Source: Candidatus Poribacteria bacterium
GTDB lineage: Bacteria; Poribacteria; WGA-4E; PCPOR2b
Assembly: GCA_022822005.1 (NCBI GenBank)
Contig: JAJECO010000066.1
Location: forward strand, 1-53,240
DNA: 53,240 nt
Direction of reading: 5' to 3'
Positions 1 through 53,240 of this stretch are shown here, one piece after another. Position 1 is the stretch's first letter; each line of letters opens with the position of its first letter. A model generated the notes under the pieces. It ran no database searches and was not told the origin of the DNA. It saw only the letters and a list, made by a program, of their open reading frames with translations. The position numbers were made by a program, and so were the translations under genes.

Positions 1-11
1 ATTAAAAAAAA

Positions 12-85
12 CAGGCCAGGAGGGATTCGAACCCCCAACATTCGGTTTTGGAGACCGACGCTCTAGCCGTTCGAGCTACTGGCCT
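12..85 (-). tRNA. tRNA-Trp (CCA)
   Basis: The reverse strand folds into a complete cloverleaf with acceptor AGGCCAG/CTGGCCT, a D-arm GCTC/GAGC and an anticodon stem TCGGT/ACCGA around loop CTCCAAA, giving anticodon CCA. The discriminator is G, as usual for bacterial tRNA-Trp. No 3' CCA is encoded. It follows rpmG on the same strand, the usual position just before secE-nusG, which would lie beyond the window edge. Confidence 0.95.
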
Positions 86-98
86 GCAAGACCAACAA

Positions 99-251
99 TT
101 ATCGAATCTCCTTGTGTGATGTATGCTTACGACAATAGCGACAATACTTCTTCATCTCAAAGCGATCCTGTTGCGTTCTTTTATTCCGTGTCGTCGCATA
201 ATTTCGCTGTTTACAATCATCACACGCCAACGTCACAATATCTCTTGGCAT
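99..251 (-). CDS. rpmG: 50S ribosomal protein L33
   Basis: This 50-residue protein begins [18 protein letters not shown] and ends HKEIR, the classic L33 layout. Two CxxC pairs (CDDC near residues 10-13 and CRYC near 37-40) form the zinc ribbon, so this is the zinc-binding type of L33, a component of the large ribosomal subunit. It lies between tRNA-Thr(GGT) and tRNA-Trp on the same strand, probably within one transcript. The upstream ribosome binding site is weak. Length and motifs are typical, so the call is firm despite the small size. Confidence 0.95.
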
Positions 252-300
252 AATACTCACTCAATTTTATTTGACCGTACTGCGTCAAAAGATGGGATGG

Positions 301-373
<73 letters not shown>

Positions 374-411
374 GTAACTTAGGAAACAGATGCTCGGAGG
401 CAAAACTAAAA

Positions 412-484
412 AGCGGGAGACGGGACTTGAACCCGCGACAATTGGCTTGGAAGGCCAATGCTCTACCAACTGAGCTACTCCCGC
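412..484 (-). tRNA. tRNA-Gly (TCC)
   Basis: Cloverleaf on the reverse strand with acceptor GCGGGAG/CTCCCGC, anticodon stem TTGGC/GCCAA and loop CTTCCAA, giving anticodon TCC. Discriminator T; no encoded CCA. It is the third tRNA of the cluster. Confidence 0.95.
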
Positions 485-533
485 GTTTCGCTTGGGACGT
501 CACAGGGACGTGTCTCCGACGCTTAGATTATGA

Positions 534-615
534 TGGGCGGAGAAGGATTTGAACCTCCGCAGGCATTGCCAACAGATTTACAGTCTGCTCCCGTTGACCA
601 CTTGGGTATCCGCCC
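534..615 (-). tRNA. tRNA-Tyr (GTA)
   Basis: Class II tRNA on the reverse strand with acceptor GGGCGGA/TCCGCCC, anticodon stem GCAGA/TCTGT, loop CTGTAAA (anticodon GTA) and a long variable arm, 82 bases in all. Discriminator A, typical for tRNA-Tyr; no encoded CCA. Confidence 0.94.
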
Positions 616-635
616 ATTAGCAAAGATAGAGTGAA

Positions 636-708
636 AGCTGGCGAGAGGACTTGAACCCCCGACTAAGTGATTACAAATCACTCGCTCTACCAACTGAGCT
701 ACGCCAGC
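636..708 (-). tRNA. tRNA-Thr (TGT)
   Basis: Cloverleaf on the reverse strand with acceptor GCTGGCG/CGCCAGC, anticodon stem AGTGA/TCACT and loop TTTGTAA (anticodon TGT). Discriminator T; no encoded CCA. It is the promoter-proximal tRNA of the cluster. Confidence 0.95.
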
Positions 709-722
709 AAACGCAACGGTGA

Positions 723-751
723 ATTATACATGCCTGCCTTCAAATTGTCAA
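723..751 (-). promoter_or_regulatory. Consensus sigma-70 promoter of the tRNA-rpmG operon
   Basis: On the reverse strand TTGACA and TATAAT are separated by exactly 17 bases, a full match to the housekeeping consensus. The predicted start of transcription is only a few bases before tRNA-Thr(TGT), as expected for a strong stable-RNA promoter. Confidence 0.85.
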
Positions 752-784
752 GCAGAATTTTCCACAACCGTAAGGATTAGGCGT

Positions 785-1363
785 TTACTCAGGTTTAGCA
801 GAAAAAATTGGGTGCGATCGAAGACGATCAAATACATTCTCTTCTTCGGCAAGCACCCGCATCCGTCCATCCAACTCTATTGCTCTCTGGAGCGCATCAA
901 TGGATTTCTGGTCTTCTTTCTTCAGCGCATACGCACAAGCCAGATTATAGTGCAGGTGTGCGACATCAGGAGAGATCTGAATCGCCGCCTCACACGATTC
1001 GATGGCAGCGTCTGGTAAGTTCTGTTTCAGGTAAGCCGTCGCCAGATTGATATACGCCCCTACCGCACTCGGACTCATCTCAAGCGTTTTTTGGAAGGCA
1101 GCGATTGCCGGGACATATTCCTCTTTACGTAGGTAGGCTTGACCGAGGTTATTATACGCCGAAGGTGCTTGCGCGAAAAATATTGTCCGCTCTTTATTTT
1201 TTATAGACTTGGTATATGCCTCAACAGCCTGATCCAGTTCACCATTCCTTAGATGAAAGAATCCCTTGCGCGAATGGTCATTGAACTGGCTTTGATGGTG
1301 CCAAACCCAAATAAACAGAACAGTCACGATAAGGCAAAACGCCATGCTTATTTTTCTGATCAT
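785..1363 (-). CDS. Membrane-anchored TPR protein
   Basis: This 192-residue protein begins with a short basic stretch and one hydrophobic segment (about residues 7-21), a signal anchor that would place the rest in the periplasm. Four tetratricopeptide-like repeats follow, at about 30-60, 65-97, 99-131 and 133-165, with the usual pattern of small residues and Y/A positions (for example YNNLGQAYLRKEEY). TPR arrays bind partner proteins, so a scaffold role is likely, but nothing points to a specific partner. It stands between the tRNA operon promoter and two dioxygenase genes and may be the last gene of their transcript. No enzymatic domain is visible. Confidence 0.8.
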   Translation of the reverse strand: MIRKISMAFCLIVTVLFIWVWHHQSQFNDHSRKGFFHLRNGELDQAVEAYTKSIKNKERTIFFAQAPSAYNNLGQAYLRKEEYVPAIAAFQKTLEMSPSAVGAYINLATAYLKQNLPDAAIESCEAAIQISPDVAHLHYNLACAYALKKEDQKSIDALQRAIELDGRMRVLAEEENVFDRLRSHPIFSAKPE

Positions 1364-1414
1364 TTTCTGAAATCTCTGAGAGTCAAGCTGGAAGATGTGC
1401 GTTACCGCATCCTA

Positions 1415-2302
1415 TTACTCCTGCTCCCGTCGGGGCCGGACTAAAGTTTCACCGTCCGCCTCGATTAGCGGTCGATTGTAGATGTAGGGTGGTTCCAGTA
1501 CCGCCTGTTGGGCTTCGGTCAGTTCGGAGACCCACTCTGGTAGGCGTGTCTGGTAAATCCCACCGGCATAGTGGAGATACTTGGGAGTGTAGCGGTAGAG
1601 TACCGTACGTCTCTCCCCTTTTCCTCTCCAAGGGAGAGTTCCGTGGGTAGTCGCCTCGTTGAAGATTACCAAATCGCCTGCCACAAGGGGAATGTGATAG
1701 ACAACTTCCTCATTAGCCTCTAACGTCAAGATATCTTCGGGACAGGAGAAATTTGCTTTGTGGCTGCCGGGTATCACGCACAAGCCCCCATCGCCGGAAC
1801 TCACATCGGTCAAGTAATATTGGCAAACGATTAGTCCGCAACGCATTGTCCCGTTTTGGTAAGCGTAGAAGCGGGATCCGTTGAAAGTGGTATTTCCCGA
1901 ACCGTGAAGTTTTAATCCTTCGCAGCCGGCTGTGGAGGACAGAACATCAACACCGTGATCGAGTTTCCAACCGCGGCCCATCAAGGTATTGAGGTACGGG
2001 ATGAGCTTGGGGTGGGCTAACAGGTTGCGGAAGGGCTGACACAAGGGCGGCTCCCACGTCAACATGCCGCTGTAGTGCCGAAATGGACTGAACCGCCCCT
2101 CGAGTGGTCTTCCCTGCCACTGTCCACTGATAACGTTTGGCTCGCCGTATTCGCCACGTTTGTCCAAGTTGGCGTCAAGGGACTCGTTCAGCGCTTTCAC
2201 CTCAGTGGTCGAGAGAAAATTCCTGACCAACAGAAACCCTTGAAGGTCAAACAGGTATTTTTCTCGCTCCCCCATGGTCGGGTATTGCTCTCGCTCATTC
2301 AT
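1415..2302 (-). CDS. PhyH-like protein lacking the HxD/E motif
   Basis: The 295-residue sequence has the double-stranded beta-helix pattern of phytanoyl-CoA dioxygenase (PhyH) family Fe(II)/2-oxoglutarate enzymes: GDGGLCVIPGSHK (about 170-182), GDLVIFNEATTHGTLPW (about 209-225, distal His220) and a 2-oxoglutarate-anchoring Arg near 231-232. Where the HxD motif is expected the protein has LKLHGSG (His133-Gly-Ser135), and no HxD or HxE occurs anywhere in it. Some relatives, such as the SyrB2/WelO5-type halogenases, replace this Asp with Ala or Gly, so the metal site may be a two-His site. The function is unknown; a structural or non-hydroxylating role is possible. It lies 69 bases after a canonical PhyH gene on the same strand, suggesting co-transcription. 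Confidence 0.8.
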   Translation of the reverse strand: MNEREQYPTMGEREKYLFDLQGFLLVRNFLSTTEVKALNESLDANLDKRGEYGEPNVISGQWQGRPLEGRFSPFRHYSGMLTWEPPLCQPFRNLLAHPKLIPYLNTLMGRGWKLDHGVDVLSSTAGCEGLKLHGSGNTTFNGSRFYAYQNGTMRCGLIVCQYYLTDVSSGDGGLCVIPGSHKANFSCPEDILTLEANEEVVYHIPLVAGDLVIFNEATTHGTLPWRGKGERRTVLYRYTPKYLHYAGGIYQTRLPEWVSELTEAQQAVLEPPYIYNRPLIEADGETLVRPRREQE

Positions 2303-2371
2303 AGCTGCAGCCTTCCGTTTGATGTGTGCTCGTAGCTACTGTCCGGTTCTCGGACGCGCCCTGTTAGCCGA

Positions 2372-3238
2372 TTACACTGACTCCAACAGCCCCAACCAGT
2401 CCGTAAGGTTATTCGCCACAGATGCTGGCTCTGCCTGACTTCTCGCAATAAAGCCCGGCACCCCATCGCGCCCGGTAGGCATCCGAGGGTCGCTATAGCG
2501 CAAGTCGAGGCTCCAGCGGACGTGATCGGAGTGGTTGGGCACCGAGCGATGAATCGTTTTATGCTGGATGAGCAACACACCGCCTAACGGAACAGGACAC
2601 TGCACCTGCTCACCGTCGGGCAATGCCTCATCAACAATCCCCTTAAAATTGGCTCCTGGTCCAAGCCCGAGGACATGGTTAATCAGCGGCGCCTTATGGC
2701 TCCCCGCAATCACTTCCATACAGCCGTTCTCCACGGTTGCATCTACAAGCGGAATCCAGAAGTTGACCATGAAAGTGTCGGTGGCATCTGCTTGTAGGTA
2801 TCCCAAGTCTTGATGCCAAGGGACCACGGAGGTATCTTGATTGGGCAGCTTTGGTCGGATATTGAATTGGGGGTGCGCAAGAATTTCAGGTCCAATCAGC
2901 GATTCAACAATATCCAAGATCGCCGGGTGGGTCATGACAGCAAACATACCATCGGTTTTCAACTTGCCGTGCAATCCGTCGAAGAGTGTGTCAGTGAACG
3001 AACTCTCGGATGGATCAGTTACGGATTCGACAATCCGAGCCAGCCGGCACTCAAAGGGCTCATCTTCAAAAAGTTCGGATAACTCTCCGTTTGCTTGCGC
3101 TTTTCGCGCGTTCTGGTCAACCGTCTCGTTTAACTCCGAAATCAGTAGTTGTATGTCCTCGACAGGGATCACGTCCTCGACTAAGAGATAACCTTGGTCT
3201 TTGTAGAACCCAATCTGTTCAGCATTTAATCCACGCAT
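2372..3238 (-). CDS. PhyH family Fe(II)/2-oxoglutarate dioxygenase
   Basis: This 288-residue protein is a standard PhyH-family oxygenase. WHQDLGY (His142, Asp144) supplies the HxD metal ligands, HKTIHRSVPNHS carries the distal His (about 230) and RWSLDLRY the Arg that binds 2-oxoglutarate (about 241). The VENGCMEVIAGSHK block is also typical. Such enzymes hydroxylate a small organic substrate using O2 and 2-oxoglutarate; the substrate cannot be read from the sequence. The ATG is preceded by GGAGG nine bases upstream. It heads a likely two- or three-gene transcript with the divergent PhyH gene and the TPR gene downstream. Confidence 0.9.
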   Translation of the reverse strand: MRGLNAEQIGFYKDQGYLLVEDVIPVEDIQLLISELNETVDQNARKAQANGELSELFEDEPFECRLARIVESVTDPSESSFTDTLFDGLHGKLKTDGMFAVMTHPAILDIVESLIGPEILAHPQFNIRPKLPNQDTSVVPWHQDLGYLQADATDTFMVNFWIPLVDATVENGCMEVIAGSHKAPLINHVLGLGPGANFKGIVDEALPDGEQVQCPVPLGGVLLIQHKTIHRSVPNHSDHVRWSLDLRYSDPRMPTGRDGVPGFIARSQAEPASVANNLTDWLGLLESV

Positions 3239-3384
3239 AGGAAATATCCTCCATAAGCGATGCGATCCACAAATATCAATTACAATTTGCCTTGTCTAGC
3301 TCAAGTTACCCCATTGGCGTCCCAACGCGGCAGCAGACATCTGCCTCCAGTGGGGAGATTAGCCGGAACCGGTACCATATAATT

Positions 3385-4839
3385 TCATTTTGCTAACCAT
3401 GTCCTCTCGAACGTGAGGACACCCCCCGACGCAACCTTGATCCCGCGGACTTTGGGCTGACACAGAAAGTTAGCGGGCAGCAGGTACAGTGGAATCAGGG
3501 AATCGGAGTAACCAATCTGCAGAGATGAGATATCGCTCTCGGGTGCGATCGGCATGGATAGCAGCGCCAGTATCGGTCCATCCCCCTGGGATCCCCCATG
3601 TAAAGTATCGGAATCGACTGGTTTAATCTCTACTTGTAATCCAATCTGAGAAAGTGAATCGCGTTCCAACCACGTAGCAATCGCATTGCCCGTGTTATCC
3701 GGGAGTTCCGTATAAACCAGATTGAGCGGACTGCTCCAACTCGCATGTTTTAGGCGTCTACGCGCCTTTACACGGTTGGGGGAGAACGTAAAGGGAACAG
3801 ACACTATTTTAGAGGGATTTCTCCCATATTGTAGACGCAGAAGTGCGTTTGGGTCAACCGCATATTTGAGCACATTATGCCAAGTCGGGACGGGTGAGGT
3901 ATGCGATGCATTAGAGATATTGAGCTTCTCAGGAAGGCGGAGATATACAAGTGTCGCGGCCTCCGTTTGGATTAACATCTCATCGATCCCCTCGCGCTGG
4001 CGTCTTTCTACCTCCGCAATGGAAAGTGGCAGGGTATCTAAAACCCCCGATTCAAACTCAAACAGGGCTTCATCCAGATTTGCATAATAGCGGAAAGTCA
4101 GTTTTTCCAGATAGGGTCTGCCCCAGAGGTAGCCGGAGTGTGCGGTCAATTGGACCTCTGTTCTATTGAAGGACTTTAGGCGGAATTGCCCTGTGCCGAT
4201 CGGTTGTGAATCGCCACGCATTGTTACCCACGCTGCTGGCGAGGTCAGTTTACCCAGAAAATCTGGATCACCGGCTTGCAGTATAACTTGGAGCAGCGAC
4301 TTATTAAGAACACGGACCCCTTCAATCTGCGTCGCTGTGCCGTCTTGATAGACCTCGGCTCCCCGAATGTGAAACAACGGTTGTAGTGAAACCAGCCAAT
4401 CTCCCTCTCGCACGAGCCGTTCCCACGCCAGCTTGACATCAGTCGCCGTTACGGGCTTTCCGTTGTGAAACGTCATATCTTCCGATATTACAAATATCCA
4501 GATCCGGTGGTCATTGGAATGACTCCAACTCTGGGCGATTGCAGGACTAATCCGTCCGAACGGATCGCGTTTCACCAATCCCTCGTACAGGTTTGACGCA
4601 ACCTGTAACTCTGCAAAATTGAGATGATTGACTGAATCAAGATTTCTGACAGGCTGAAAAATTGCCGCCTGCAAGGTGCCTCCGAATCTTGGGTGTGGTG
4701 CGGATTCAACCTCGGAAGTTATCCAGCAAAAGCATGCCACAGCAAAATAGCGGAGCAGTAGAAGTTCTCTGATTTGACGATTCTGCTTCCTTCCCACTCT
4801 TTCTCTCCTGCTCCTATCGAGCCGCTTCGGAAACCTCAT
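3385..4839 (-). CDS. Family 5 extracellular solute-binding protein
   Basis: The 484-residue protein matches the SBP_bac_5 (oligopeptide/nickel-binding, OppA/DppA-like) fold: an N-terminal hydrophobic segment (about 26-40), then GGTLQAA, LYEGLVKRDPFGRISPAIAQSW and TFHNGKPVTATDVKLAWERL, which are hallmark blocks. It would be exported and bind a peptide or similar ligand for an ABC importer, but no permease or ATPase gene lies nearby. The start overlaps the end of the upstream membrane-protein gene by 26 bases, suggesting translational coupling. At 484 residues it is shorter than many OppA proteins (about 530-600). The C-terminal third is less conserved, so ligand and partner are open. Confidence 0.8.
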   Translation of the reverse strand: MRFPKRLDRSRRERVGRKQNRQIRELLLLRYFAVACFCWITSEVESAPHPRFGGTLQAAIFQPVRNLDSVNHLNFAELQVASNLYEGLVKRDPFGRISPAIAQSWSHSNDHRIWIFVISEDMTFHNGKPVTATDVKLAWERLVREGDWLVSLQPLFHIRGAEVYQDGTATQIEGVRVLNKSLLQVILQAGDPDFLGKLTSPAAWVTMRGDSQPIGTGQFRLKSFNRTEVQLTAHSGYLWGRPYLEKLTFRYYANLDEALFEFESGVLDTLPLSIAEVERRQREGIDEMLIQTEAATLVYLRLPEKLNISNASHTSPVPTWHNVLKYAVDPNALLRLQYGRNPSKIVSVPFTFSPNRVKARRRLKHASWSSPLNLVYTELPDNTGNAIATWLERDSLSQIGLQVEIKPVDSDTLHGGSQGDGPILALLSMPIAPESDISSLQIGYSDSLIPLYLLPANFLCQPKVRGIKVASGGVLTFERTWLAK

Positions 4840-5977
4840 CCAAGCTTTTTAAGAGCGCGTCCATTTCGATCTGTAGATCTCGTAACGCCGTAGAAACGTC
4901 ATCGCTTTCAAGATTGGTGTTGGTTATATCGGTAGTCCGAATCCGGATGATTTTGGCGTGCGTACTTTCGAGCGACACACGAATTGTTATCAACCGGGCA
5001 TCGATCTGCTTCCCTAAGTCCTCAAGCCGTTCATGATTTTCGATGCGCTCTTCGAGTGTGCGCAACGCCTCTTCGTATTGGGCATATACCGTCGTATTGG
5101 GTGATTCTGCCAGCTTTCTCGTAATCTCCATCTTCTCGATGTGCAGCGTTTGCATATTCGTTGTAATTAGGTAGTCATCAATTTGTTGTTGACGGTAACT
5201 AAGATGTGCGGCTTTCGTGAACAGGTTGTCGATATGTTCTATGGAATCACTTAGAAGCGGTTTGATACTATCATCGGACGAATGTATCTGTTCAAAAATT
5301 TGGTTGCGAAGTTCCCGAATCCGCGAGATAGGTCCGATATATTGGGGCTTTAACTTGAAGGGATAGTCCTGCCAAGGTTCGAGCACCTCCTGATGGAAGG
5401 CGTCCTCCGGCTTGAACATGTCACGATAGGCAATGACTTGAACACAGACAGCAACTGGAAGCGTGATAAACAGACCAAAGAAGAACCCCAAAACACCGAG
5501 AAATGAGACAAGCGGAACAAGCAACCCATATAGCCAAAATCGCGCCCCATTCTTCCATGTGAACACAACCTTGAGCGCCGCCCCGAAGGCGGAACCAACA
5601 CTCTTCCGTTCATCGATCAGCAACGGAAACGCCAACGTTGTAATCGCCCACAGGAGTGGCGTTACCAAGATGCCAATCGCCGTTGTACAGAGGACGACGA
5701 ATGCAATCAGGGATAACCACCACAGGAACAGGACACCCCAATATCGGCGAAATCCCCTGAACATATCACGAATCCGCGGCTTTTCTCCACGCATCCCTTT
5801 CAACGCCATATAGTGCAGCCCCGCATAGAGCGGACCGGCAAAAAACAGAGTCGCCGGTGGAAAACAGATTAACGCGCCAAGAAAGCTTGCAAAGAAAAAG
5901 GTAATCGGATTCCGTTTGTATAATCTCCAGCCCTCAACAAACCACTGTTCAATCGTGACCGTGGGTTGATCTGCCAT
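4814..5977 (-). CDS. Polytopic membrane protein with C-terminal coiled coil
   Basis: The first 190 or so residues hold about four to five hydrophobic segments and resemble membrane proteins of the DUF975/GlpQ-membrane-domain type (WRLYKRNPITFFFASFLGAL, LALISF-like segments). From about residue 230 the chain is hydrophilic and rich in E, K, L and R with heptad-like spacing, predicting a long cytoplasmic or periplasmic coiled coil. The start was set at ATG 5977, since AGGAG lies eight bases upstream; an in-frame TTG two codons earlier is less likely. The end overlaps the solute-binding protein gene. No known function; membrane plus coiled coil suggests a scaffold or a transport-associated factor. 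Confidence 0.7.
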   Translation of the reverse strand: MADQPTVTIEQWFVEGWRLYKRNPITFFFASFLGALICFPPATLFFAGPLYAGLHYMALKGMRGEKPRIRDMFRGFRRYWGVLFLWWLSLIAFVVLCTTAIGILVTPLLWAITTLAFPLLIDERKSVGSAFGAALKVVFTWKNGARFWLYGLLVPLVSFLGVLGFFFGLFITLPVAVCVQVIAYRDMFKPEDAFHQEVLEPWQDYPFKLKPQYIGPISRIRELRNQIFEQIHSSDDSIKPLLSDSIEHIDNLFTKAAHLSYRQQQIDDYLITTNMQTLHIEKMEITRKLAESPNTTVYAQYEEALRTLEERIENHERLEDLGKQIDARLITIRVSLESTHAKIIRIRTTDITNTNLESDDVSTALRDLQIEMDALLKSLDEVSEAAR

Positions 5978-5983
5978 CTCCAA

Positions 5984-6386
5984 TTTCTCCTATCGTTTTA
6001 TGAGCATAGAATCACAGCCTAATTTAACAATGAAATCAGATTGCAAGGTATTCGCCGTTTTTCCAAAAACCAATATACTTAGGAGTTACGCACTTCAGTT
6101 CTAAGAGCAGATAGGGACGCAGATTTCGCTGATTATCGCAGATAAAAAGAGGAAAAAGGATAGACATCTGTGTTCAACCCCGTTTATCAGCCCCATTTGA
6201 ATCCAGGGCTTGCGCAAAATTAGCACGCGGCGCGAGATTTTTTTTATTTTTAACCCCCCTAAATCCCCAACTCCCTAAATCCCGCCCCCGATAAATCGGG
6301 ATTTCGCTGACACTCAACTTGTCAGGGAGACTTGGGAAAATCAGGGGGACTTATGAACCAGCTGCGTAAGTCCTAGTACTAATGTG
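5984..6386. repeat. Intergenic inverted-repeat element 6080-6375
   Basis: This 403-base gap has no gene. TAGGAGTTACGCA (6080-6092) and TGCGTAAGTCCTA (6363-6375) form a 13-base terminal inverted repeat with one mismatch, bounding a 296-base unit with no open frame. Its right half carries the CCCCCTAAATCCCC and CAGGGGGACTT blocks seen in other gaps of this window, and a CCCGATAAATCGGG palindrome (6287-6302 region). It looks like a non-autonomous mobile element. Confidence 0.6.
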
Positions 6387-7643
6387 CTAATGAACCCGTT
6401 GACCTCCCTGAAACACGGCTACAACACGACTGAAGGCGGAGACATCAATCGTTGGATCGCCGTCGAAGGCAGCGAGGTCGGCAACCTTGCCCGGTGCGAT
6501 AATGCCGAGTTCGTTTCCCATGCCGATCGCCTCGGCGGAGATCCTGGTGGCAGAGACAAGTGCCTCGGCAGGGGTGAAGCCGACACGAACCAACAGTTGC
6601 AGATCGTAATCCAGATGTCCAAACGCGAGGTCGCCTACACCGGAGTCTGTGCCCGGCACGATTCGGTCCCGCATACCGTAGTCCAGCATGCGCCGCATCA
6701 CATCCAAGCGCACCTCCGCGCGCTCCTCAAGCCGTTCCAGGTCCGCCTCGCCCTCGGGAGAGATCGTGCCCGCTTCCCGTTGCTCGGTGAGTCTCACAAT
6801 CGCAGGATAGCCTGTCCACGCTTGGAGGGTTGGACTGATCCATATACCGGATTCCGCCATCATTTCGGCGAGTTTCGGATCGAAACGGAGTTGGTCGTCT
6901 GGGTCGAGAAATTCGGCGTGTTCCATCAGATCAATACCTGCCTCAACGGCTCGCACCATCGACTCCTTTGCGCGACAATGCGCTGCTGTCAAACGGTGAA
7001 AGTGGTGCGCCTCGTGGACGATGGCGTGGAGTTCTTCGACGGTATAACTCGCACGTCCGGGGATAGTCCCTGCGGTGCCGCCGCCGGACGCCATAATCTT
7101 GATGTAATCCGCGCCCTCGTGCACTAACCGACGGACGGAACGACGCACCTCCGCCTCGCCGTCAGCCTCCTCATTGCACATGTGGAAATGCCCGCCGGTA
7201 CAGGTGATCGGTCGCCCACTCACAAGCATCCGCGGTCCTGGAATGTAGCCGCGTCCAAGCCCCTCCTTGATTGTAAATCCTACCCGATTTCGCGCACCGT
7301 GTTCTCGGATCGTGGTGATCCCGGCAGCCAGATGACGTCGTAGATTCATCGCCCCGGTGAGCACCATCATCTCATCGGTCTCGGAGAACATCTCAATGTA
7401 GTTACGACCATCGCCTGCTAGACTCAGATGTGTGTGTCCGTCGATTAACCCCGGCGTTACACAAGCACGACTCAAGTCGATCTGCTCGGCATCCCGCGGT
7501 GCCTGCCGCCGGATCTCCCGCCGCGGTCCTACCGCAACAATACGATCGTCCGTCACCAGGATCGCCTGATCCGCTATGGATTCCCCACCGACACCATCAG
7601 CCAATAGACCTGCCAGAATAAGTTTTGAATTCGACTGTGCCAT
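6387..7643 (-). CDS. Metal-dependent amidohydrolase
   Basis: This 418-residue protein belongs to the amidohydrolase superfamily (imidazolonepropionase/Xaa-Pro dipeptidase-like branch). It has a small N-terminal beta-sandwich, then GLIDGHTHLSL (His70, His72), YIKIMASGGG (Lys182, likely carbamylated), LTAAHCRAK (His222), MEHAEF (His242) and PGTDSG (Asp333), which together make the binuclear metal site. The C-terminus returns to the sandwich with GKVADLAAFDGDP. It would hydrolyse a cyclic amide, lactam or dipeptide in the cytoplasm; the substrate is not evident. GGAGAG precedes the ATG. A possible promoter (TTGAGG, 16 bases, TATACA) lies upstream on the same strand. Confidence 0.88.
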   Translation of the reverse strand: MAQSNSKLILAGLLADGVGGESIADQAILVTDDRIVAVGPRREIRRQAPRDAEQIDLSRACVTPGLIDGHTHLSLAGDGRNYIEMFSETDEMMVLTGAMNLRRHLAAGITTIREHGARNRVGFTIKEGLGRGYIPGPRMLVSGRPITCTGGHFHMCNEEADGEAEVRRSVRRLVHEGADYIKIMASGGGTAGTIPGRASYTVEELHAIVHEAHHFHRLTAAHCRAKESMVRAVEAGIDLMEHAEFLDPDDQLRFDPKLAEMMAESGIWISPTLQAWTGYPAIVRLTEQREAGTISPEGEADLERLEERAEVRLDVMRRMLDYGMRDRIVPGTDSGVGDLAFGHLDYDLQLLVRVGFTPAEALVSATRISAEAIGMGNELGIIAPGKVADLAAFDGDPTIDVSAFSRVVAVFQGGQRVH

Positions 7644-7796
7644 GATTCTCTCCGTTTTATGTATACTTTTGTATACTCGATCCTCAATTTGTTACTTTAC
7701 AATTTTTGACAAATTTTGACAATTAAAAAAAAATCATGCAACAATTGAGGCTAAAACTCTGTTACTTATTGATTGACTAACCACAGCATCTGTTGT

Positions 7797-8660
7797 CTAG
7801 CGTAAGGCACTTGATGCCAATAATCGGGTTTTCACAAACCAGCATAACCACGGAATGCCGATGATCGCGCCAATGGGCGCAAGCCACCAAGTCGATCGAA
7901 ACTCCTCAATCGTTGAGGAGGCTAAGAGTTCTGCCATGTCCCCTCCCATGAGCCAAAACAGCAGCACTACCAATATTACCACAAAGTTATTACCAATATG
8001 GATGAGAACGGGACCCACTAGCGAATGTGTACGCAGACAGAGCACACTGACTATCACCGCACCGACAAAACTTCCGAGTATTTCCGAGTGCAGTATACTA
8101 AACACTATTGACGACAGTACAATTCCTTTTGTCTCGCCGTACTTTTCGCGCCATCGATGAAGAATAAATCCCCGAAACACGATTTCCTCTACAATCGGCA
8201 CCACCAATGCTATGTTCAAAACCGCTAAGCCATTCACTAGTATCGCTTCTAACGAATATGCTCCCATAAACGGGGTAGGCGGTGTATCTAAGAACCACTC
8301 AGAAACGAACGTTGGGGCGACGTAAGACAATGGCCCAAACAGCAGATACTGTCCCAAGACACCGATACTTATCATTGGAATGCCGAGAGTCAGGTAAATC
8401 CACGCCTCTCTCCGATTTGGCCACGGACCGAACATCTCTTTTATTCCGCACTTTCGTCCGCAAAAATGCCATATCAACAAACCGGTGAAACCGTATAGAA
8501 TCAGCTCAAATAGCGCGAGTTCAATGCCTGGTTCTTCAAATTCAGAAAGGTACAGATCCGGCCAAAACATCAACCCAAACAACAATATCGCAATCAAGCC
8601 GAGTGCCGCGACCAAAACGACCCGTCGCACACGAACGTGGGCATATATTTCGCTCAACAT
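7797..8660 (-). CDS. CPBP family intramembrane metalloprotease
   Basis: This 287-residue membrane protein has about seven to eight hydrophobic segments and the three CPBP (CAAX protease / bacteriocin-processing, Abi) motifs: VPIVEEIVFRGF (Glu158-Glu159 and Arg163), SILHSEILGS (His191) and VLIHIGNNF (His221). In this family the Glu and His residues form an intramembrane active site that cleaves prenylated or other membrane substrates; in bacteria the role is often bacteriocin self-immunity or membrane protein processing. ATG 8660 was chosen because GGGAGG lies nine bases upstream; the in-frame TTG at 8669 abuts that site directly. No bacteriocin gene is visible nearby. Confidence 0.88.
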   Translation of the reverse strand: MLSEIYAHVRVRRVVLVAALGLIAILLFGLMFWPDLYLSEFEEPGIELALFELILYGFTGLLIWHFCGRKCGIKEMFGPWPNRREAWIYLTLGIPMISIGVLGQYLLFGPLSYVAPTFVSEWFLDTPPTPFMGAYSLEAILVNGLAVLNIALVVPIVEEIVFRGFILHRWREKYGETKGIVLSSIVFSILHSEILGSFVGAVIVSVLCLRTHSLVGPVLIHIGNNFVVILVVLLFWLMGGDMAELLASSTIEEFRSTWWLAPIGAIIGIPWLCWFVKTRLLASSALR

Positions 8661-9004
8661 TTCTTGCAACCTCCCGTATAAGTCATTACTCTCCGCAACG
8701 GGTCATTGAAAATGTGCTGCAGACTTATCAATCCACAGTGAGCGCATTCCTTCTATGATTTTACCGCAGTATTCCTTTATCGCTCGCTAGCGTGCCAGCT
8801 GCTTCGTCCCTGTCCCCTTATCCTTTCCGTCCCTCGATTTTTGGGCTAAGGAATGAAACTGTAGATTTTAGATTGTTATGCGCGGCGTTGAACGTGCTTG
8901 CTGCCTGAGATGTCGGTTGTCGGTGCCCTTTTTCCAGTTCTCGCGGGTAATTAGCCTGCGTTAGCCTAGAGTTGCTTTAGCTCGTGGTGTTGTAACGGTT
9001 GTCA
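8661..9004. other. Gap with no recognisable gene
   Basis: I see no conserved reading frame, tRNA or convincing hairpin here. The segment next to the ATPase remnant may contain its decayed 3' part, but no frame on the reverse strand gives a recognisable continuation. Confidence 0.4.
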
Positions 9005-9301
9005 TTAGGAGTACTGGTACTCCTTATACCGTTCACATGCTTCTGCAAACATCTGATTAGCCCTTTCGGCATATCTCCCCAATTCAATCTTGATGCCACC
9101 ATCCGTAAGCAGGCGTTGGGCTTGGGCATCGCTCACCCCGAAATCAAGCAGTCCACGCCAAGACAGTAAGAAACCGTACAGCGCATAGGCTGCATAGGTT
9201 TTGCCGGTATTATTCTTGCCGCAGATAAGGGTCAAATCTCCCAGCGAAAACTCCGCATGTTTTAGGACACCGAAATTTTTTAACTCTATTTTCAGGCTCA
9301 T
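9005..9301 (-). pseudogene. Truncated AAA family ATPase (N-terminal remnant)
   Basis: Only 98 residues remain. They open with MSLKIELKNFGVLKHAEF and carry a Walker A motif, CGKNNTGKTYAAYAL (about 28-42), typical of SMC-like/OLD-type AAA ATPases that are normally 350-600 residues. The frame stops at TAA 9005-9007 and no Walker B, signature or C-terminal domain follows in any frame downstream. A good ribosome binding site (GGAGG, seven bases before ATG) is preserved, so truncation may be recent. It sits in a repeat-rich stretch (9.3-10 kb) consistent with past rearrangement. Intact relatives often belong to defence or DNA-repair systems, but none is present here. Confidence 0.65.
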
Positions 9302-9366
9302 ACCGATACCTCCACAATTCCCATCATGTCGTTACTGAAAACCTCTAAGTTCTGTTGATGCTTATC

Positions 9367-9394
9367 GTAGGGAACGCAGATCTGCGTTCCCTAC
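9367..9394. repeat. Perfect 28-base palindrome
   Basis: GTAGGGAACGCAGA is followed directly by its exact reverse complement, so the unit would form a 14-base-pair hairpin or cruciform. Its GTAGG...CCTAC boundaries resemble the hairpin modules near 19.9-20.1 kb. Confidence 0.8.
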
Positions 9395-9416
9395 CAATCC
9401 TTGTGTTTTTTATACA

Positions 9417-9470
9417 CTTGTCGCCCTGCCCCGATAAGATCGGAATTCTAAGCAACTAGGGCTTTGGGGT
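9417..9470. repeat. GTCGCCC-type dispersed repeat, copy 1
   Basis: Runs from TTGTCGCCCTGCCCCGATAA to AGGGCTTTGGGG and aligns with the copies at 13018-13090 and 16053-16104. It is the most diverged copy. Confidence 0.6.
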
Positions 9471-10076
9471 GGGCAAGTCCGGGCGGATCTCCGATAAATC
9501 GAGAGCAGGCCCGTGAGCGGGGATGGCCTGCCTACATTTGGCTGCGTAAGTCCTATTTTTGTATACTCACAATTTGCCATTTAACAAAATTTAGCAGTCT
9601 TTAACACCCTAAGAAAAGAATTAGATCTTATGCACTTCACTTTTAAGAGTAGATACAGATGCAGATTGTTTTGAATCTCGGGGGCGGGTGATATGTGTAT
9701 AGAACGAATCAATCTGCCGCACTAGATAATCTAAGTTGCTAGGCTCTGTTGACATTTCATCGTAACCAGATAGTAGAAAGACATAAATCGGTTCACGGAC
9801 GTAAAACCCCAAAAAAGAAACCGAGTTTTGAAGAAAAAACTCGGCTTATGGCAGCTTTTCCAGTAATTTGAATATTTCCCGCGACGGCAAAAGCAAAATG
9901 TCAACACGCCCTAGTTAACCATAGTCAAACCAGTCGCGATTCGGAGGGTACGCCCCCTGCCGTATGTTTTTTGTAGGAGGGAATTCCGATTCCCGACTAT
10001 TACGCCGGTTTCTAGTGCCTGGTTTATCGACTAGCAACTTGCGTTAGATAAGTAATTGTTTAAGCAGCAACCCAGA

Positions 10077-12668
10077 TTATTTGAGGATAACCATTTTCCG
10101 CGTTGCAGAATAATCGCCTGCTACCGTCTCTAGCTGGGAGGCTTGGAATCCATTGCTACGGTCGGAGTTCAAAGCAACCTGTAACTGGTAGACATAGACC
10201 CCACTTCCAACCAACTCGCCTAGGTTGTTACGTCTGTCCCAATACGCTGCCCGTGTGGGAGCACTGTAGATGCCCACAGCCTGATGACCCAAATTCAATT
10301 GACGCACCAGCGCACCCTCTATGTCGTAGATGGTAAGCGTCACATCGGCAGCGTGGGCAAGGTGATACGGAATCCATGTCTCTATGCTGAATGGATTGGG
10401 ATAGTTGGGTAGCAGGACGGTTTCCTTTGGAATTAACGCTGCTTGAAGTTGCTCAAGGAAGATAATTCCCCTTTTCAACATCGCATCTCTCAAGTCCAGT
10501 CCCTGTGCTTGAGTGAGCCAACCTTGGACATCAGCAAGGGTGAGCATTGCAAGTCCCTGTGAATCCATCGAGAGTACGACCTCAGTATCCTCTATCGCAC
10601 CGGCGACCAACACCAAATCTGCGATCTCCACCAAACCATCTCCGTCGATATCTGCGTTATTCTGTCCTATCTGCCCAAGGCTTGAGCCAACCAGCATCAG
10701 ATCTAAAATGTCCACCACACTATCCCGATTGATATCCCCCACTATTCGTGGAAATCCGACCGGAGAAGGGTCCATCTCCCACAGAAGCACCGTACCATCC
10801 GCACTCCCACTGGCAAGCGTTTTACCATCCGCACTGAACACAACGCTCCCGACCACATGCGTATGTCCGGTGAGAATGCGTTTATGTCGACCCGTCACAG
10901 CATCCCATAGCCGGACGGTATTGTCCTTCCAACCCGCACCACTTGCGAGTGTCTTCCCATCCGGACTAAACGCGACGACAGAGACCCAATCCGTATGCCC
11001 AGTAAGGGTATCTTTCCGTTCACCGGTGGCCACGTCCCACAGATGGATGGTTTCTTCATAATCAGTTCCATTCGCGAGCGTTTTGCCATCTGGACTGAAC
11101 GCGATGCTACTGACCCAATTTGTATTGGTAAGGGTACGTTTGTGCTGTCCTGTCGCAGTGTCCCAGAAGCGGATGGTCCGGTCCTCACTCCCACTAGCAA
11201 TCGTCTCCCCATCCGGACTGAACACTACACTCCTGACCGAACCTGTATGCCCGGTAAGAGTACCCTTCTGTCGACCGGTGTCCACGTCCCACAGGTGGAT
11301 GGTATTGATCTTCCAACCCGTGCCACCGGCAAGTGTTTTGCCATCCGGACTGAACGCTATGCTATTGACCCGCTCTACATGCCCGATGAGACCCCCCTTG
11401 CGTTGACCGGTCACGGCATCCCACAGGCGGACGGTATTGTCGGGCCAATTTGCACCACTGGCAAGTGTTTTGCCATCCGGACTGAACGCTATGCTATTGA
11501 TCCCGCGCGTATGTCCGGTGAGAATAGCCTTGTGTTGACCGGTGTCCGCATTCCTCAACAGAATGGTATCGCTCCGAAAACCCATGTCACTAGCGACCGT
11601 TTTGCCATCCGGACTGAACGCTAAAGTCCAGATCCCAAACGTATGTCCGGTGATGGAGTGTTTCTGTTGACCGGTATTCACATCCCACACATAGATGGCA
11701 TTGTCGTCACCTCCACTAACGAGCGTTTTACTGTCAGGACTGAACGCAATACCCCTAGACCAACGCCAATGTCCGGTTAGAGCATTTTTGTGTTGCCCGG
11801 TCTCCGCATCCCACAGGAGGACGCTCTCATCGAGAGCCGTGCCCGCGAGCATTTTACCATCCGGACTGTACGCCATGCTCGCGTACCAAGCCGCAGCTCC
11901 GGGCAGGATGCGTTTCTGTCGACCCGCCCTGACATCCCACAAGCGGAAGGTACCATCCTCACTGGCACTAGCAAGCGTTTCGCCATCCGGACTGAACGCA
12001 ACACTATAGACCCAATCCGCATGCCCAACGAAGGAGTCTTTCTGTTGACCCATTGCCAGATCCCACAGGTAGATTGCACCCCCACCGGTGGCGAGGGTTT
12101 TACCATCTGGGCTGAACGCAACACTCTTCACAAAAGACGCACGGCCGGCGAGAGTCCGTTTGTGTTGACCGGTGACCACGTCCCAAAGGCGAGCAGTATC
12201 GTCATCACTCCCGCTTGCAAGCGTTTTCCCATCCGGACTGAACGCTACGGTATAGACCGAATCTGTATGCCCGGTGAGGGTGTGTTTGTGCTGACCAGTG
12301 ACTGCATCCCACAAGCGAACAGTATTGTCGGGAAAATCCGCACCACCTGCGAGCGTTTTCCCATCCGGGCTGAATGCTACACTCCTGAGTATAGACGTAT
12401 GCCCGGTCATAGCCGTCTGCCCGGTCAGCAGGGCAACCTCTTGATAGGTCTGTGTCTCGTAGAGCCAAATGCCGATCGAACTCGCAACCGCCAAACGCGT
12501 GCCGTCAGGCGAGTAGACAATATTACCTGTTATCTCGCCTTTACCAAGACGGACTTTGGCACCTTCAGGCAAACTCCACTGGGTATAGTTTTGGGCATCA
12601 GCTCGAATCGCCAAAACAGACAGAAACAAACAGCCCACCAGCAAGATCGCGCTCAAATTTCTGAACAT
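10077..12668 (-). CDS. Secreted 14-repeat WD40 protein with dockerin and sorting domain
   Basis: The 863-residue protein starts with a signal peptide (about 1-25, cleavage after ADA). Fourteen WD40-type repeats follow (about 35-632), each with a variant of AFSPDGKTLASGS and LWD; fourteen equals two seven-bladed propellers. Next is a dockerin-type I calcium-binding pair (about 643-693: GDINRDSVVDILDLMLVG and DIDGDGLVEIADLVLVAG). The last 110 residues start LLPNYPNPFS and contain VTLTIYDIEGALVRQL and GVYVYQLQV, the FlgD-like C-terminal domain typical of exported surface proteins. It is probably displayed or secreted and binds partners; no catalytic residues are visible. DNA repeats within it are coding, not a separate array. 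GGGGAG precedes the ATG. Confidence 0.9.
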   Translation of the reverse strand: MFRNLSAILLVGCLFLSVLAIRADAQNYTQWSLPEGAKVRLGKGEITGNIVYSPDGTRLAVASSIGIWLYETQTYQEVALLTGQTAMTGHTSILRSVAFSPDGKTLAGGADFPDNTVRLWDAVTGQHKHTLTGHTDSVYTVAFSPDGKTLASGSDDDTARLWDVVTGQHKRTLAGRASFVKSVAFSPDGKTLATGGGAIYLWDLAMGQQKDSFVGHADWVYSVAFSPDGETLASASEDGTFRLWDVRAGRQKRILPGAAAWYASMAYSPDGKMLAGTALDESVLLWDAETGQHKNALTGHWRWSRGIAFSPDSKTLVSGGDDNAIYVWDVNTGQQKHSITGHTFGIWTLAFSPDGKTVASDMGFRSDTILLRNADTGQHKAILTGHTRGINSIAFSPDGKTLASGANWPDNTVRLWDAVTGQRKGGLIGHVERVNSIAFSPDGKTLAGGTGWKINTIHLWDVDTGRQKGTLTGHTGSVRSVVFSPDGETIASGSEDRTIRFWDTATGQHKRTLTNTNWVSSIAFSPDGKTLANGTDYEETIHLWDVATGERKDTLTGHTDWVSVVAFSPDGKTLASGAGWKDNTVRLWDAVTGRHKRILTGHTHVVGSVVFSADGKTLASGSADGTVLLWEMDPSPVGFPRIVGDINRDSVVDILDLMLVGSSLGQIGQNNADIDGDGLVEIADLVLVAGAIEDTEVVLSMDSQGLAMLTLADVQGWLTQAQGLDLRDAMLKRGIIFLEQLQAALIPKETVLLPNYPNPFSIETWIPYHLAHAADVTLTIYDIEGALVRQLNLGHQAVGIYSAPTRAAYWDRRNNLGELVGSGVYVYQLQVALNSDRSNGFQASQLETVAGDYSATRKMVILK

Positions 12669-12770
12669 AGACTCCCCAGCACCAACATGACAAGCTGATT
12701 CCCGCTAATTCCCTGATGCGATGGTATCATAAACCTCACCATATTTCAAGGGGTTTCTATAACCGTTGTC

Positions 12771-12879
12771 GGGCTATTCAGTTTTAGGATTTTTAGCCGT
12801 TTTGTTTGAAAAGTCGGAGTCGGGAAGTCGCTCATAGAGCGACGTGTCGGGATTGGGAAATCCTTCCTACAGAAAAACT
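12771..12879. repeat. Dispersed repeat family B, copy 1
   Basis: Reads GGGCTATTCAGTTTTAGG ... TCCTACAGAAAAACTA. Most of it matches the reverse complement of 25532-25645. It includes a hairpin GTCGCTC-ATA-GAGCGAC at 12827-12843. The ends (ATTCAGTTTT and, inverted, TAGTTTTTC) form an imperfect terminal inverted repeat. Confidence 0.7.
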
Positions 12880-13017
12880 ATGGCGAACAATACAAATAAG
12901 TATACATAATTAATCTTTGGTGCTAGTTAGTGAGAGGGTCTTTCCCACATTGTTGAAGCGTTCATTGATTCAGTAGGGTGGCTCATTGATTCGTCTTAGG
13001 TTCTACCCTTTGGCTGC

Positions 13018-13145
13018 ACATGTCGCCCCTCCCCGATAAATCCCCGATTCATCGGGACAGGCGGGATTCAAGGCAACCGGGGCTTTTGGGTATTTGTTTA
13101 TCCATTTACTATAAACATGTCGCCCCTCTGGGGCTAAAGGCACCC
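13018..13145. repeat. GTCGCCCC-type composite repeat, copy 2
   Basis: A long unit (13018-13090, ACATGTCGCCCCTCCCCGAT ... GGGGCTTTTGGG) is followed by a short hairpin unit (13113-13145, AAACATGTCGCCCCTCTGGG onward). The same long-short order occurs at 16053-16140. Confidence 0.7.
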
Positions 13146-13298
13146 AAGAGCCTGTCCCGTCCTAAAAATAGGTTTACATAAACTTTCTGTATCACGTTTG
13201 ACGTTATCAATAGCTGCAAACTAACACCAGTGGTTATTATTCAAATGTATCAGTAATTATAATTTTTACTATAAAGGACCCTACCATAACCGCTGTGG

Positions 13299-15770
13299 TC
13301 ACTGTCCCTCTACATGATGGGTGATCCAGCCCCGCTGTCCATCGGTTCGAAAACGGATGGCGCCGAGCTGATCTGTCCGCAAGATATTGCACCCCCGTTC
13401 TCGGTAGCGTTCCACGACCATCTCAGAGGGAAAGCGGTATCGGTTCCGTTGACCGAGTGAAAAAATCGCGTATCGTGGACGCACGGCGTCGAGGAATTCC
13501 GCGCTGCTGGAGGTTTTGCTCCCGTGATGTGGCACCTTAACAATCTCCGCCCGTAGATCTTCTCCCGATTCAACCAATTTCAACTCAACCTTCCGCCCGA
13601 TGTCCCCTGTGAATAGGATCCGCACGTCACCGTAAGTCAACTTCAGAACAAGGGAATCGTTGTTGACGTCCCTATCGTGTAGGTTTGTCGAGGCAACATC
13701 GAATGGATGCAGTAGTTCCAACTTTGCCGTAGCGGTTAGATCAACCGTTCCCGCGTAACCGAGTTCATGGGGAATATCCTTCGCATCAACAATCTCATGC
13801 AAAATCTGATGAGTAGACTTCGACAAATCCTGATGTGGTATCCCCAATACCCGCTTGACACCAAACTCACGCAGAATGTGCGCGAACCCACCGCCGTGAT
13901 CGTTGTCGGGATGGCTCAAGAGGAGGAGATTAATCGTGAAAGTGTCCTCATAGCAGAGGAACGGGTCAAGCGTTCGTTCGCCGTTGTCAAAACCGACTCG
14001 TCTCTTAATTCCCGCTTCAGTCACCTCGATCCGCGATGAATTGGCTCCCCCATCGACCAGCATGGTCTTGCCGTCAGGGAATCGGACGAACGCCGCGTCC
14101 CCCTGTCCGACATCGAGAAACGTAATATCTAACAACCTCCCCTGTTCACGCCAAGCGGCATCCCAGATCCAGACCGCCAGAACCATCAGTCCAATTACCA
14201 TTACCTGCTTTCGGTGCATCCACACCCACACCCAATGCACGACGGCGAAACAACCGGTGATGTAAATCACCATGAACCCGAAACTGGGTGGCGGCATCTT
14301 CAACACCGCCCACGACTGACCGAAAAATTCAATCAACCCCAGAAAGATCCAGAGCACGAAGTGGTTGGCATAAGCAAATGGGATTGCAAGTGGCAACCAG
14401 ATTAAGCCGAGCAACACCGAGACCAACGTCACATTGACGAGAAATGCGGCGAGTCCGACCGTAAAGAGTCCAGCAACGAGACCGATCGGGTACAGCCGAT
14501 GGAAGTGCCATACACCGATCAGCGCCGTCCCCACCTGCGCGGATAACGTGACCCCGAACCCTATAGCGAGCCACCACACGCCCCGCATCCATACTGAGCG
14601 CAGAGAAATCGTGCTATCCTGATCGGGGGTCGGATCGGTTCGACCTAATCCGATAATACGGCCGATAAAGCCCTCCCACTTGGGCATAAGATAGACAATG
14701 GCTGCCACCGCAGCGAAGGAGAGTTGGAAACCGATGTCCCATAACTGTGCTGGGTTGATTAAGAGCAGGACGAGTGCGGCAAACGCAAGTAGATTGAACA
14801 GATCCCGATCCCGCTCTATAATCCGCGAGATCAGGAAGATAACCGCCATTAGCGATGCACGGAAAACGGATGGGCGAAAACCGACGAGGCAGGCGTAGAG
14901 AACCACAGCGGCAATTGTCAACAGATCGGTGGCTTTTCGGGGCAGGCGCAAAAGCGAAAAACCGAAAAAGCAGACCGTCGCAATCAATCCGACGTGCAAA
15001 CCTGAGACAGCAAGAATATGGATACTCCCACTATTACGGAATGCGTCAAGGATATCGGGTGAGAGTTCATTTCGGAGTCCAAGGAGCATCCCCTTGAGAA
15101 CTTGCGCGTGGACCCGATTTTCCGCATATGCTTCATCAATGACGATTTCAACTCGCCGACGCAACGTTTCCGTCCAGCGCAATATCGGCAAGCCAGACCG
15201 ATCCGTGAGGATAATCTTCTGACCTCGATTCGGGTACAGGATTCCGAAGACTCCCCGGCGAGCAAGATAGGAACGGTAATCGAAGCCTCCCGGATTGCGT
15301 TGCTGGTTTGGACGGCGCAGTACCCCTTGGAGCTCAATTCGGTCACCGTAGCGCAGCGGGATCGGCTCGCGGAACCGGATCAGGAGTTTTGTGTCTACGG
15401 TTCGGTCTGGCGTTTCTATCAGGCGGAGGGTTCCGCTCGCATAGCCAGCTTCCCACTGTTCGCCTCGCTCCGGCTGGTAGGTCATCTCCCCTGAGAAATG
15501 CACCTGATGGTCATAGACGTCTGGGGTGATAGGCGAAGTGAGTACAACTTTCAGACGGAACATACCGCAGGCACAGAGTGCACCCAATAGGAGCACCCAA
15601 CCGATCTTTGATGCACGGGGATCGCCTTTCCACAGATAGGACAACCCGATGGCGCTGCATAAGCAGATCAACGCAGTCAGCCAGATCCAGAAAAGGGGGA
15701 TGGGCAGGAACCCCGCGATAAACACACCGAGCATGTAGGGAACGAGTGTGCGGAGAGCAGGTCGAGGCAC
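13299..15770 (-). CDS. comEC: ComEC/Rec2 DNA uptake channel
   Basis: This 823-residue protein has the full ComEC layout: N-terminal membrane segments with a soluble DUF4131-like domain (FSGEMTYQPERG to GVFGILYPN), a competence domain of many membrane helices starting at HILAVSGLHVGLI, and a C-terminal metallo-beta-lactamase domain (ITFLDVGQGDAAFVRF, LLSHPDNDHGGG, ILFTGDIG, VPHHGS). ComEC forms the inner-membrane channel for single-stranded DNA in natural transformation and the C-terminal domain is thought to degrade the second strand. Translation probably starts at GTG 15770, with GGAGG 11 bases upstream. The leader abuts a mobile-looking element (15797-15992). No comEA or comF is adjacent. 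Confidence 0.95.
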   Translation of the reverse strand: MPRPALRTLVPYMLGVFIAGFLPIPLFWIWLTALICLCSAIGLSYLWKGDPRASKIGWVLLLGALCACGMFRLKVVLTSPITPDVYDHQVHFSGEMTYQPERGEQWEAGYASGTLRLIETPDRTVDTKLLIRFREPIPLRYGDRIELQGVLRRPNQQRNPGGFDYRSYLARRGVFGILYPNRGQKIILTDRSGLPILRWTETLRRRVEIVIDEAYAENRVHAQVLKGMLLGLRNELSPDILDAFRNSGSIHILAVSGLHVGLIATVCFFGFSLLRLPRKATDLLTIAAVVLYACLVGFRPSVFRASLMAVIFLISRIIERDRDLFNLLAFAALVLLLINPAQLWDIGFQLSFAAVAAIVYLMPKWEGFIGRIIGLGRTDPTPDQDSTISLRSVWMRGVWWLAIGFGVTLSAQVGTALIGVWHFHRLYPIGLVAGLFTVGLAAFLVNVTLVSVLLGLIWLPLAIPFAYANHFVLWIFLGLIEFFGQSWAVLKMPPPSFGFMVIYITGCFAVVHWVWVWMHRKQVMVIGLMVLAVWIWDAAWREQGRLLDITFLDVGQGDAAFVRFPDGKTMLVDGGANSSRIEVTEAGIKRRVGFDNGERTLDPFLCYEDTFTINLLLLSHPDNDHGGGFAHILREFGVKRVLGIPHQDLSKSTHQILHEIVDAKDIPHELGYAGTVDLTATAKLELLHPFDVASTNLHDRDVNNDSLVLKLTYGDVRILFTGDIGRKVELKLVESGEDLRAEIVKVPHHGSKTSSSAEFLDAVRPRYAIFSLGQRNRYRFPSEMVVERYRERGCNILRTDQLGAIRFRTDGQRGWITHHVEGQ

Positions 15771-15796
15771 GTGACTGCGTTCCTCCGTGATAATGA

Positions 15797-15992
15797 TTTA
15801 TGGTGAATTCTATAATTATCTATATGTCTTAGATGCACAACCAACCCCCGAAATCCCGCCCCCGATTTCATCGGGATGTACCACTTATCAGGGGGACTTC
15901 GCGGAGGTCGGAGTTGTCCGTTCCCCCGATAAATCGGGACGAACGAGACCAGGATTGGTAAATGTCCACTTATTTCTCTCATTCACTATAAA
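15797..15992. mobile_element. Family A inverted-repeat element, copy 1
   Basis: TTTATGGTGAAT (15797-15808) and ATTCACTATAAA (15981-15992) are imperfect inverted ends of a 196-base unit. The core has AACCCCCGAAATCCCG, CAGGGGGACTT and GGTCGGAGTTG blocks shared with 25473-25743 and 45601-45795. It has no coding capacity. Its left end lies ten bases before the comEC ribosome binding site (GGAGG, 15782-15786 on the reverse strand). Confidence 0.65.
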
Positions 15993-15995
15993 TGA

Positions 15996-16250
15996 GGGGT
16001 GTGCATAAATCGCTTTCGTGTGGGAGAGCAATCTGTGATTCAGACCCATAGGACATGTCGCCCCGCCCCGATAAATCGGGATTCAAAGCAACTGGGGCTT
16101 TGGATTCTATAAACATGTCGCCCCTCTGGGGCTAAATGCACCCTGTCTCGTCTTAAAATAGTCCCATTTCACGTTCCGGTTTCTATCCCCGATAAATCGG
16201 GATTAAAAAACCTGAAAATCCTGATTCAGACAATTATCATGCACACCTCT
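15996..16250. mobile_element. Possible small element flanked by 12-base direct repeats
   Basis: CACTATAAATGA occurs at 15984-15995 and again at 16251-16262. Just inside them GGGGTGTGCATAA and TCATGCACACCTC form imperfect inverted ends. The arrangement resembles a non-autonomous element with target duplication, although the direct repeat also equals the end of family A, so it may be a chance product of neighbouring repeats. Confidence 0.4.
16053..16140. repeat. GTCGCCCC-type composite repeat, copy 3
   Basis: The long unit (16053-16104, ACATGTCGCCCCGCCCCGAT ... ACTGGGGCTTTG) is followed by the short hairpin unit (16110-16140). Similarity to 13018-13145 continues a little further into GCACCCTGTCTCGTC. 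Confidence 0.7.
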
Positions 16251-16293
16251 CACTATAAATGAACCGATGAACTAATGAACCAATCAACCAACA

Positions 16294-17049
16294 TCAATAG
16301 CCGATGCTTTTCAGGTAAGCACGATTGATCTGCATTTTCGCTTCATCGCTACGCTCGGTGGGTCCGGGACAGGCAGTTATCCAATCGCTGTAGCCGATAT
16401 CTTCCAGCGCTTTCAGGAAGGCAGGATAGTCGCACATAAGCCCCTCTCCGAGTTCGACGTTGCCGCCGTCCTTGTAATCGTGAAGGTGGACGTAGGAGAT
16501 ACGATCACGATAGTCGTAGACCGCCTGAATGGGATCGTAGCCCCAGTGGACGGCATGAGACATATCGAGACAAAGGCGACACCGGCGGAGTTTCGTCATA
16601 AATCGCTTCCACTCATCCGCACTGTCTACCACATGCCCTGTATGGGGATGGAAGGTGACGGTAACGCCGAGCGGTTCGCCGTAAGCAGCGAGATCGTCAT
16701 AGACAGCGGCCATGCGATCTAAATCGAGGTCTGTGGTTTCCCTATCGAGCCGTCCCGGACCTTTGGTCATGAAGGTGGGAACCTCAAGGTCGGAAGCAAA
16801 TTCAATTCGGCGTTTGTTGATTTCATGGGTTGGATGGGTTACATCGAGTGTGACGTTGGGACCACATATCGCGGCGACCTGTATGCCGACAGCATCGCAG
16901 ATCTCGCGAACGCGACGCGCAGAGCCGAGCCAATCGAGCGACTGACGGGCTTCCCAACCGTCCCAACCGGCTTCTCGGAGCTGCACAAGCGTCTGTTCCA
17001 GTTTAGGGTTATCCCAACGGAGGGCACTATAGGCAAGTGGAAATGACAT
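16294..17049 (-). CDS. Sugar phosphate isomerase/epimerase-like TIM barrel
   Basis: The 251-residue protein is a xylose isomerase-like/AP-endonuclease-2-like TIM barrel. Typical features are LREAGWDGWEAR near the N-terminus, VTFHPHTGHVVDS (metal-site His region), CRLCLDMSHAVHWGYDP and YVHLHDYKDG with GEGLMCDYPAFLKALEDIGY. These enzymes interconvert keto and aldo sugars or hydroxy acids with a divalent metal. The last metal-binding Glu, usually in a VELE-like strand, is replaced here by the sequence ITACPGPTE, so activity may differ. AAAGGA precedes the ATG. It lies downstream of the ECF sigma gene on the same strand with a 236-base gap. Confidence 0.8.
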   Translation of the reverse strand: MSFPLAYSALRWDNPKLEQTLVQLREAGWDGWEARQSLDWLGSARRVREICDAVGIQVAAICGPNVTLDVTHPTHEINKRRIEFASDLEVPTFMTKGPGRLDRETTDLDLDRMAAVYDDLAAYGEPLGVTVTFHPHTGHVVDSADEWKRFMTKLRRCRLCLDMSHAVHWGYDPIQAVYDYRDRISYVHLHDYKDGGNVELGEGLMCDYPAFLKALEDIGYSDWITACPGPTERSDEAKMQINRAYLKSIGY

Positions 17050-17142
17050 AATAGAGATCCTTTCGGGAAGGTGTTAGCACATAGAAATAACCTAGGCTGT
17101 TACCTAGTAGCTCTAACGGAGCAATAGCTTTTCAAACAGAAA

Positions 17143-17228
17143 GTGAGAAAGTGTGAGAGTGGGAAAGTGCGCAAAGACGATGGCGTGTAACAGCTTCTCT
17201 TCACTTTTCCCTTTCTCGCCTGCTCACA
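17143..17228. repeat. Imperfect long inverted repeat 3' of the sigma gene
   Basis: GTGAGAAAGTGTGAGAGTGG (from 17143) and CACTTTTCCCTTTCTCGCC (from 17202) can pair imperfectly across a loop of about 33 bases, placed between the sigma gene stop and the isomerase gene. It may attenuate read-through; there is no clear T-run. Confidence 0.4.
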
Positions 17229-17285
17229 CTTATTATTGACTTCAACCGGGTGATAGATGAGAACTTGGGTTATATCATTCTATCA

Positions 17286-17873
17286 CTATTCCCGCTGCTG
17301 TACCGCTTTTCGCAACGCCTGTCGTGCTTCATGCAGTCGTGATCGAACACGTCCAACAGAGCAACCGAGGACTTCCGCCAGTTCTTCGTAGGACAAGTCT
17401 TGCATTTCACGGAGGATTAGTATTTTCCGGTAATCGTCTTTGAGAGCATCGAGTGCCTTCTGTAAAATCTCCCGCTGCTCTGCCTGCAGGACCGTCCTTT
17501 CCGGGGTAGCGGTGTCGAGCGGCGCCCAAGGTTGAGAATCGTCAATCTCCATCGGATCGGTCTTACGCCGCTGCCGCTGATCCTTCAAATTGAGGCATCT
17601 ATTGGTAACGATCCGGTAGAGCCATGTCGAGAACTGCGATTTGAATCGAAACTGTCCGATATTCTCCCAAAGCCAAAGAAAAACGTCCTGTGCCACATCG
17701 CTAGCATCCTCAGGGTTTGAGAGCATCCCGTAAGCGATGTTATACACCCATTGTTGGTATTGGCGCATAATGGTTTCCATGGCTCGCTTGTCACCATTTT
17801 GACATCGGCGAACGAGCTCATGTTCATCCATGTCATGGGATCCCGCTTCGGTGGAGATTCGTTGGTCGTTCAA
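17286..17873 (-). CDS. ECF-type RNA polymerase sigma factor
   Basis: This 195-residue protein has sigma region 2 (about 25-95: YNIAYGMLSNPEDASDVAQD, FRFKSQFSTWLYRIVTNRC) and region 4 (about 135-190: LDALKDDYRKILILREMQD, LSYEELAEVLGCSVGRVRSR), and lacks regions 1 and 3, as in RpoE-like extracytoplasmic-function sigma factors. It would direct RNA polymerase to a dedicated promoter set under envelope or nutrient stress. No zinc-finger anti-sigma gene follows, so its control is not evident. The frame opens at a TTG (17873) without a clear ribosome binding site; ATG 17831 is an alternative. A consensus promoter lies at 18055-18083 on the same strand. Confidence 0.93.
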   Translation of the reverse strand: MNDQRISTEAGSHDMDEHELVRRCQNGDKRAMETIMRQYQQWVYNIAYGMLSNPEDASDVAQDVFLWLWENIGQFRFKSQFSTWLYRIVTNRCLNLKDQRQRRKTDPMEIDDSQPWAPLDTATPERTVLQAEQREILQKALDALKDDYRKILILREMQDLSYEELAEVLGCSVGRVRSRLHEARQALRKAVQQRE

Positions 17874-18054
17874 TTTTTCTCAGCCGTACAGAGGTTGGGG
17901 CGTACAGAAGGATGATACGTAACCAGTAATACGTAAGCAGGAAATTGTTAATATTACGCATTAAGCGTTACACACTATTTTCTTGAGGGATGCGTAAAAA
18001 TCAGTAGCGACTCATCGTCAAATTGGATGTATTCGCCACCTACATACAAGGTGT

Positions 18055-18083
18055 ATTTTATCCAGTTTTCTACGGGTTGTCAA
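18055..18083 (-). promoter_or_regulatory. Sigma-70-type promoter toward the ECF sigma gene
   Basis: On the reverse strand TTGACA and TAAAAT are separated by 17 bases. Confidence 0.7.
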
Positions 18084-18108
18084 GCACGCGCGACGGAAAT
18101 CATAACCC

Positions 18109-18137
18109 TTGCGAAAGTATAGCGAATCCGTTATAAT
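18109..18137 (+). promoter_or_regulatory. Sigma-70-type promoter of the ThDP enzyme cluster
   Basis: TTGCGA and TATAAT are separated by 17 bases, about 100 bases before the ATG at 18240. Confidence 0.7.
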
Positions 18138-18239
18138 AACCCAAGCTATCATCCAGATCTTAACGTGATACAGGGTTCGGCGGTTCAGTAAGCGAATGAA
18201 TTAATAAACCAACCACCAAAACAAAGGAGAATCCCATAG

Positions 18240-19880
18240 ATGGATACAACACAAGCAGTAGCACGAATATTGAAAATTGAAGGCGTTGAATGGGTATCCT
18301 GCTTCCCCTCCAACCAACTCATCGAAGCGGTTGCCCAAGAAGGCATTCGGACCGTTATGTTCCGACACGAACGCGGAGCCGTGATGGCAGCCGACGGGTA
18401 TAGCCGTGTCAATAACCGTAATAAGTTCGGCGCTGTCATCACGCAAGGCGGTCCCGGTGCCGAAAACTCTATGGGCGGTATCGCACAGGCTTTTGCGGAC
18501 AACGTTCCGATCCTGTACCTACCGGGCGGTCCCTCAATTGATGAGTATGCCGTTCGTCCGTCCTTCTCACCGGTTCGCACATACCAAAGCGTGTCGACGT
18601 ATGGCGAAGTCATTACCAAACCGGATCAAGTTGCTAATGTCATGCGACGCGCGTTCCACCACCTTCGGAATGGTCGGCCCGGTCCCGTGATTGTTGAAAC
18701 ACCGAGCGACGTTGGGCTGCAGGCAGTGCCGGAGGATACCCTCAACTATAAGCCACCGAAGCGATCCCTCCAGGTCCCTGCCGCTAGCGATATCAAAGAC
18801 GCCGTTACGGAACTACTGAACGCGAAAAAACCTGTGATATGGTCTGGTATGGGTGTGCTGCTGTCCGGAGCGACCGAGGCACTCAGAGAGTTTGCTGAAT
18901 TGACCGAGATCCCGGTGTACTGCACCATGCCCGGCAAGTCCTCCTTTGACGAGCGGCATCCCCTTTCCGTCGGTTCTGGCAGCGGCGCGACAACCCTGCC
19001 CGCACGGCAATGGCTGCAGGAATCGGACGCCCTACTCGCCATCGGCTCCAGCATGACCCGGACGCATTACGGTCAACCGATCCCAGACGGCAAGGTCATT
19101 ATCCACAACGCCGAAAGCATCGAAGATATCAACAAAGACTTCTCCGTTGACATCGGACTGCCCGGCGATGCCAAGCTGACGTTAGAGGCTATGATCGAAG
19201 AAGCCAAATCCCAACTCGGCGAGAGCGGAAGAAAAGGCAAAACGCAGGTCGCCACAGATATTGCCAAATTGAAGAAGACGTGGATGGATGAGTGGACGCC
19301 CCTGCTCAACTCCGATGAAGAACCGATTAACACATACCGAGTGATTGGGGATATGGTCAAGGCGATGGATTTGGAGAACAGCATCGTTACCCACGATGCC
19401 GGTGCACCGCGTGACTCAATTATGCCTTTCTACCCCGGAACGGTGCCTCACAGCTACATCGGCTGGGGTAAGACTACCCACCTCGGTTTCGGCATACCGC
19501 TGATGATAGGGGCAAAGATCGCGAAACCGGATAAGTTCTGCTTGAATTTCATGGGTGATGGTGCTTTTGGCATGTCCGGCTTAGACATCGAAACCTCCGC
19601 TCGCGCGGGCGCCCCTATTACTACTGTTGTGCTCAACAACGGTGGCATGTCGACCTATCCGGGCGGCTATCCCACAGCGCGTGAACAGTTTGGCACGACC
19701 GAGATGACGGGCGACTACGCTAAGATTGCTGAAGGTATGGGTGCAGTCGGCATTACCGTCGTTAAGCCGAACGAGATGATTCCTGCGCTTGAGCAGGCGC
19801 AGCAACTGAACGCAGACGGTCGCGCGGTTTTGCTCGATGTGCATACCAACATGGAATCACGACGATCCCGATTCAGTTAG
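18240..19880 (+). CDS. ThDP-dependent acetolactate synthase-like enzyme
   Basis: The 546-residue protein has the three-domain layout of the acetohydroxyacid synthase/benzoylformate decarboxylase superfamily: an N-terminal PYR domain with catalytic Glu44 (FRHERGAVMAADGYSR), a middle domain, and a C-terminal PP domain with the ThDP/Mg motif GDG near 438 followed by NN near 466 (NFMGDGAFGMSG ... VVLNNGG). It should make or break carbon-carbon bonds next to a keto group. It lies apart from any ilvN or branched-chain pathway gene and heads a catabolic cluster, so a decarboxylase or carboligase acting on a 2-keto acid is more likely than ilvB. AAAGGAGA precedes the ATG. Substrate unknown. Confidence 0.88.
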   Translation: MDTTQAVARILKIEGVEWVSCFPSNQLIEAVAQEGIRTVMFRHERGAVMAADGYSRVNNRNKFGAVITQGGPGAENSMGGIAQAFADNVPILYLPGGPSIDEYAVRPSFSPVRTYQSVSTYGEVITKPDQVANVMRRAFHHLRNGRPGPVIVETPSDVGLQAVPEDTLNYKPPKRSLQVPAASDIKDAVTELLNAKKPVIWSGMGVLLSGATEALREFAELTEIPVYCTMPGKSSFDERHPLSVGSGSGATTLPARQWLQESDALLAIGSSMTRTHYGQPIPDGKVIIHNAESIEDINKDFSVDIGLPGDAKLTLEAMIEEAKSQLGESGRKGKTQVATDIAKLKKTWMDEWTPLLNSDEEPINTYRVIGDMVKAMDLENSIVTHDAGAPRDSIMPFYPGTVPHSYIGWGKTTHLGFGIPLMIGAKIAKPDKFCLNFMGDGAFGMSGLDIETSARAGAPITTVVLNNGGMSTYPGGYPTAREQFGTTEMTGDYAKIAEGMGAVGITVVKPNEMIPALEQAQQLNADGRAVLLDVHTNMESRRSRFS

Positions 19881-20088
19881 ATCGCCTTCGTCACAATCGG
19901 TGTGCCGTGTCGAGATATGAATCTCGACCTACGCTCACTACGGGCTGGGAAACCCAGCCCCTACGAAAATTAGTGCAATTCCAATCGTAGGGTTAGGGTT
20001 CTCTCACCCAACCTTATGACATTCCGCACAAGTCAGGTTAGGAAGCCTAACCTACGCATTCGCCCCGGCAAGTACAGAGGAACAGACT
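19881..20088. repeat. Hairpin modules ending in CCTACG
   Basis: Three hairpins stand in this gap: TCGAGAT-ATGA-ATCTCGA (19910-19927), GGGCTGGG-AAA-CCCAGCCC (19942-19960) and AGGTTAGG-AAG-CCTAACCT (20035-20053). Each 3' arm runs into CCTACG. Stem sequences differ but pairing and the tail are kept. A fourth, imperfect unit (from CGTAGGGTTAGGG at 19986) lies between them. They may also act as RNA processing or termination signals between the two genes. Confidence 0.65.
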
Positions 20089-21054
20089 ATGATTAAGTTG
20101 GTAATGATGCCACCGTTGGACGACCTGAAGCGCGAGTTTGCTCCGCGTTTGGAAGCAGACCTCCCGGAATATCGGGTCGCTGTCCCCGAAACCGACGAAG
20201 AAGCACTCCGTGAAATCGTCGATGCCGATGCAGCATACGGCTGGATCCCGCCCGATGCACTGAAGGCTGCGACAAAACTGAAATGGCTGCAAAATCCCGA
20301 TGCGGGCCCGTTTCCGGGATACTATTACAAGGAACTGATTGAGCATCCCGTGGTAGCGTGTAACCCACGCGGAATCTACTACGATCACATCAGCCACCAT
20401 ATCATGATGTTTGTGCTGGGGCTCTCTCGCGGGCTGCCCTATTACGTCGAGGCACAACGCGAGCGGAGATGGGACCCCGACGCGCGTAAGAATGGGTATG
20501 TTGACCTCACCGAATCTACTGCATTAATCTTCGGTGTAGGCGGTATCGGTCATGAGACAGCAAGACTATGTGCGGAATTCGGCATGGAAATAATCGGTGT
20601 AGAACCGAGACCCGAATATGACCTCTCGTACGTCGAGATGCACCCGCCTGCGGATCTGGATGCGCTGCTGCCGCGCGCCGATTTTGTGATAGCCACAACG
20701 CCGCACACGCCCGAAACCGAGGGGATATGGAATGCCCAACGTTTCCGTCTGATGAAGAACAGTGCCTACTTTATCAACATCGGTCGCGGCAAAACGATGA
20801 AAATCGACGACCTTACGGCCGCTGTCGAGACGGGTGAAATCGCGGGGGTCGGTCTCGATGTATTTGAGACAGAACCGCTCCCCTCAGATCACCGTTTATG
20901 GAACCTGCCCAACGTTCTGCTCACACCTCATATTGCCGTGAAGGATGCCGACAACCTTCCTGAACGCCGATTCGGGGTTCTGCTCGAAAACGCCCGTCGG
21001 TTCGCCGCGGGTGAACCGTTACGCAATGTGGTGGACAAAGCCGGGTGGTATTAA
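20089..21054 (+). CDS. D-2-hydroxyacid dehydrogenase
   Basis: This 321-residue protein carries the NAD-binding motif GVGGIGHETARLCAEFG (from about 149) and the catalytic Arg, Glu and His of the D-isomer-specific 2-hydroxyacid dehydrogenase family: NIGRGK (Arg near 231), DVFETEPLP (Glu near 262) and TPHIA (His near 281). It would interconvert a 2-keto acid and a D-2-hydroxyacid with NAD(P)H in the cytoplasm. AGAGGA is nine bases before the ATG. It follows the ThDP enzyme and precedes the DUF3604 gene by 30 bases, so all three probably share a pathway. Glyoxylate/hydroxypyruvate reductase is one possible specificity but cannot be assigned here. Confidence 0.9.
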   Translation: MIKLVMMPPLDDLKREFAPRLEADLPEYRVAVPETDEEALREIVDADAAYGWIPPDALKAATKLKWLQNPDAGPFPGYYYKELIEHPVVACNPRGIYYDHISHHIMMFVLGLSRGLPYYVEAQRERRWDPDARKNGYVDLTESTALIFGVGGIGHETARLCAEFGMEIIGVEPRPEYDLSYVEMHPPADLDALLPRADFVIATTPHTPETEGIWNAQRFRLMKNSAYFINIGRGKTMKIDDLTAAVETGEIAGVGLDVFETEPLPSDHRLWNLPNVLLTPHIAVKDADNLPERRFGVLLENARRFAAGEPLRNVVDKAGWY

Positions 21055-21084
21055 TATTTCGCGCACGAGGCGGAGCAATCATCG

Positions 21085-23244
21085 ATGACAGAATCAGAAG
21101 TTCGTGCCTTATACGGTTGGGCGGAGATTGACCCGGCTGTCCCTATTGTAGCGGGATCGGTCGGCACATGGCGTATAACCTACCACGTTGGTCGTTACGG
21201 CGTCGATGACGGTGGAGTCGTTAAATTTGCTTGGCGGGATGTTAGCGATTGGGCGGTACCCCAGTTTGAAAGTCCTTCCGCGCCGGAATACGCGACAGTC
21301 TCTACGACAGGTCCGGCATCGCTGCGGGCAAGTTTTGAAAAGCAACGCTATACCCGTCCTTGGCGGCTTTGTGTGACCGTTGATGTGTTCGATGATTCAC
21401 TGACCGAGGGGGATAGCATCACGCTAACGCTCGGAGACACCTCCGGCGGTAGTCTGGGGAGTCGGGCGCAGACTTTTTGCAAAGAGGCATTTGAGTTTCG
21501 GGTTGCGGTCGATTGGTGTGGGACATGGGTTTATACGGAGGTCCCATCGCCAAAGATTCCAATTGTTAGTGGTCCCGCCCATCGGTTGGTGGTATTGGGT
21601 CCTTCGGAAACCACGCCTGATGAGGAGGGTTGGGTCGGGGTTAAGGCAGAAGACCTCTGGGGTAATCCGAGTACTGGATATAACGGAACAGTCCAGATTG
21701 ATGCCGAGGGATTGACGGGCTTGCCAGAGACGTATCAGTTTCAGTCCAGAGACAGAGGTATTCGCCGTTTTGAAGGGGTGAAAGCCCCCAAGGTAGGGAT
21801 TTATCGAGTAAACGCCACAGACTCGGCTAATGGGTTAGATGCGGAAGGAAACCCACTCCGCTGCGTGGAGGATCGTAGCGGACATCAGCCTTTCTGGGGC
21901 GACCTGCACGGTCAGAGTGAAGAGACCGTTGGAACCAATCCGGTCTCCTCCTATTTTCGCTTTGCCCGTGAGGCGGCCCTGGTCGACTTCGCTGGACATC
22001 AGGGTAACGACTTCCAGATTACCAAGGCGGTGTGGAAGGAGATCAAAGCGCAAGCGAATACTCAATATGATCCCGGTCGGTTTGTCACTTTTGTCGGCTA
22101 TGAATGGTCAGCGAATACGCCGTTGGGAGGCGATCACAACGTCTACTATCCGGGAGAAGATGGTCCCCTGCACCGCTCCAGCCATGTGCTGATTCCTGAC
22201 AAATCGGATATTGATACCGACTGCACGCATGTTACAGAGCTCTATGTCACGTTGCGGGGAGAAGATGTGCTGCTGCTCCCCCATGTCGGGGGACGTTACG
22301 CGAATCTTAACTGGCACGACCCGGAATTGGAGCCGCTTGTTGAGGTCTATTCCGAATGGGGCGAGTTCGAGTGGTTTTTGCGGGAAGCGTTGGAGAAAGG
22401 TTACCGCGTCGGTTTCACGGCTGGGAGTGACGATCACAAGGGCCGTCCCGGTGCTGCGCCGCCGGGCAGCGGCTCGTTCGGCGTGTACGGCGGATTGACC
22501 TGTATCTATGCAACGGAGCTAACACGGGCAGGACTGTGGGAAGCCCTGAAAGCACGTCGCTGTTACGGCACAACCGGGCAGCGCATCTTGCTTGAGGTGA
22601 CCGCCGACGGGAAACCGATGGGATCGGCGTTACACGCAAGCGAGCCGCCGGAAATCGCTGTGAAGGTGATTGGCTCGGCACCCATTGAACGGATAGACAT
22701 CTTCAGAGGGTTGGAACAGATCTACACCTTCCCGCAGACAACCGAACGTGCGGAAGATCAGATCCGTGTTACATGGTCGGGTCAGCGTATCCGGGCACGA
22801 AACCGACTGGTACGGTGGGACGGAAACCTTGAGATAGATAGGGGACAAATTCTGGAGGCGAAAGGTTACGCCTTTGATACTCCGGCTGAAGGGATCGAAA
22901 TGGTAACCGAGCGGAGCGTCTCTTGGAAGTCTGTGACCACCGGGGACGCGGATGGCGTGGTTCTGAAACTCAATGCACCGGGTGAGACAGTCCTTGATTT
23001 TAGGACAGCTGTCCTGACTCGAACTGTCACGCTTCAAGAGATGAGTGAGTCACCCGTTGCCGTTGATGCCGGTGGGATTGACATGAAGGTTGTGTTTGAA
23101 GGGCTGCCGTTGGGCGTTGGCAGGGAAGTAGCGTTTACATTTCAGGAGGCGGCATTGCCCGCAGGCTGCCATCCATATTGGGTTCGCGTGTTGCAGACGG
23201 ACGGGGCGAAGGCGTGGGCAAGCCCCATCTACGTAACAGTATAA
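21085..23244 (+). CDS. DUF3604 family protein with PHP-like metal site
   Basis: The 719-residue protein matches DUF3604: an N-terminal beta-rich part of about 270 residues, then a PHP-like metal-binding region with WGDLHGQSEE, DFAGHQGNDFQ, YEWSANTPLGGDHNVYY, LLLPHVGGRYANLNWH and FTAGSDDHKGRPG. The many His and Asp residues suggest a metal-dependent hydrolase related to PHP phosphoesterases; no reaction is established that I can name. There is no signal peptide. The gene begins 30 bases after the dehydrogenase, with GGAG before the ATG, so it is probably in the same operon. The remaining C-terminal part (about 560-719) looks like one or two beta-sandwich domains. Confidence 0.85.
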   Translation: MTESEVRALYGWAEIDPAVPIVAGSVGTWRITYHVGRYGVDDGGVVKFAWRDVSDWAVPQFESPSAPEYATVSTTGPASLRASFEKQRYTRPWRLCVTVDVFDDSLTEGDSITLTLGDTSGGSLGSRAQTFCKEAFEFRVAVDWCGTWVYTEVPSPKIPIVSGPAHRLVVLGPSETTPDEEGWVGVKAEDLWGNPSTGYNGTVQIDAEGLTGLPETYQFQSRDRGIRRFEGVKAPKVGIYRVNATDSANGLDAEGNPLRCVEDRSGHQPFWGDLHGQSEETVGTNPVSSYFRFAREAALVDFAGHQGNDFQITKAVWKEIKAQANTQYDPGRFVTFVGYEWSANTPLGGDHNVYYPGEDGPLHRSSHVLIPDKSDIDTDCTHVTELYVTLRGEDVLLLPHVGGRYANLNWHDPELEPLVEVYSEWGEFEWFLREALEKGYRVGFTAGSDDHKGRPGAAPPGSGSFGVYGGLTCIYATELTRAGLWEALKARRCYGTTGQRILLEVTADGKPMGSALHASEPPEIAVKVIGSAPIERIDIFRGLEQIYTFPQTTERAEDQIRVTWSGQRIRARNRLVRWDGNLEIDRGQILEAKGYAFDTPAEGIEMVTERSVSWKSVTTGDADGVVLKLNAPGETVLDFRTAVLTRTVTLQEMSESPVAVDAGGIDMKVVFEGLPLGVGREVAFTFQEAALPAGCHPYWVRVLQTDGAKAWASPIYVTV

Positions 23245-23296
23245 CCCAACTAACAAAATAAGGAAAACAATCGTTGTTCTCTTGGGAGGCAAACAG

Positions 23297-24439
23297 ATGG
23301 CACAGATAGACCAATTGGTTTTAGACTTAGAAACCCCTCACATCCTGTTAGATCAGGATAGATTACAAGCCAACATCCAACTGATTCAGGGCATCGGTAA
23401 TACTCGCGGCGTCAACGTTCGACCACATATTAAAACTCACAAGTGCCTTGAACTCGCCCGACAACAGATAGACGCAGGTGCGGTTGGCGTTACGTCTTCG
23501 AAGGTGGACGAAGCACTTGTTTTTATTAACAACGGCATCCGTTCCGTTACTGTGGCGTATCCCCTCGTCGTCGATTCAAAACTGGACCGTCTCATCGCTG
23601 CCGCACGGGTGAACGATACGGATCTTCGACTCATCGTTGATAGCGCTGCGGGAGTCGATGCGATCGCCAAGGTAGCGGAAAGACACGGGAAACAGGTCAG
23701 CATCTTCTTGAAGATAGATGTGGGGTTACACCGTTGCGGACTCACGGAAGATGATTCGGGGTTGGTCGAGTTGGTGCAGAAAGTTGTCGGAGAACCCAAT
23801 CTGAATTTTGTAGGGCTGCTATCTCATGCCGGGCACACCTATGGGGCAGATGACGCCGATGCAGCGCGAAAAATTGCCGCAGACGAGTGCGGGATTATGA
23901 ACCGCGTACGGCGGAAACTGGAAAGCAACGGTATCGAGGTATCGGAAGTATCCGTCGGATCCACGCCCGGCACCCTTGTGAGCGATAGTTACGACGGTAT
24001 CACTGAGATTCGGCCGGGCAATTATGTCTTCATGGATAGAATGCCGCTGCGTCTCAAGGTGATTGAGATAAATCAGATTGCGCTGTCAGTGTTGGCAACA
24101 GTGGTGAGTAAAAATTCGGACTACTTCATTATTGACTCCGGTTCCAAAACGCTGAGCTCAGATCAGGGCGCACACGGAATGCCGGGGATGGAAGGATTCG
24201 GGCTTGCATACCCCCTAGATCACTTCGAGGATACAGATTACGAAATGATTGTTACCCGACTATCGGAAGAGCATGGGGTTGTCATACGAGGAGATCTTGA
24301 TCTGGAGATAGGTTCCAAAGTCCGAGTCGTACCAAATCACTCATGTGTCGTTGCAAACCTATTAGACACCTACACAGTGCTACAGGCTGGACAGATCATT
24401 GACCAATGGGACATCGCTGCCCGTGGACACGTCCATTAA
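23297..24439 (+). CDS. Fold-III PLP enzyme, D-threonine aldolase/DSD1-like
   Basis: This 380-residue protein has an alanine racemase-like N-terminal barrel with the PLP lysine in RPHIKTHKC (Lys46), and a C-terminal metal-binding motif VVPNHSCVVANL typical of D-threonine aldolases, D-serine dehydratases and 3-hydroxy-D-aspartate aldolases. It would cleave or dehydrate a D-3-hydroxyamino acid. The start was set at ATG 23297 because GGGAGG lies just before it; an in-frame TTG at 23282 would overlap that site. Neighbours suggest it feeds a glyoxylate- or pyruvate-like product to the 2-hydroxyacid dehydrogenase or ThDP enzyme, but this link is only inferred. Confidence 0.88.
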   Translation: MAQIDQLVLDLETPHILLDQDRLQANIQLIQGIGNTRGVNVRPHIKTHKCLELARQQIDAGAVGVTSSKVDEALVFINNGIRSVTVAYPLVVDSKLDRLIAAARVNDTDLRLIVDSAAGVDAIAKVAERHGKQVSIFLKIDVGLHRCGLTEDDSGLVELVQKVVGEPNLNFVGLLSHAGHTYGADDADAARKIAADECGIMNRVRRKLESNGIEVSEVSVGSTPGTLVSDSYDGITEIRPGNYVFMDRMPLRLKVIEINQIALSVLATVVSKNSDYFIIDSGSKTLSSDQGAHGMPGMEGFGLAYPLDHFEDTDYEMIVTRLSEEHGVVIRGDLDLEIGSKVRVVPNHSCVVANLLDTYTVLQAGQIIDQWDIAARGHVH

Positions 24440-24501
24440 TTCCCCTTTTGGGTATTTCCCAACGGAGCAAGATAGCCTATGTCCAACAGGAAGGATCCGC
24501 C

Positions 24502-25443
24502 ATGACAATTCAAGACCACCTTTCCTTAGACGGAATCAACGACGATAACCTCAGCATTTTCAAGGCAATTGGCGTGGATTATGTTGCGGTTATGCATCCA
24601 CCACCGGCCAAGCCCGATGATAGTGCGGATATCTGGAAAGAGGTGTGCAAAAAAGTGGAATCTCACGGGATGAAGTTTAATAATGTCGGACTCAGACCCG
24701 CTAAAGAGATTACGCTTGGCAAACCCGGCAGAGATGAGCACATCGAGGGTTGGTGTACCCTGATCCGCAATATGGGGGAAGCCGGTGTCCCGACGCTGTG
24801 TTACAACTTCCGGGGCATCGGGAACTTTCGGACAGCGGCGACTGTTGGTAGGGGCGGAGCACGTTACAGCACATTCGACTACGACGAGTTCATAAAGGAA
24901 GCCCCCGATTACCCCGATCACCATATCTCCGAAGAAGATCTTCGATCGAATTTGCAGCACTTCCTCGCATGCATTGTGCCGGTAGCCGAAGAAGCGGAGG
25001 TGCAGCTCACCATGCATCCGGACGACCCGCCGCGCCCGGAGCCACTTGGCGGTGCAGCTCGAATCCTGTCCACCCTCGACGATTTTGAGCGTATGTTTAA
25101 CGCGGTTCCAAGTCATGCAAACGCTATGCTGTTTTGTCAGGGATGTGTCCGTGAAATGGGAGAAGATGTGCCGACCGCTATCCGGCGCATTGGAGCGCAG
25201 AACAAAATTGCTGCCGTCCACTTCCGCAACCTGCGGGGTACCCCAGATAAGTTTCAGGAGGTTTTCGTGGACGAGGGGGAAGTAGATATGTACGAAGCGA
25301 TGCAGACCTACCGCGAGGTGGGTTTTGAGGGCCCCTTCATGATGGATCATACCCCCAGTTTCCCTCAAGAAAAGGCCCAGTGGGCAGGGCGCGCCTTTGC
25401 TGTTGGTTATATCCGATCGATGATCCAAGCAGTCTACCGGTAA
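24502..25443 (+). CDS. Mannonate dehydratase-like TIM barrel (UxuA family), copy 1
   Basis: The 313-residue protein resembles D-mannonate dehydratase (UxuA): LTMHPDDPPRPEPLGGAARI, MLFCQGCVREMGED, AVHFRNLRGTPDKFQE and DEGEVDMYEAMQ are characteristic blocks. UxuA converts D-mannonate to 2-keto-3-deoxygluconate in hexuronate breakdown. It is shorter than E. coli UxuA (about 394) but similar to compact members. ATG 24502 was selected because AGGAAGG precedes it; longer upstream frames overlap the preceding gene. It shares the block order of the protein at 25756, so the pair are paralogues. Specificity for mannonate itself is not certain. Confidence 0.82.
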   Translation: MTIQDHLSLDGINDDNLSIFKAIGVDYVAVMHPPPAKPDDSADIWKEVCKKVESHGMKFNNVGLRPAKEITLGKPGRDEHIEGWCTLIRNMGEAGVPTLCYNFRGIGNFRTAATVGRGGARYSTFDYDEFIKEAPDYPDHHISEEDLRSNLQHFLACIVPVAEEAEVQLTMHPDDPPRPEPLGGAARILSTLDDFERMFNAVPSHANAMLFCQGCVREMGEDVPTAIRRIGAQNKIAAVHFRNLRGTPDKFQEVFVDEGEVDMYEAMQTYREVGFEGPFMMDHTPSFPQEKAQWAGRAFAVGYIRSMIQAVYR

Positions 25444-25472
25444 TTTCAATATTACTAACCGTTTATCTATTT

Positions 25473-25743
25473 GATGGTAGGTTTTAGGTTTACTTAGACA
25501 TTCCTGGTGTAGAGCCAACCCCCTATAGGGTCATTTAGTTTTTCTGTAGGAGGGATTTCCCAATCCCGACACGTCGCGCTATGAACGACTGCCCGACTCC
25601 GACTTTTCAAACAAAATGGGTAATAAGCCTAAAACTGAATAGCCCTACAACCCCCTAAATCCCCCTTGTCAGGGGGACTTTGAAACCTTCGCGAAAGTCG
25701 GAGTTATTGGTAAATGTCTACTAATGTCTCTAATTCACAGTAA
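25473..25743. mobile_element. Family A inverted-repeat element, copy 2, interrupted by family B
   Basis: The left end (GATGGTAGGTTTTAGGTTTA from 25473) and right end (GGTAAATGTCTACTAATG to CACAGTAA at 25709-25743) are imperfect inverted repeats. The core has the hairpin CCCCC-TTGTCA-GGGGG (25661-25676). A second repeat, inverted relative to 12771-12879, fills 25532-25645. The right end is 12 bases before the start codon at 25756 and runs into the ribosome binding site AAGGAG. This accounts for nearly all of the 312-base gap. Confidence 0.65.
25532..25645. repeat. Dispersed repeat family B, copy 2 (inverted, nested)
   Basis: Reads CATTTAGTTTTTCTGTAGG ... CCTAAAACTGAATAGCCCTA and matches the reverse complement of 12771-12879 over most of its length, with the palindromic middle less well kept. 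It splits the family A core between AGCCAACCCCCTA and ACCCCCTAAATCCCCC. Confidence 0.7.
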
Positions 25744-25755
25744 GGAGAAGAAAAG

Positions 25756-26751
25756 ATGATGAAAATTGGCACCCGTATCAGTCCCGATTGGTTGGACCGT
25801 CCGAACGACCTTGCCTTTCTCAAACAGATCGGCGTTGATTGCGTGGACATCACGTTGAATATCTGTCCCGGATATTCAGAAGCAGGGGGTCGAGCAAACC
25901 GCGCGGGACTCGAACAAGTGGTAGAAGCCATCGACAAAGCGGGGCTCAAGATTGAACGCGCTAACACCGCTAACAGTGACTGCATCAAGACCTTTCTCGG
26001 CCAGCCCGGTTCCGAAGAAGAGATTGACAACCTGATTGTCAACGCGGAACTCTGTGGCGAGTTCGACCTACCGGTGATGGGCATCCAATGTTTCCAAGCG
26101 GGCCAATTCGGTCATTTCCCAGAGTCTATGCACAGTTTCATTGAGGGACGCGGCGGATATAAGCACCTAAAAGTGGACCTGAACGAAGCCCTGAACCAAC
26201 CGCCGCCGGAAGGCGCACCTACCCACGATGAAATATGGGAACGCACCCTGAAAATCTTTAAGAGCGTGGTGCCCGTCGCAGAGAGCGTTGGCGTCAAGGT
26301 TGCGATGCACGGAAACGATCCACCGGTTCCCAGTCTTTACGGTGTGCCACAGGTCCTCTACAACTTTGCGGCATTTGATCGCCTTTTTTCCGAAGTGCCT
26401 TCACCAAACAACGGTATGACCTTCTGCGTAGGTACGCGCTATGAGTCGGGCGAAAATGTCTTTGAGGGGATTCGGCACTTCGGGGCACAGGGCAAAATCT
26501 TTCACGTCCACTTCCGTAACGTGCGCGGAAAGATCCCTGAAAAGAGAGGGTACGAAGAGGTAATCCCGGACTCCGGTGACATGGATATGTACCGCGTGGC
26601 TAAAGCGTTGCACGATGTGGGATATGATGCCGTCATCGACTACGACCACATCATGCGACTCAGCACGGATGGACCTGAGGGCAGAGAATATATCGCGTAC
26701 TGTGTTGGTCACATGCGTGGGTTGCTTCAGGCACTTGAAAGCAATGCTTAA
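25756..26751 (+). CDS. Mannonate dehydratase-like TIM barrel (UxuA family), copy 2
   Basis: This 331-residue paralogue of the preceding gene shows VAMHGNDPPVPSLYGVPQVL, MTFCVGTRYESGEN, FHVHFRNVRGKIPEK and SGDMDMYRVAKAL. In the metal/substrate block, HPDDPP is changed to HGNDPP, so one acidic residue is lost relative to copy 1 and to classical UxuA. It may act on a different sugar acid or serve as an epimerase-like partner. The AAGGAG ribosome binding site is formed at the end of a family A element. Three start residues (MMK) leave a one-codon ambiguity. Both copies stand in the catabolic cluster begun at 18240. Confidence 0.82.
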   Translation: MMKIGTRISPDWLDRPNDLAFLKQIGVDCVDITLNICPGYSEAGGRANRAGLEQVVEAIDKAGLKIERANTANSDCIKTFLGQPGSEEEIDNLIVNAELCGEFDLPVMGIQCFQAGQFGHFPESMHSFIEGRGGYKHLKVDLNEALNQPPPEGAPTHDEIWERTLKIFKSVVPVAESVGVKVAMHGNDPPVPSLYGVPQVLYNFAAFDRLFSEVPSPNNGMTFCVGTRYESGENVFEGIRHFGAQGKIFHVHFRNVRGKIPEKRGYEEVIPDSGDMDMYRVAKALHDVGYDAVIDYDHIMRLSTDGPEGREYIAYCVGHMRGLLQALESNA

Positions 26752-26755
26752 CGGT

Positions 26756-27571
26756 ATGTTAGAAACGCGCCACCGGTCAATGTCTACCTTCCGGTTCCAG
26801 AACCTGTCGAAACAGGGTAGGATAGACCACTTTGTTTCGACCCGGATCGGCGGTCTAAGCTCCCCACCTTACGAATCCCTTAATATAGGATTTCACGTTG
26901 GAGATACGCCTGAAACTGTCCTGAGTAATCGCGCACGTTTGGCAGGAAACGTCAGAATACCGCTCTCCGATTTTGTAGTCGCCAAACAGGTTCATAGCGG
27001 GACAGTGACAATCGTAACGGAGGGGATGAGAGGCTATGGTGCAATGGATCTTGACACCGCGATTGAAGAGACAGATGCGACGGTGACAGATGTTCCCCAC
27101 CTATGCCTGACGGTTCTTATGGCGGACTGTGTGCCGGTACTCTTCTTCGACCCGCGAAAGAGAGTCGTAGCTGCGGTTCATGCTGGCTGGCGGGGGACTG
27201 TTAAATTGGCAGCGCAGAACACGGTTAACAGTTTAAGGGAGAACTTCAGCTGCGATCCGGCCGATATTCTGGTAGGGATCGGTCCTTCCATCGGTCCTTG
27301 CCACTATGAGGTTGGTCCCGAAGTGATCTCAGAAGTTGAGGAAACCTTTGGCAGCACGGATGGCTATATCAACGGCGAATCCGCCGATGGCAAGGGGCAT
27401 TTTGACCTTTGGGAAGCTAACAAGCGGCAAATTATAGAGACAGGTATCCCAGGACAAAACATAGAGGTCGCTCAGATATGTACCTATTGCAACCCACACC
27501 TGTTTTTTTCTGAACGGCACCAAAAGGGAAGGACGGGTAGATTCGGGGCGGGCATTATGGTGTCAGCATGA
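26756..27571 (+). CDS. pgeF: Purine nucleoside phosphorylase/laccase-domain protein
   Basis: The 271-residue protein is a member of the YfiH/PgeF (Cu-oxidase_4, polyphenol oxidase) family: FVSTRIGGLSSPPYESLNIG, KQVHSGTVTIV (zinc His), LMADCVPVLFFDP (zinc Cys) and AAVHAGWRGTVKL (zinc His), then VGIGPSIGPCHYEVGPEV and CTYCNPHLFFSERHQ. Members act on purine nucleosides or remove mis-incorporated L-Ser from peptidoglycan precursors. The frame is open well into the preceding gene; ATG 26756 is preferred, with 26744 and 26780 as alternatives, and no strong ribosome binding site is seen. It starts a few bases after the UxuA-like gene, so it may be read from the same transcript though unrelated in function. 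Confidence 0.9.
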   Translation: MLETRHRSMSTFRFQNLSKQGRIDHFVSTRIGGLSSPPYESLNIGFHVGDTPETVLSNRARLAGNVRIPLSDFVVAKQVHSGTVTIVTEGMRGYGAMDLDTAIEETDATVTDVPHLCLTVLMADCVPVLFFDPRKRVVAAVHAGWRGTVKLAAQNTVNSLRENFSCDPADILVGIGPSIGPCHYEVGPEVISEVEETFGSTDGYINGESADGKGHFDLWEANKRQIIETGIPGQNIEVAQICTYCNPHLFFSERHQKGRTGRFGAGIMVSA

Positions 27572-27598
27572 GTCGATAGCAATTAAAATCGAAAGAAA

Positions 27599-28420
27599 AT
27601 GGGCAAAACCGTCACACGAGAATTAAGTGAGATTATTGAGAATATTGAAGCGCATTCGGGTGCAGCGTTCCATCGCAGCGCACCAAGAGAGTACGCCGCA
27701 AAACTCGGTATTGAAACCGAAAATATTGGTTCGGCGACGCTGCTATCAGTCCGAAAGAGTAACAGTCTATATTTCAATCGCGTCCTTGGTCTTGGGCTTG
27801 CCTCGCAAACGAATATGAAACAGATTGAGCAGATTATCGATTACTACACGGGGCAGAAGATTAAGCGCTTTGCGATTGAGCTAAGTCCATTGGCTAAACC
27901 GAATAGAATTGTGAATTGGCTGGAACAGCAAGGGTTTCACGAATCAGAGGGCACAGCGAAGATGTATCAAGACGGTTCGCCGATCCAGAACGAAAAACCA
28001 GACTTTCGTATCAAGAGAGTCGATGCTACTCAAGCCTCCGATTGGTTCGCCGTCATGTCAACAATCTTTACTCAGTTTAGGAGTAGAAGGGAATGGTTTG
28101 AGGCGCGCTTCAGCCTCCCACAATGGCATCATTATTTGGCGTTTGATAGCGATGAACCTGTTGCGGTTGCAGCGATGTACCTCCAAGATGGCGCGGCACA
28201 TTTGACAGATGCCGCCACGCTTTCGGGATTTCGTCGGCGTGGGATTCAAAAGGCAATGATTCATCAACGGGTGCTTGACGGGCTCGAATTGGGTTGCAGT
28301 TGGTTCACGAGCGAGACAGCCGCACCTAAACCACGTAATCCGCTCATCTCACATCGTAATCTACGGCGCACTGGTTTCGAGATGGCATACGTTCGAGGAA
28401 AGTATGTATGGGAAGCGTAA
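27599..28420 (+). CDS. GNAT family N-acetyltransferase
   Basis: The 273-residue protein has an N-terminal part of about 135 residues of unclear fold and a C-terminal GNAT domain (about 140-273). The acetyl-CoA-binding loop is visible as LSGFRRRGIQKAMIHQRV (R-x-x-G-x-x-x-A), followed by FTSETAAPKPRNPLISHRNL and RTGFEMAYVRGKYVWE, a pattern of GNAT proteins with a second degenerate N-terminal copy. It would transfer an acetyl group to an amine on a small molecule or protein. It follows pgeF by 27 bases. No substrate can be inferred. Confidence 0.82.
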   Translation: MGKTVTRELSEIIENIEAHSGAAFHRSAPREYAAKLGIETENIGSATLLSVRKSNSLYFNRVLGLGLASQTNMKQIEQIIDYYTGQKIKRFAIELSPLAKPNRIVNWLEQQGFHESEGTAKMYQDGSPIQNEKPDFRIKRVDATQASDWFAVMSTIFTQFRSRREWFEARFSLPQWHHYLAFDSDEPVAVAAMYLQDGAAHLTDAATLSGFRRRGIQKAMIHQRVLDGLELGCSWFTSETAAPKPRNPLISHRNLRRTGFEMAYVRGKYVWEA

Positions 28421-28466
28421 TCGCTCAGCGATGTATCCGCTGATTATGTGATAACTCCGCTTCTGT

Positions 28467-28892
28467 CTACCTTGTAATAATCAGATACATACCGCTACAG
28501 ACGAGAAGTACGCCGAGAACATATCGTAAGGTGAGCGGTTCCCGTAATAATATCATGCCCGCCAAACTGGTCAGCAGTATCCCTCCGAACCGGATAACCG
28601 GCGAGCCGAGCGAAATCGGTGCGCCTGCGCTAAAGGTGACATACAATCCCAAGGTCACGCCGCTGAAGGCAAATCCCATCCCGATACTCGCCAAAACACC
28701 CGAGAGCTGGGCAGGTTGCGGCATACCACGCGCCCATTGCCAAAGCACCCAAGTGAGTCCAGTCGAGAATGTACAGCAGCCGTATATCAACATTAACAGA
28801 CTACTGGAAATCCTGTTCGCTGCCAGTTTCACACACAGATCCGCAGCAGCCAATGCACACGCGGTAATTGCTGCGTATTTTATCCAGCCCAT
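28467..28892 (-). CDS. Small single-domain EamA/DMT transporter
   Basis: At about 141 residues this protein has four to five hydrophobic helices and the EamA motif PVIRFGGILLTSLAGMIL followed by LREPLTLRYVLGVLLVCSGMYL. Full EamA transporters have two such domains (about 300 residues); a single one suggests it works as a dimer, like the small multidrug resistance family and related half-size DMT proteins. Substrate unknown. A TTG at 28898 and ATG at 28892 are both possible starts, with AAGGGG upstream. It is on the opposite strand to its neighbours. Confidence 0.78.
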   Translation of the reverse strand: MGWIKYAAITACALAAADLCVKLAANRISSSLLMLIYGCCTFSTGLTWVLWQWARGMPQPAQLSGVLASIGMGFAFSGVTLGLYVTFSAGAPISLGSPVIRFGGILLTSLAGMILLREPLTLRYVLGVLLVCSGMYLIITR

Positions 28893-29066
28893 GTTCAAAT
28901 TTGCCCCTTAGCGGTCAACGCTACTGACTGTTATTATCGTTTAATTGAATTGCGGTGTGAGTCCCCGTCTGTTTCCACACAAGCATATCCTAAAGTAGGG
29001 ATAACGTCAAGTATAGAAGTACACAATAATCTATAACATGAGGCACTTAGGTAGGAATAGCCGATA

Positions 29067-32000
29067 ATGAAATCCGTATTCAGACTGTCCGTCAACAATC
29101 CTGTACTGGTTCACATGATCACCATCGCGGTAATTGTATTCGGATCATACATGCTCATCAATATGCCCCGCGAGCTCGAACGCGATATGTCCTTCAACTG
29201 GGCGCTTATTTGGGTGGTGTATCCCGGCGTTTCGCCCGACGAGATCGAAAAACTGATTACTAAGCCGATCGAGGACGAGATCGCTGATGTAAATAAAATT
29301 GAGTCTATCACCTCAACCGCCGCTGAAGGATTCACCGGCATCAGCGTCAAATTTGATCAGAATATCTCACGCGACGAGTTTGACAGACTGTATCAAGACC
29401 TCCGCACAGAGTTGGATAAAGTCCAGAATTTGCCTCAACATGCGGAAGATCCTGTCATGTTCAAGCTGGAGTCAAATACACTAACACCGGTGATTGACGT
29501 TGTTGTAGCAGGGGACTTCCCTGAAAAAGAGAGGCGCGAGCTGGCGGAAGAGCTCCAAGACGAAATCGAAGCGGTTGAAGACGTTTTGGAGGTTTCGGTC
29601 TACGGGATACGCGACCGCCAGATCTGGGTTGAGGTCGATCCTGACCGCCTTGATCGGTATTCACTGACGCTGCAACAAATTGTCGGCGCGTTGGCAGCTA
29701 AGAATATAAATGTCCCTGCGGGAGAGCTGAACATTGGACGGTTAGAATACCTGCTCCGTACCGTCGGTGAGTTCGATTCGATCAACCAAATCCAGAATGT
29801 GATTGTGCAGCAGATTCCCGACGGCGGTAAGATCCGAATCAGGGACGTTGCACAGATTCGGAATACCTATGAAGAAGCCACCGTAATTCCCCGCTTGAAC
29901 GGCAAACCCGCAATTACACTCTCGGTGGCAAAGCGGGGCGAAGGAAGTACGACCCAGATTGTTGACACGGTACGAACCATAGTAGAAAAGTATCGGACAA
30001 CTCGGTTGCCGGAAGGCGCGGAAATCACATTGGTGAACGACAGTTCAATCCATATTCGTAATTCGCTCGGCAAGCTACAAACAAACGCCCTTTTCGGTGT
30101 ACTGCTTGTTCTCCTTGCCTTGTGCATCTTCATGGGACTGAGGAACGCAATCTTTGTCGCGATTGGCATTCCGTTGACACTATTAATGACTTTTGGTCTG
30201 ATGGGCGTCGCCAACGAATCAATTAACAACATGTCGTTGTTCGGGTTGGTGTTGGTGCTTGGTATCATTGTGGACGATGCTATTATTGTGATGGAAAATG
30301 TCTATCGTCGGATGCAGGAGGGCGAGTCACCGATCCAAGCTGCTGTCAACGGGGCACATGAAGTTGCTTTGCCCGTGATAACAGCCTCCTTAACGACTGC
30401 TGCAATCTTCCTCCCACTTGCGCTATTGCCGGGGATTGTGGGCAAGTTCATGAAGATCATCCCAATCATCGTCGCCTTGACGCTCGCAGCCTCTCTGTTT
30501 GAATGTTTCTTCGTCTTGCCGCTCCACATCGCGGATTGGGGAAAAGTCCGACATTCCAAGTCGGAGGACCGGTTGATGCGCTACCTCCTAAAGCCGTACA
30601 CCAGACTCCTGAAATTCGCGCTACGCCGTCGGTACTGGGTGCTGGGTGGTATTGTCCTTTGCCTATTCCTGAGTTTTCTGCCCATCCGCTTCGGATTGGT
30701 CGAGGTTGACATGTTCCGTGGCGACGAGTATCCAATGATTTTTGTCCATGTCACGATGCCTGTAGGCACCAGCTTGGAGACAACGGATGAGGTCCTCCGC
30801 GAATTTGAGGCAGTGACGCTTGCTATGCCCAAATCTGAAGTTAAGGCGGTCATCGCGAGAACTGGGTGGCACGAGATAGATAACGATTTTAACGAGCGCA
30901 ACGGCAACCTCGGAATGCTCCACATTGAGATCGCCGAAGCCAAAGATCGTGAGCGAACACTTGATGAAATCATCGTGGAACTCCGCCAGAAATACAGTCG
31001 CATCACAGGACCCAATCGAATTGGATTTCAGACAAGGGAAGAGGGACCTCCCGCCGGTAAGGATGTCGAAGTCATAGTGAAAGGAAAGTACTTCGACGAA
31101 CTGGAAGCAATCGCCGACGATCTAAAATCAAGACTCGCAAAGATTCCCGGCGTCACTGACATCAACGACAACTACGCTTTGGGGCAAGAAGAGATCAAAC
31201 TGCACGTTGACGAGGACAAGGCTAACGAATATGGGTTGACGGTCCAGCAGATTGCCTCGACCACGCGCAATGCGTTTGAAGGTACAACGGCAACCGTATT
31301 CCGCGATGGCGATGAAGAGATTGATGTGATCGTCAAATTCAGTGAATTTGCTCGCAGAGGGGTAGAAAATGTGGAGAACTTGAAACTGAGGGGAGCAACC
31401 GGGGTGCCGGTGCCACTCCGCGATGTTGCCCAACTGAGTGTGGCGCAAGGTTATTCTACCATTCATCGCTACAAACAGGAGAGAGCCATCACAATCACCG
31501 CCAATGTGGATGAAAATGTAGTTTCTGGTGTGAACGTGAATCAGCGACTCCGCGCCCGCTTCGATAAAATTAGCCCGCGCTATCCGGGCTACAGCCTCGA
31601 ATCGGGCGGCGAATTTGCCGAGTTCCAGCAGGTTTTTTCAGACATTCCCGTCTTCTTCGCACTTGGGATTATGCTGGTCTATTTTATATTGGGAACGCAG
31701 TTCAGGTCCTTCCTCCAACCGTTAATTATTCTGATGACCGTTCCCTTCGCATTCATTGGCGCGATGGTAGGACTGATCACCTCTGGAAACCCCTTGAGTG
31801 TCGCCTCGACATACGGGCTTGTCGCACTCGCCGGGATTGTCGTTAATGACTCGATTGTGTTGGTTGCGTTTATCAACCGTCAACGGACGGCGGGAGCTGG
31901 GAAATGGCAGGCGATTATCAATGCAGGACGCACGCGCCTGCGCCCGATCCTGCTCACCTCAATCACGACCGTGAGCGGTCTGCTGCCGATGGCGTTAGGA

Positions 32001-32180
32001 GTGGGTGGGAAGTCAGCGCTATGGATGCCGATGGCGAGCACCATCGTTTGGGGTCTGTCGGTGGCGACCTTATTGACGCTGTTCGTAATCCCGGCGTTCT
32101 ACACAATCAGCGATGACATTCGTCAATGGCGAGGCGTCCGTGTCGAGACCCAGGAGGTAGAGAAAAGGGTAATAACGTAA
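29067..32180 (+). CDS. RND family efflux transporter, inner membrane pump
   Basis: This 1037-residue protein has the AcrB/MexB-type layout: first membrane helix near 10-30, two large periplasmic loops and two groups of membrane helices. GIIVDDAIIVMENVYRRM supplies the TM4 Asp pair of the proton relay and ALAGIVVNDSIVLVAFINRQ is the matching TM10 block. It should use the proton gradient to export drugs, lipids or metals through a membrane-fusion protein and TolC. No fusion or outer-membrane gene is adjacent; a TolC and a fusion protein lie 8-12 kb away at 40.1-44.5 kb and could complete the complex. Weak AGGA site before the ATG. Confidence 0.92.
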   Translation: MKSVFRLSVNNPVLVHMITIAVIVFGSYMLINMPRELERDMSFNWALIWVVYPGVSPDEIEKLITKPIEDEIADVNKIESITSTAAEGFTGISVKFDQNISRDEFDRLYQDLRTELDKVQNLPQHAEDPVMFKLESNTLTPVIDVVVAGDFPEKERRELAEELQDEIEAVEDVLEVSVYGIRDRQIWVEVDPDRLDRYSLTLQQIVGALAAKNINVPAGELNIGRLEYLLRTVGEFDSINQIQNVIVQQIPDGGKIRIRDVAQIRNTYEEATVIPRLNGKPAITLSVAKRGEGSTTQIVDTVRTIVEKYRTTRLPEGAEITLVNDSSIHIRNSLGKLQTNALFGVLLVLLALCIFMGLRNAIFVAIGIPLTLLMTFGLMGVANESINNMSLFGLVLVLGIIVDDAIIVMENVYRRMQEGESPIQAAVNGAHEVALPVITASLTTAAIFLPLALLPGIVGKFMKIIPIIVALTLAASLFECFFVLPLHIADWGKVRHSKSEDRLMRYLLKPYTRLLKFALRRRYWVLGGIVLCLFLSFLPIRFGLVEVDMFRGDEYPMIFVHVTMPVGTSLETTDEVLREFEAVTLAMPKSEVKAVIARTGWHEIDNDFNERNGNLGMLHIEIAEAKDRERTLDEIIVELRQKYSRITGPNRIGFQTREEGPPAGKDVEVIVKGKYFDELEAIADDLKSRLAKIPGVTDINDNYALGQEEIKLHVDEDKANEYGLTVQQIASTTRNAFEGTTATVFRDGDEEIDVIVKFSEFARRGVENVENLKLRGATGVPVPLRDVAQLSVAQGYSTIHRYKQERAITITANVDENVVSGVNVNQRLRARFDKISPRYPGYSLESGGEFAEFQQVFSDIPVFFALGIMLVYFILGTQFRSFLQPLIILMTVPFAFIGAMVGLITSGNPLSVASTYGLVALAGIVVNDSIVLVAFINRQRTAGAGKWQAIINAGRTRLRPILLTSITTVSGLLPMALGVGGKSALWMPMASTIVWGLSVATLLTLFVIPAFYTISDDIRQWRGVRVETQEVEKRVIT

Positions 32181-32266
32181 AATAAAGACTGGGTATTGTC
32201 CATTATCGTATGCTATAATGCTCGATAATTTTTCAGCAAGGAGAGAGAAAGGAAAGGACAGTCAAG

Positions 32267-32497
32267 ATGAGCGACAATGTAACCAAAACACAGGAAACGA
32301 CAGTCACCCTGACTGTTGAGCAGTTGGAACAAATTATTCGGAAGGTAGTACGTGAAGAACTGATGGAGTTTACCGCACAGGAGTTCTTTGATATCAATAA
32401 AGACTCTCCGCTTTATGAAGATCTGAAAGACATTTTTGAACGAGAAAAAAGGGATCAGTTGAGATGGTTCAGCCACACGGATGTTTGGAATGAATGA
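32267..32497 (+). CDS. Putative antitoxin of a RelE-type module
   Basis: This 76-residue protein is strongly acidic and begins MSDNVTKTQETTVTLTVEQL, then a predicted helix EQIIRKVVREELMEF. I do not recognise the family. Its position directly before, and overlapping, a RelE/ParE-like toxin gene, the small size and the helical amphipathic pattern fit the antitoxin half of a type II toxin-antitoxin pair, with the C-terminal part (LYEDLKDIFEREKRDQLRWF) possibly wrapping the toxin. AAAGGA precedes the ATG and a TATAAT-like -10 sits at 32214-32219. Confidence 0.6.
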   Translation: MSDNVTKTQETTVTLTVEQLEQIIRKVVREELMEFTAQEFFDINKDSPLYEDLKDIFEREKRDQLRWFSHTDVWNE

Positions 32498-32819
32498 ACG
32501 CCAGGCTATTTATGAGGAACGATTCGTTCAAAACCTTGCTCGCTATTCAAGTTTACGCCAATGCATCCGGCGAAGAGTTGAACAGATCCTCAACGATCCT
32601 CATACTCGTACAGAACGTCTCAGGCAGGTTCCTGGAGGATTCGATTTACGGGGTTACCGCAGTGCGCGGGTGGACAGAAACTTTCGGGTGATTTTTCTGA
32701 TTTGTCAAGAATATCGGCATTTCCAAGGGCGTCAGTACCCTAGGTGCGAGGGACAAGACGATGAAACAGTTGTTTTCTTGACCGTTGGTCCGCACGATAG
32801 GGCTTATGCGATGAGATGA
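32490..32819 (+). CDS. RelE/ParE-superfamily toxin-like protein
   Basis: The 109-residue basic protein has the RelE-type core: helices at the start (RFVQNLARYSSLRQCIRRRV), then LRQVPGGFDLRGYRSARVDR, NFRVIFLICQEYR and a final strand VVFLTVGPHDRAYAMR. RelE members are mRNA-cutting ribosome-dependent toxins; ParE members target gyrase. The start is set at ATG 32490 whose first bases overlap the antitoxin stop (ATGAATGA); ATG 32481 is also possible. The gene order antitoxin then toxin is standard. A cysteine-bearing insertion (about residues 75-88) before the last strand is unusual. Confidence 0.72.
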   Translation: MNERQAIYEERFVQNLARYSSLRQCIRRRVEQILNDPHTRTERLRQVPGGFDLRGYRSARVDRNFRVIFLICQEYRHFQGRQYPRCEGQDDETVVFLTVGPHDRAYAMR

Positions 32820-32928
32820 ACAAGAGGTTAGTCACGACCATCCGCAAGGCAAGAAACATGAAAAGAGTAGCATACATACGTTACATGCATTCGTCTTGAA
32901 CTAGCCCCCTAATGAACCAAGCAACCAA

Positions 32929-35091
32929 TTAACTAACCAAAACCGCTCGAAGTCTTTCCGCAAGAAAGCTATTCCGCTCAACAACCTTGTTATTCCGGAT
33001 TGCCATGCCGAGTGCCTTCTTGGTGCCAACGAGGACGACTAACTCTTTTGCCCGTGTGATGCCGGTGTAGAGGAGATTGCGCTGTAGCATCAGATAGTGC
33101 TGTGTCATCAGCGGTATAACGACGGCGGGATACTCACTGCCCTGCGCCTTATGCACGGTGATACCGTAAGCCAACACCAGTTCGTTCAGATCCGCCATGT
33201 CGAAGGCGACCCGCTTTTCTGGGAATTCAATCGTGACCAACTTCTCAATGAAGTCAACGTCGGTGATGCGTCCGATGTCCCCGTTAAACACTTCATAGTC
33301 GTAATTGTTCCGAACCTGCATCACCTTATCCCCGACACGAAAGTTTCGCCCACCGCGAATTGTCTCCTCTGGCGAATCGTTAAGGATTTCCTGCAACCGT
33401 TTGTTGAAATTTTCGGAGCCAACCGTCCCACGTCGCATCGGGCAGAGCACCTGAATATCGTCCATCGGGTGATAGCCGTAATGCTTGGGCAGGCGATTTC
33501 CCACAAGATCACATATCAGATCAGTCGCTCGATCCGGATCTTCCTCCTCAATAAAGAAAAAGTTGCGGTCAGCCGGACCGGTCGTCCGCGGAAAGTCGCC
33601 CCGATTGATTCGGTGGGCGTTAGTGACAATGTAGCTTTCCTGCGCTTGACGGAAAATCTCTGTCAATGTGACCACCGTAACCTCCTCGGAAGCGATCAGG
33701 TCTGTCAGCACATTTCCCGCCCCCACCGACGGGAGTTGATCCACATCACCAATCATGATTAAGGTCGCGTTCCATGGGACCGCTTTCAGCAGGTTATTCA
33801 TCAGTATCAAATCGACCATCGACATCTCATCAATAATAATCACATCGGCTTCCAAGGGATTATCCTGATTCCGTTTGAAACCGTAGTCCTGCGGTGAGAA
33901 CTCCAACAGGCGGTGGATCGTTTTGGCTTCGCGTCCGGTTGTCTCACTCATGCGTTTCGCTGCCCGTCCGGTTGGCGCGGCTAACAGTACCCTTCTTTCA
34001 AGCAGATCAAAGAGGTGGAGCATACCGACTGTGGTCGTCGTTTTTCCGGTCCCCGGTCCGCCTGTCAGGAGCATGACCTTCGCCCTTAGCGCAGTCTTAA
34101 TCGCGTCCCGCTGATTGGTAGCAAAATGAATCCCCATCTGCTTTTCAAGTCGATCCATCGACTTATCAACATAGTCGAGTTGGACAGGAGTGGCGGAAGC
34201 TCGCAAGAGACTTGACACTGCATTGGTGACACCGATTTCCGCATAGTAGAATGGTGCGAGGTAGATTGCTTCACCCTCTGGCGTGGCTTCCGAAATAATC
34301 TCCTCCTTCGCGCTCAATTCTGCAATCCCTTCCTCAATGACATCGGACGGCAGCTCTAAAATTTCATCACACGCGGCAAGTAGCTCCTCCCGATACAGGA
34401 AAACGTGACCGTCATCCGCCTTATGACTCAGCACATATTTTATGCCCGCCATCACCCGATGCGGGGAATCATGAGCGATGCCGAGATTTTGCGAGATAGT
34501 ATCCGCCGTTTTGAAGCCGATCCCGTAGATGTCATCGGCGAGGCGATATGGATTTTCACGGACAATTGCGATCGCGTCGCTTTCGTAGGTTTTATAGATT
34601 TTGACCGCGTGGGCGGTGCTGACATTGTTGGACTGTAGAAACAGCATTACGTTCTTGATTTCGCGTTGCGCTGCCCACGCCTCTTTAATCGTACTGACAC
34701 GTTTTTTGCCGATTCCCTGAACCTCTCGTAACTTCTCGGGGGTCTGTTCAATTATATCCATCGTATCCATCCCGAACTCATTGACGATTCGCGCTGCCAT
34801 CACCGGCCCAACACCTTTGATCATCCCGGAACCGAGGTATTTCCGCAACCCAACGACGGTTGCGGGCAGCACCGTCTCGTACCCCTCAATCTTGAACTGC
34901 CTACCGTACTGCGGGTTGTTGACCCACTCCCCACTGAGAGCAAGACTCTCACCCGCGCTTGCAGCAGCGAGGTTGCCTACAACGGTAATCAGTTCGGTCG
35001 GGTAGTCACGCGAGGTTAACCGCGCGATGGTATAGCCTGTTTCCGGATTTTCAAAAACGATGCGTTCGAGAATACCTACAAGTTTGTCCAT
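32929..35091 (-). CDS. recD2: RecD2-like ATP-dependent DNA helicase
   Basis: The 720-residue protein is a superfamily 1B helicase of the RecD2/YrrC type. The N-terminal third has the helix-hairpin-helix-like region (LGSGMIKGVGPVMAARIVNEF, VQGIGKKRVSTIKEAW), followed by Walker A (LLTGGPGTGKTTTT), Walker B (IIIDEMSMVD) and the C-terminal motifs including AYGITVHKAQGSEYPAVVIP and LLYTGITRAKELVVLVG. RecD2 unwinds DNA 5' to 3' and works without RecB and RecC, contributing to recombination repair and replication. A consensus promoter lies at 35239-35267. The gene ends in a run of AACCAA-like sequence shared with other gene boundaries here. Confidence 0.93.
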   Translation of the reverse strand: MDKLVGILERIVFENPETGYTIARLTSRDYPTELITVVGNLAAASAGESLALSGEWVNNPQYGRQFKIEGYETVLPATVVGLRKYLGSGMIKGVGPVMAARIVNEFGMDTMDIIEQTPEKLREVQGIGKKRVSTIKEAWAAQREIKNVMLFLQSNNVSTAHAVKIYKTYESDAIAIVRENPYRLADDIYGIGFKTADTISQNLGIAHDSPHRVMAGIKYVLSHKADDGHVFLYREELLAACDEILELPSDVIEEGIAELSAKEEIISEATPEGEAIYLAPFYYAEIGVTNAVSSLLRASATPVQLDYVDKSMDRLEKQMGIHFATNQRDAIKTALRAKVMLLTGGPGTGKTTTTVGMLHLFDLLERRVLLAAPTGRAAKRMSETTGREAKTIHRLLEFSPQDYGFKRNQDNPLEADVIIIDEMSMVDLILMNNLLKAVPWNATLIMIGDVDQLPSVGAGNVLTDLIASEEVTVVTLTEIFRQAQESYIVTNAHRINRGDFPRTTGPADRNFFFIEEEDPDRATDLICDLVGNRLPKHYGYHPMDDIQVLCPMRRGTVGSENFNKRLQEILNDSPEETIRGGRNFRVGDKVMQVRNNYDYEVFNGDIGRITDVDFIEKLVTIEFPEKRVAFDMADLNELVLAYGITVHKAQGSEYPAVVIPLMTQHYLMLQRNLLYTGITRAKELVVLVGTKKALGMAIRNNKVVERNSFLAERLRAVLVS

Positions 35092-35238
35092 ATCCTTAAA
35101 TTCGGAATCGCTTCTTAGGCATCACCTGTCATGTATAGGTGTAACAGGTTGGATTAAACGATAAAATAAAACCCAATATCAATGAACCAAATTAGGACTG
35201 ATTTCGTCTCAACAAAACAACATATAGGGACCCAAATT

Positions 35239-35267
35239 ATCATATCACCAGTCTAACGGACTGTCAA
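35239..35267 (-). promoter_or_regulatory. Sigma-70 promoter of recD2
   Basis: On the reverse strand TTGACA and TATGAT are separated by 17 bases. Confidence 0.75.
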
Positions 35268-35302
35268 GGCGGATTGGGGAGGCATCCACAGCAAAGAACT
35301 GC

Positions 35303-35331
35303 TTGACGGGTTTTTACCGTCGTTGTATAAT
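35303..35331 (+). promoter_or_regulatory. Sigma-70 promoter of the YCF48/BNR gene
   Basis: TTGACG and TATAAT are separated by 17 bases, placing the start of transcription about 40 bases before the ATG at 35381. It is divergent from the recD2 promoter. Confidence 0.8.
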
Positions 35332-35380
35332 ATGATTGTTCACACAACAGGCAATGAAATGATAACAGGAGGAAGCATCA

Positions 35381-37279
35381 ATGAAAATTAACAAACGGTG
35401 GCAAATTACGGCGCTGATCGCTATAGGGTTATTAGTCATCTCTGTGGCGAACACCTTCGCGTCAGACCATTCATGGACCTCTGTTCGCGAGTCGAAATGG
35501 CAGGCAGCGTTAATAGATATTTTCTTCGTAGATCAACAACACGGCTGGATTGTTGGGGCGCAGTCCACAATCCTACACACCAAAGATGGGGGTCAGACAT
35601 GGGTCAGTCAACCGAGCCAACCGCTCCCCTTCAAAAACGAATTTCACAAGGTCCGATTTATCAGTCCACAGGTCGGCTGGATCGCAGGCGAGGAAGGCAC
35701 CATCCTGAAAACGGTTGACGGCGGTGCAACGTGGATGAAACTATCCACCGGCACACGGGCGGCACTATCCACCGTCTTTTTCTTCGATGATCGGCACGGT
35801 TGGGCAGGCGGCGATGGCGGACTTCTCATTCACTCCGCAGATGGCGGTTCGACCTGGACGAGACAAGAGACTGGAACCAATAACGCAATCCGGAGCGTGC
35901 AATTCGCCAGTCCTGAACTGGGTTGGGCGGTCGGCGACGCTGGTACAGTGATTCATACCATGGACGGCGGACAAACATGGGTCGCGCAGCAGGGCGGGGT
36001 TGCAGCAAGTCTTGACGGAATGTATATGCTCACCGATCAGATGGGCTGGGCGGTCGGCGGTAACGGCGCCCTGATCCATACGGCGAACGCCGGTGAAACT
36101 TGGGAAACTCAAGAGAGCAGTGTACCTCATTCCAACGGTATGCCGGAACCGATCTGGGGCATCCATTTTGCCGATGCCAACAACGGACTGTGTGCGGCTG
36201 AGTTTGGTGTCATTCTGAAGACTGCCGATGGCGGTAAGACTTGGGCACCGCTCGAACCCAGACCGGCCCCGAACCGGCTCTATACCGTCCAATATGTGAC
36301 GGATCAAGAGGTTTGGGCGGTCGGCGAGTTTGCGACTATTCTGCATAGCAGCGATGGGGGCGCAACATGGGAAAACATCTCGATGAGCAACCATCTAACC
36401 AAAGTCCATTTCTACGATGATAAATTGGGATGGGCAGTGGGACTATCGGGAACCGTGCTGCACACTAACGATGGCGGTCAGACTTGGCAAGCCCAATACA
36501 GTGGGAACGTGTTTGAACTTTTCGGGATCCATTTCGTTGAACCAAATAGGGGCTACATCGTTGGCAGCAATGCAACCCTACTTGAAGGGCTAAACAGTGG
36601 GTCAGATTGGCACAGTGTCAGCGACCCGTCAGACGAAGGACACGGTACGGCGCAGCGAATCGTCTTTTCCGATCCGGCGACCAGTTGGAAGAGCGCCCTT
36701 GGCTACTATGACCTCCACTTCTCAACACCGCAAGACGGCTGGGGGGTCGGTGAAGTCGGAAAGATCGCACATACGAGCGACGGCGGTCAGACTTGGAATG
36801 GTCAAGATTCCGGAGACATGATGGTGGCTTTCAACAATCTGTACGGCACCTACTTTGTTGATGCCAAGACCGGCTGGGCTGTCGGCGCAAGTGGAACCGT
36901 TATCAAAACCGTGGATGCTGGTAAGACATGGCAAGCGATGATCATCGGTCCGGACGAGCTAAGATCGATTTATGCCATCAATGCTCAAACCGCTTGGACA
37001 GTTGGATCGAGCGGCGCGATCTACGCTACTACGGATGGTGGCGCGATGTGGAACCAACAGATTACTCCGACCGACGACACTTTGCAGGGGATATGCTTCC
37101 GCAATGCCAACGAGGGCTGGGCAGTTGGCGAAAACGGAACCATTCTGCACACCGCGGATGGGGGTGTAACATGGATTGCCCAAGAGAGCCCTACCGGTAG
37201 TAATCTGAGCGACATCACCCAATCCGCAGACGGTAACCTCTGGGTTGTGGGTGAATGGGGCACTATCCTAAGATATTAA
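35381..37279 (+). CDS. Exported YCF48/BNR-repeat propeller protein
   Basis: The 632-residue protein has a signal peptide (about 1-28, ending NTFASD) and then about a dozen repeats of roughly 45 residues, each with a GWAVG and a T/S-x-DGGxTW motif, the signature of the YCF48/BNR (photosynthesis stability factor Hcf136-like and sialidase-like) propeller. It should fold into one or more beta-propellers in the periplasm or at the cell surface. In non-photosynthetic bacteria such proteins have no established role; scaffolding, carbohydrate binding or assembly is likely. AGGAGG precedes the ATG. A consensus promoter is present upstream. It stops with GEWGTILRY, a complete last repeat. Confidence 0.85.
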   Translation: MKINKRWQITALIAIGLLVISVANTFASDHSWTSVRESKWQAALIDIFFVDQQHGWIVGAQSTILHTKDGGQTWVSQPSQPLPFKNEFHKVRFISPQVGWIAGEEGTILKTVDGGATWMKLSTGTRAALSTVFFFDDRHGWAGGDGGLLIHSADGGSTWTRQETGTNNAIRSVQFASPELGWAVGDAGTVIHTMDGGQTWVAQQGGVAASLDGMYMLTDQMGWAVGGNGALIHTANAGETWETQESSVPHSNGMPEPIWGIHFADANNGLCAAEFGVILKTADGGKTWAPLEPRPAPNRLYTVQYVTDQEVWAVGEFATILHSSDGGATWENISMSNHLTKVHFYDDKLGWAVGLSGTVLHTNDGGQTWQAQYSGNVFELFGIHFVEPNRGYIVGSNATLLEGLNSGSDWHSVSDPSDEGHGTAQRIVFSDPATSWKSALGYYDLHFSTPQDGWGVGEVGKIAHTSDGGQTWNGQDSGDMMVAFNNLYGTYFVDAKTGWAVGASGTVIKTVDAGKTWQAMIIGPDELRSIYAINAQTAWTVGSSGAIYATTDGGAMWNQQITPTDDTLQGICFRNANEGWAVGENGTILHTADGGVTWIAQESPTGSNLSDITQSADGNLWVVGEWGTILRY

Positions 37280-37295
37280 ATCTAATGTAGGTCGT

Positions 37296-37332
37296 AAGCC
37301 GTCACCCTACCCGTTTCCTCTTGTGACGGCTT
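37296..37332. terminator. Hairpin after the YCF48 gene
   Basis: AAGCCGTCAC and GTGACGGCTT (ten perfect base pairs, 17-base loop) lie 17 bases after the stop codon. There is no T-run, so a Rho-type or processing role is possible. Confidence 0.45.
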
Positions 37333-37462
37333 GCACCCCACCCCACTCTCATTTTCTCGCCCAAACCCCTCCATGTTCCGATCGTGACAGTAGGGACAAC
37401 ACGAAGAAATTATGTAAGGGACAATTTTAAACCCTCCACCCTCAAGGAGATAGCCAATACGT

Positions 37463-38485
37463 ATGCGTTTTTGTGCCATTTTTCTGTTCATCGTCGCGCT
37501 TACAAGTGTAGGCTGTGAAAGGATTCCGACGATCGAAATCACTTCACAGCCGTCAGATGCGACAGTTTTTATAGACGGCGTCGAAGTCGGTGCGACACCC
37601 TATAAAGGACAAGCGACGCTGGGATCGACGTATCAAGTAATGGTTAGCAAGCGTGGTTATCAGGCAGCGACAACGAAACTGAAGCATGAGGGCGGAAAAC
37701 TCTCCCGCGCCTTACAACTAAAACAACTTAATCTGTCAGATATGATCTTAATCCCTGCGGGTAGATTTATTATGGGAACCAGTGATGAAGAAGAAGCGCT
37801 CGTCACCCGTCAATTAGGCGGTGGGGAGATTGTGGAACATCCCAGATGGTTTAAGTCGGAAAAACCGCAGCAGGAGGTCCATTTAGACGCTTTTTATATC
37901 GACGAATTTGAGGTGACCAACGCCGATTACCAGAAATTTGTCGATGCCACCGGATACCCTGCCCCCAGACATTGGGAAAATCGGAAATATCCTGAAGGAG
38001 AGGACAACCTGCCTGTTGTATACGTCAATTGGAAGGATGCCGATGCGTATTGCCGATGGGCGGGCAAGCGGCTTCCAACAGAAGTGGAGTGGGAAAAAGC
38101 AGCCAGAGGTACTGACGCGAGAATCTGGCCTTGGGGAAATGATTTTGATATAACGAAATGCAATGTAGAGTCGTGGGAAGGGTCGGGTCCAAAACCGGTG
38201 GGAACCCACCCACAATGTGTCAGTCCTTACGGCGTTTACGATATGGCGGGAAACGTATGGGAGTGGACGGATAGCTGGTATGATGCGTATCCGGGTAGCA
38301 CTTTCACCTCAAAAGAGTTCGGGAAGAAATATCGCGTTCTCCGCGGCGGTTCTTGGTATTATTACGACAGCCTCAACCCGATCGGTGCCAGGACTCCCTC
38401 GCGCGACATAGGCACAGAAGATCACCTCGCCTATATAGTAGGATTCCGTTGCGCTCTTGGACAGGATGAAGTTGCAACAGAATAG
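37463..38485 (+). CDS. Lipoprotein with PEGA and FGE-sulfatase fold domains
   Basis: The 340-residue protein has a lipobox TSVGC (Cys18), a PEGA domain (about 22-90: IEITSQPSDATVFIDGVEVG) and a formylglycine-generating-enzyme-like domain (about 97-335: MILIPAGRFIMGT, FEVTNADYQKFVDATGY, RLPTEVEWEKAARGTD, GVYDMAGNVWEWTD, YRVLRGGSWYYYDSL, VGFRCA). FGE enzymes need a Cys pair in the RVxRGGS block; here that segment (YYYDSLNPIGARTPSRD) has none, so sulfatase maturation is unlikely. A carbohydrate- or protein-binding role at the envelope is more probable, as PEGA domains are surface-associated. The upstream sulfatase gene needed for FGE activity is also absent. Confidence 0.85.
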   Translation: MRFCAIFLFIVALTSVGCERIPTIEITSQPSDATVFIDGVEVGATPYKGQATLGSTYQVMVSKRGYQAATTKLKHEGGKLSRALQLKQLNLSDMILIPAGRFIMGTSDEEEALVTRQLGGGEIVEHPRWFKSEKPQQEVHLDAFYIDEFEVTNADYQKFVDATGYPAPRHWENRKYPEGEDNLPVVYVNWKDADAYCRWAGKRLPTEVEWEKAARGTDARIWPWGNDFDITKCNVESWEGSGPKPVGTHPQCVSPYGVYDMAGNVWEWTDSWYDAYPGSTFTSKEFGKKYRVLRGGSWYYYDSLNPIGARTPSRDIGTEDHLAYIVGFRCALGQDEVATE

Positions 38486-38591
38486 TAAGTGGCAAAACCT
38501 ATGCTCTTCTCGATTGTGGTTAGACCCATTTGCCACTGCGAGTTGAGACATACAATTCCTTGTAGCAACCAACCGATGAATAGATCAACCA

Positions 38592-39929
38592 ATGAACCGT
38601 GAAACCCCTAACAGAGGCACCTACACACGAAGCGTCAGGCATCACGTTTCACTCCTCACGATTTTCGGATGCTTTATACTGCTGGTATCGGTGTGTGGAT
38701 GCGGAGATAACATCGCTATACAGAAGGGCAAAGCGTTAATTGCTTCCGGTGAGTATCAGGACGCGGCTGCCTATTTTCGGCAATTGCTCGAAGCAGCACC
38801 GGAAAATCCAGAAGTCCATTTTCAACTGGGCATGGCATATCAACACCTTGACCAGCAGGGCAAGGCACTTGACTCCCTAAGAACTGCTGCGCGGTACGCG
38901 CCACAACGGATGGATATCCAGCTCGCATTGGGCGAAGCATACATGGCGGCTGGGCACGACCGGTTTGCGTTGAATTCCTTTTTGAAGATTTTAGAGAACA
39001 CTGACCGGGAAGAATGGATTCAAGACATCGGTAGACTCACCGGTGACCTCCATCCAAGCACACGCCTGACCCCCGACTTTGTGCAGATCCACGACGTTTC
39101 AACGGCGGCTGGAACGGTTGCTTTCACCGCTTTCGTTGACGATAATAATGAGATTTATGTCATGGACATTACGGATATCAACGGGGAAAACAGACAGCGG
39201 CTGACGTTCAACGATACCAGCGATTACAACCCTGCTTTATCACCGGACGGCAAAAAAGTTGCGTACGTTTCTTTTATCCGTTGGACCAACCCCAACGACG
39301 AAATTTTCGTCATAGACATTAGTACGAAAGCGAATGAACGCCTGACAGCCAATACCGCTACGGACAGCAATCCCACCTTTTCGCCCGACGGCAGCAAAAT
39401 TGCTTTTGAGTCGAACAGGGCTGGTGTGAACAGTGAAATCTATATCATGGACGCAGACGGCAAAAGCCAGAAACGGTTGACCCGAACCCAAACCAATAAC
39501 CATGGTCCAGCGTTTTCGCCGGACGGAGGGCGCATCGCTTTTGCGGCTTATGCTGTCGGTGGAACCCTCGGCGTCTCCAGCCAGATTTGTGCCATTGATA
39601 GCGATGGAAGTAACTTTACAAAACTGACAGATGATCCTGCGATCAATGCACATCCCACCTTTTCGCCCGACGGTACGCAGATTGCGTTTGACTCATACAG
39701 AGATGGCGACACCGAAATCATCGTGATGGACGCAGACGGCAAGCATCAGAAGCAACTTACTAACAACCACCTCATTAATTCTGACCCGATCTTTACTCCT
39801 GATGGGACACGCATCGTTTATGTCGGGCAAAGCGACAGTTCCCAAAACTTGGGTGTTTATGTGATGGATTTGGGGCAACCTTTCACAAGAGAAGAGATCG
39901 TAAAAAGGATCGAGGCACGGCTTGAGTAG
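38592..39929 (+). CDS. Lipoprotein with TPR and TolB-like propeller
   Basis: The 445-residue protein has a lipobox VCGC (Cys37), about three TPRs (about 38-150) and then six TolB/PD40-type propeller repeats, each with a variant of PTFSPDGTQIAFDSYRDGD and TEIIVMDADGKHQKQLT. TolB-like propellers bind partner proteins in the periplasm. The gene may form part of an envelope or trafficking complex with the neighbouring FGE-fold lipoprotein. There is no clear ribosome binding site before ATG 38592. The repeats resemble those of the two TolB-like genes at the right edge of the window. Confidence 0.85.
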   Translation: MNRETPNRGTYTRSVRHHVSLLTIFGCFILLVSVCGCGDNIAIQKGKALIASGEYQDAAAYFRQLLEAAPENPEVHFQLGMAYQHLDQQGKALDSLRTAARYAPQRMDIQLALGEAYMAAGHDRFALNSFLKILENTDREEWIQDIGRLTGDLHPSTRLTPDFVQIHDVSTAAGTVAFTAFVDDNNEIYVMDITDINGENRQRLTFNDTSDYNPALSPDGKKVAYVSFIRWTNPNDEIFVIDISTKANERLTANTATDSNPTFSPDGSKIAFESNRAGVNSEIYIMDADGKSQKRLTRTQTNNHGPAFSPDGGRIAFAAYAVGGTLGVSSQICAIDSDGSNFTKLTDDPAINAHPTFSPDGTQIAFDSYRDGDTEIIVMDADGKHQKQLTNNHLINSDPIFTPDGTRIVYVGQSDSSQNLGVYVMDLGQPFTREEIVKRIEARLE

Positions 39930-40092
39930 GAGGGCGCTCACTTTTTGGGGAAGCGCATAGATTGGTGTAAGAAGATGCGGACAAAGCAACGTTCCACATG
40001 ATACTTGTGAAACACTCAATTGAATCTCAACACACCAAAGATTGACAAAATAGGAGAATAGAGAAACGTTTTCCACGTTTCACGTTTCACGA

Positions 40093-41478
40093 ATGATCCA
40101 ACGACACTTTTTTATCGGAACAGCCATACCACTACTGCTATGGACCTGCGCTTTATCCGCAGAAGAGCCAAAAACCTTAACGCTCGAAGATAGCATCCAG
40201 ATCGCCCGACAGACCAACCTTTCGATCCAAACAACCCAAGAACGTGTAAAATCTGCCGAAGCACAGGTTCGTGCTGCACGGGCAGGGTTGCTCCCCAACG
40301 TCTCCCTGAACAGCAGCTACAGATACGCTAAGGACCTGCCAAAATCGGTCCTTGAGGCGAGCGGTGCATTTGGTCCTCCCGGCGCAGGCCCGGAGATGGC
40401 TCCACTTTCCGGTGCGGGGGCAGGAGATGAGACTGTTATCGAACTGGAGTTTGGGGCGCACCATAATTTCCAGGCGGACGTAAGTCTGAACCAACCGATC
40501 TTTGCGTGGGGACGTTACTACAATAACTATCAAAGTGCGAAACTGAGCTTGGCGGCAGCACACAAGGAACTGGAGGTCGCTCACAATCAGTTGGTCCTTG
40601 ATGTTTCCGAGTCCTTTTATCGCGTCCTCCTATCGCACGAATTTGTTAAGGTGTCTGAACAGACGGTCGAACTTGTCGAGACACAGTTAAGGATTGCTCA
40701 AACCCTCTTCGAGGTGGGCGCATCTACCAACTTCGACATCCTGCGTGCGGAGGTATTGTTAGCCAATGCTAAATCGAACCTGATCCGTGCCAAGAATGGT
40801 GCGCGGGTCGCTATGGATGTTTATAAGAACATACTGAACATCGACTTGGGTGAATCAGTTGGCGCAGAAGGCAGCTTGGAGCAGCCGGTTCGTGACCTTG
40901 ACCTTGCGCCGTTGATCCAACTGGCGATGGAAAATCGCCCTGAACTCCATCAGCTGCAATTTAGCGAGGGCGCGGCACAGAAACAGGTTGATGTTGCCAA
41001 GACTCGCAGCCGTCCCGCTCTCTCCTTTTTCACCAACTATCAATTTGACCACAACGAAAGACTTCAGGAGATGAACCGAATTTGGAACCTCGGCTTTGCG
41101 CTAAATGTCCCGATCTTCGATGGTTTGGCAACACGGGCTGCGGTGAGGCAGGCAGAATCTGGTCTGAAACAGACACAGCTTGGCAAGCAGCAGATGACGG
41201 ACGCGATTGAACTTGAGGTGCGGTCTGCTTACCTCAATCTGCTTGAAGCGAAAACATTGATCAATGTCCAACGGGAAACGGTTGAGCAGGCACAAGAGAG
41301 TGTGCGGATTGCGAATTTGCGCTATGAAAACGGGATGATCACCAGTGTTGAACTGACCGACGCCCAACTTGCGCTCTCGCAAGCGGAGGTGAACCGCCTG
41401 CAATCCTTGCACGATTATGCCGTGGGACTCGCCCGATTGGAAAAGGCGATAGGGCAGAAGATACCAGAGACTAATTAG
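40093..41478 (+). CDS. TolC family outer membrane efflux protein
   Basis: The 461-residue protein has a signal peptide (about 1-23, LWTCALSA) and two homologous outer-membrane-factor halves of alpha-helices and beta strands (LTLEDSIQIARQTNLSIQTT, AARAGLLPNVSLNSSYRY; later VAKTRSRPALSFFTNYQFD and FALNVPIFDGLATRAAVRQA). It would form a trimeric channel across the outer membrane for a type I exporter or RND pump. It is followed by an acyltransferase-like gene and a membrane-fusion gene on the same strand, and no obvious ribosome binding site precedes the ATG. It likely pairs with the fusion protein at 42853. Confidence 0.92.
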   Translation: MIQRHFFIGTAIPLLLWTCALSAEEPKTLTLEDSIQIARQTNLSIQTTQERVKSAEAQVRAARAGLLPNVSLNSSYRYAKDLPKSVLEASGAFGPPGAGPEMAPLSGAGAGDETVIELEFGAHHNFQADVSLNQPIFAWGRYYNNYQSAKLSLAAAHKELEVAHNQLVLDVSESFYRVLLSHEFVKVSEQTVELVETQLRIAQTLFEVGASTNFDILRAEVLLANAKSNLIRAKNGARVAMDVYKNILNIDLGESVGAEGSLEQPVRDLDLAPLIQLAMENRPELHQLQFSEGAAQKQVDVAKTRSRPALSFFTNYQFDHNERLQEMNRIWNLGFALNVPIFDGLATRAAVRQAESGLKQTQLGKQQMTDAIELEVRSAYLNLLEAKTLINVQRETVEQAQESVRIANLRYENGMITSVELTDAQLALSQAEVNRLQSLHDYAVGLARLEKAIGQKIPETN

Positions 41479-41555
41479 TGTGCAAGACACGCAAGCACGT
41501 GTTCCTTACTTAATAGTGGTTCAACACTTGCAACCGCTTTTGGGACGTAATCGAA

Positions 41556-42782
41556 ATGTTAGATTTCAAGCCGCCCAAACCAAACCCATTGCTCATTGGG
41601 GTAGCTCAACGGCTGGTGCCTCTCGTTCTGAAGGGTCCGTTGAAAATCTCTAAATTCGTTATCGACGCTGAATCTCTGGAGCAATTGAAAGAGATCTCGG
41701 ATTGTCCGATGGTCTTGGTTCCCAACCATGCCGACTACGCGGATGCTTCGATCATGTTTGCGCTGTCACAGCGGGTTGGGAAACCGTTCTACTATATGTG
41801 TGCGCGCGAAACGTTCACAGGGGGCGTCAGAAGTTATTTTATGCAGCGGTTTGGCGTCTACTCTGTGATGCGGGGTAGTGTGGATCGCGGAGCATTTCGG
41901 ACAACGCGCAGCCTTTTAGTGGATGGCAAGCGGCCGCTGGTGATCTTTGCTGAGGGTGAGATTTCACGTCAGAACGATACGGTATTGCCCTTCGAAAGTG
42001 GCGCGATGCAACTTTGTTTCTGGGCATTGGACGACATGGCAAAAGCCGAGACGGTCAAACCGCTCTATGTTGTCCCAGTTGGAATTAAGTACATCTACGA
42101 TGAGGAGATGTGGGACGAAATTGAGGGTGCACTTACCAGATTAGAGCAAGAAATTCTGCCTCAAGGTTCGCCCGCTGCGGAGGATCTCTACGAACGGTTA
42201 CGGCGGATTGGCGGTGTTATTCTATCAACGTTAGAACGGGAATATAGACTTAAGGCTGACAAGGACGGGTCGTTGAATGAGCGGATAGAACAGTTACGCG
42301 AACATATCCTCTCACAGATGGAAGAGTTCATGGGAGTTACGCCTGAGCCAACCGTGCTTCCCAGAACGCGGGTCCGTGCCTTGAAGAACCTTATCGATGC
42401 GGAGGTCTACAGGGAAACGGAAGATATCACCGCCTATGAAAGACAGATCCATGAACAACGGTTAGAAAAGTTTCAAGAGTTCTACCCGGATCTAAACCGT
42501 CTTTTTAATTTTATTGCTATCTATGATGGGTACGTCGGTGAAAACCGATCGCCGGAACGTTTCTTGGATGTTATCATCCGGTTGGAAAGGGAGGTTTTCG
42601 GGGAGTCAAAACCGAGGGGGCCTCGGATAGCGTATATGCGTTTTGGAGCACCAAAGAACCTGCTTGACAGGTACGAAATCTACAAACAGGACAAGAAACA
42701 GACAGTACAGGACATCACGCTGGAATTGGAAACGGAGGTTCAAGCACTCATCACAGATATGTCCGAGCCGCTTGATGCGTAA
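41556..42782 (+). CDS. PlsC-like acyltransferase
   Basis: This 408-residue protein has a 1-acylglycerol-3-phosphate acyltransferase domain (about 48-190) with the HxxxxD motif in VPNHADYADAS and a second block VIFAEGEISRQNDT (E-G-type substrate motif), then a C-terminal part (about 215-408) that is helical, charged and of no known family. PlsC enzymes transfer an acyl chain from acyl-CoA or acyl-ACP to a glycerophosphate or similar lipid precursor at the inner face of the membrane. It lies between an outer membrane channel and a fusion protein, hinting that the pump exports or that its lipid product is linked to envelope biogenesis. Confidence 0.82.
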   Translation: MLDFKPPKPNPLLIGVAQRLVPLVLKGPLKISKFVIDAESLEQLKEISDCPMVLVPNHADYADASIMFALSQRVGKPFYYMCARETFTGGVRSYFMQRFGVYSVMRGSVDRGAFRTTRSLLVDGKRPLVIFAEGEISRQNDTVLPFESGAMQLCFWALDDMAKAETVKPLYVVPVGIKYIYDEEMWDEIEGALTRLEQEILPQGSPAAEDLYERLRRIGGVILSTLEREYRLKADKDGSLNERIEQLREHILSQMEEFMGVTPEPTVLPRTRVRALKNLIDAEVYRETEDITAYERQIHEQRLEKFQEFYPDLNRLFNFIAIYDGYVGENRSPERFLDVIIRLEREVFGESKPRGPRIAYMRFGAPKNLLDRYEIYKQDKKQTVQDITLELETEVQALITDMSEPLDA

Positions 42783-42852
42783 CACGTAGGTCTTTCTTAC
42801 GCGCGATTTATTACGTATCACGCACCAAATATTGCATAATGGAGACTACAAA

Positions 42853-44463
42853 GTGAAGAAAATCTTAATCATCGGACTCATAATCATCATCGCAATCGCA
42901 GCGATTCTCATTAGATCTGCCGTAAGACAACAAGGTGGTGAAATGACTGAAGCGGTTGCGGCCACAGTTAAAGCGGTGGAAGTACTTAAAGCTCCCCGTG
43001 GCGAGATCCGTTCCGAGTTGCAACTATCCGGCACGATTGAAGCAAATTCGCGTGTGACGGTCTTTCCCGAGGTCCCCGGAAAAATCATTCAGATGGATGT
43101 AGACGAAGGGGCAAGAGTGAGAAAAGGAGACACGCTCGCGGTTATCGAACATGCGGAGTTGGCACTCCAGGTGCGCCAAGCGGAAGCAGCACATCGGGCG
43201 GCCCAAACTGCCTTTAGTCAGGTGCAGCAGCTCGCTGAGGTTCGCGTCAAGTCACAGATCGATCAGGCAAGCGCGCAGCTGACTTCCGCAATCGTTGCCC
43301 TACAGCAGGTGGAAGATCTATCCCAGACGCGCACAACCTCACAGGTCGAACAGGCACAGGCAGGCTTGGAATCGCTCAAGGCGAACTTGGAGAAGATTAA
43401 GCGTGGCGCCAGAGATGAGGATCTCCGGCAGGCGGAAGCTGCGGTGGCTGGAGCAAAAGCGAACCTCACGAATGCACGGAACAACCACAAGCGGATGAAA
43501 AAACTCTTTGACAACGGAGCAATAAGCAAACAGTCGTTTGAATCAGCAAGAACCCAACTGGATATCGCCAAATCGCAATCTGAGGTCGCTAGCCAGCAAC
43601 TCGCCCTCATCCAAAACGGTGCACGGGAGGAAGATGTCCAAGCGATGGAGGCACAGGTTGCACAAGCAGAAGCGGCCCTCAAACTTGCTTACGCCCAGGC
43701 GGACACGAAGACGTGGGAAAAGGATCGGGCATTGGCACAATCCCAAGTGGAAGCTGCGCAGGCAGCTCTCAAAGCCGCTGAAGCGTTAGCAGCCGCCAAG
43801 AGTTGGGAAGCGGAAATTATCGCTGCTGAGACCGCGATGGAACAGGCAGAGATCGCATTGGATCTCGCGCAGGAACGGCTCGGCGATGCAACAATCACCG
43901 CGCCGATTGCTGGCATCCTGTCGATGCGTTATTTGGATTTGGGCGGGTTGGCGTCCCCGGCCGCACCGATTTTTGAGATTGTGGATATGGACACCGTGAA
44001 AGCAACGGTAAGCGTCATCGAGGCGGATCTGAGTAGATTGGACCCGGAAAATCAGAAGGCGTGGATTGAGGTCGATGCGTTGGCACAACCTGTGACAGGC
44101 AAGATCTCCCTCATCAGTCCTACTCTCAATCAATCAAGCCGATCGGCAAAGGTTGAAATTGCGATTGGTAACGCAGACCTACGATTGAAGCCGGGGATGT
44201 TTGCGAAGGTCAAAATCCCGGTAGAAATTCGTGAAGATGCGATTCTCCTCCCGCGCTCTGCGATAATCGAAGATAGCATGAAGAAAACCCAAACCGTCTT
44301 TGTGGTCGCGGGTGGACGCAGTAACCGCCGCCAGATTGAGATGGGGTTGGTTGAAGGCAGCCGTGTCGAGATTAGCAGTGGATTATCCGAGGGCGAGCAG
44401 GTGGTTATCGCCGGGCAACACACTCTCAAGGATGGCGAAGAGGTAACGGTGATGAACCCGTAG
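42853..44463 (+). CDS. RND-type membrane-fusion protein (HlyD-like)
   Basis: The 536-residue protein has an N-terminal membrane anchor (about 3-18), a biotinyl-lipoyl-like segment (GKIIQMDVDEGARVRKGDTL), a very long alpha-helical hairpin of alternating A, Q, E and K residues (about 100-345) and a beta-barrel plus membrane-proximal domain (PIAGILSMRYLDLGG, LRLKPGMFAKVKIPV). It links an inner-membrane pump to a TolC channel. The start is set at GTG 42853 because GGAG lies eight bases upstream; ATG 42832 is in frame but has no ribosome binding site. The hairpin is longer than in typical RND fusion proteins, more like type I secretion or MacA-like proteins. Confidence 0.9.
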   Translation: MKKILIIGLIIIIAIAAILIRSAVRQQGGEMTEAVAATVKAVEVLKAPRGEIRSELQLSGTIEANSRVTVFPEVPGKIIQMDVDEGARVRKGDTLAVIEHAELALQVRQAEAAHRAAQTAFSQVQQLAEVRVKSQIDQASAQLTSAIVALQQVEDLSQTRTTSQVEQAQAGLESLKANLEKIKRGARDEDLRQAEAAVAGAKANLTNARNNHKRMKKLFDNGAISKQSFESARTQLDIAKSQSEVASQQLALIQNGAREEDVQAMEAQVAQAEAALKLAYAQADTKTWEKDRALAQSQVEAAQAALKAAEALAAAKSWEAEIIAAETAMEQAEIALDLAQERLGDATITAPIAGILSMRYLDLGGLASPAAPIFEIVDMDTVKATVSVIEADLSRLDPENQKAWIEVDALAQPVTGKISLISPTLNQSSRSAKVEIAIGNADLRLKPGMFAKVKIPVEIREDAILLPRSAIIEDSMKKTQTVFVVAGGRSNRRQIEMGLVEGSRVEISSGLSEGEQVVIAGQHTLKDGEEVTVMNP

Positions 44464-44498
44464 TTTCGACACGTCACCTGATCCGAAGATGGAATCAA

Positions 44499-44765
44499 TC
44501 AGTACGGCTTGTGCCAATTGTGTTGTGGTTGAGATTGCCGTGGAAGAACGAATTGCTCAAACAAGCGTCGAAATCGCGCCCCATAGATGCGTTGATAAAG
44601 GCACATCTGTTTTGGTATCAGAGCTTCAGCGCGTGCGCGTGTCTGTCGTATCCGCTGACAGGCTTCGTTAACCGTTAAGTTACCCCATTGCAGGAGCTCA
44701 CTCGTTCGATCGACGAGTTCTTTGAGTTCTGCGAGCAACCTTTCTTCTGATGTATTGACGTTCAT
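44499..44765 (-). CDS. Hypothetical protein, 88 residues
   Basis: I do not recognise the family. The sequence is hydrophilic and helical: MNVNTSEERLLAELKELVDR, then ELLQWGNLTVNEACQRIRQT and RIYGARFRRLFEQFVLPRQ. It has no membrane segment or cysteine pair. GAGGG lies seven bases before the ATG, and the frame is well separated from its neighbours, so it looks like a real gene on the opposite strand to the efflux genes. A small DNA- or protein-binding role is possible. Confidence 0.55.
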   Translation of the reverse strand: MNVNTSEERLLAELKELVDRTSELLQWGNLTVNEACQRIRQTRARAEALIPKQMCLYQRIYGARFRRLFEQFVLPRQSQPQHNWHKPY

Positions 44766-44848
44766 AGAGCTACCCTCGAAAAAATGGAGTGCATGAGCTC
44801 CTACGCTTTAGGTGCTACGACTCACCATTCTACCGTCTGGAGATAAAT

Positions 44849-45598
44849 ATGAGCAAATACAAAATTGGCTGTGGCTTGATTATCTACGGCGCCCGCCAGA
44901 ACAGTGACCTTCCCGGTGTACTTGCCGAACTGTCCGCGGCGGGTTACGATGGCATAGAAGCCGGCAATCTCAACAACGGGGATCGCACCCCTGACGAGAT
45001 AAAAACACTGCTTGCGTCGCACAACTTGGAGTTGGCAGGCGTCCATACAGGGTATGGCAGCATCGAACAGTTTGAGGAAGCGGTCCGTTTTACTGAAGCG
45101 ATGGGCTCCCGTTATTTAATGGTCTCCGGCGTTGGCGGACAAGACACACTTGAAGATTACCAGCGTTCAGCAGAGGTCTTCAATGAGGTGGGACACCGCT
45201 GTAATGACGCAGGAATTAAGTTCTGCTATCACAACCACAGTTGGGAATTCAAAGACTTCGGCGGCACGACCGGACTTGTCACGCTGTATGAATCAACCGA
45301 TCCGACGTTGGTTCACGCCTGCGTGGACACTTATTGGGTCCAGCACGGCGGCGAAGATCCCGCTGCGTTCCTGAAGCAGTACGCCGATAGGGTTGCCTAT
45401 CTCCACTTCAAGGACATGTACGCGGACGGCGCTTTTGGCGAAGTCGGACACGGGATTCTTAACTGGGAAGGCATCATGGACGCCGTCAGCGGAATTGATG
45501 CTGAGTGGCTGACAGTCGAACAGGATCGGACGGATAAAACACCGAAAGAAAGCGCCACTATGAGTTGTCAATATATGCGGCAAACGTTAGGTATCTAA
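44849..45598 (+). CDS. Sugar phosphate isomerase/epimerase
   Basis: The 249-residue protein is a xylose isomerase-like TIM barrel: VLAELSAAGYDGIEAGNL, IKFCYHNHSWEFKDFGG (metal His region), CVDTYWVQHGGEDPAAFL, YLHFKDM with GEVGHGILNWEGI, and LTVEQDR, which keeps the last Glu. This is the layout of 2-keto-sugar epimerases and inosose dehydratase/isomerase-like enzymes. GGAGA precedes ATG 44849; an upstream in-frame ATG at 44789 is less likely. The left end of a family A element starts two bases after its stop codon. Substrate unknown. Confidence 0.88.
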   Translation: MSKYKIGCGLIIYGARQNSDLPGVLAELSAAGYDGIEAGNLNNGDRTPDEIKTLLASHNLELAGVHTGYGSIEQFEEAVRFTEAMGSRYLMVSGVGGQDTLEDYQRSAEVFNEVGHRCNDAGIKFCYHNHSWEFKDFGGTTGLVTLYESTDPTLVHACVDTYWVQHGGEDPAAFLKQYADRVAYLHFKDMYADGAFGEVGHGILNWEGIMDAVSGIDAEWLTVEQDRTDKTPKESATMSCQYMRQTLGI

Positions 45599-45600
45599 TA

Positions 45601-45795
45601 CAATGGTAGATTTTACAACTACTTAGACATTCCCACTGCACAGCCAACCCCCTAAATCCCCAACCCCCCTAGCCCCCCTTGTCAGGGGGAAAATATGGAA
45701 GAAACCAATTGGGGAAACTTGTCGGGGGGACTTTGGAAACCTCTCGAAGGTCGGAGTTATGGGTAATGTTTACTTATTTCTATAATTCACCATAA
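45601..45795. mobile_element. Family A inverted-repeat element, copy 3
   Basis: Left end CAATGGTAGATTTTACAACT (from 45601) and right end GGGTAATGTTTACTTATTTC ... CACCATAA (45761-45795) are imperfect inverted repeats over about 34 bases. The core has ACCCCCTAAATCCCC, TGTCAGGGGG and GGTCGGAGTTA blocks. It starts two bases after a stop codon and ends 14 bases before ATG 45810, so it fills the whole intergenic space. It contains TATAAT at 45781-45786. Confidence 0.7.
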
Positions 45796-45809
45796 TTAAG
45801 GAGAATAGT

Positions 45810-46178
45810 ATGAGTTCAGCAACCCTTACCAATGCTAACGAAGGGGAAGCACTCCAATTCCCGTGGGGTGCGATTAAGTGGCTATGCAACGATGAAATCG
45901 ATCCGGGCGCAGAGATGACCTTTGGGATTGTTTATCTCAACGCCGGCGAAGGCAATCCACTCCACTACCACCCGAATTGCGAGGAACTGATTTATGTGCT
46001 TTCGGGACAGTGTGACCACCAACTCGGCGACGAAGTTATCCCGTTGAAAGAGGGATCGATGTTGCGGATTCCGCAAGATGTGAAGCACAACGCGGTCAAT
46101 ACCGGTTGGCAGCCTGTAACAATGATCATCTGCTATTCGACCGGCGACCGGCAAACTATCTTTGTTGAGGACGAATAG
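45810..46178 (+). CDS. Cupin domain protein
   Basis: This 122-residue protein is a single cupin domain. Motif 1 is HYHPNCEELIYVLSG (metal His, His and Glu) and motif 2 is PQDVKHNAVNTG (His). Single-domain cupins bind a metal and serve as isomerases, oxygenases or sugar-binding proteins. AAGGAG precedes the ATG; this leader is formed at the right end of the family A element. It follows a sugar isomerase-like gene and precedes trpF, so a role in sugar metabolism is possible but not shown. Confidence 0.9.
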   Translation: MSSATLTNANEGEALQFPWGAIKWLCNDEIDPGAEMTFGIVYLNAGEGNPLHYHPNCEELIYVLSGQCDHQLGDEVIPLKEGSMLRIPQDVKHNAVNTGWQPVTMIICYSTGDRQTIFVEDE

Positions 46179-46205
46179 TATTATTCCAATTCTGGACCAA
46201 CGCGT

Positions 46206-46895
46206 ATGACTTCTAACCGATGCAAGGTGAAGATTTGCGGGACGACAAGTGTCTCTGATGCACGCATGGCAGCAGATACTGGTGCGGATTATTCGGGCAT
46301 CGTCGTCGAAGTTCCTTTTTCTGAGCGATCCGTCTCTATTGATTCCGCCGCAAAGATCACGCGACAAACACCGATTCCGACCGTTATCTTGGTGTTTGAT
46401 CGCCCCACCGATTGGGTAAAAACGGCAGCGGCACAGATTAAGCCGTTCGCAATCCAGCTGCTTGGACACGAATCACCTACGCAGGTCGCAAAGCTCAAGA
46501 AATCCGTACCCTGCGAGGTCTGGAAGTCGCTGTTTCTGCCCACCGAGAGCGAGCCGGGGGCTGATGAAGACACCATCTCCGCACAGATAGCAGCACACAT
46601 AGACGCGGGTGCAGATGCGCTCTTATTCGATACCGCCGAGGTCAAGGATGGCAAAGCGCGATTCGGTGGTACTGGCAATCAGAGCGATTGGAATCTGAGT
46701 GCCCGACTGATCCAAGCCTGCAAAGTACCTGCGTTCCTGTCTGGCGGGATTCGCCCGGAGAACGTCAGGACAGCGATCGAAACTGTCCGCCCGTTTGGGG
46801 TAGATCTCTGTTCTGGGGTTGAGGCGTCGAAAGGGATTCGTGACCGGTGGAAGTTAGAAAAGCTGATGGAGAACGCCCAATCGGTTTCTGGGTAG
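46206..46895 (+). CDS. trpF: Phosphoribosylanthranilate isomerase
   Basis: The 229-residue protein is a TrpF-type barrel: VKICGTTSVSDARMAADTGAD with the catalytic Cys, DALLFDTAE with the catalytic Asp, GGTGNQSDW, and LSGGIRPENV plus GVDLCSGVEASKGIRD, which bind phosphate. TrpF converts N-(5-phosphoribosyl)anthranilate to its aminodeoxyribulose form in tryptophan synthesis. It stands apart from other trp genes. The loop VVEVPFSERSVS after the first motif differs from the usual SPR pattern, so a related isomerase activity is possible. No clear ribosome binding site; it begins 27 bases after the cupin gene. Confidence 0.85.
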   Translation: MTSNRCKVKICGTTSVSDARMAADTGADYSGIVVEVPFSERSVSIDSAAKITRQTPIPTVILVFDRPTDWVKTAAAQIKPFAIQLLGHESPTQVAKLKKSVPCEVWKSLFLPTESEPGADEDTISAQIAAHIDAGADALLFDTAEVKDGKARFGGTGNQSDWNLSARLIQACKVPAFLSGGIRPENVRTAIETVRPFGVDLCSGVEASKGIRDRWKLEKLMENAQSVSG

Positions 46896-46899
46896 CCCA

Positions 46900-47241
46900 T
46901 CAATCCCCCTGCGAGATCCGCTCAACATGCTCCTGCACGATCTCGTCTGGCGCACATTTGATGAACAGCCACGCACCGGGAACGAGGATCAGGAAGATAC
47001 CGATGATGAGGTCGTCGGTATATCCGAGGATCGGGAAGATATCGGGAAGAAAGTCTAAACGCAGAAACAGGAAGTAACCCACCGCAAATGCGATTGCGAG
47101 CACTTCAAAAATTATGAGAATTGCTTTCCGGTAGATTGGGACGCGCGCATCCCAAAATAGCCGCCACGCCAATCTCACGAAATTTGGCAAGTGGTAGAGA
47201 AAACGCAAGAACCGAAATGATTTGGGAGTCCGTCCAAACAT
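46900..47241 (-). CDS. DUF1232 family membrane protein
   Basis: This 113-residue protein has the DUF1232 (YkvA-like) signature: FLRLDFLPDIFPILGYTDDL with the P-D-x-x-P and DD positions, followed by a hydrophobic helix IIGIFLILVPGAWLF. A second hydrophobic segment lies at about 38-58. The family is widespread and uncharacterised, probably in the inner membrane. It is convergent with trpF. Confidence 0.85.
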   Translation of the reverse strand: MFGRTPKSFRFLRFLYHLPNFVRLAWRLFWDARVPIYRKAILIIFEVLAIAFAVGYFLFLRLDFLPDIFPILGYTDDLIIGIFLILVPGAWLFIKCAPDEIVQEHVERISQGD

Positions 47242-47299
47242 AACCTGTCACATCTCCAACCTATATTCAAAAATCCCCTGATAATCGAGCAAACCTTTA

Positions 47300-48145
47300 T
47301 CAAAAAGCATCCACTAAACGTAATCTGTCCTCCTCAGCTGTCCAGAGTTCCGCTTCTGTATACACTTGGGGAGGCGAAAGTTTTTCAGCCGGCAACTCCC
47401 AGTCAGGTCGAAACTGTTGAATTAGCGTCGCGGCGTTCTTGTGAGCGATCCGATCGCGGCTTTCTTCGTCGATGTTCGCCGACTCCAAATCGGCTTGGAG
47501 GATACGGTAATCGTAATAAGGCGCGTCCCCACCAAACATCAGCCGTTCATTCCCTACTTGATTGATTAGCCCAGCGAAGTCCCATTTGGAATCCGCCCCT
47601 TTTGGCACCTGTACGATTTCAAACCAGACATTTTCCAAGTCCCTGCAAACCTCTACCGCTTCAGGATCAGCATGTTGGATGAAAGTCAGATTGGGGAAAC
47701 GCCGTGCAATCGACGCCGTCTTCGCGGCTGTTTCATGTAAGAGGCAGAGTCCTTTCCACATCGCTGCAACTTCAAGAAACGGATAAAGTCGCCTTTCGGG
47801 TGACACGCCGCCCGGATGCCACATAACGCCCATCAGGCCGTTCTCTGTCAGTTCGCGCTCCAACGCTTCTACGCCAGCGACTCCGTGACGGATTTCAATA
47901 AGTGCGAGCCCAATCGGAAACCGGTCCGGGAATTGACGGCACGCTCTTGCTATCACAGCGTTCTGGTCACGTGTATCGAGGACACCTCGCGCTTGTAGGC
48001 TGCCAACGGCGGTGGGTCCAATAATGGCGGCGGCGATACCAGCTGAAGCCATCCGTCCCAGACAGAGACCGGTATTCTGCCCTGCAATTGGGTCATAGGT
48101 TATGCTCATACCGATATGGCAATGGATATCAATGTAATGCCGCAT
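47300..48145 (-). CDS. Amidohydrolase-2 family protein
   Basis: The 281-residue protein begins MRHYIDIHCHIG, with the HxH metal motif (His9 and His11) at the end of the first barrel strand. Later blocks are LLHETAAKTASIARRFPNLT, FIQHADPEAVEV and FGGDAPYYDY (metal Asp), as in PF04909 enzymes (ACMSD-like decarboxylases and lactonases). It would act on a cyclic or aromatic carboxylate or a lactone in the cytoplasm. GGGAAG precedes the ATG. It is followed upstream, on the same strand, by a Gfo/Idh/MocA and an M19-like gene, probably one operon. Confidence 0.87.
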   Translation of the reverse strand: MRHYIDIHCHIGMSITYDPIAGQNTGLCLGRMASAGIAAAIIGPTAVGSLQARGVLDTRDQNAVIARACRQFPDRFPIGLALIEIRHGVAGVEALERELTENGLMGVMWHPGGVSPERRLYPFLEVAAMWKGLCLLHETAAKTASIARRFPNLTFIQHADPEAVEVCRDLENVWFEIVQVPKGADSKWDFAGLINQVGNERLMFGGDAPYYDYRILQADLESANIDEESRDRIAHKNAATLIQQFRPDWELPAEKLSPPQVYTEAELWTAEEDRLRLVDAF

Positions 48146-48168
48146 GTTCTTCCCTTTTCTGCCTTCGA

Positions 48169-49233
48169 TTATCCTCTTTTTAGCGATTTGAGATCAACCG
48201 CCTGTCTCCGTTCAGTCGCCCTCCGTGCGGCTTCAATGATCGCGAGATTGTGTCGCCCGTGTTTCCCACTGATCGGGAGCTCCCTGCCTGAGGCGAGGGC
48301 ATCAAACGTTGCAGCAAAATATCCGACGTGCCCGGTAGAGTCGTTGAACTCTGGATCCGCTCGTCCGGGAATTTCGAGATGCTGCCAGCTATCTGTTCGG
48401 GTATAACGCATCAGTGAATCGGCCAGATTCTTCCGATGCCTGATTCGGAGCGAACCGTCGTTTGTGTGGACTTCACACCATCCGGTATCAATGTCAGGAA
48501 CACACCACGCACTGGAAACTGTGGACACGGCACCGTTCTCATGTTCGCAAAGCAGCATCGCAATATCATCCACGTCTACATCAATACTTAAGGTCTTGAC
48601 GCGTGCCTCAACATATCGCGCTGGCGAATCCATTAGGGCATTTACGGAATAGATTTCGTGATACGAGGAGTCACCGATACATCCTCCGCCTTTGGCTTTG
48701 CTCGCACGCCACGCTTGGGCGGGGTCTGAATGCTCCGTTGAGAAATCCGCCGGTTTAAGCCCCATTCCTGTGGCGCGCCCAAAAATCGATGCCCCCAGTC
48801 TCGCACGTTGGGCAAACCCCTCCTGCATCGCGAGTGTGTACAGATAGTTGTGTACGACACCGTAGGACACATTGTTGCGCTCAACAGCATCAAGGATTGT
48901 ATCAGCCTCCGCCAATGAGGTTGCCATCGGCTTTTCCGATATGACCGCCACGCCTGCTGATGCCGCTTCGACAGCGTGTTCGGCATGGAGGAAATGCGGT
49001 GTGGCGATCGTCACCCCATCGATTTCAGCGTTCGCCAGCATGTCGCGGTAATCGGCGAACTGCTGATCGGAGGGCACATCAAAAATCTGTCCGACCTGCC
49101 GTAGATTCTCCTCAAGCACATCCGCTATCGCAACCACCTTGACGATATCCGTCAAAGCTCGATATGCACGGGCATGATCCAGTTGGACGATTCCGCCACA
49201 GCCGATTAATCCCAAACGAATCGGTTTTGTCAT
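48169..49233 (-). CDS. Gfo/Idh/MocA family oxidoreductase
   Basis: The 354-residue protein has an N-terminal Rossmann domain with GLIGCGGIVQLDHARAYRAL and GVTIATPHFLHAEHAVEAAS followed by ISEKPMATSLAEAD (the conserved E-K-P motif), and a C-terminal alpha/beta catalytic domain (GGGCIGDSSYHEIYSVNALM). Members oxidise or reduce a sugar, inositol or related polyol with NAD(P). GAGGAG precedes the ATG. The substrate is open. It is next to an amidohydrolase and an M19-like protein on the same strand. Confidence 0.93.
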   Translation of the reverse strand: MTKPIRLGLIGCGGIVQLDHARAYRALTDIVKVVAIADVLEENLRQVGQIFDVPSDQQFADYRDMLANAEIDGVTIATPHFLHAEHAVEAASAGVAVISEKPMATSLAEADTILDAVERNNVSYGVVHNYLYTLAMQEGFAQRARLGASIFGRATGMGLKPADFSTEHSDPAQAWRASKAKGGGCIGDSSYHEIYSVNALMDSPARYVEARVKTLSIDVDVDDIAMLLCEHENGAVSTVSSAWCVPDIDTGWCEVHTNDGSLRIRHRKNLADSLMRYTRTDSWQHLEIPGRADPEFNDSTGHVGYFAATFDALASGRELPISGKHGRHNLAIIEAARRATERRQAVDLKSLKRG

Positions 49234-49313
49234 TATAGCTCCTCATCAGGCTCGAGCGCACAGTTGATAATTATACCCTTTTAGACAGGGAAGATAGTCA
49301 GGCCACAGGAAGT

Positions 49314-50534
49314 TTAGCTCGCTAAGACAGCCCGAGCGACGCGGAGTACATTTCCGCTGAGAATCTTCTGGATATCGCTGTCCGAATACCCCCGCTGCAC
49401 GAGACCAACTGTAAAGAGGGGCCAATTGGTCCATGCCAAGCTCAATTTCTGACTTGGCTGTTGGAACTGCGATGAAAACATCGGATCATTCGGGTTCCAG
49501 AAATATTCCCACCGCTTTCGCCCTGCACTCCGTTTCGGAATCCGCTGCTGCGCTTCGCGGCTCCCAGAGGAGGTGTAAGCCACATCCGTCCCAATCGCAA
49601 CGTGGTCTACACCGAAGGTTTTGGCAGCATAATCGACATGTGATAGCAGCGCACTGATGTCGCCGCTGCCGCCCAGAAACGCAGGAATCGCACAGATACC
49701 AATATAACCGCCGGTATCTACTATCGCACGGATGACCTCGTCCGGTTTGCAGCGGTCGTGCACGTTCACCGCACAACAACCGGAATGGCTCGCTACCATT
49801 GGACGCGCTGACGTCTGGGCCGCTTCGAGACTGGTTTGCCAGCCCGAATGCGCCACATCCACAATCACACCGACGCGGTTCATCTCCGCAACAACCGCCC
49901 TGCCGAAATCGCTTAATCCTCCGTTCGCCGGTTCTGCACATCCATCGCCAATCATGTTACGCCGATTGTAGGTGAGGTGCATGATACGGATACCGAGTTG
50001 GAAAAAGATGCGGACATACCGTAACTCCTCCTCGACCGAAACCCAATCTTGAGGCAATGGCACACCGTTCCCGCTGAAATATAAGCAGTGCCTATCCGCC
50101 TCCTTCGCCGCAACGATATCGTCCGGCGTAACCGCTTTCTGGATAAAGTCGCGCATCATGTCTGTGGCGTAGGTGAAACGCGCCAGACGCTTGACGAGAC
50201 GGAGTGCCGACTGTCCTTCCTCCCCAGCGTTCTGCACAATACAGGTCACCCCGGCAGCTTTCCACGCGTTCATAAACTCCTGTTTCTCTCGCTCATCGGT
50301 AACATATCGGGTCATCGACATATCTTCTGTCATGTCCCGAATCTCGACCTCCGACGCGCTGGCTTCGACGGCGGCTGCGATAGCCTCCCCATCGACAGCG
50401 GCACGTGGCGCGAACCCGTATGAATCACAGACAATCGAGTTTTGGTGGAGCTCCATACCGTGTTCTATATCGCGCCGACTCGGTTTTAAGATGTCCAACG
50501 CCACGTCCCGGGCGCCCTGGATTGCTTCGTTCAT
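49314..50534 (-). CDS. Divergent M19 (membrane dipeptidase-like) protein
   Basis: The 406-residue protein keeps the renal-dipeptidase barrel outline: LGIRIMHLTYNRRNMIGDG, GGLSDFGRAVVAEMNRVGVI, VDVAHSG (His229), VASHSG (His250) and VAIGTDVA (Asp317). However, the DGHxD-type first motif is replaced by CDSYGF (about 36-41) and the bridging Glu block reads YFSGNG (Ser154), so His, Asp and Glu ligands are missing. It may be inactive, have a different metal site, or use other residues. GGAGG lies six bases before the ATG. There is no signal peptide, whereas many M19 proteins are secreted. Confidence 0.82.
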   Translation of the reverse strand: MNEAIQGARDVALDILKPSRRDIEHGMELHQNSIVCDSYGFAPRAAVDGEAIAAAVEASASEVEIRDMTEDMSMTRYVTDEREKQEFMNAWKAAGVTCIVQNAGEEGQSALRLVKRLARFTYATDMMRDFIQKAVTPDDIVAAKEADRHCLYFSGNGVPLPQDWVSVEEELRYVRIFFQLGIRIMHLTYNRRNMIGDGCAEPANGGLSDFGRAVVAEMNRVGVIVDVAHSGWQTSLEAAQTSARPMVASHSGCCAVNVHDRCKPDEVIRAIVDTGGYIGICAIPAFLGGSGDISALLSHVDYAAKTFGVDHVAIGTDVAYTSSGSREAQQRIPKRSAGRKRWEYFWNPNDPMFSSQFQQPSQKLSLAWTNWPLFTVGLVQRGYSDSDIQKILSGNVLRVARAVLAS

Positions 50535-50629
50535 GCACTACCTCCGACGATCTATTGTACCAAATATATCGTAAGGATTTTATCATAGATTGGGTGGGGA
50601 ATACTATCAAAAAATGGCGGGGTTGAGAC

Positions 50630-50658
50630 TTGACACACACCCAACGCGGATATATAAT
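50630..50658 (+). promoter_or_regulatory. Perfect consensus sigma-70 promoter
   Basis: TTGACA and TATAAT are separated by 17 bases, about 45 bases before ATG 50705. Confidence 0.85.
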
Positions 50659-50704
50659 GGCATCGTCATAATTCAACCTTATCGGATGGAGGCGTTACTA
50701 CCCT

Positions 50705-51754
50705 ATGAAAACCTACGGATTTGGAATTATCGGCTGCGGCATGATTTCCGATTTTCATTCAGCGGCGATTGCAGAACTTGAGGGCGGGAAATTGGTCGCT
50801 GTCAGTTCAAGGAACGAAGAAAACGGAAGACGGGTGGCGGATCGTTACGGTGTGGATTGGTATCCCGACTACAATGAGATGCTGAAGCGTCCCGATCTGG
50901 ACGTGGTCTGTATCTGTACACCAAGCGGTGCGCATCGGGACCCAGCGGTCGCTGCAGCAAAGGCGGGAAAGCATGTTATCGTCGAAAAACCGCTTGAGAT
51001 TACTCTGGAACGTTGCGATGACATTATTCGCGCGTGTGATGAGTCAGGGGTACGTCTGTGTGCAATCTTTAACTCGCGCTTCACCGAAGGCAGCCAACTG
51101 GTCAAGAAGACGATCGAAAGCGGTCGTTTCGGGGTAATTACTTTGGGCGACGCCTACATTAAGTGGTTTCGTACGCAGGAGTATTACGATAGCGGCGGGT
51201 GGCGAGGGACGTGGGCACTCGATGGCGGCGGCGCGTTGATGAATCAGTCGATCCACGCAATCGATCTGCTCCAGTACTTCATGGGTCCGGTAAAAGCGGT
51301 GCAAGCGTTTGCCGACACGATGACACACGAACGGATAGAGGTTGAGGACGTTGCCGTTGCAGCGCTCCGTTTTGAGAATGGCGCGTTGGGTGTGATTGAA
51401 GGCACCACAACCGTCTACCCCGGTCTCCTAAAGAAACTGGAGATCTCCGGGAATAAAGGCACTGTTACCCTGGAAGATGAAGATATTATTCGGTGGGAGT
51501 TCGATCCGGACCTGCCCGAGGATGCAGAGATTAGAGAGCAATTCGCCGAGACGCGATCGGGTGGGGGCGGTGCTGCAGATCCCCGTGCGATCAGCCACGA
51601 GAATCACCGTCTGCAGATGCAAAACTTCATCGACGCCATCGAAAACGGGACACCCCATCTTGTCGATGGCCGTGAAGGGCGCAAGGCGGTTGAGATTATC
51701 CTCGCCATCTACAAATCCAGCCAAGAGGGACGGATGGTAGAATTGCCGCTTTAA
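50705..51754 (+). CDS. Gfo/Idh/MocA family oxidoreductase
   Basis: The 349-residue protein has a Rossmann domain (GIIGCGMISDFHSAAIAELE, VCICTPSGAHRDPAVAAAKA, VIVEKPLEITLERCD) and a catalytic C-terminal domain (LDGGGALMNQSIHAIDLLQY, EGTTTVYPGLLKKLEISGNK). The conserved E-K-P motif is intact. Sugar, inositol or myo-inositol-like dehydrogenases have this architecture. It is divergent from the M19-like gene and carries its own strong promoter, so it is independently expressed. GGAGG stands 13 bases before the ATG, which is long. Confidence 0.93.
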   Translation: MKTYGFGIIGCGMISDFHSAAIAELEGGKLVAVSSRNEENGRRVADRYGVDWYPDYNEMLKRPDLDVVCICTPSGAHRDPAVAAAKAGKHVIVEKPLEITLERCDDIIRACDESGVRLCAIFNSRFTEGSQLVKKTIESGRFGVITLGDAYIKWFRTQEYYDSGGWRGTWALDGGGALMNQSIHAIDLLQYFMGPVKAVQAFADTMTHERIEVEDVAVAALRFENGALGVIEGTTTVYPGLLKKLEISGNKGTVTLEDEDIIRWEFDPDLPEDAEIREQFAETRSGGGGAADPRAISHENHRLQMQNFIDAIENGTPHLVDGREGRKAVEIILAIYKSSQEGRMVELPL

Positions 51755-51829
51755 GATGGTTATAGGGACTTGTGTAGCTCGATTTGACAAAACCGGTCCC
51801 GATAAGAGATCTGCAGAAACATTTCGGCC

Positions 51830-51852
51830 TCGGGATATGAATCTCGACCTAC
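51830..51852. repeat. CCTACG-type hairpin module
   Basis: TCGGGAT-ATGA-ATCTCGA (one G-T pair) followed by CCTACA resembles the first hairpin at 19910-19933. Confidence 0.5.
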
Positions 51853-51893
51853 AGTTGACACAGCAAACGCTGTTTTCTCAACAATGGCAGTTA

Positions 51894-52901
51894 TCATTGG
51901 GTCTGTTTGAGCCACGCCCAGGTCGTGAGTGCCTTACCTGCGGGAGCAACTGAAAGAACAGGGTTATACCATGAGGGACAACAGTCATCATGCGGATTAT
52001 TGGTCAGGTTTCGCTGATTACCACCATCGGCATCCATCATGTAGATTTCGAAATTGGGCAAAACACGGCCCTTAGGGACGTGCCCATCCCTATCAGACAC
52101 AAAAGCAATCCGTTTACCGTCCGGTGACCAGGAGGGGGCCCTATCAGCAAATGGATTTTTGGTACGGTTCCGCTGATTCTTCCCATCGGCATCCATCACG
52201 TAGATTTCAAAGTTACCATCCCTAAGGGAAACAAAGGCAATCCGCTCACCGTCCGGTGACCATGAGGGGGCCGAATCATGAGAAAAGGGACCTTGGGTAA
52301 TGTTTTTCTGATTCTTCCCGTCGGCGTCCATAACGTAGATTTCCCTGTTCCCATCCCTACTAGAAGTAAAGGCAATCCGTTTACCGTCTGGTGACCATGA
52401 GGGGGCCGAATCATCAAAATCATTGTTAGAGAGGTTTCGCTGATTATCCCCATCGGCGTCCATAACGTAGATTTGCCAATTTCCAGTTGCAATGTTCCAA
52501 ACCTCACTCGAAACAAAGGCAATGCGTTCACCGTCAGGAGACCATGAGGGGTACCCTGCAGCAAAAGCATCGCCAGTAAGTCTTCGCTGATTCTTCCCGT
52601 CGGCGTCCATAACGTAGATTTCCCAGTGCCCTCCAACCACCCATCGCCTATCCTTACCAGAAGTATAGGCAACGCGCTTACCGTCAGGGGACCAGGAGGG
52701 CGAGTGGTCAGCAGCGGGATGGTTCGTGAGGTTTTGGAGATTCTTCCCGTCGGCGCTCATCACGTAGATGTCCCAATTCCCATCCCCATTAGATGAGAAG
52801 GCAATCTGTGCCTGTGCGTCAGCGGTTATCATTAGCAGGATTAGAACCAATACCACAACGTTAGCTAAAATGGAATGTCCGAGATTATCCCTTCGGTGCA
52901 C
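51894..52901 (-). CDS. Secreted TolB-like propeller protein
   Basis: The 335-residue protein has a signal peptide (about 1-32, MITADAQAQ) and then six TolB/PD40 repeats of about 45 residues, each like PSWSPDGKRIAFVSDRDG and EIYVMDADGKNQ. The last repeats contain a NFEIYMMDADGGNQRNLTNN variant. It would be a periplasmic or secreted propeller that binds other proteins or surface polymers. Translation starts at GTG 52901, with AGGAGG eight bases upstream. A second copy of the same gene type starts downstream of the window edge, next to it on the same strand. Confidence 0.88.
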   Translation of the reverse strand: MHRRDNLGHSILANVVVLVLILLMITADAQAQIAFSSNGDGNWDIYVMSADGKNLQNLTNHPAADHSPSWSPDGKRVAYTSGKDRRWVVGGHWEIYVMDADGKNQRRLTGDAFAAGYPSWSPDGERIAFVSSEVWNIATGNWQIYVMDADGDNQRNLSNNDFDDSAPSWSPDGKRIAFTSSRDGNREIYVMDADGKNQKNITQGPFSHDSAPSWSPDGERIAFVSLRDGNFEIYVMDADGKNQRNRTKNPFADRAPSWSPDGKRIAFVSDRDGHVPKGRVLPNFEIYMMDADGGNQRNLTNNPHDDCCPSWYNPVLSVAPAGKALTTWAWLKQTQ

Positions 52902-52968
52902 CTGCTATTCCTCCTCTTGCCCTAAATCAGTTTTTTATCCTTAAACACAGTTCTTCCAATAATGGAAG

Positions 52969-53240
52969 TTATTGATTGGCTTGTTTGAACCATCCCCAAC
53001 TCGTAAACTTCTTGCCTGCGGGGGAAACCGAAAAAGGGGAGTTCAACCATGCAGGACTATAGTCAGCACCCGGATTATTGGTGAGGTTTTGCGGATTGCC
53101 TCCATCGGCATCCATCACGTAGATTTCAACGTTTCCATCCCTATCAGACTCGAAAACAATGCGTTGACTATCGGGTGACCATGAGGGTTGCCCTTCATAA
53201 GCACGATTTTCAGTGAGTCTTTGTTCATTCCTCCCATCGG
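52969..53240 (-). CDS. TolB-like propeller protein (partial, N-terminus outside window)
   Basis: The reverse strand reads on from the window edge to a stop at 52969-52971 and carries one TolB repeat (QPSWSPDSQRIVFESDRDGN, EIYVMDADGGNPQNLTNNPG) and the tail PAGKKFTSWGWFKQANQ, close to the tail PAGKALTTWAWLKQTQ of the neighbouring gene. The two genes are tandem paralogues. Only about 90 residues are visible, so the N-terminus, signal peptide and repeat count are unknown. Confidence 0.85.
   Translation of the reverse strand, partial: DGRNEQRLTENRAYEGQPSWSPDSQRIVFESDRDGNVEIYVMDADGGNPQNLTNNPGADYSPAWLNSPFSVSPAGKKFTSWGWFKQANQ

What the first reader, a model, noticed from the sequence alone, without database searches (positions are those of the whole stretch)
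18240..26751. Six-gene cluster that could be an undescribed sugar-acid or hydroxyamino-acid pathway
A ThDP enzyme, D-2-hydroxyacid dehydrogenase, DUF3604 protein, fold-III PLP aldolase-like enzyme and two UxuA-like dehydratases are all on the plus strand. The PLP enzyme could release glyoxylate or pyruvate, which the dehydrogenase or ThDP enzyme could use; the UxuA-like proteins would feed sugar acids. A promoter with 17-base spacing starts the cluster. DUF3604 has no established function that I can name.
Basis: inference. Interest (0 to 1): 0.55.

Follow-up and report, generated by a model that had tools for sequence, protein, structure and literature searches.

The report
Poribacterial hydroxy-acid enzyme gene cluster
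Six neighbouring enzyme genes in an uncultured Poribacteria bacterium are real and stay together in its genus but not in the relatives examined beyond it; they may degrade an unknown hydroxy acid, and that pathway is still a guess.

Summary
The six plus-strand genes (18240-26751) are real and roughly correctly assigned. The genome is a Candidatus Poribacteria. Five genes are collinear in 5 of 6 genus genomes, all six in 3; the remaining genome (88% complete) also lacks PgeF and the sigma factor on either side, so it is uninformative. In 9 genomes outside the genus orthologues occur singly: no two share a contig, although short contigs limit this in two. The neighbouring PgeF-RND pair stays linked in another family. 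The unit is therefore lineage-specific.

Corrections: the PLP enzyme has the His-x-Cys metal motif of D-hydroxyamino-acid dehydratases, not the aldolases' His-x-Asp. The UxuA-like proteins fall below curated UxuA cut-offs. DUF3604 has a PHP metallohydrolase fold with an altered metal motif. The promoter match exists, but such sites are no commoner than chance; dispersed repeats lie in two gaps.

Best lead: this ThDP orthologue, shared with Chloroflexota (including SAR202) and other phyla, lies beside a D-2-hydroxyacid dehydrogenase in three separate tree positions (7 of 76 adjacent slots against 4 of 863 other flanking genes). I read a hydroxy acid to 2-oxo acid to ThDP route, which is inference. 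That the genes merely neighbour one another is about as likely.

The parts
18240..19880 (+). ThDP-dependent enzyme, acetolactate synthase / glyoxylate carboligase-like superfamily (NF004807, PRK06154 type), 546 aa
   Evidence: NF004807 633.9 bits against a cut-off of 607; Glu44 invariant in 9 orthologues; nearest solved chains BbmA 8x3x and a glyoxylate carboligase
20089..21054 (+). D-2-hydroxyacid dehydrogenase, 321 aa
   Evidence: PF02826 180 bits; nearest solved chains 3hg7 and 5mh5
21085..23244 (+). DUF3604 protein with a PHP metallohydrolase-type domain (about residues 257-505), 719 aa
   Evidence: PF12228 62.4 bits; model of residues 236-600 matches PHP structures, Z 18.2 to 3e38 and 17.0 to 2anu; motif I reads H-G-Q instead of H-x-H
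23297..24439 (+). fold-III PLP enzyme, D-hydroxyamino-acid dehydratase type, 380 aa
   Evidence: PF14031 71.1 bits; best solved match D-threo-3-hydroxyaspartate dehydratase 3wqc; His348-x-Cys350 invariant in 9 orthologues
24502..25443 (+). UxuA-like TIM-barrel protein 1, 313 aa; present at this locus in 3 of 6 genus genomes
   Evidence: PF03786 173.5 bits; below NCBIfam mannonate dehydratase cut-offs; absent between PLP and UxuA-like 2 in G001 and G002
25756..26751 (+). UxuA-like TIM-barrel protein 2, 331 aa
   Evidence: PF03786 114.7 bits; below NCBIfam cut-offs
25526..25647 (.). dispersed repeat of about 122 bases in the gap between the two UxuA-like genes
   Evidence: 39 further copies of 99 bases or more, 81-96% identical, among the 56 rows (345 candidates, only 40 scored); the same gap is 78 bases in G005
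19887..20080 (.). gap after the ThDP gene holding a short dispersed motif
   Evidence: 41 matches (itself included) in the genome to window 19885-20075, mostly a stretch of about 25 bases
18109..18137 (+). sigma-70-like promoter match upstream of the ThDP gene
   Evidence: 10 of 12 consensus bases, spacing 17; number of such sites in the region not above shuffles
26780..27571 (+). PgeF (peptidoglycan editing factor), closely downstream; not part of the proposed pathway
   Evidence: TIGR00726 186 bits against a cut-off of 141; gap of 31 bases in 4 of 5 genus genomes, counted from codon 26783

Best explanation
A genus-specific catabolic gene group of Candidatus Poribacteria that handles an unidentified hydroxy acid or beta-hydroxyamino acid. 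Proposed core: the D-2-hydroxyacid dehydrogenase oxidises a D-2-hydroxy acid to a 2-oxo acid. The PLP dehydratase makes a 2-oxo acid plus ammonia from a D-beta-hydroxyamino acid. The ThDP enzyme decarboxylates or carboligates the 2-oxo acid. The PHP-type hydrolase and the UxuA-like enzymes would act earlier, releasing or dehydrating the substrate. The logic resembles the mandelate pathway (hydroxy-acid oxidation, then a ThDP step). Shown: the genes, families, motifs, genus-level linkage and the recurrent ThDP-dehydrogenase adjacency. Inferred: every substrate, the reaction order and co-transcription.
For: D-2-hydroxyacid dehydrogenases lie next to ThDP orthologues on the same strand in 7 of 76 adjacent slots against 4 of 863 other flank genes. 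On the ThDP tree these are three separate placements, with dehydrogenases only 28-37% identical between them. An FMN_dh-family gene (the class of 2-hydroxyacid oxidases, recalled) sits beside it in L128. The PLP orthologue has a different D-2-hydroxyacid dehydrogenase nearby in G011 and G014. The PLP metal motif is of the dehydratase type, which yields a 2-oxo acid. Five genes are collinear in 5 of 6 genus genomes. A second cluster in the same genome (L076) again combines a ThDP enzyme of the family, two UxuA-like genes, a PLP lyase-type enzyme and a CehA/McbA PHP hydrolase.
Against: Outside the genus no two of the six genes share a contig in 9 genomes. Their phyletic patterns differ: G008 has DUF3604 and UxuA-like orthologues without ThDP, dehydrogenase or PLP orthologues; G006 has only the PLP gene; G009, G012 and G019 only the dehydrogenase. 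UxuA-like 1 is missing in 2 of 5 clusters. Most flanking genes are just as syntenic within the genus. Apart from the 3 genus loci, none of the 80 ThDP loci has a PLP or UxuA-like relative among the ORFs kept, and only one has a weak DUF3604-type hit (L164, 33 bits). Beside other ThDP orthologues lie many other families, such as GFO_IDH_MocA, Fe-ADH, gamma-glutamyltranspeptidase, amidohydrolase and 3-dehydroquinate synthase. The PLP gene has no dehydrogenase nearby in G006 and G007. The adjacency test is not phylogenetically corrected, is post hoc, and its 300-base limit was set after a first look.
Confidence: 0.35

Rival explanations
1. No shared pathway: neighbouring genes from families that are strongly expanded in Poribacteria ended up side by side in the genus ancestor and persist through ordinary short-range synteny.
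For: The genome holds about 27 UxuA-like candidates, 25 D-2-hydroxyacid dehydrogenase matches and 6 ThDP genes of this family, this one included. Orthologues are scattered outside the genus. Flanking genes are mostly collinear within the genus too. PgeF-RND stays linked in another family while no cluster pair does. Dispersed repeats and an 809-base gap in G005 break the run.
Against: Recurrent independent ThDP-dehydrogenase pairs, and a second cluster of the same enzyme classes in the same genome.
Confidence: 0.37
2. Sugar-acid (uronate/aldonate) degradation, with the UxuA-like enzymes as working dehydratases.
For: Two UxuA-family proteins; the His, Cys, His and Asp-His positions of the UxuA motif are kept in the alignments to solved mannonate dehydratases (which residues bind metal is recalled). 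UxuA-like genes lie near ThDP genes of this family in four separate contexts.
Against: Scores are below the curated UxuA cut-offs. The proteins are shorter than UxuA in the middle by roughly 25-60 residues, judged from the alignments. No kinase, sugar-acid aldolase or uronate isomerase was recognised among the ten window genes scanned; more distant genes were not scanned for these. UxuA-like 1 is absent in G001 and G002.
Confidence: 0.12
3. Glyoxylate handling like the beta-hydroxyaspartate cycle, with the PLP enzyme as aldolase and the ThDP enzyme as glyoxylate carboligase.
For: The best NCBIfam model of the PLP enzyme is BhcC; glyoxylate carboligases are among the nearest solved ThDP relatives.
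Against: BhcC 168.7 bits against 690 needed, and glyoxylate carboligase 217.4 against 791. Aldolase Asp and His are replaced. Glu44 is present, whereas glyoxylate carboligase has Val there (recalled).
Confidence: 0.05
4. A small biosynthetic cluster in which the ThDP enzyme makes an acyloin that the other enzymes tailor.
For: The best solved ThDP match is BbmA; the third-ranked fold match of the DUF3604 domain is PsfC of Pseudomonas syringae.
Against: No ligase or other assembly gene among the ten window genes scanned; an AcrB-type transporter gene lies further downstream at 29067. BbmA's role could not be read.
Confidence: 0.07

Closest known systems
Mandelate pathway (mandelate racemase, mandelate dehydrogenase, benzoylformate decarboxylase; recalled, and seen as a reference title in PMC6946804)
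   Same: Logic of hydroxy-acid oxidation to a 2-oxo acid followed by a ThDP enzyme; some ThDP orthologues in Chloroflexota also lie beside MR_MLE (enolase-type) genes (L125, L150, L152) or an FMN_dh gene (L128).
   Different: The dehydrogenase is of the PF02826 type, the ThDP enzyme is of the acetolactate synthase type, and no racemase was recognised in this cluster.
D-threo-3-hydroxyaspartate dehydratase (3wqc) and Zn-dependent D-serine dehydratase (3anu)
   Same: Fold-III PLP relatives with a His-x-Cys metal site.
   Different: Distant (187 bits to 3wqc); C-terminus more like the aldolases; substrate unknown.
UxuA mannonate dehydratase
   Same: PF03786 family and motif positions.
   Different: Shorter in the middle and below NCBIfam cut-offs.
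PHP superfamily / CehA-McbA metallohydrolases
   Same: PHP fold with high structural scores.
   Different: CehA_McbA model 47.7 bits against a cut-off of 80; motif I H-G-Q.
SAR202 catabolic paralogue expansions (PMC6946804)
   Same: Similar theme of expanded dehydratase-type families; the ThDP orthologue is shared with SAR202 genomes.
   Different: The passages seen discuss enolase paralogues; 'thiamine' does not occur in the main text.

Membership tests
NF004807 (PRK06154) ThDP family | curated score cut-off | tested here: met
   633.9 against 607 bits, residues 1-544
Glyoxylate carboligase | curated score cut-off (NF008431) | tested here: not met
   217.4 against 791 bits
D-hydroxyamino-acid dehydratase (D-THA / D-Ser type) | His-x-Cys metal site | tested here: met
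   His348-x-Cys350 in all 9 orthologues aligned, aligned to the His-x-Cys of 3wqc
D-hydroxyamino-acid dehydratase (D-THA / D-Ser type) | PF14031 domain and PLP lysine region | tested here: met
   71.1 against 22 bits; Lys46 invariant; that it is the PLP lysine is inferred from the alignment
D-hydroxyamino-acid dehydratase (D-THA / D-Ser type) | dehydratase activity and substrate | not testable with these tools
   needs an enzyme assay
D-threonine aldolase / BhcC | His-x-Asp metal site | tested here: not met
   His-x-Asp in 4v15, 7dib, 6qkb and 7yqa; Cys in the query
D-threonine aldolase / BhcC | base His193 (AxDTA) | tested here: not met
   aligned residue is Gly183, counted by hand on the alignment; role of His193 from passages of PMC4401734
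D-threonine aldolase / BhcC | NF045642 BhcC cut-off | tested here: not met
   168.7 against 690 bits
UxuA mannonate dehydratase | curated score cut-offs | tested here: not met
   148 and 96.8 against 191 (NF003027); 97.1 and 62.6 against 199.55 (TIGR00695)
UxuA mannonate dehydratase | metal-site residues | tested here: met
   His, Cys, His and Asp-His positions kept in alignments; their role as ligands is recalled
DUF3604 (PF12228) | Pfam gathering score | tested here: met
   62.4 against 20.4 bits
PHP superfamily | fold | tested here: met
   Z 18.2 to 3e38 (219 aligned, rmsd 3.4); model mean pLDDT 59.7, blocks of the domain core mostly 55-90
PHP superfamily | motif I His-x-His | tested here: not met
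   H-G-Q in the window and its orthologues; H-N-H, H-G-H or H-I-H in the six most distant relatives aligned; the motif name is recalled
CehA/McbA metallohydrolase | NF038032 cut-off | tested here: not met
   47.7 against 80 bits
D-2-hydroxyacid dehydrogenase | PF02826 domain | tested here: met
   180 against 25.1 bits
Beta-hydroxyaspartate cycle | BhcA-D gene set | tested here: inconclusive
   BhcC equivalog not met; BhcA, B and D were not searched for genome-wide, only the ten window genes were scanned
Conserved pathway operon | linkage beyond one genus | tested here: not met
   0 of 9 genomes outside the genus with two of the six on one contig; partly untestable in G007 and G008, whose contigs are short

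The most novel reading that the evidence does not exclude
An undescribed recurrent catabolic module in Poribacteria: PHP hydrolase + UxuA-like dehydratases + a PLP lyase of beta-hydroxyamino acids + a PRK06154-type ThDP enzyme. It occurs twice in one genome with unrelated PLP folds (fold III in the window, a beta-eliminating lyase/GntG-like one at L076) and different PHP subfamilies, so the enzyme classes rather than particular genes are what is kept together.
Probability: 0.2. Interest if true: 0.6.

Novelty: new variant of a known kind. Interest (0 to 1): 0.35.

Why it matters
Poribacteria are uncultured bacteria, many of them sponge symbionts (recalled; passages of PMC8546597), with large sets of paralogous catabolic enzymes in this genome and few assigned substrates. 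The ThDP orthologue here is 61-78% identical in Chloroflexota (including SAR202 and Caldilineaceae), Entotheonella, Latescibacteria and Pseudomonadota, so a substrate found for it would inform many uncultured lineages. Giving DUF3604 a PHP-type fold, and the PLP enzyme a dehydratase-type site, offers direct assay choices.

Tried and rejected
Single operon: not supported. Gaps vary between genomes (ThDP-dehydrogenase 153-270, DUF3604-PLP 52-809, UxuA1-UxuA2 78-312 bases). Promoter matches are at chance (6 against 7.7) and terminator matches only slightly above it (13 against 8.8 +/- 3.1).

G004 as evidence of cluster loss: rejected. It also lacks the orthologues of PgeF and the sigma factor (best 38%) and is 88% complete, so an assembly gap is the simplest reading.

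UxuA proximity to ThDP genes: four contexts out of about 16 that I judged informative have a UxuA-like gene within about 8 kb. The expectation is about 1.1 from some 27 candidates per 6 Mb. Contexts were grouped by hand after seeing the data; 0 of 7 arbitrary G001 regions had a UxuA-like gene, and 1 of 7 had a D-2-hydroxyacid dehydrogenase.

Adjacency count: a first listing (ORFs of 80 aa or more, gaps under 250 bases) gave 81 same-strand slots with 6 dehydrogenases; a spurious ORF hid L133. The second (120 aa, 300 bases, dehydrogenase ORFs given priority in the gene choice everywhere) gave 7 of 76. In one search, 9 of 80 loci had lost even the ThDP ORF to an overlapping frame, so absences stated hold only for the ORFs kept.

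The first DUF3604 model (8 sequences) left most of the catalytic domain below pLDDT 50; the second, with 15 sequences of the domain, was used. Repeat search within the gaps found nothing, and two patterns typed from the gaps occur once each in the window; the repeats are dispersed ones. No paper explained BbmA, and a crystal-structure paper on mannonate dehydratase was not found. Searches 'DUF3604' (1 paper, listing only) and 'Poribacteria' + 'mannonate dehydratase' (0 papers) give no function. Of PMC4401734, PMC6946804 and PMC8546597 I saw passages only; other papers only as search listings.


Full report
What is there. The window is contig C88 of a 6.0 Mb genome. The six ORFs are intact on the plus strand; domain hits are. 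All six evolve under purifying selection within the genus.

Conservation. I searched each of the six proteins in the same 15 genomes (ThDP in 58 genomes that include these 15) and fetched surroundings (mapped). In the genus, G000, G003 and G005 carry all six genes in order, and G001 and G002 carry five without UxuA-like 1: 5 of 6 genomes. The flanks (ComEC-type competence protein and AcrB-type RND transporter, Pfam; AP-endonuclease-type TIM barrel, sigma factor, PgeF, GNAT) are largely collinear too where the held DNA reaches. Exceptions: neither GNAT nor RND was found in the 3.4 kb held after PgeF in G001, and GNAT is only partly matched in G002 and G005. G004 lacks the cluster but also PgeF and the sigma orthologue. 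In the 9 genomes outside the genus, orthologues of 60% identity or more are present as follows: ThDP in 4, dehydrogenase in 7, PLP in 4, DUF3604 in 1, UxuA-like 2 in 2, and UxuA-like 1 or its close paralogue in 2 (plus two fragments in G014:C76). No two are on one contig. In G007 and G008 several contigs are only 3-12 kb, so linkage there is only partly testable; in G011 and G014 the contigs are 35-150 kb except G014's ThDP contig (12 kb), and the G011 dehydrogenase lies 1 kb from a contig end. As a positive control, PgeF and the RND gene remain neighbours in G009 and G012 of another family, without the cluster in the 19.5 kb held. The cluster is therefore an assembly of this genus as far as seen, and UxuA-like 1 is a variable member.

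Transcription unit. Gaps are 208, 30, 52, 62 and 312 bases in the window. The 312-base gap contains a repeat of about 122 bases; 39 further copies of 99 bases or more at 81-96% identity are listed (345 candidates, 40 scored). The 208-base gap contains a motif of about 25 bases with about 40 further matches. In G005 an 809-base gap separates DUF3604 and PLP. PgeF follows UxuA-like 2 by 31 bases (from codon 26783) in 4 of 5 genomes.

PLP enzyme. The best solved match is D-threo-3-hydroxyaspartate dehydratase 3wqc (187 bits). All 9 orthologues carry P-N-H-(S/A)-C. The aldolases 4v15, 7dib, 6qkb and 7yqa carry His-x-Asp. PMC4401734 states that His347 and Asp349 bind the metal in D-threonine aldolase, that the chicken D-serine dehydratase uses a histidine and a cysteine, and that the base His193 is absent from the dehydratase (passages). 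The query has Gly183 at the His193 position (counted by hand). I therefore read it as a dehydratase, which releases ammonia and a 2-oxo acid rather than glyoxylate. Against this, its C-terminal Trp-Asp-Ile-Ala-Ala-Arg-Gly resembles the aldolase 4v15, and the C42 paralogue scores highest against aldolases yet also has His-x-Cys, so the motif alone is not proof.

ThDP enzyme and its neighbours. NF004807 is met. A scan of named genomes returned the best 80 of 335 confirmed relatives: mostly Chloroflexota, with Poribacteria, Latescibacterota, Entotheonella and Pseudomonadota. Among the ORFs kept, DUF3604, PLP and UxuA-like relatives occur near it only in the three genus loci, apart from one weak DUF3604-type hit of 33 bits in L164. 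Two-hydroxyacid dehydrogenases, however, sit on the same strand directly beside it in L088, L089, L133 (this genus, downstream), L106, L116, L119 (Chloroflexota, upstream) and L122 (Chloroflexota, upstream): 7 of 76 same-strand slots under 300 bases, against 4 of 863 other flanking genes (Fisher p 4e-6, not corrected for relatedness). On the tree these form three separate placements: the Poribacteria clade (support 97), L106/L116/L119 (94), and L122 beside L127, which lacks the gene (92) (quick method, SH-aLRT only, long branches flagged for the paralogue rows, L129, L153, L160 and L161). The dehydrogenases are 28-37% identical between placements. PF02826 was confirmed for L106 and L122, and an FMN_dh gene is adjacent in L128. 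The other 69 slots hold many other families. The PLP orthologue has a non-orthologous PF02826 gene 0.5-1.3 kb downstream in G011 and G014, but none near it in G006 and G007.

DUF3604. No solved relative was found by sequence. A model of residues 236-600 made with 15 sequences (mean pLDDT 59.7) matches PHP structures: 3e38 (Z 18.2), 2anu (17.0), PsfC (16.1) (Foldseek gave 3 matches at E 0.001 or better, all PHP-containing). The aligned motif I is H-G-Q, while the six most distant Poribacterial relatives read H-N-H, H-G-H or H-I-H, so activity may differ.

UxuA-like proteins. Both are in PF03786 but below curated cut-offs, and the genome has about 27 candidates. The UxuA motif positions are kept.

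A second cluster. L076 (G000:C76) carries a ThDP paralogue (45%), two UxuA-like genes (one confirmed by Pfam), a beta-eliminating-lyase PLP enzyme (GntG / L-threonine aldolase-like, below NCBIfam cut-offs) and a CehA/McbA protein (152 bits, cut-off 80). All six genus genomes have its ThDP, PLP and CehA genes together; a UxuA-like gene is with them in 5 (the G002 contig ends first). Beyond the genus none of these partners is kept, except that G011 and G014 have a different UxuA-like gene next to the ThDP orthologue. This recurrence of classes is the basis of the novel case, and it was noticed after the fact.

Verdict. The finding is real but lineage-specific. A hydroxy-acid / 2-oxo-acid role is the best-supported functional reading at 0.35, about equal to no shared pathway at 0.37.

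Noticed in passing
window 25526-25647 and 12765-12880: A dispersed repeat of about 122 bases with 39 further copies of 99 bases or more listed in this genome; two copies lie in the window, on opposite strands.
   Followed up: partly
L076 3120-17174 (G000:C76): A second cluster with a ThDP enzyme, two UxuA-like genes, a PLP lyase-type enzyme, a CehA/McbA hydrolase and a PhyH dioxygenase; the ThDP, PLP, CehA and PhyH genes are together in all 6 genus genomes.
   Followed up: partly
window 26751-32180: PgeF follows the cluster by about 30 bases; the PgeF-RND linkage is also found in a different Poribacterial family (G009, G012), although the two functions look unrelated.
   Followed up: partly
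window 17286-17873 and L014 2118-2672: ECF-type sigma factors lie divergent to the ThDP gene both in this genus and, with a differently starting protein, in G007; possible regulators.
   Followed up: no
L106 8899-9906, L122 3540-4547, L128 11700-12806, L150 9969-11138, L152 3316-4518: In Chloroflexota the ThDP orthologue lies beside D-2-hydroxyacid, FMN-dependent or enolase-superfamily enzymes.
   Followed up: partly
window 11-708: Five tRNA genes (Trp, Thr, Gly, Tyr, Thr) on the minus strand at the window start.
   Followed up: no
L049 8278-9089 (G005), between the PLP and DUF3604 genes: An 809-base gap between the DUF3604 and PLP genes, against 52-81 bases in the other four genus genomes with the cluster.
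   Followed up: no
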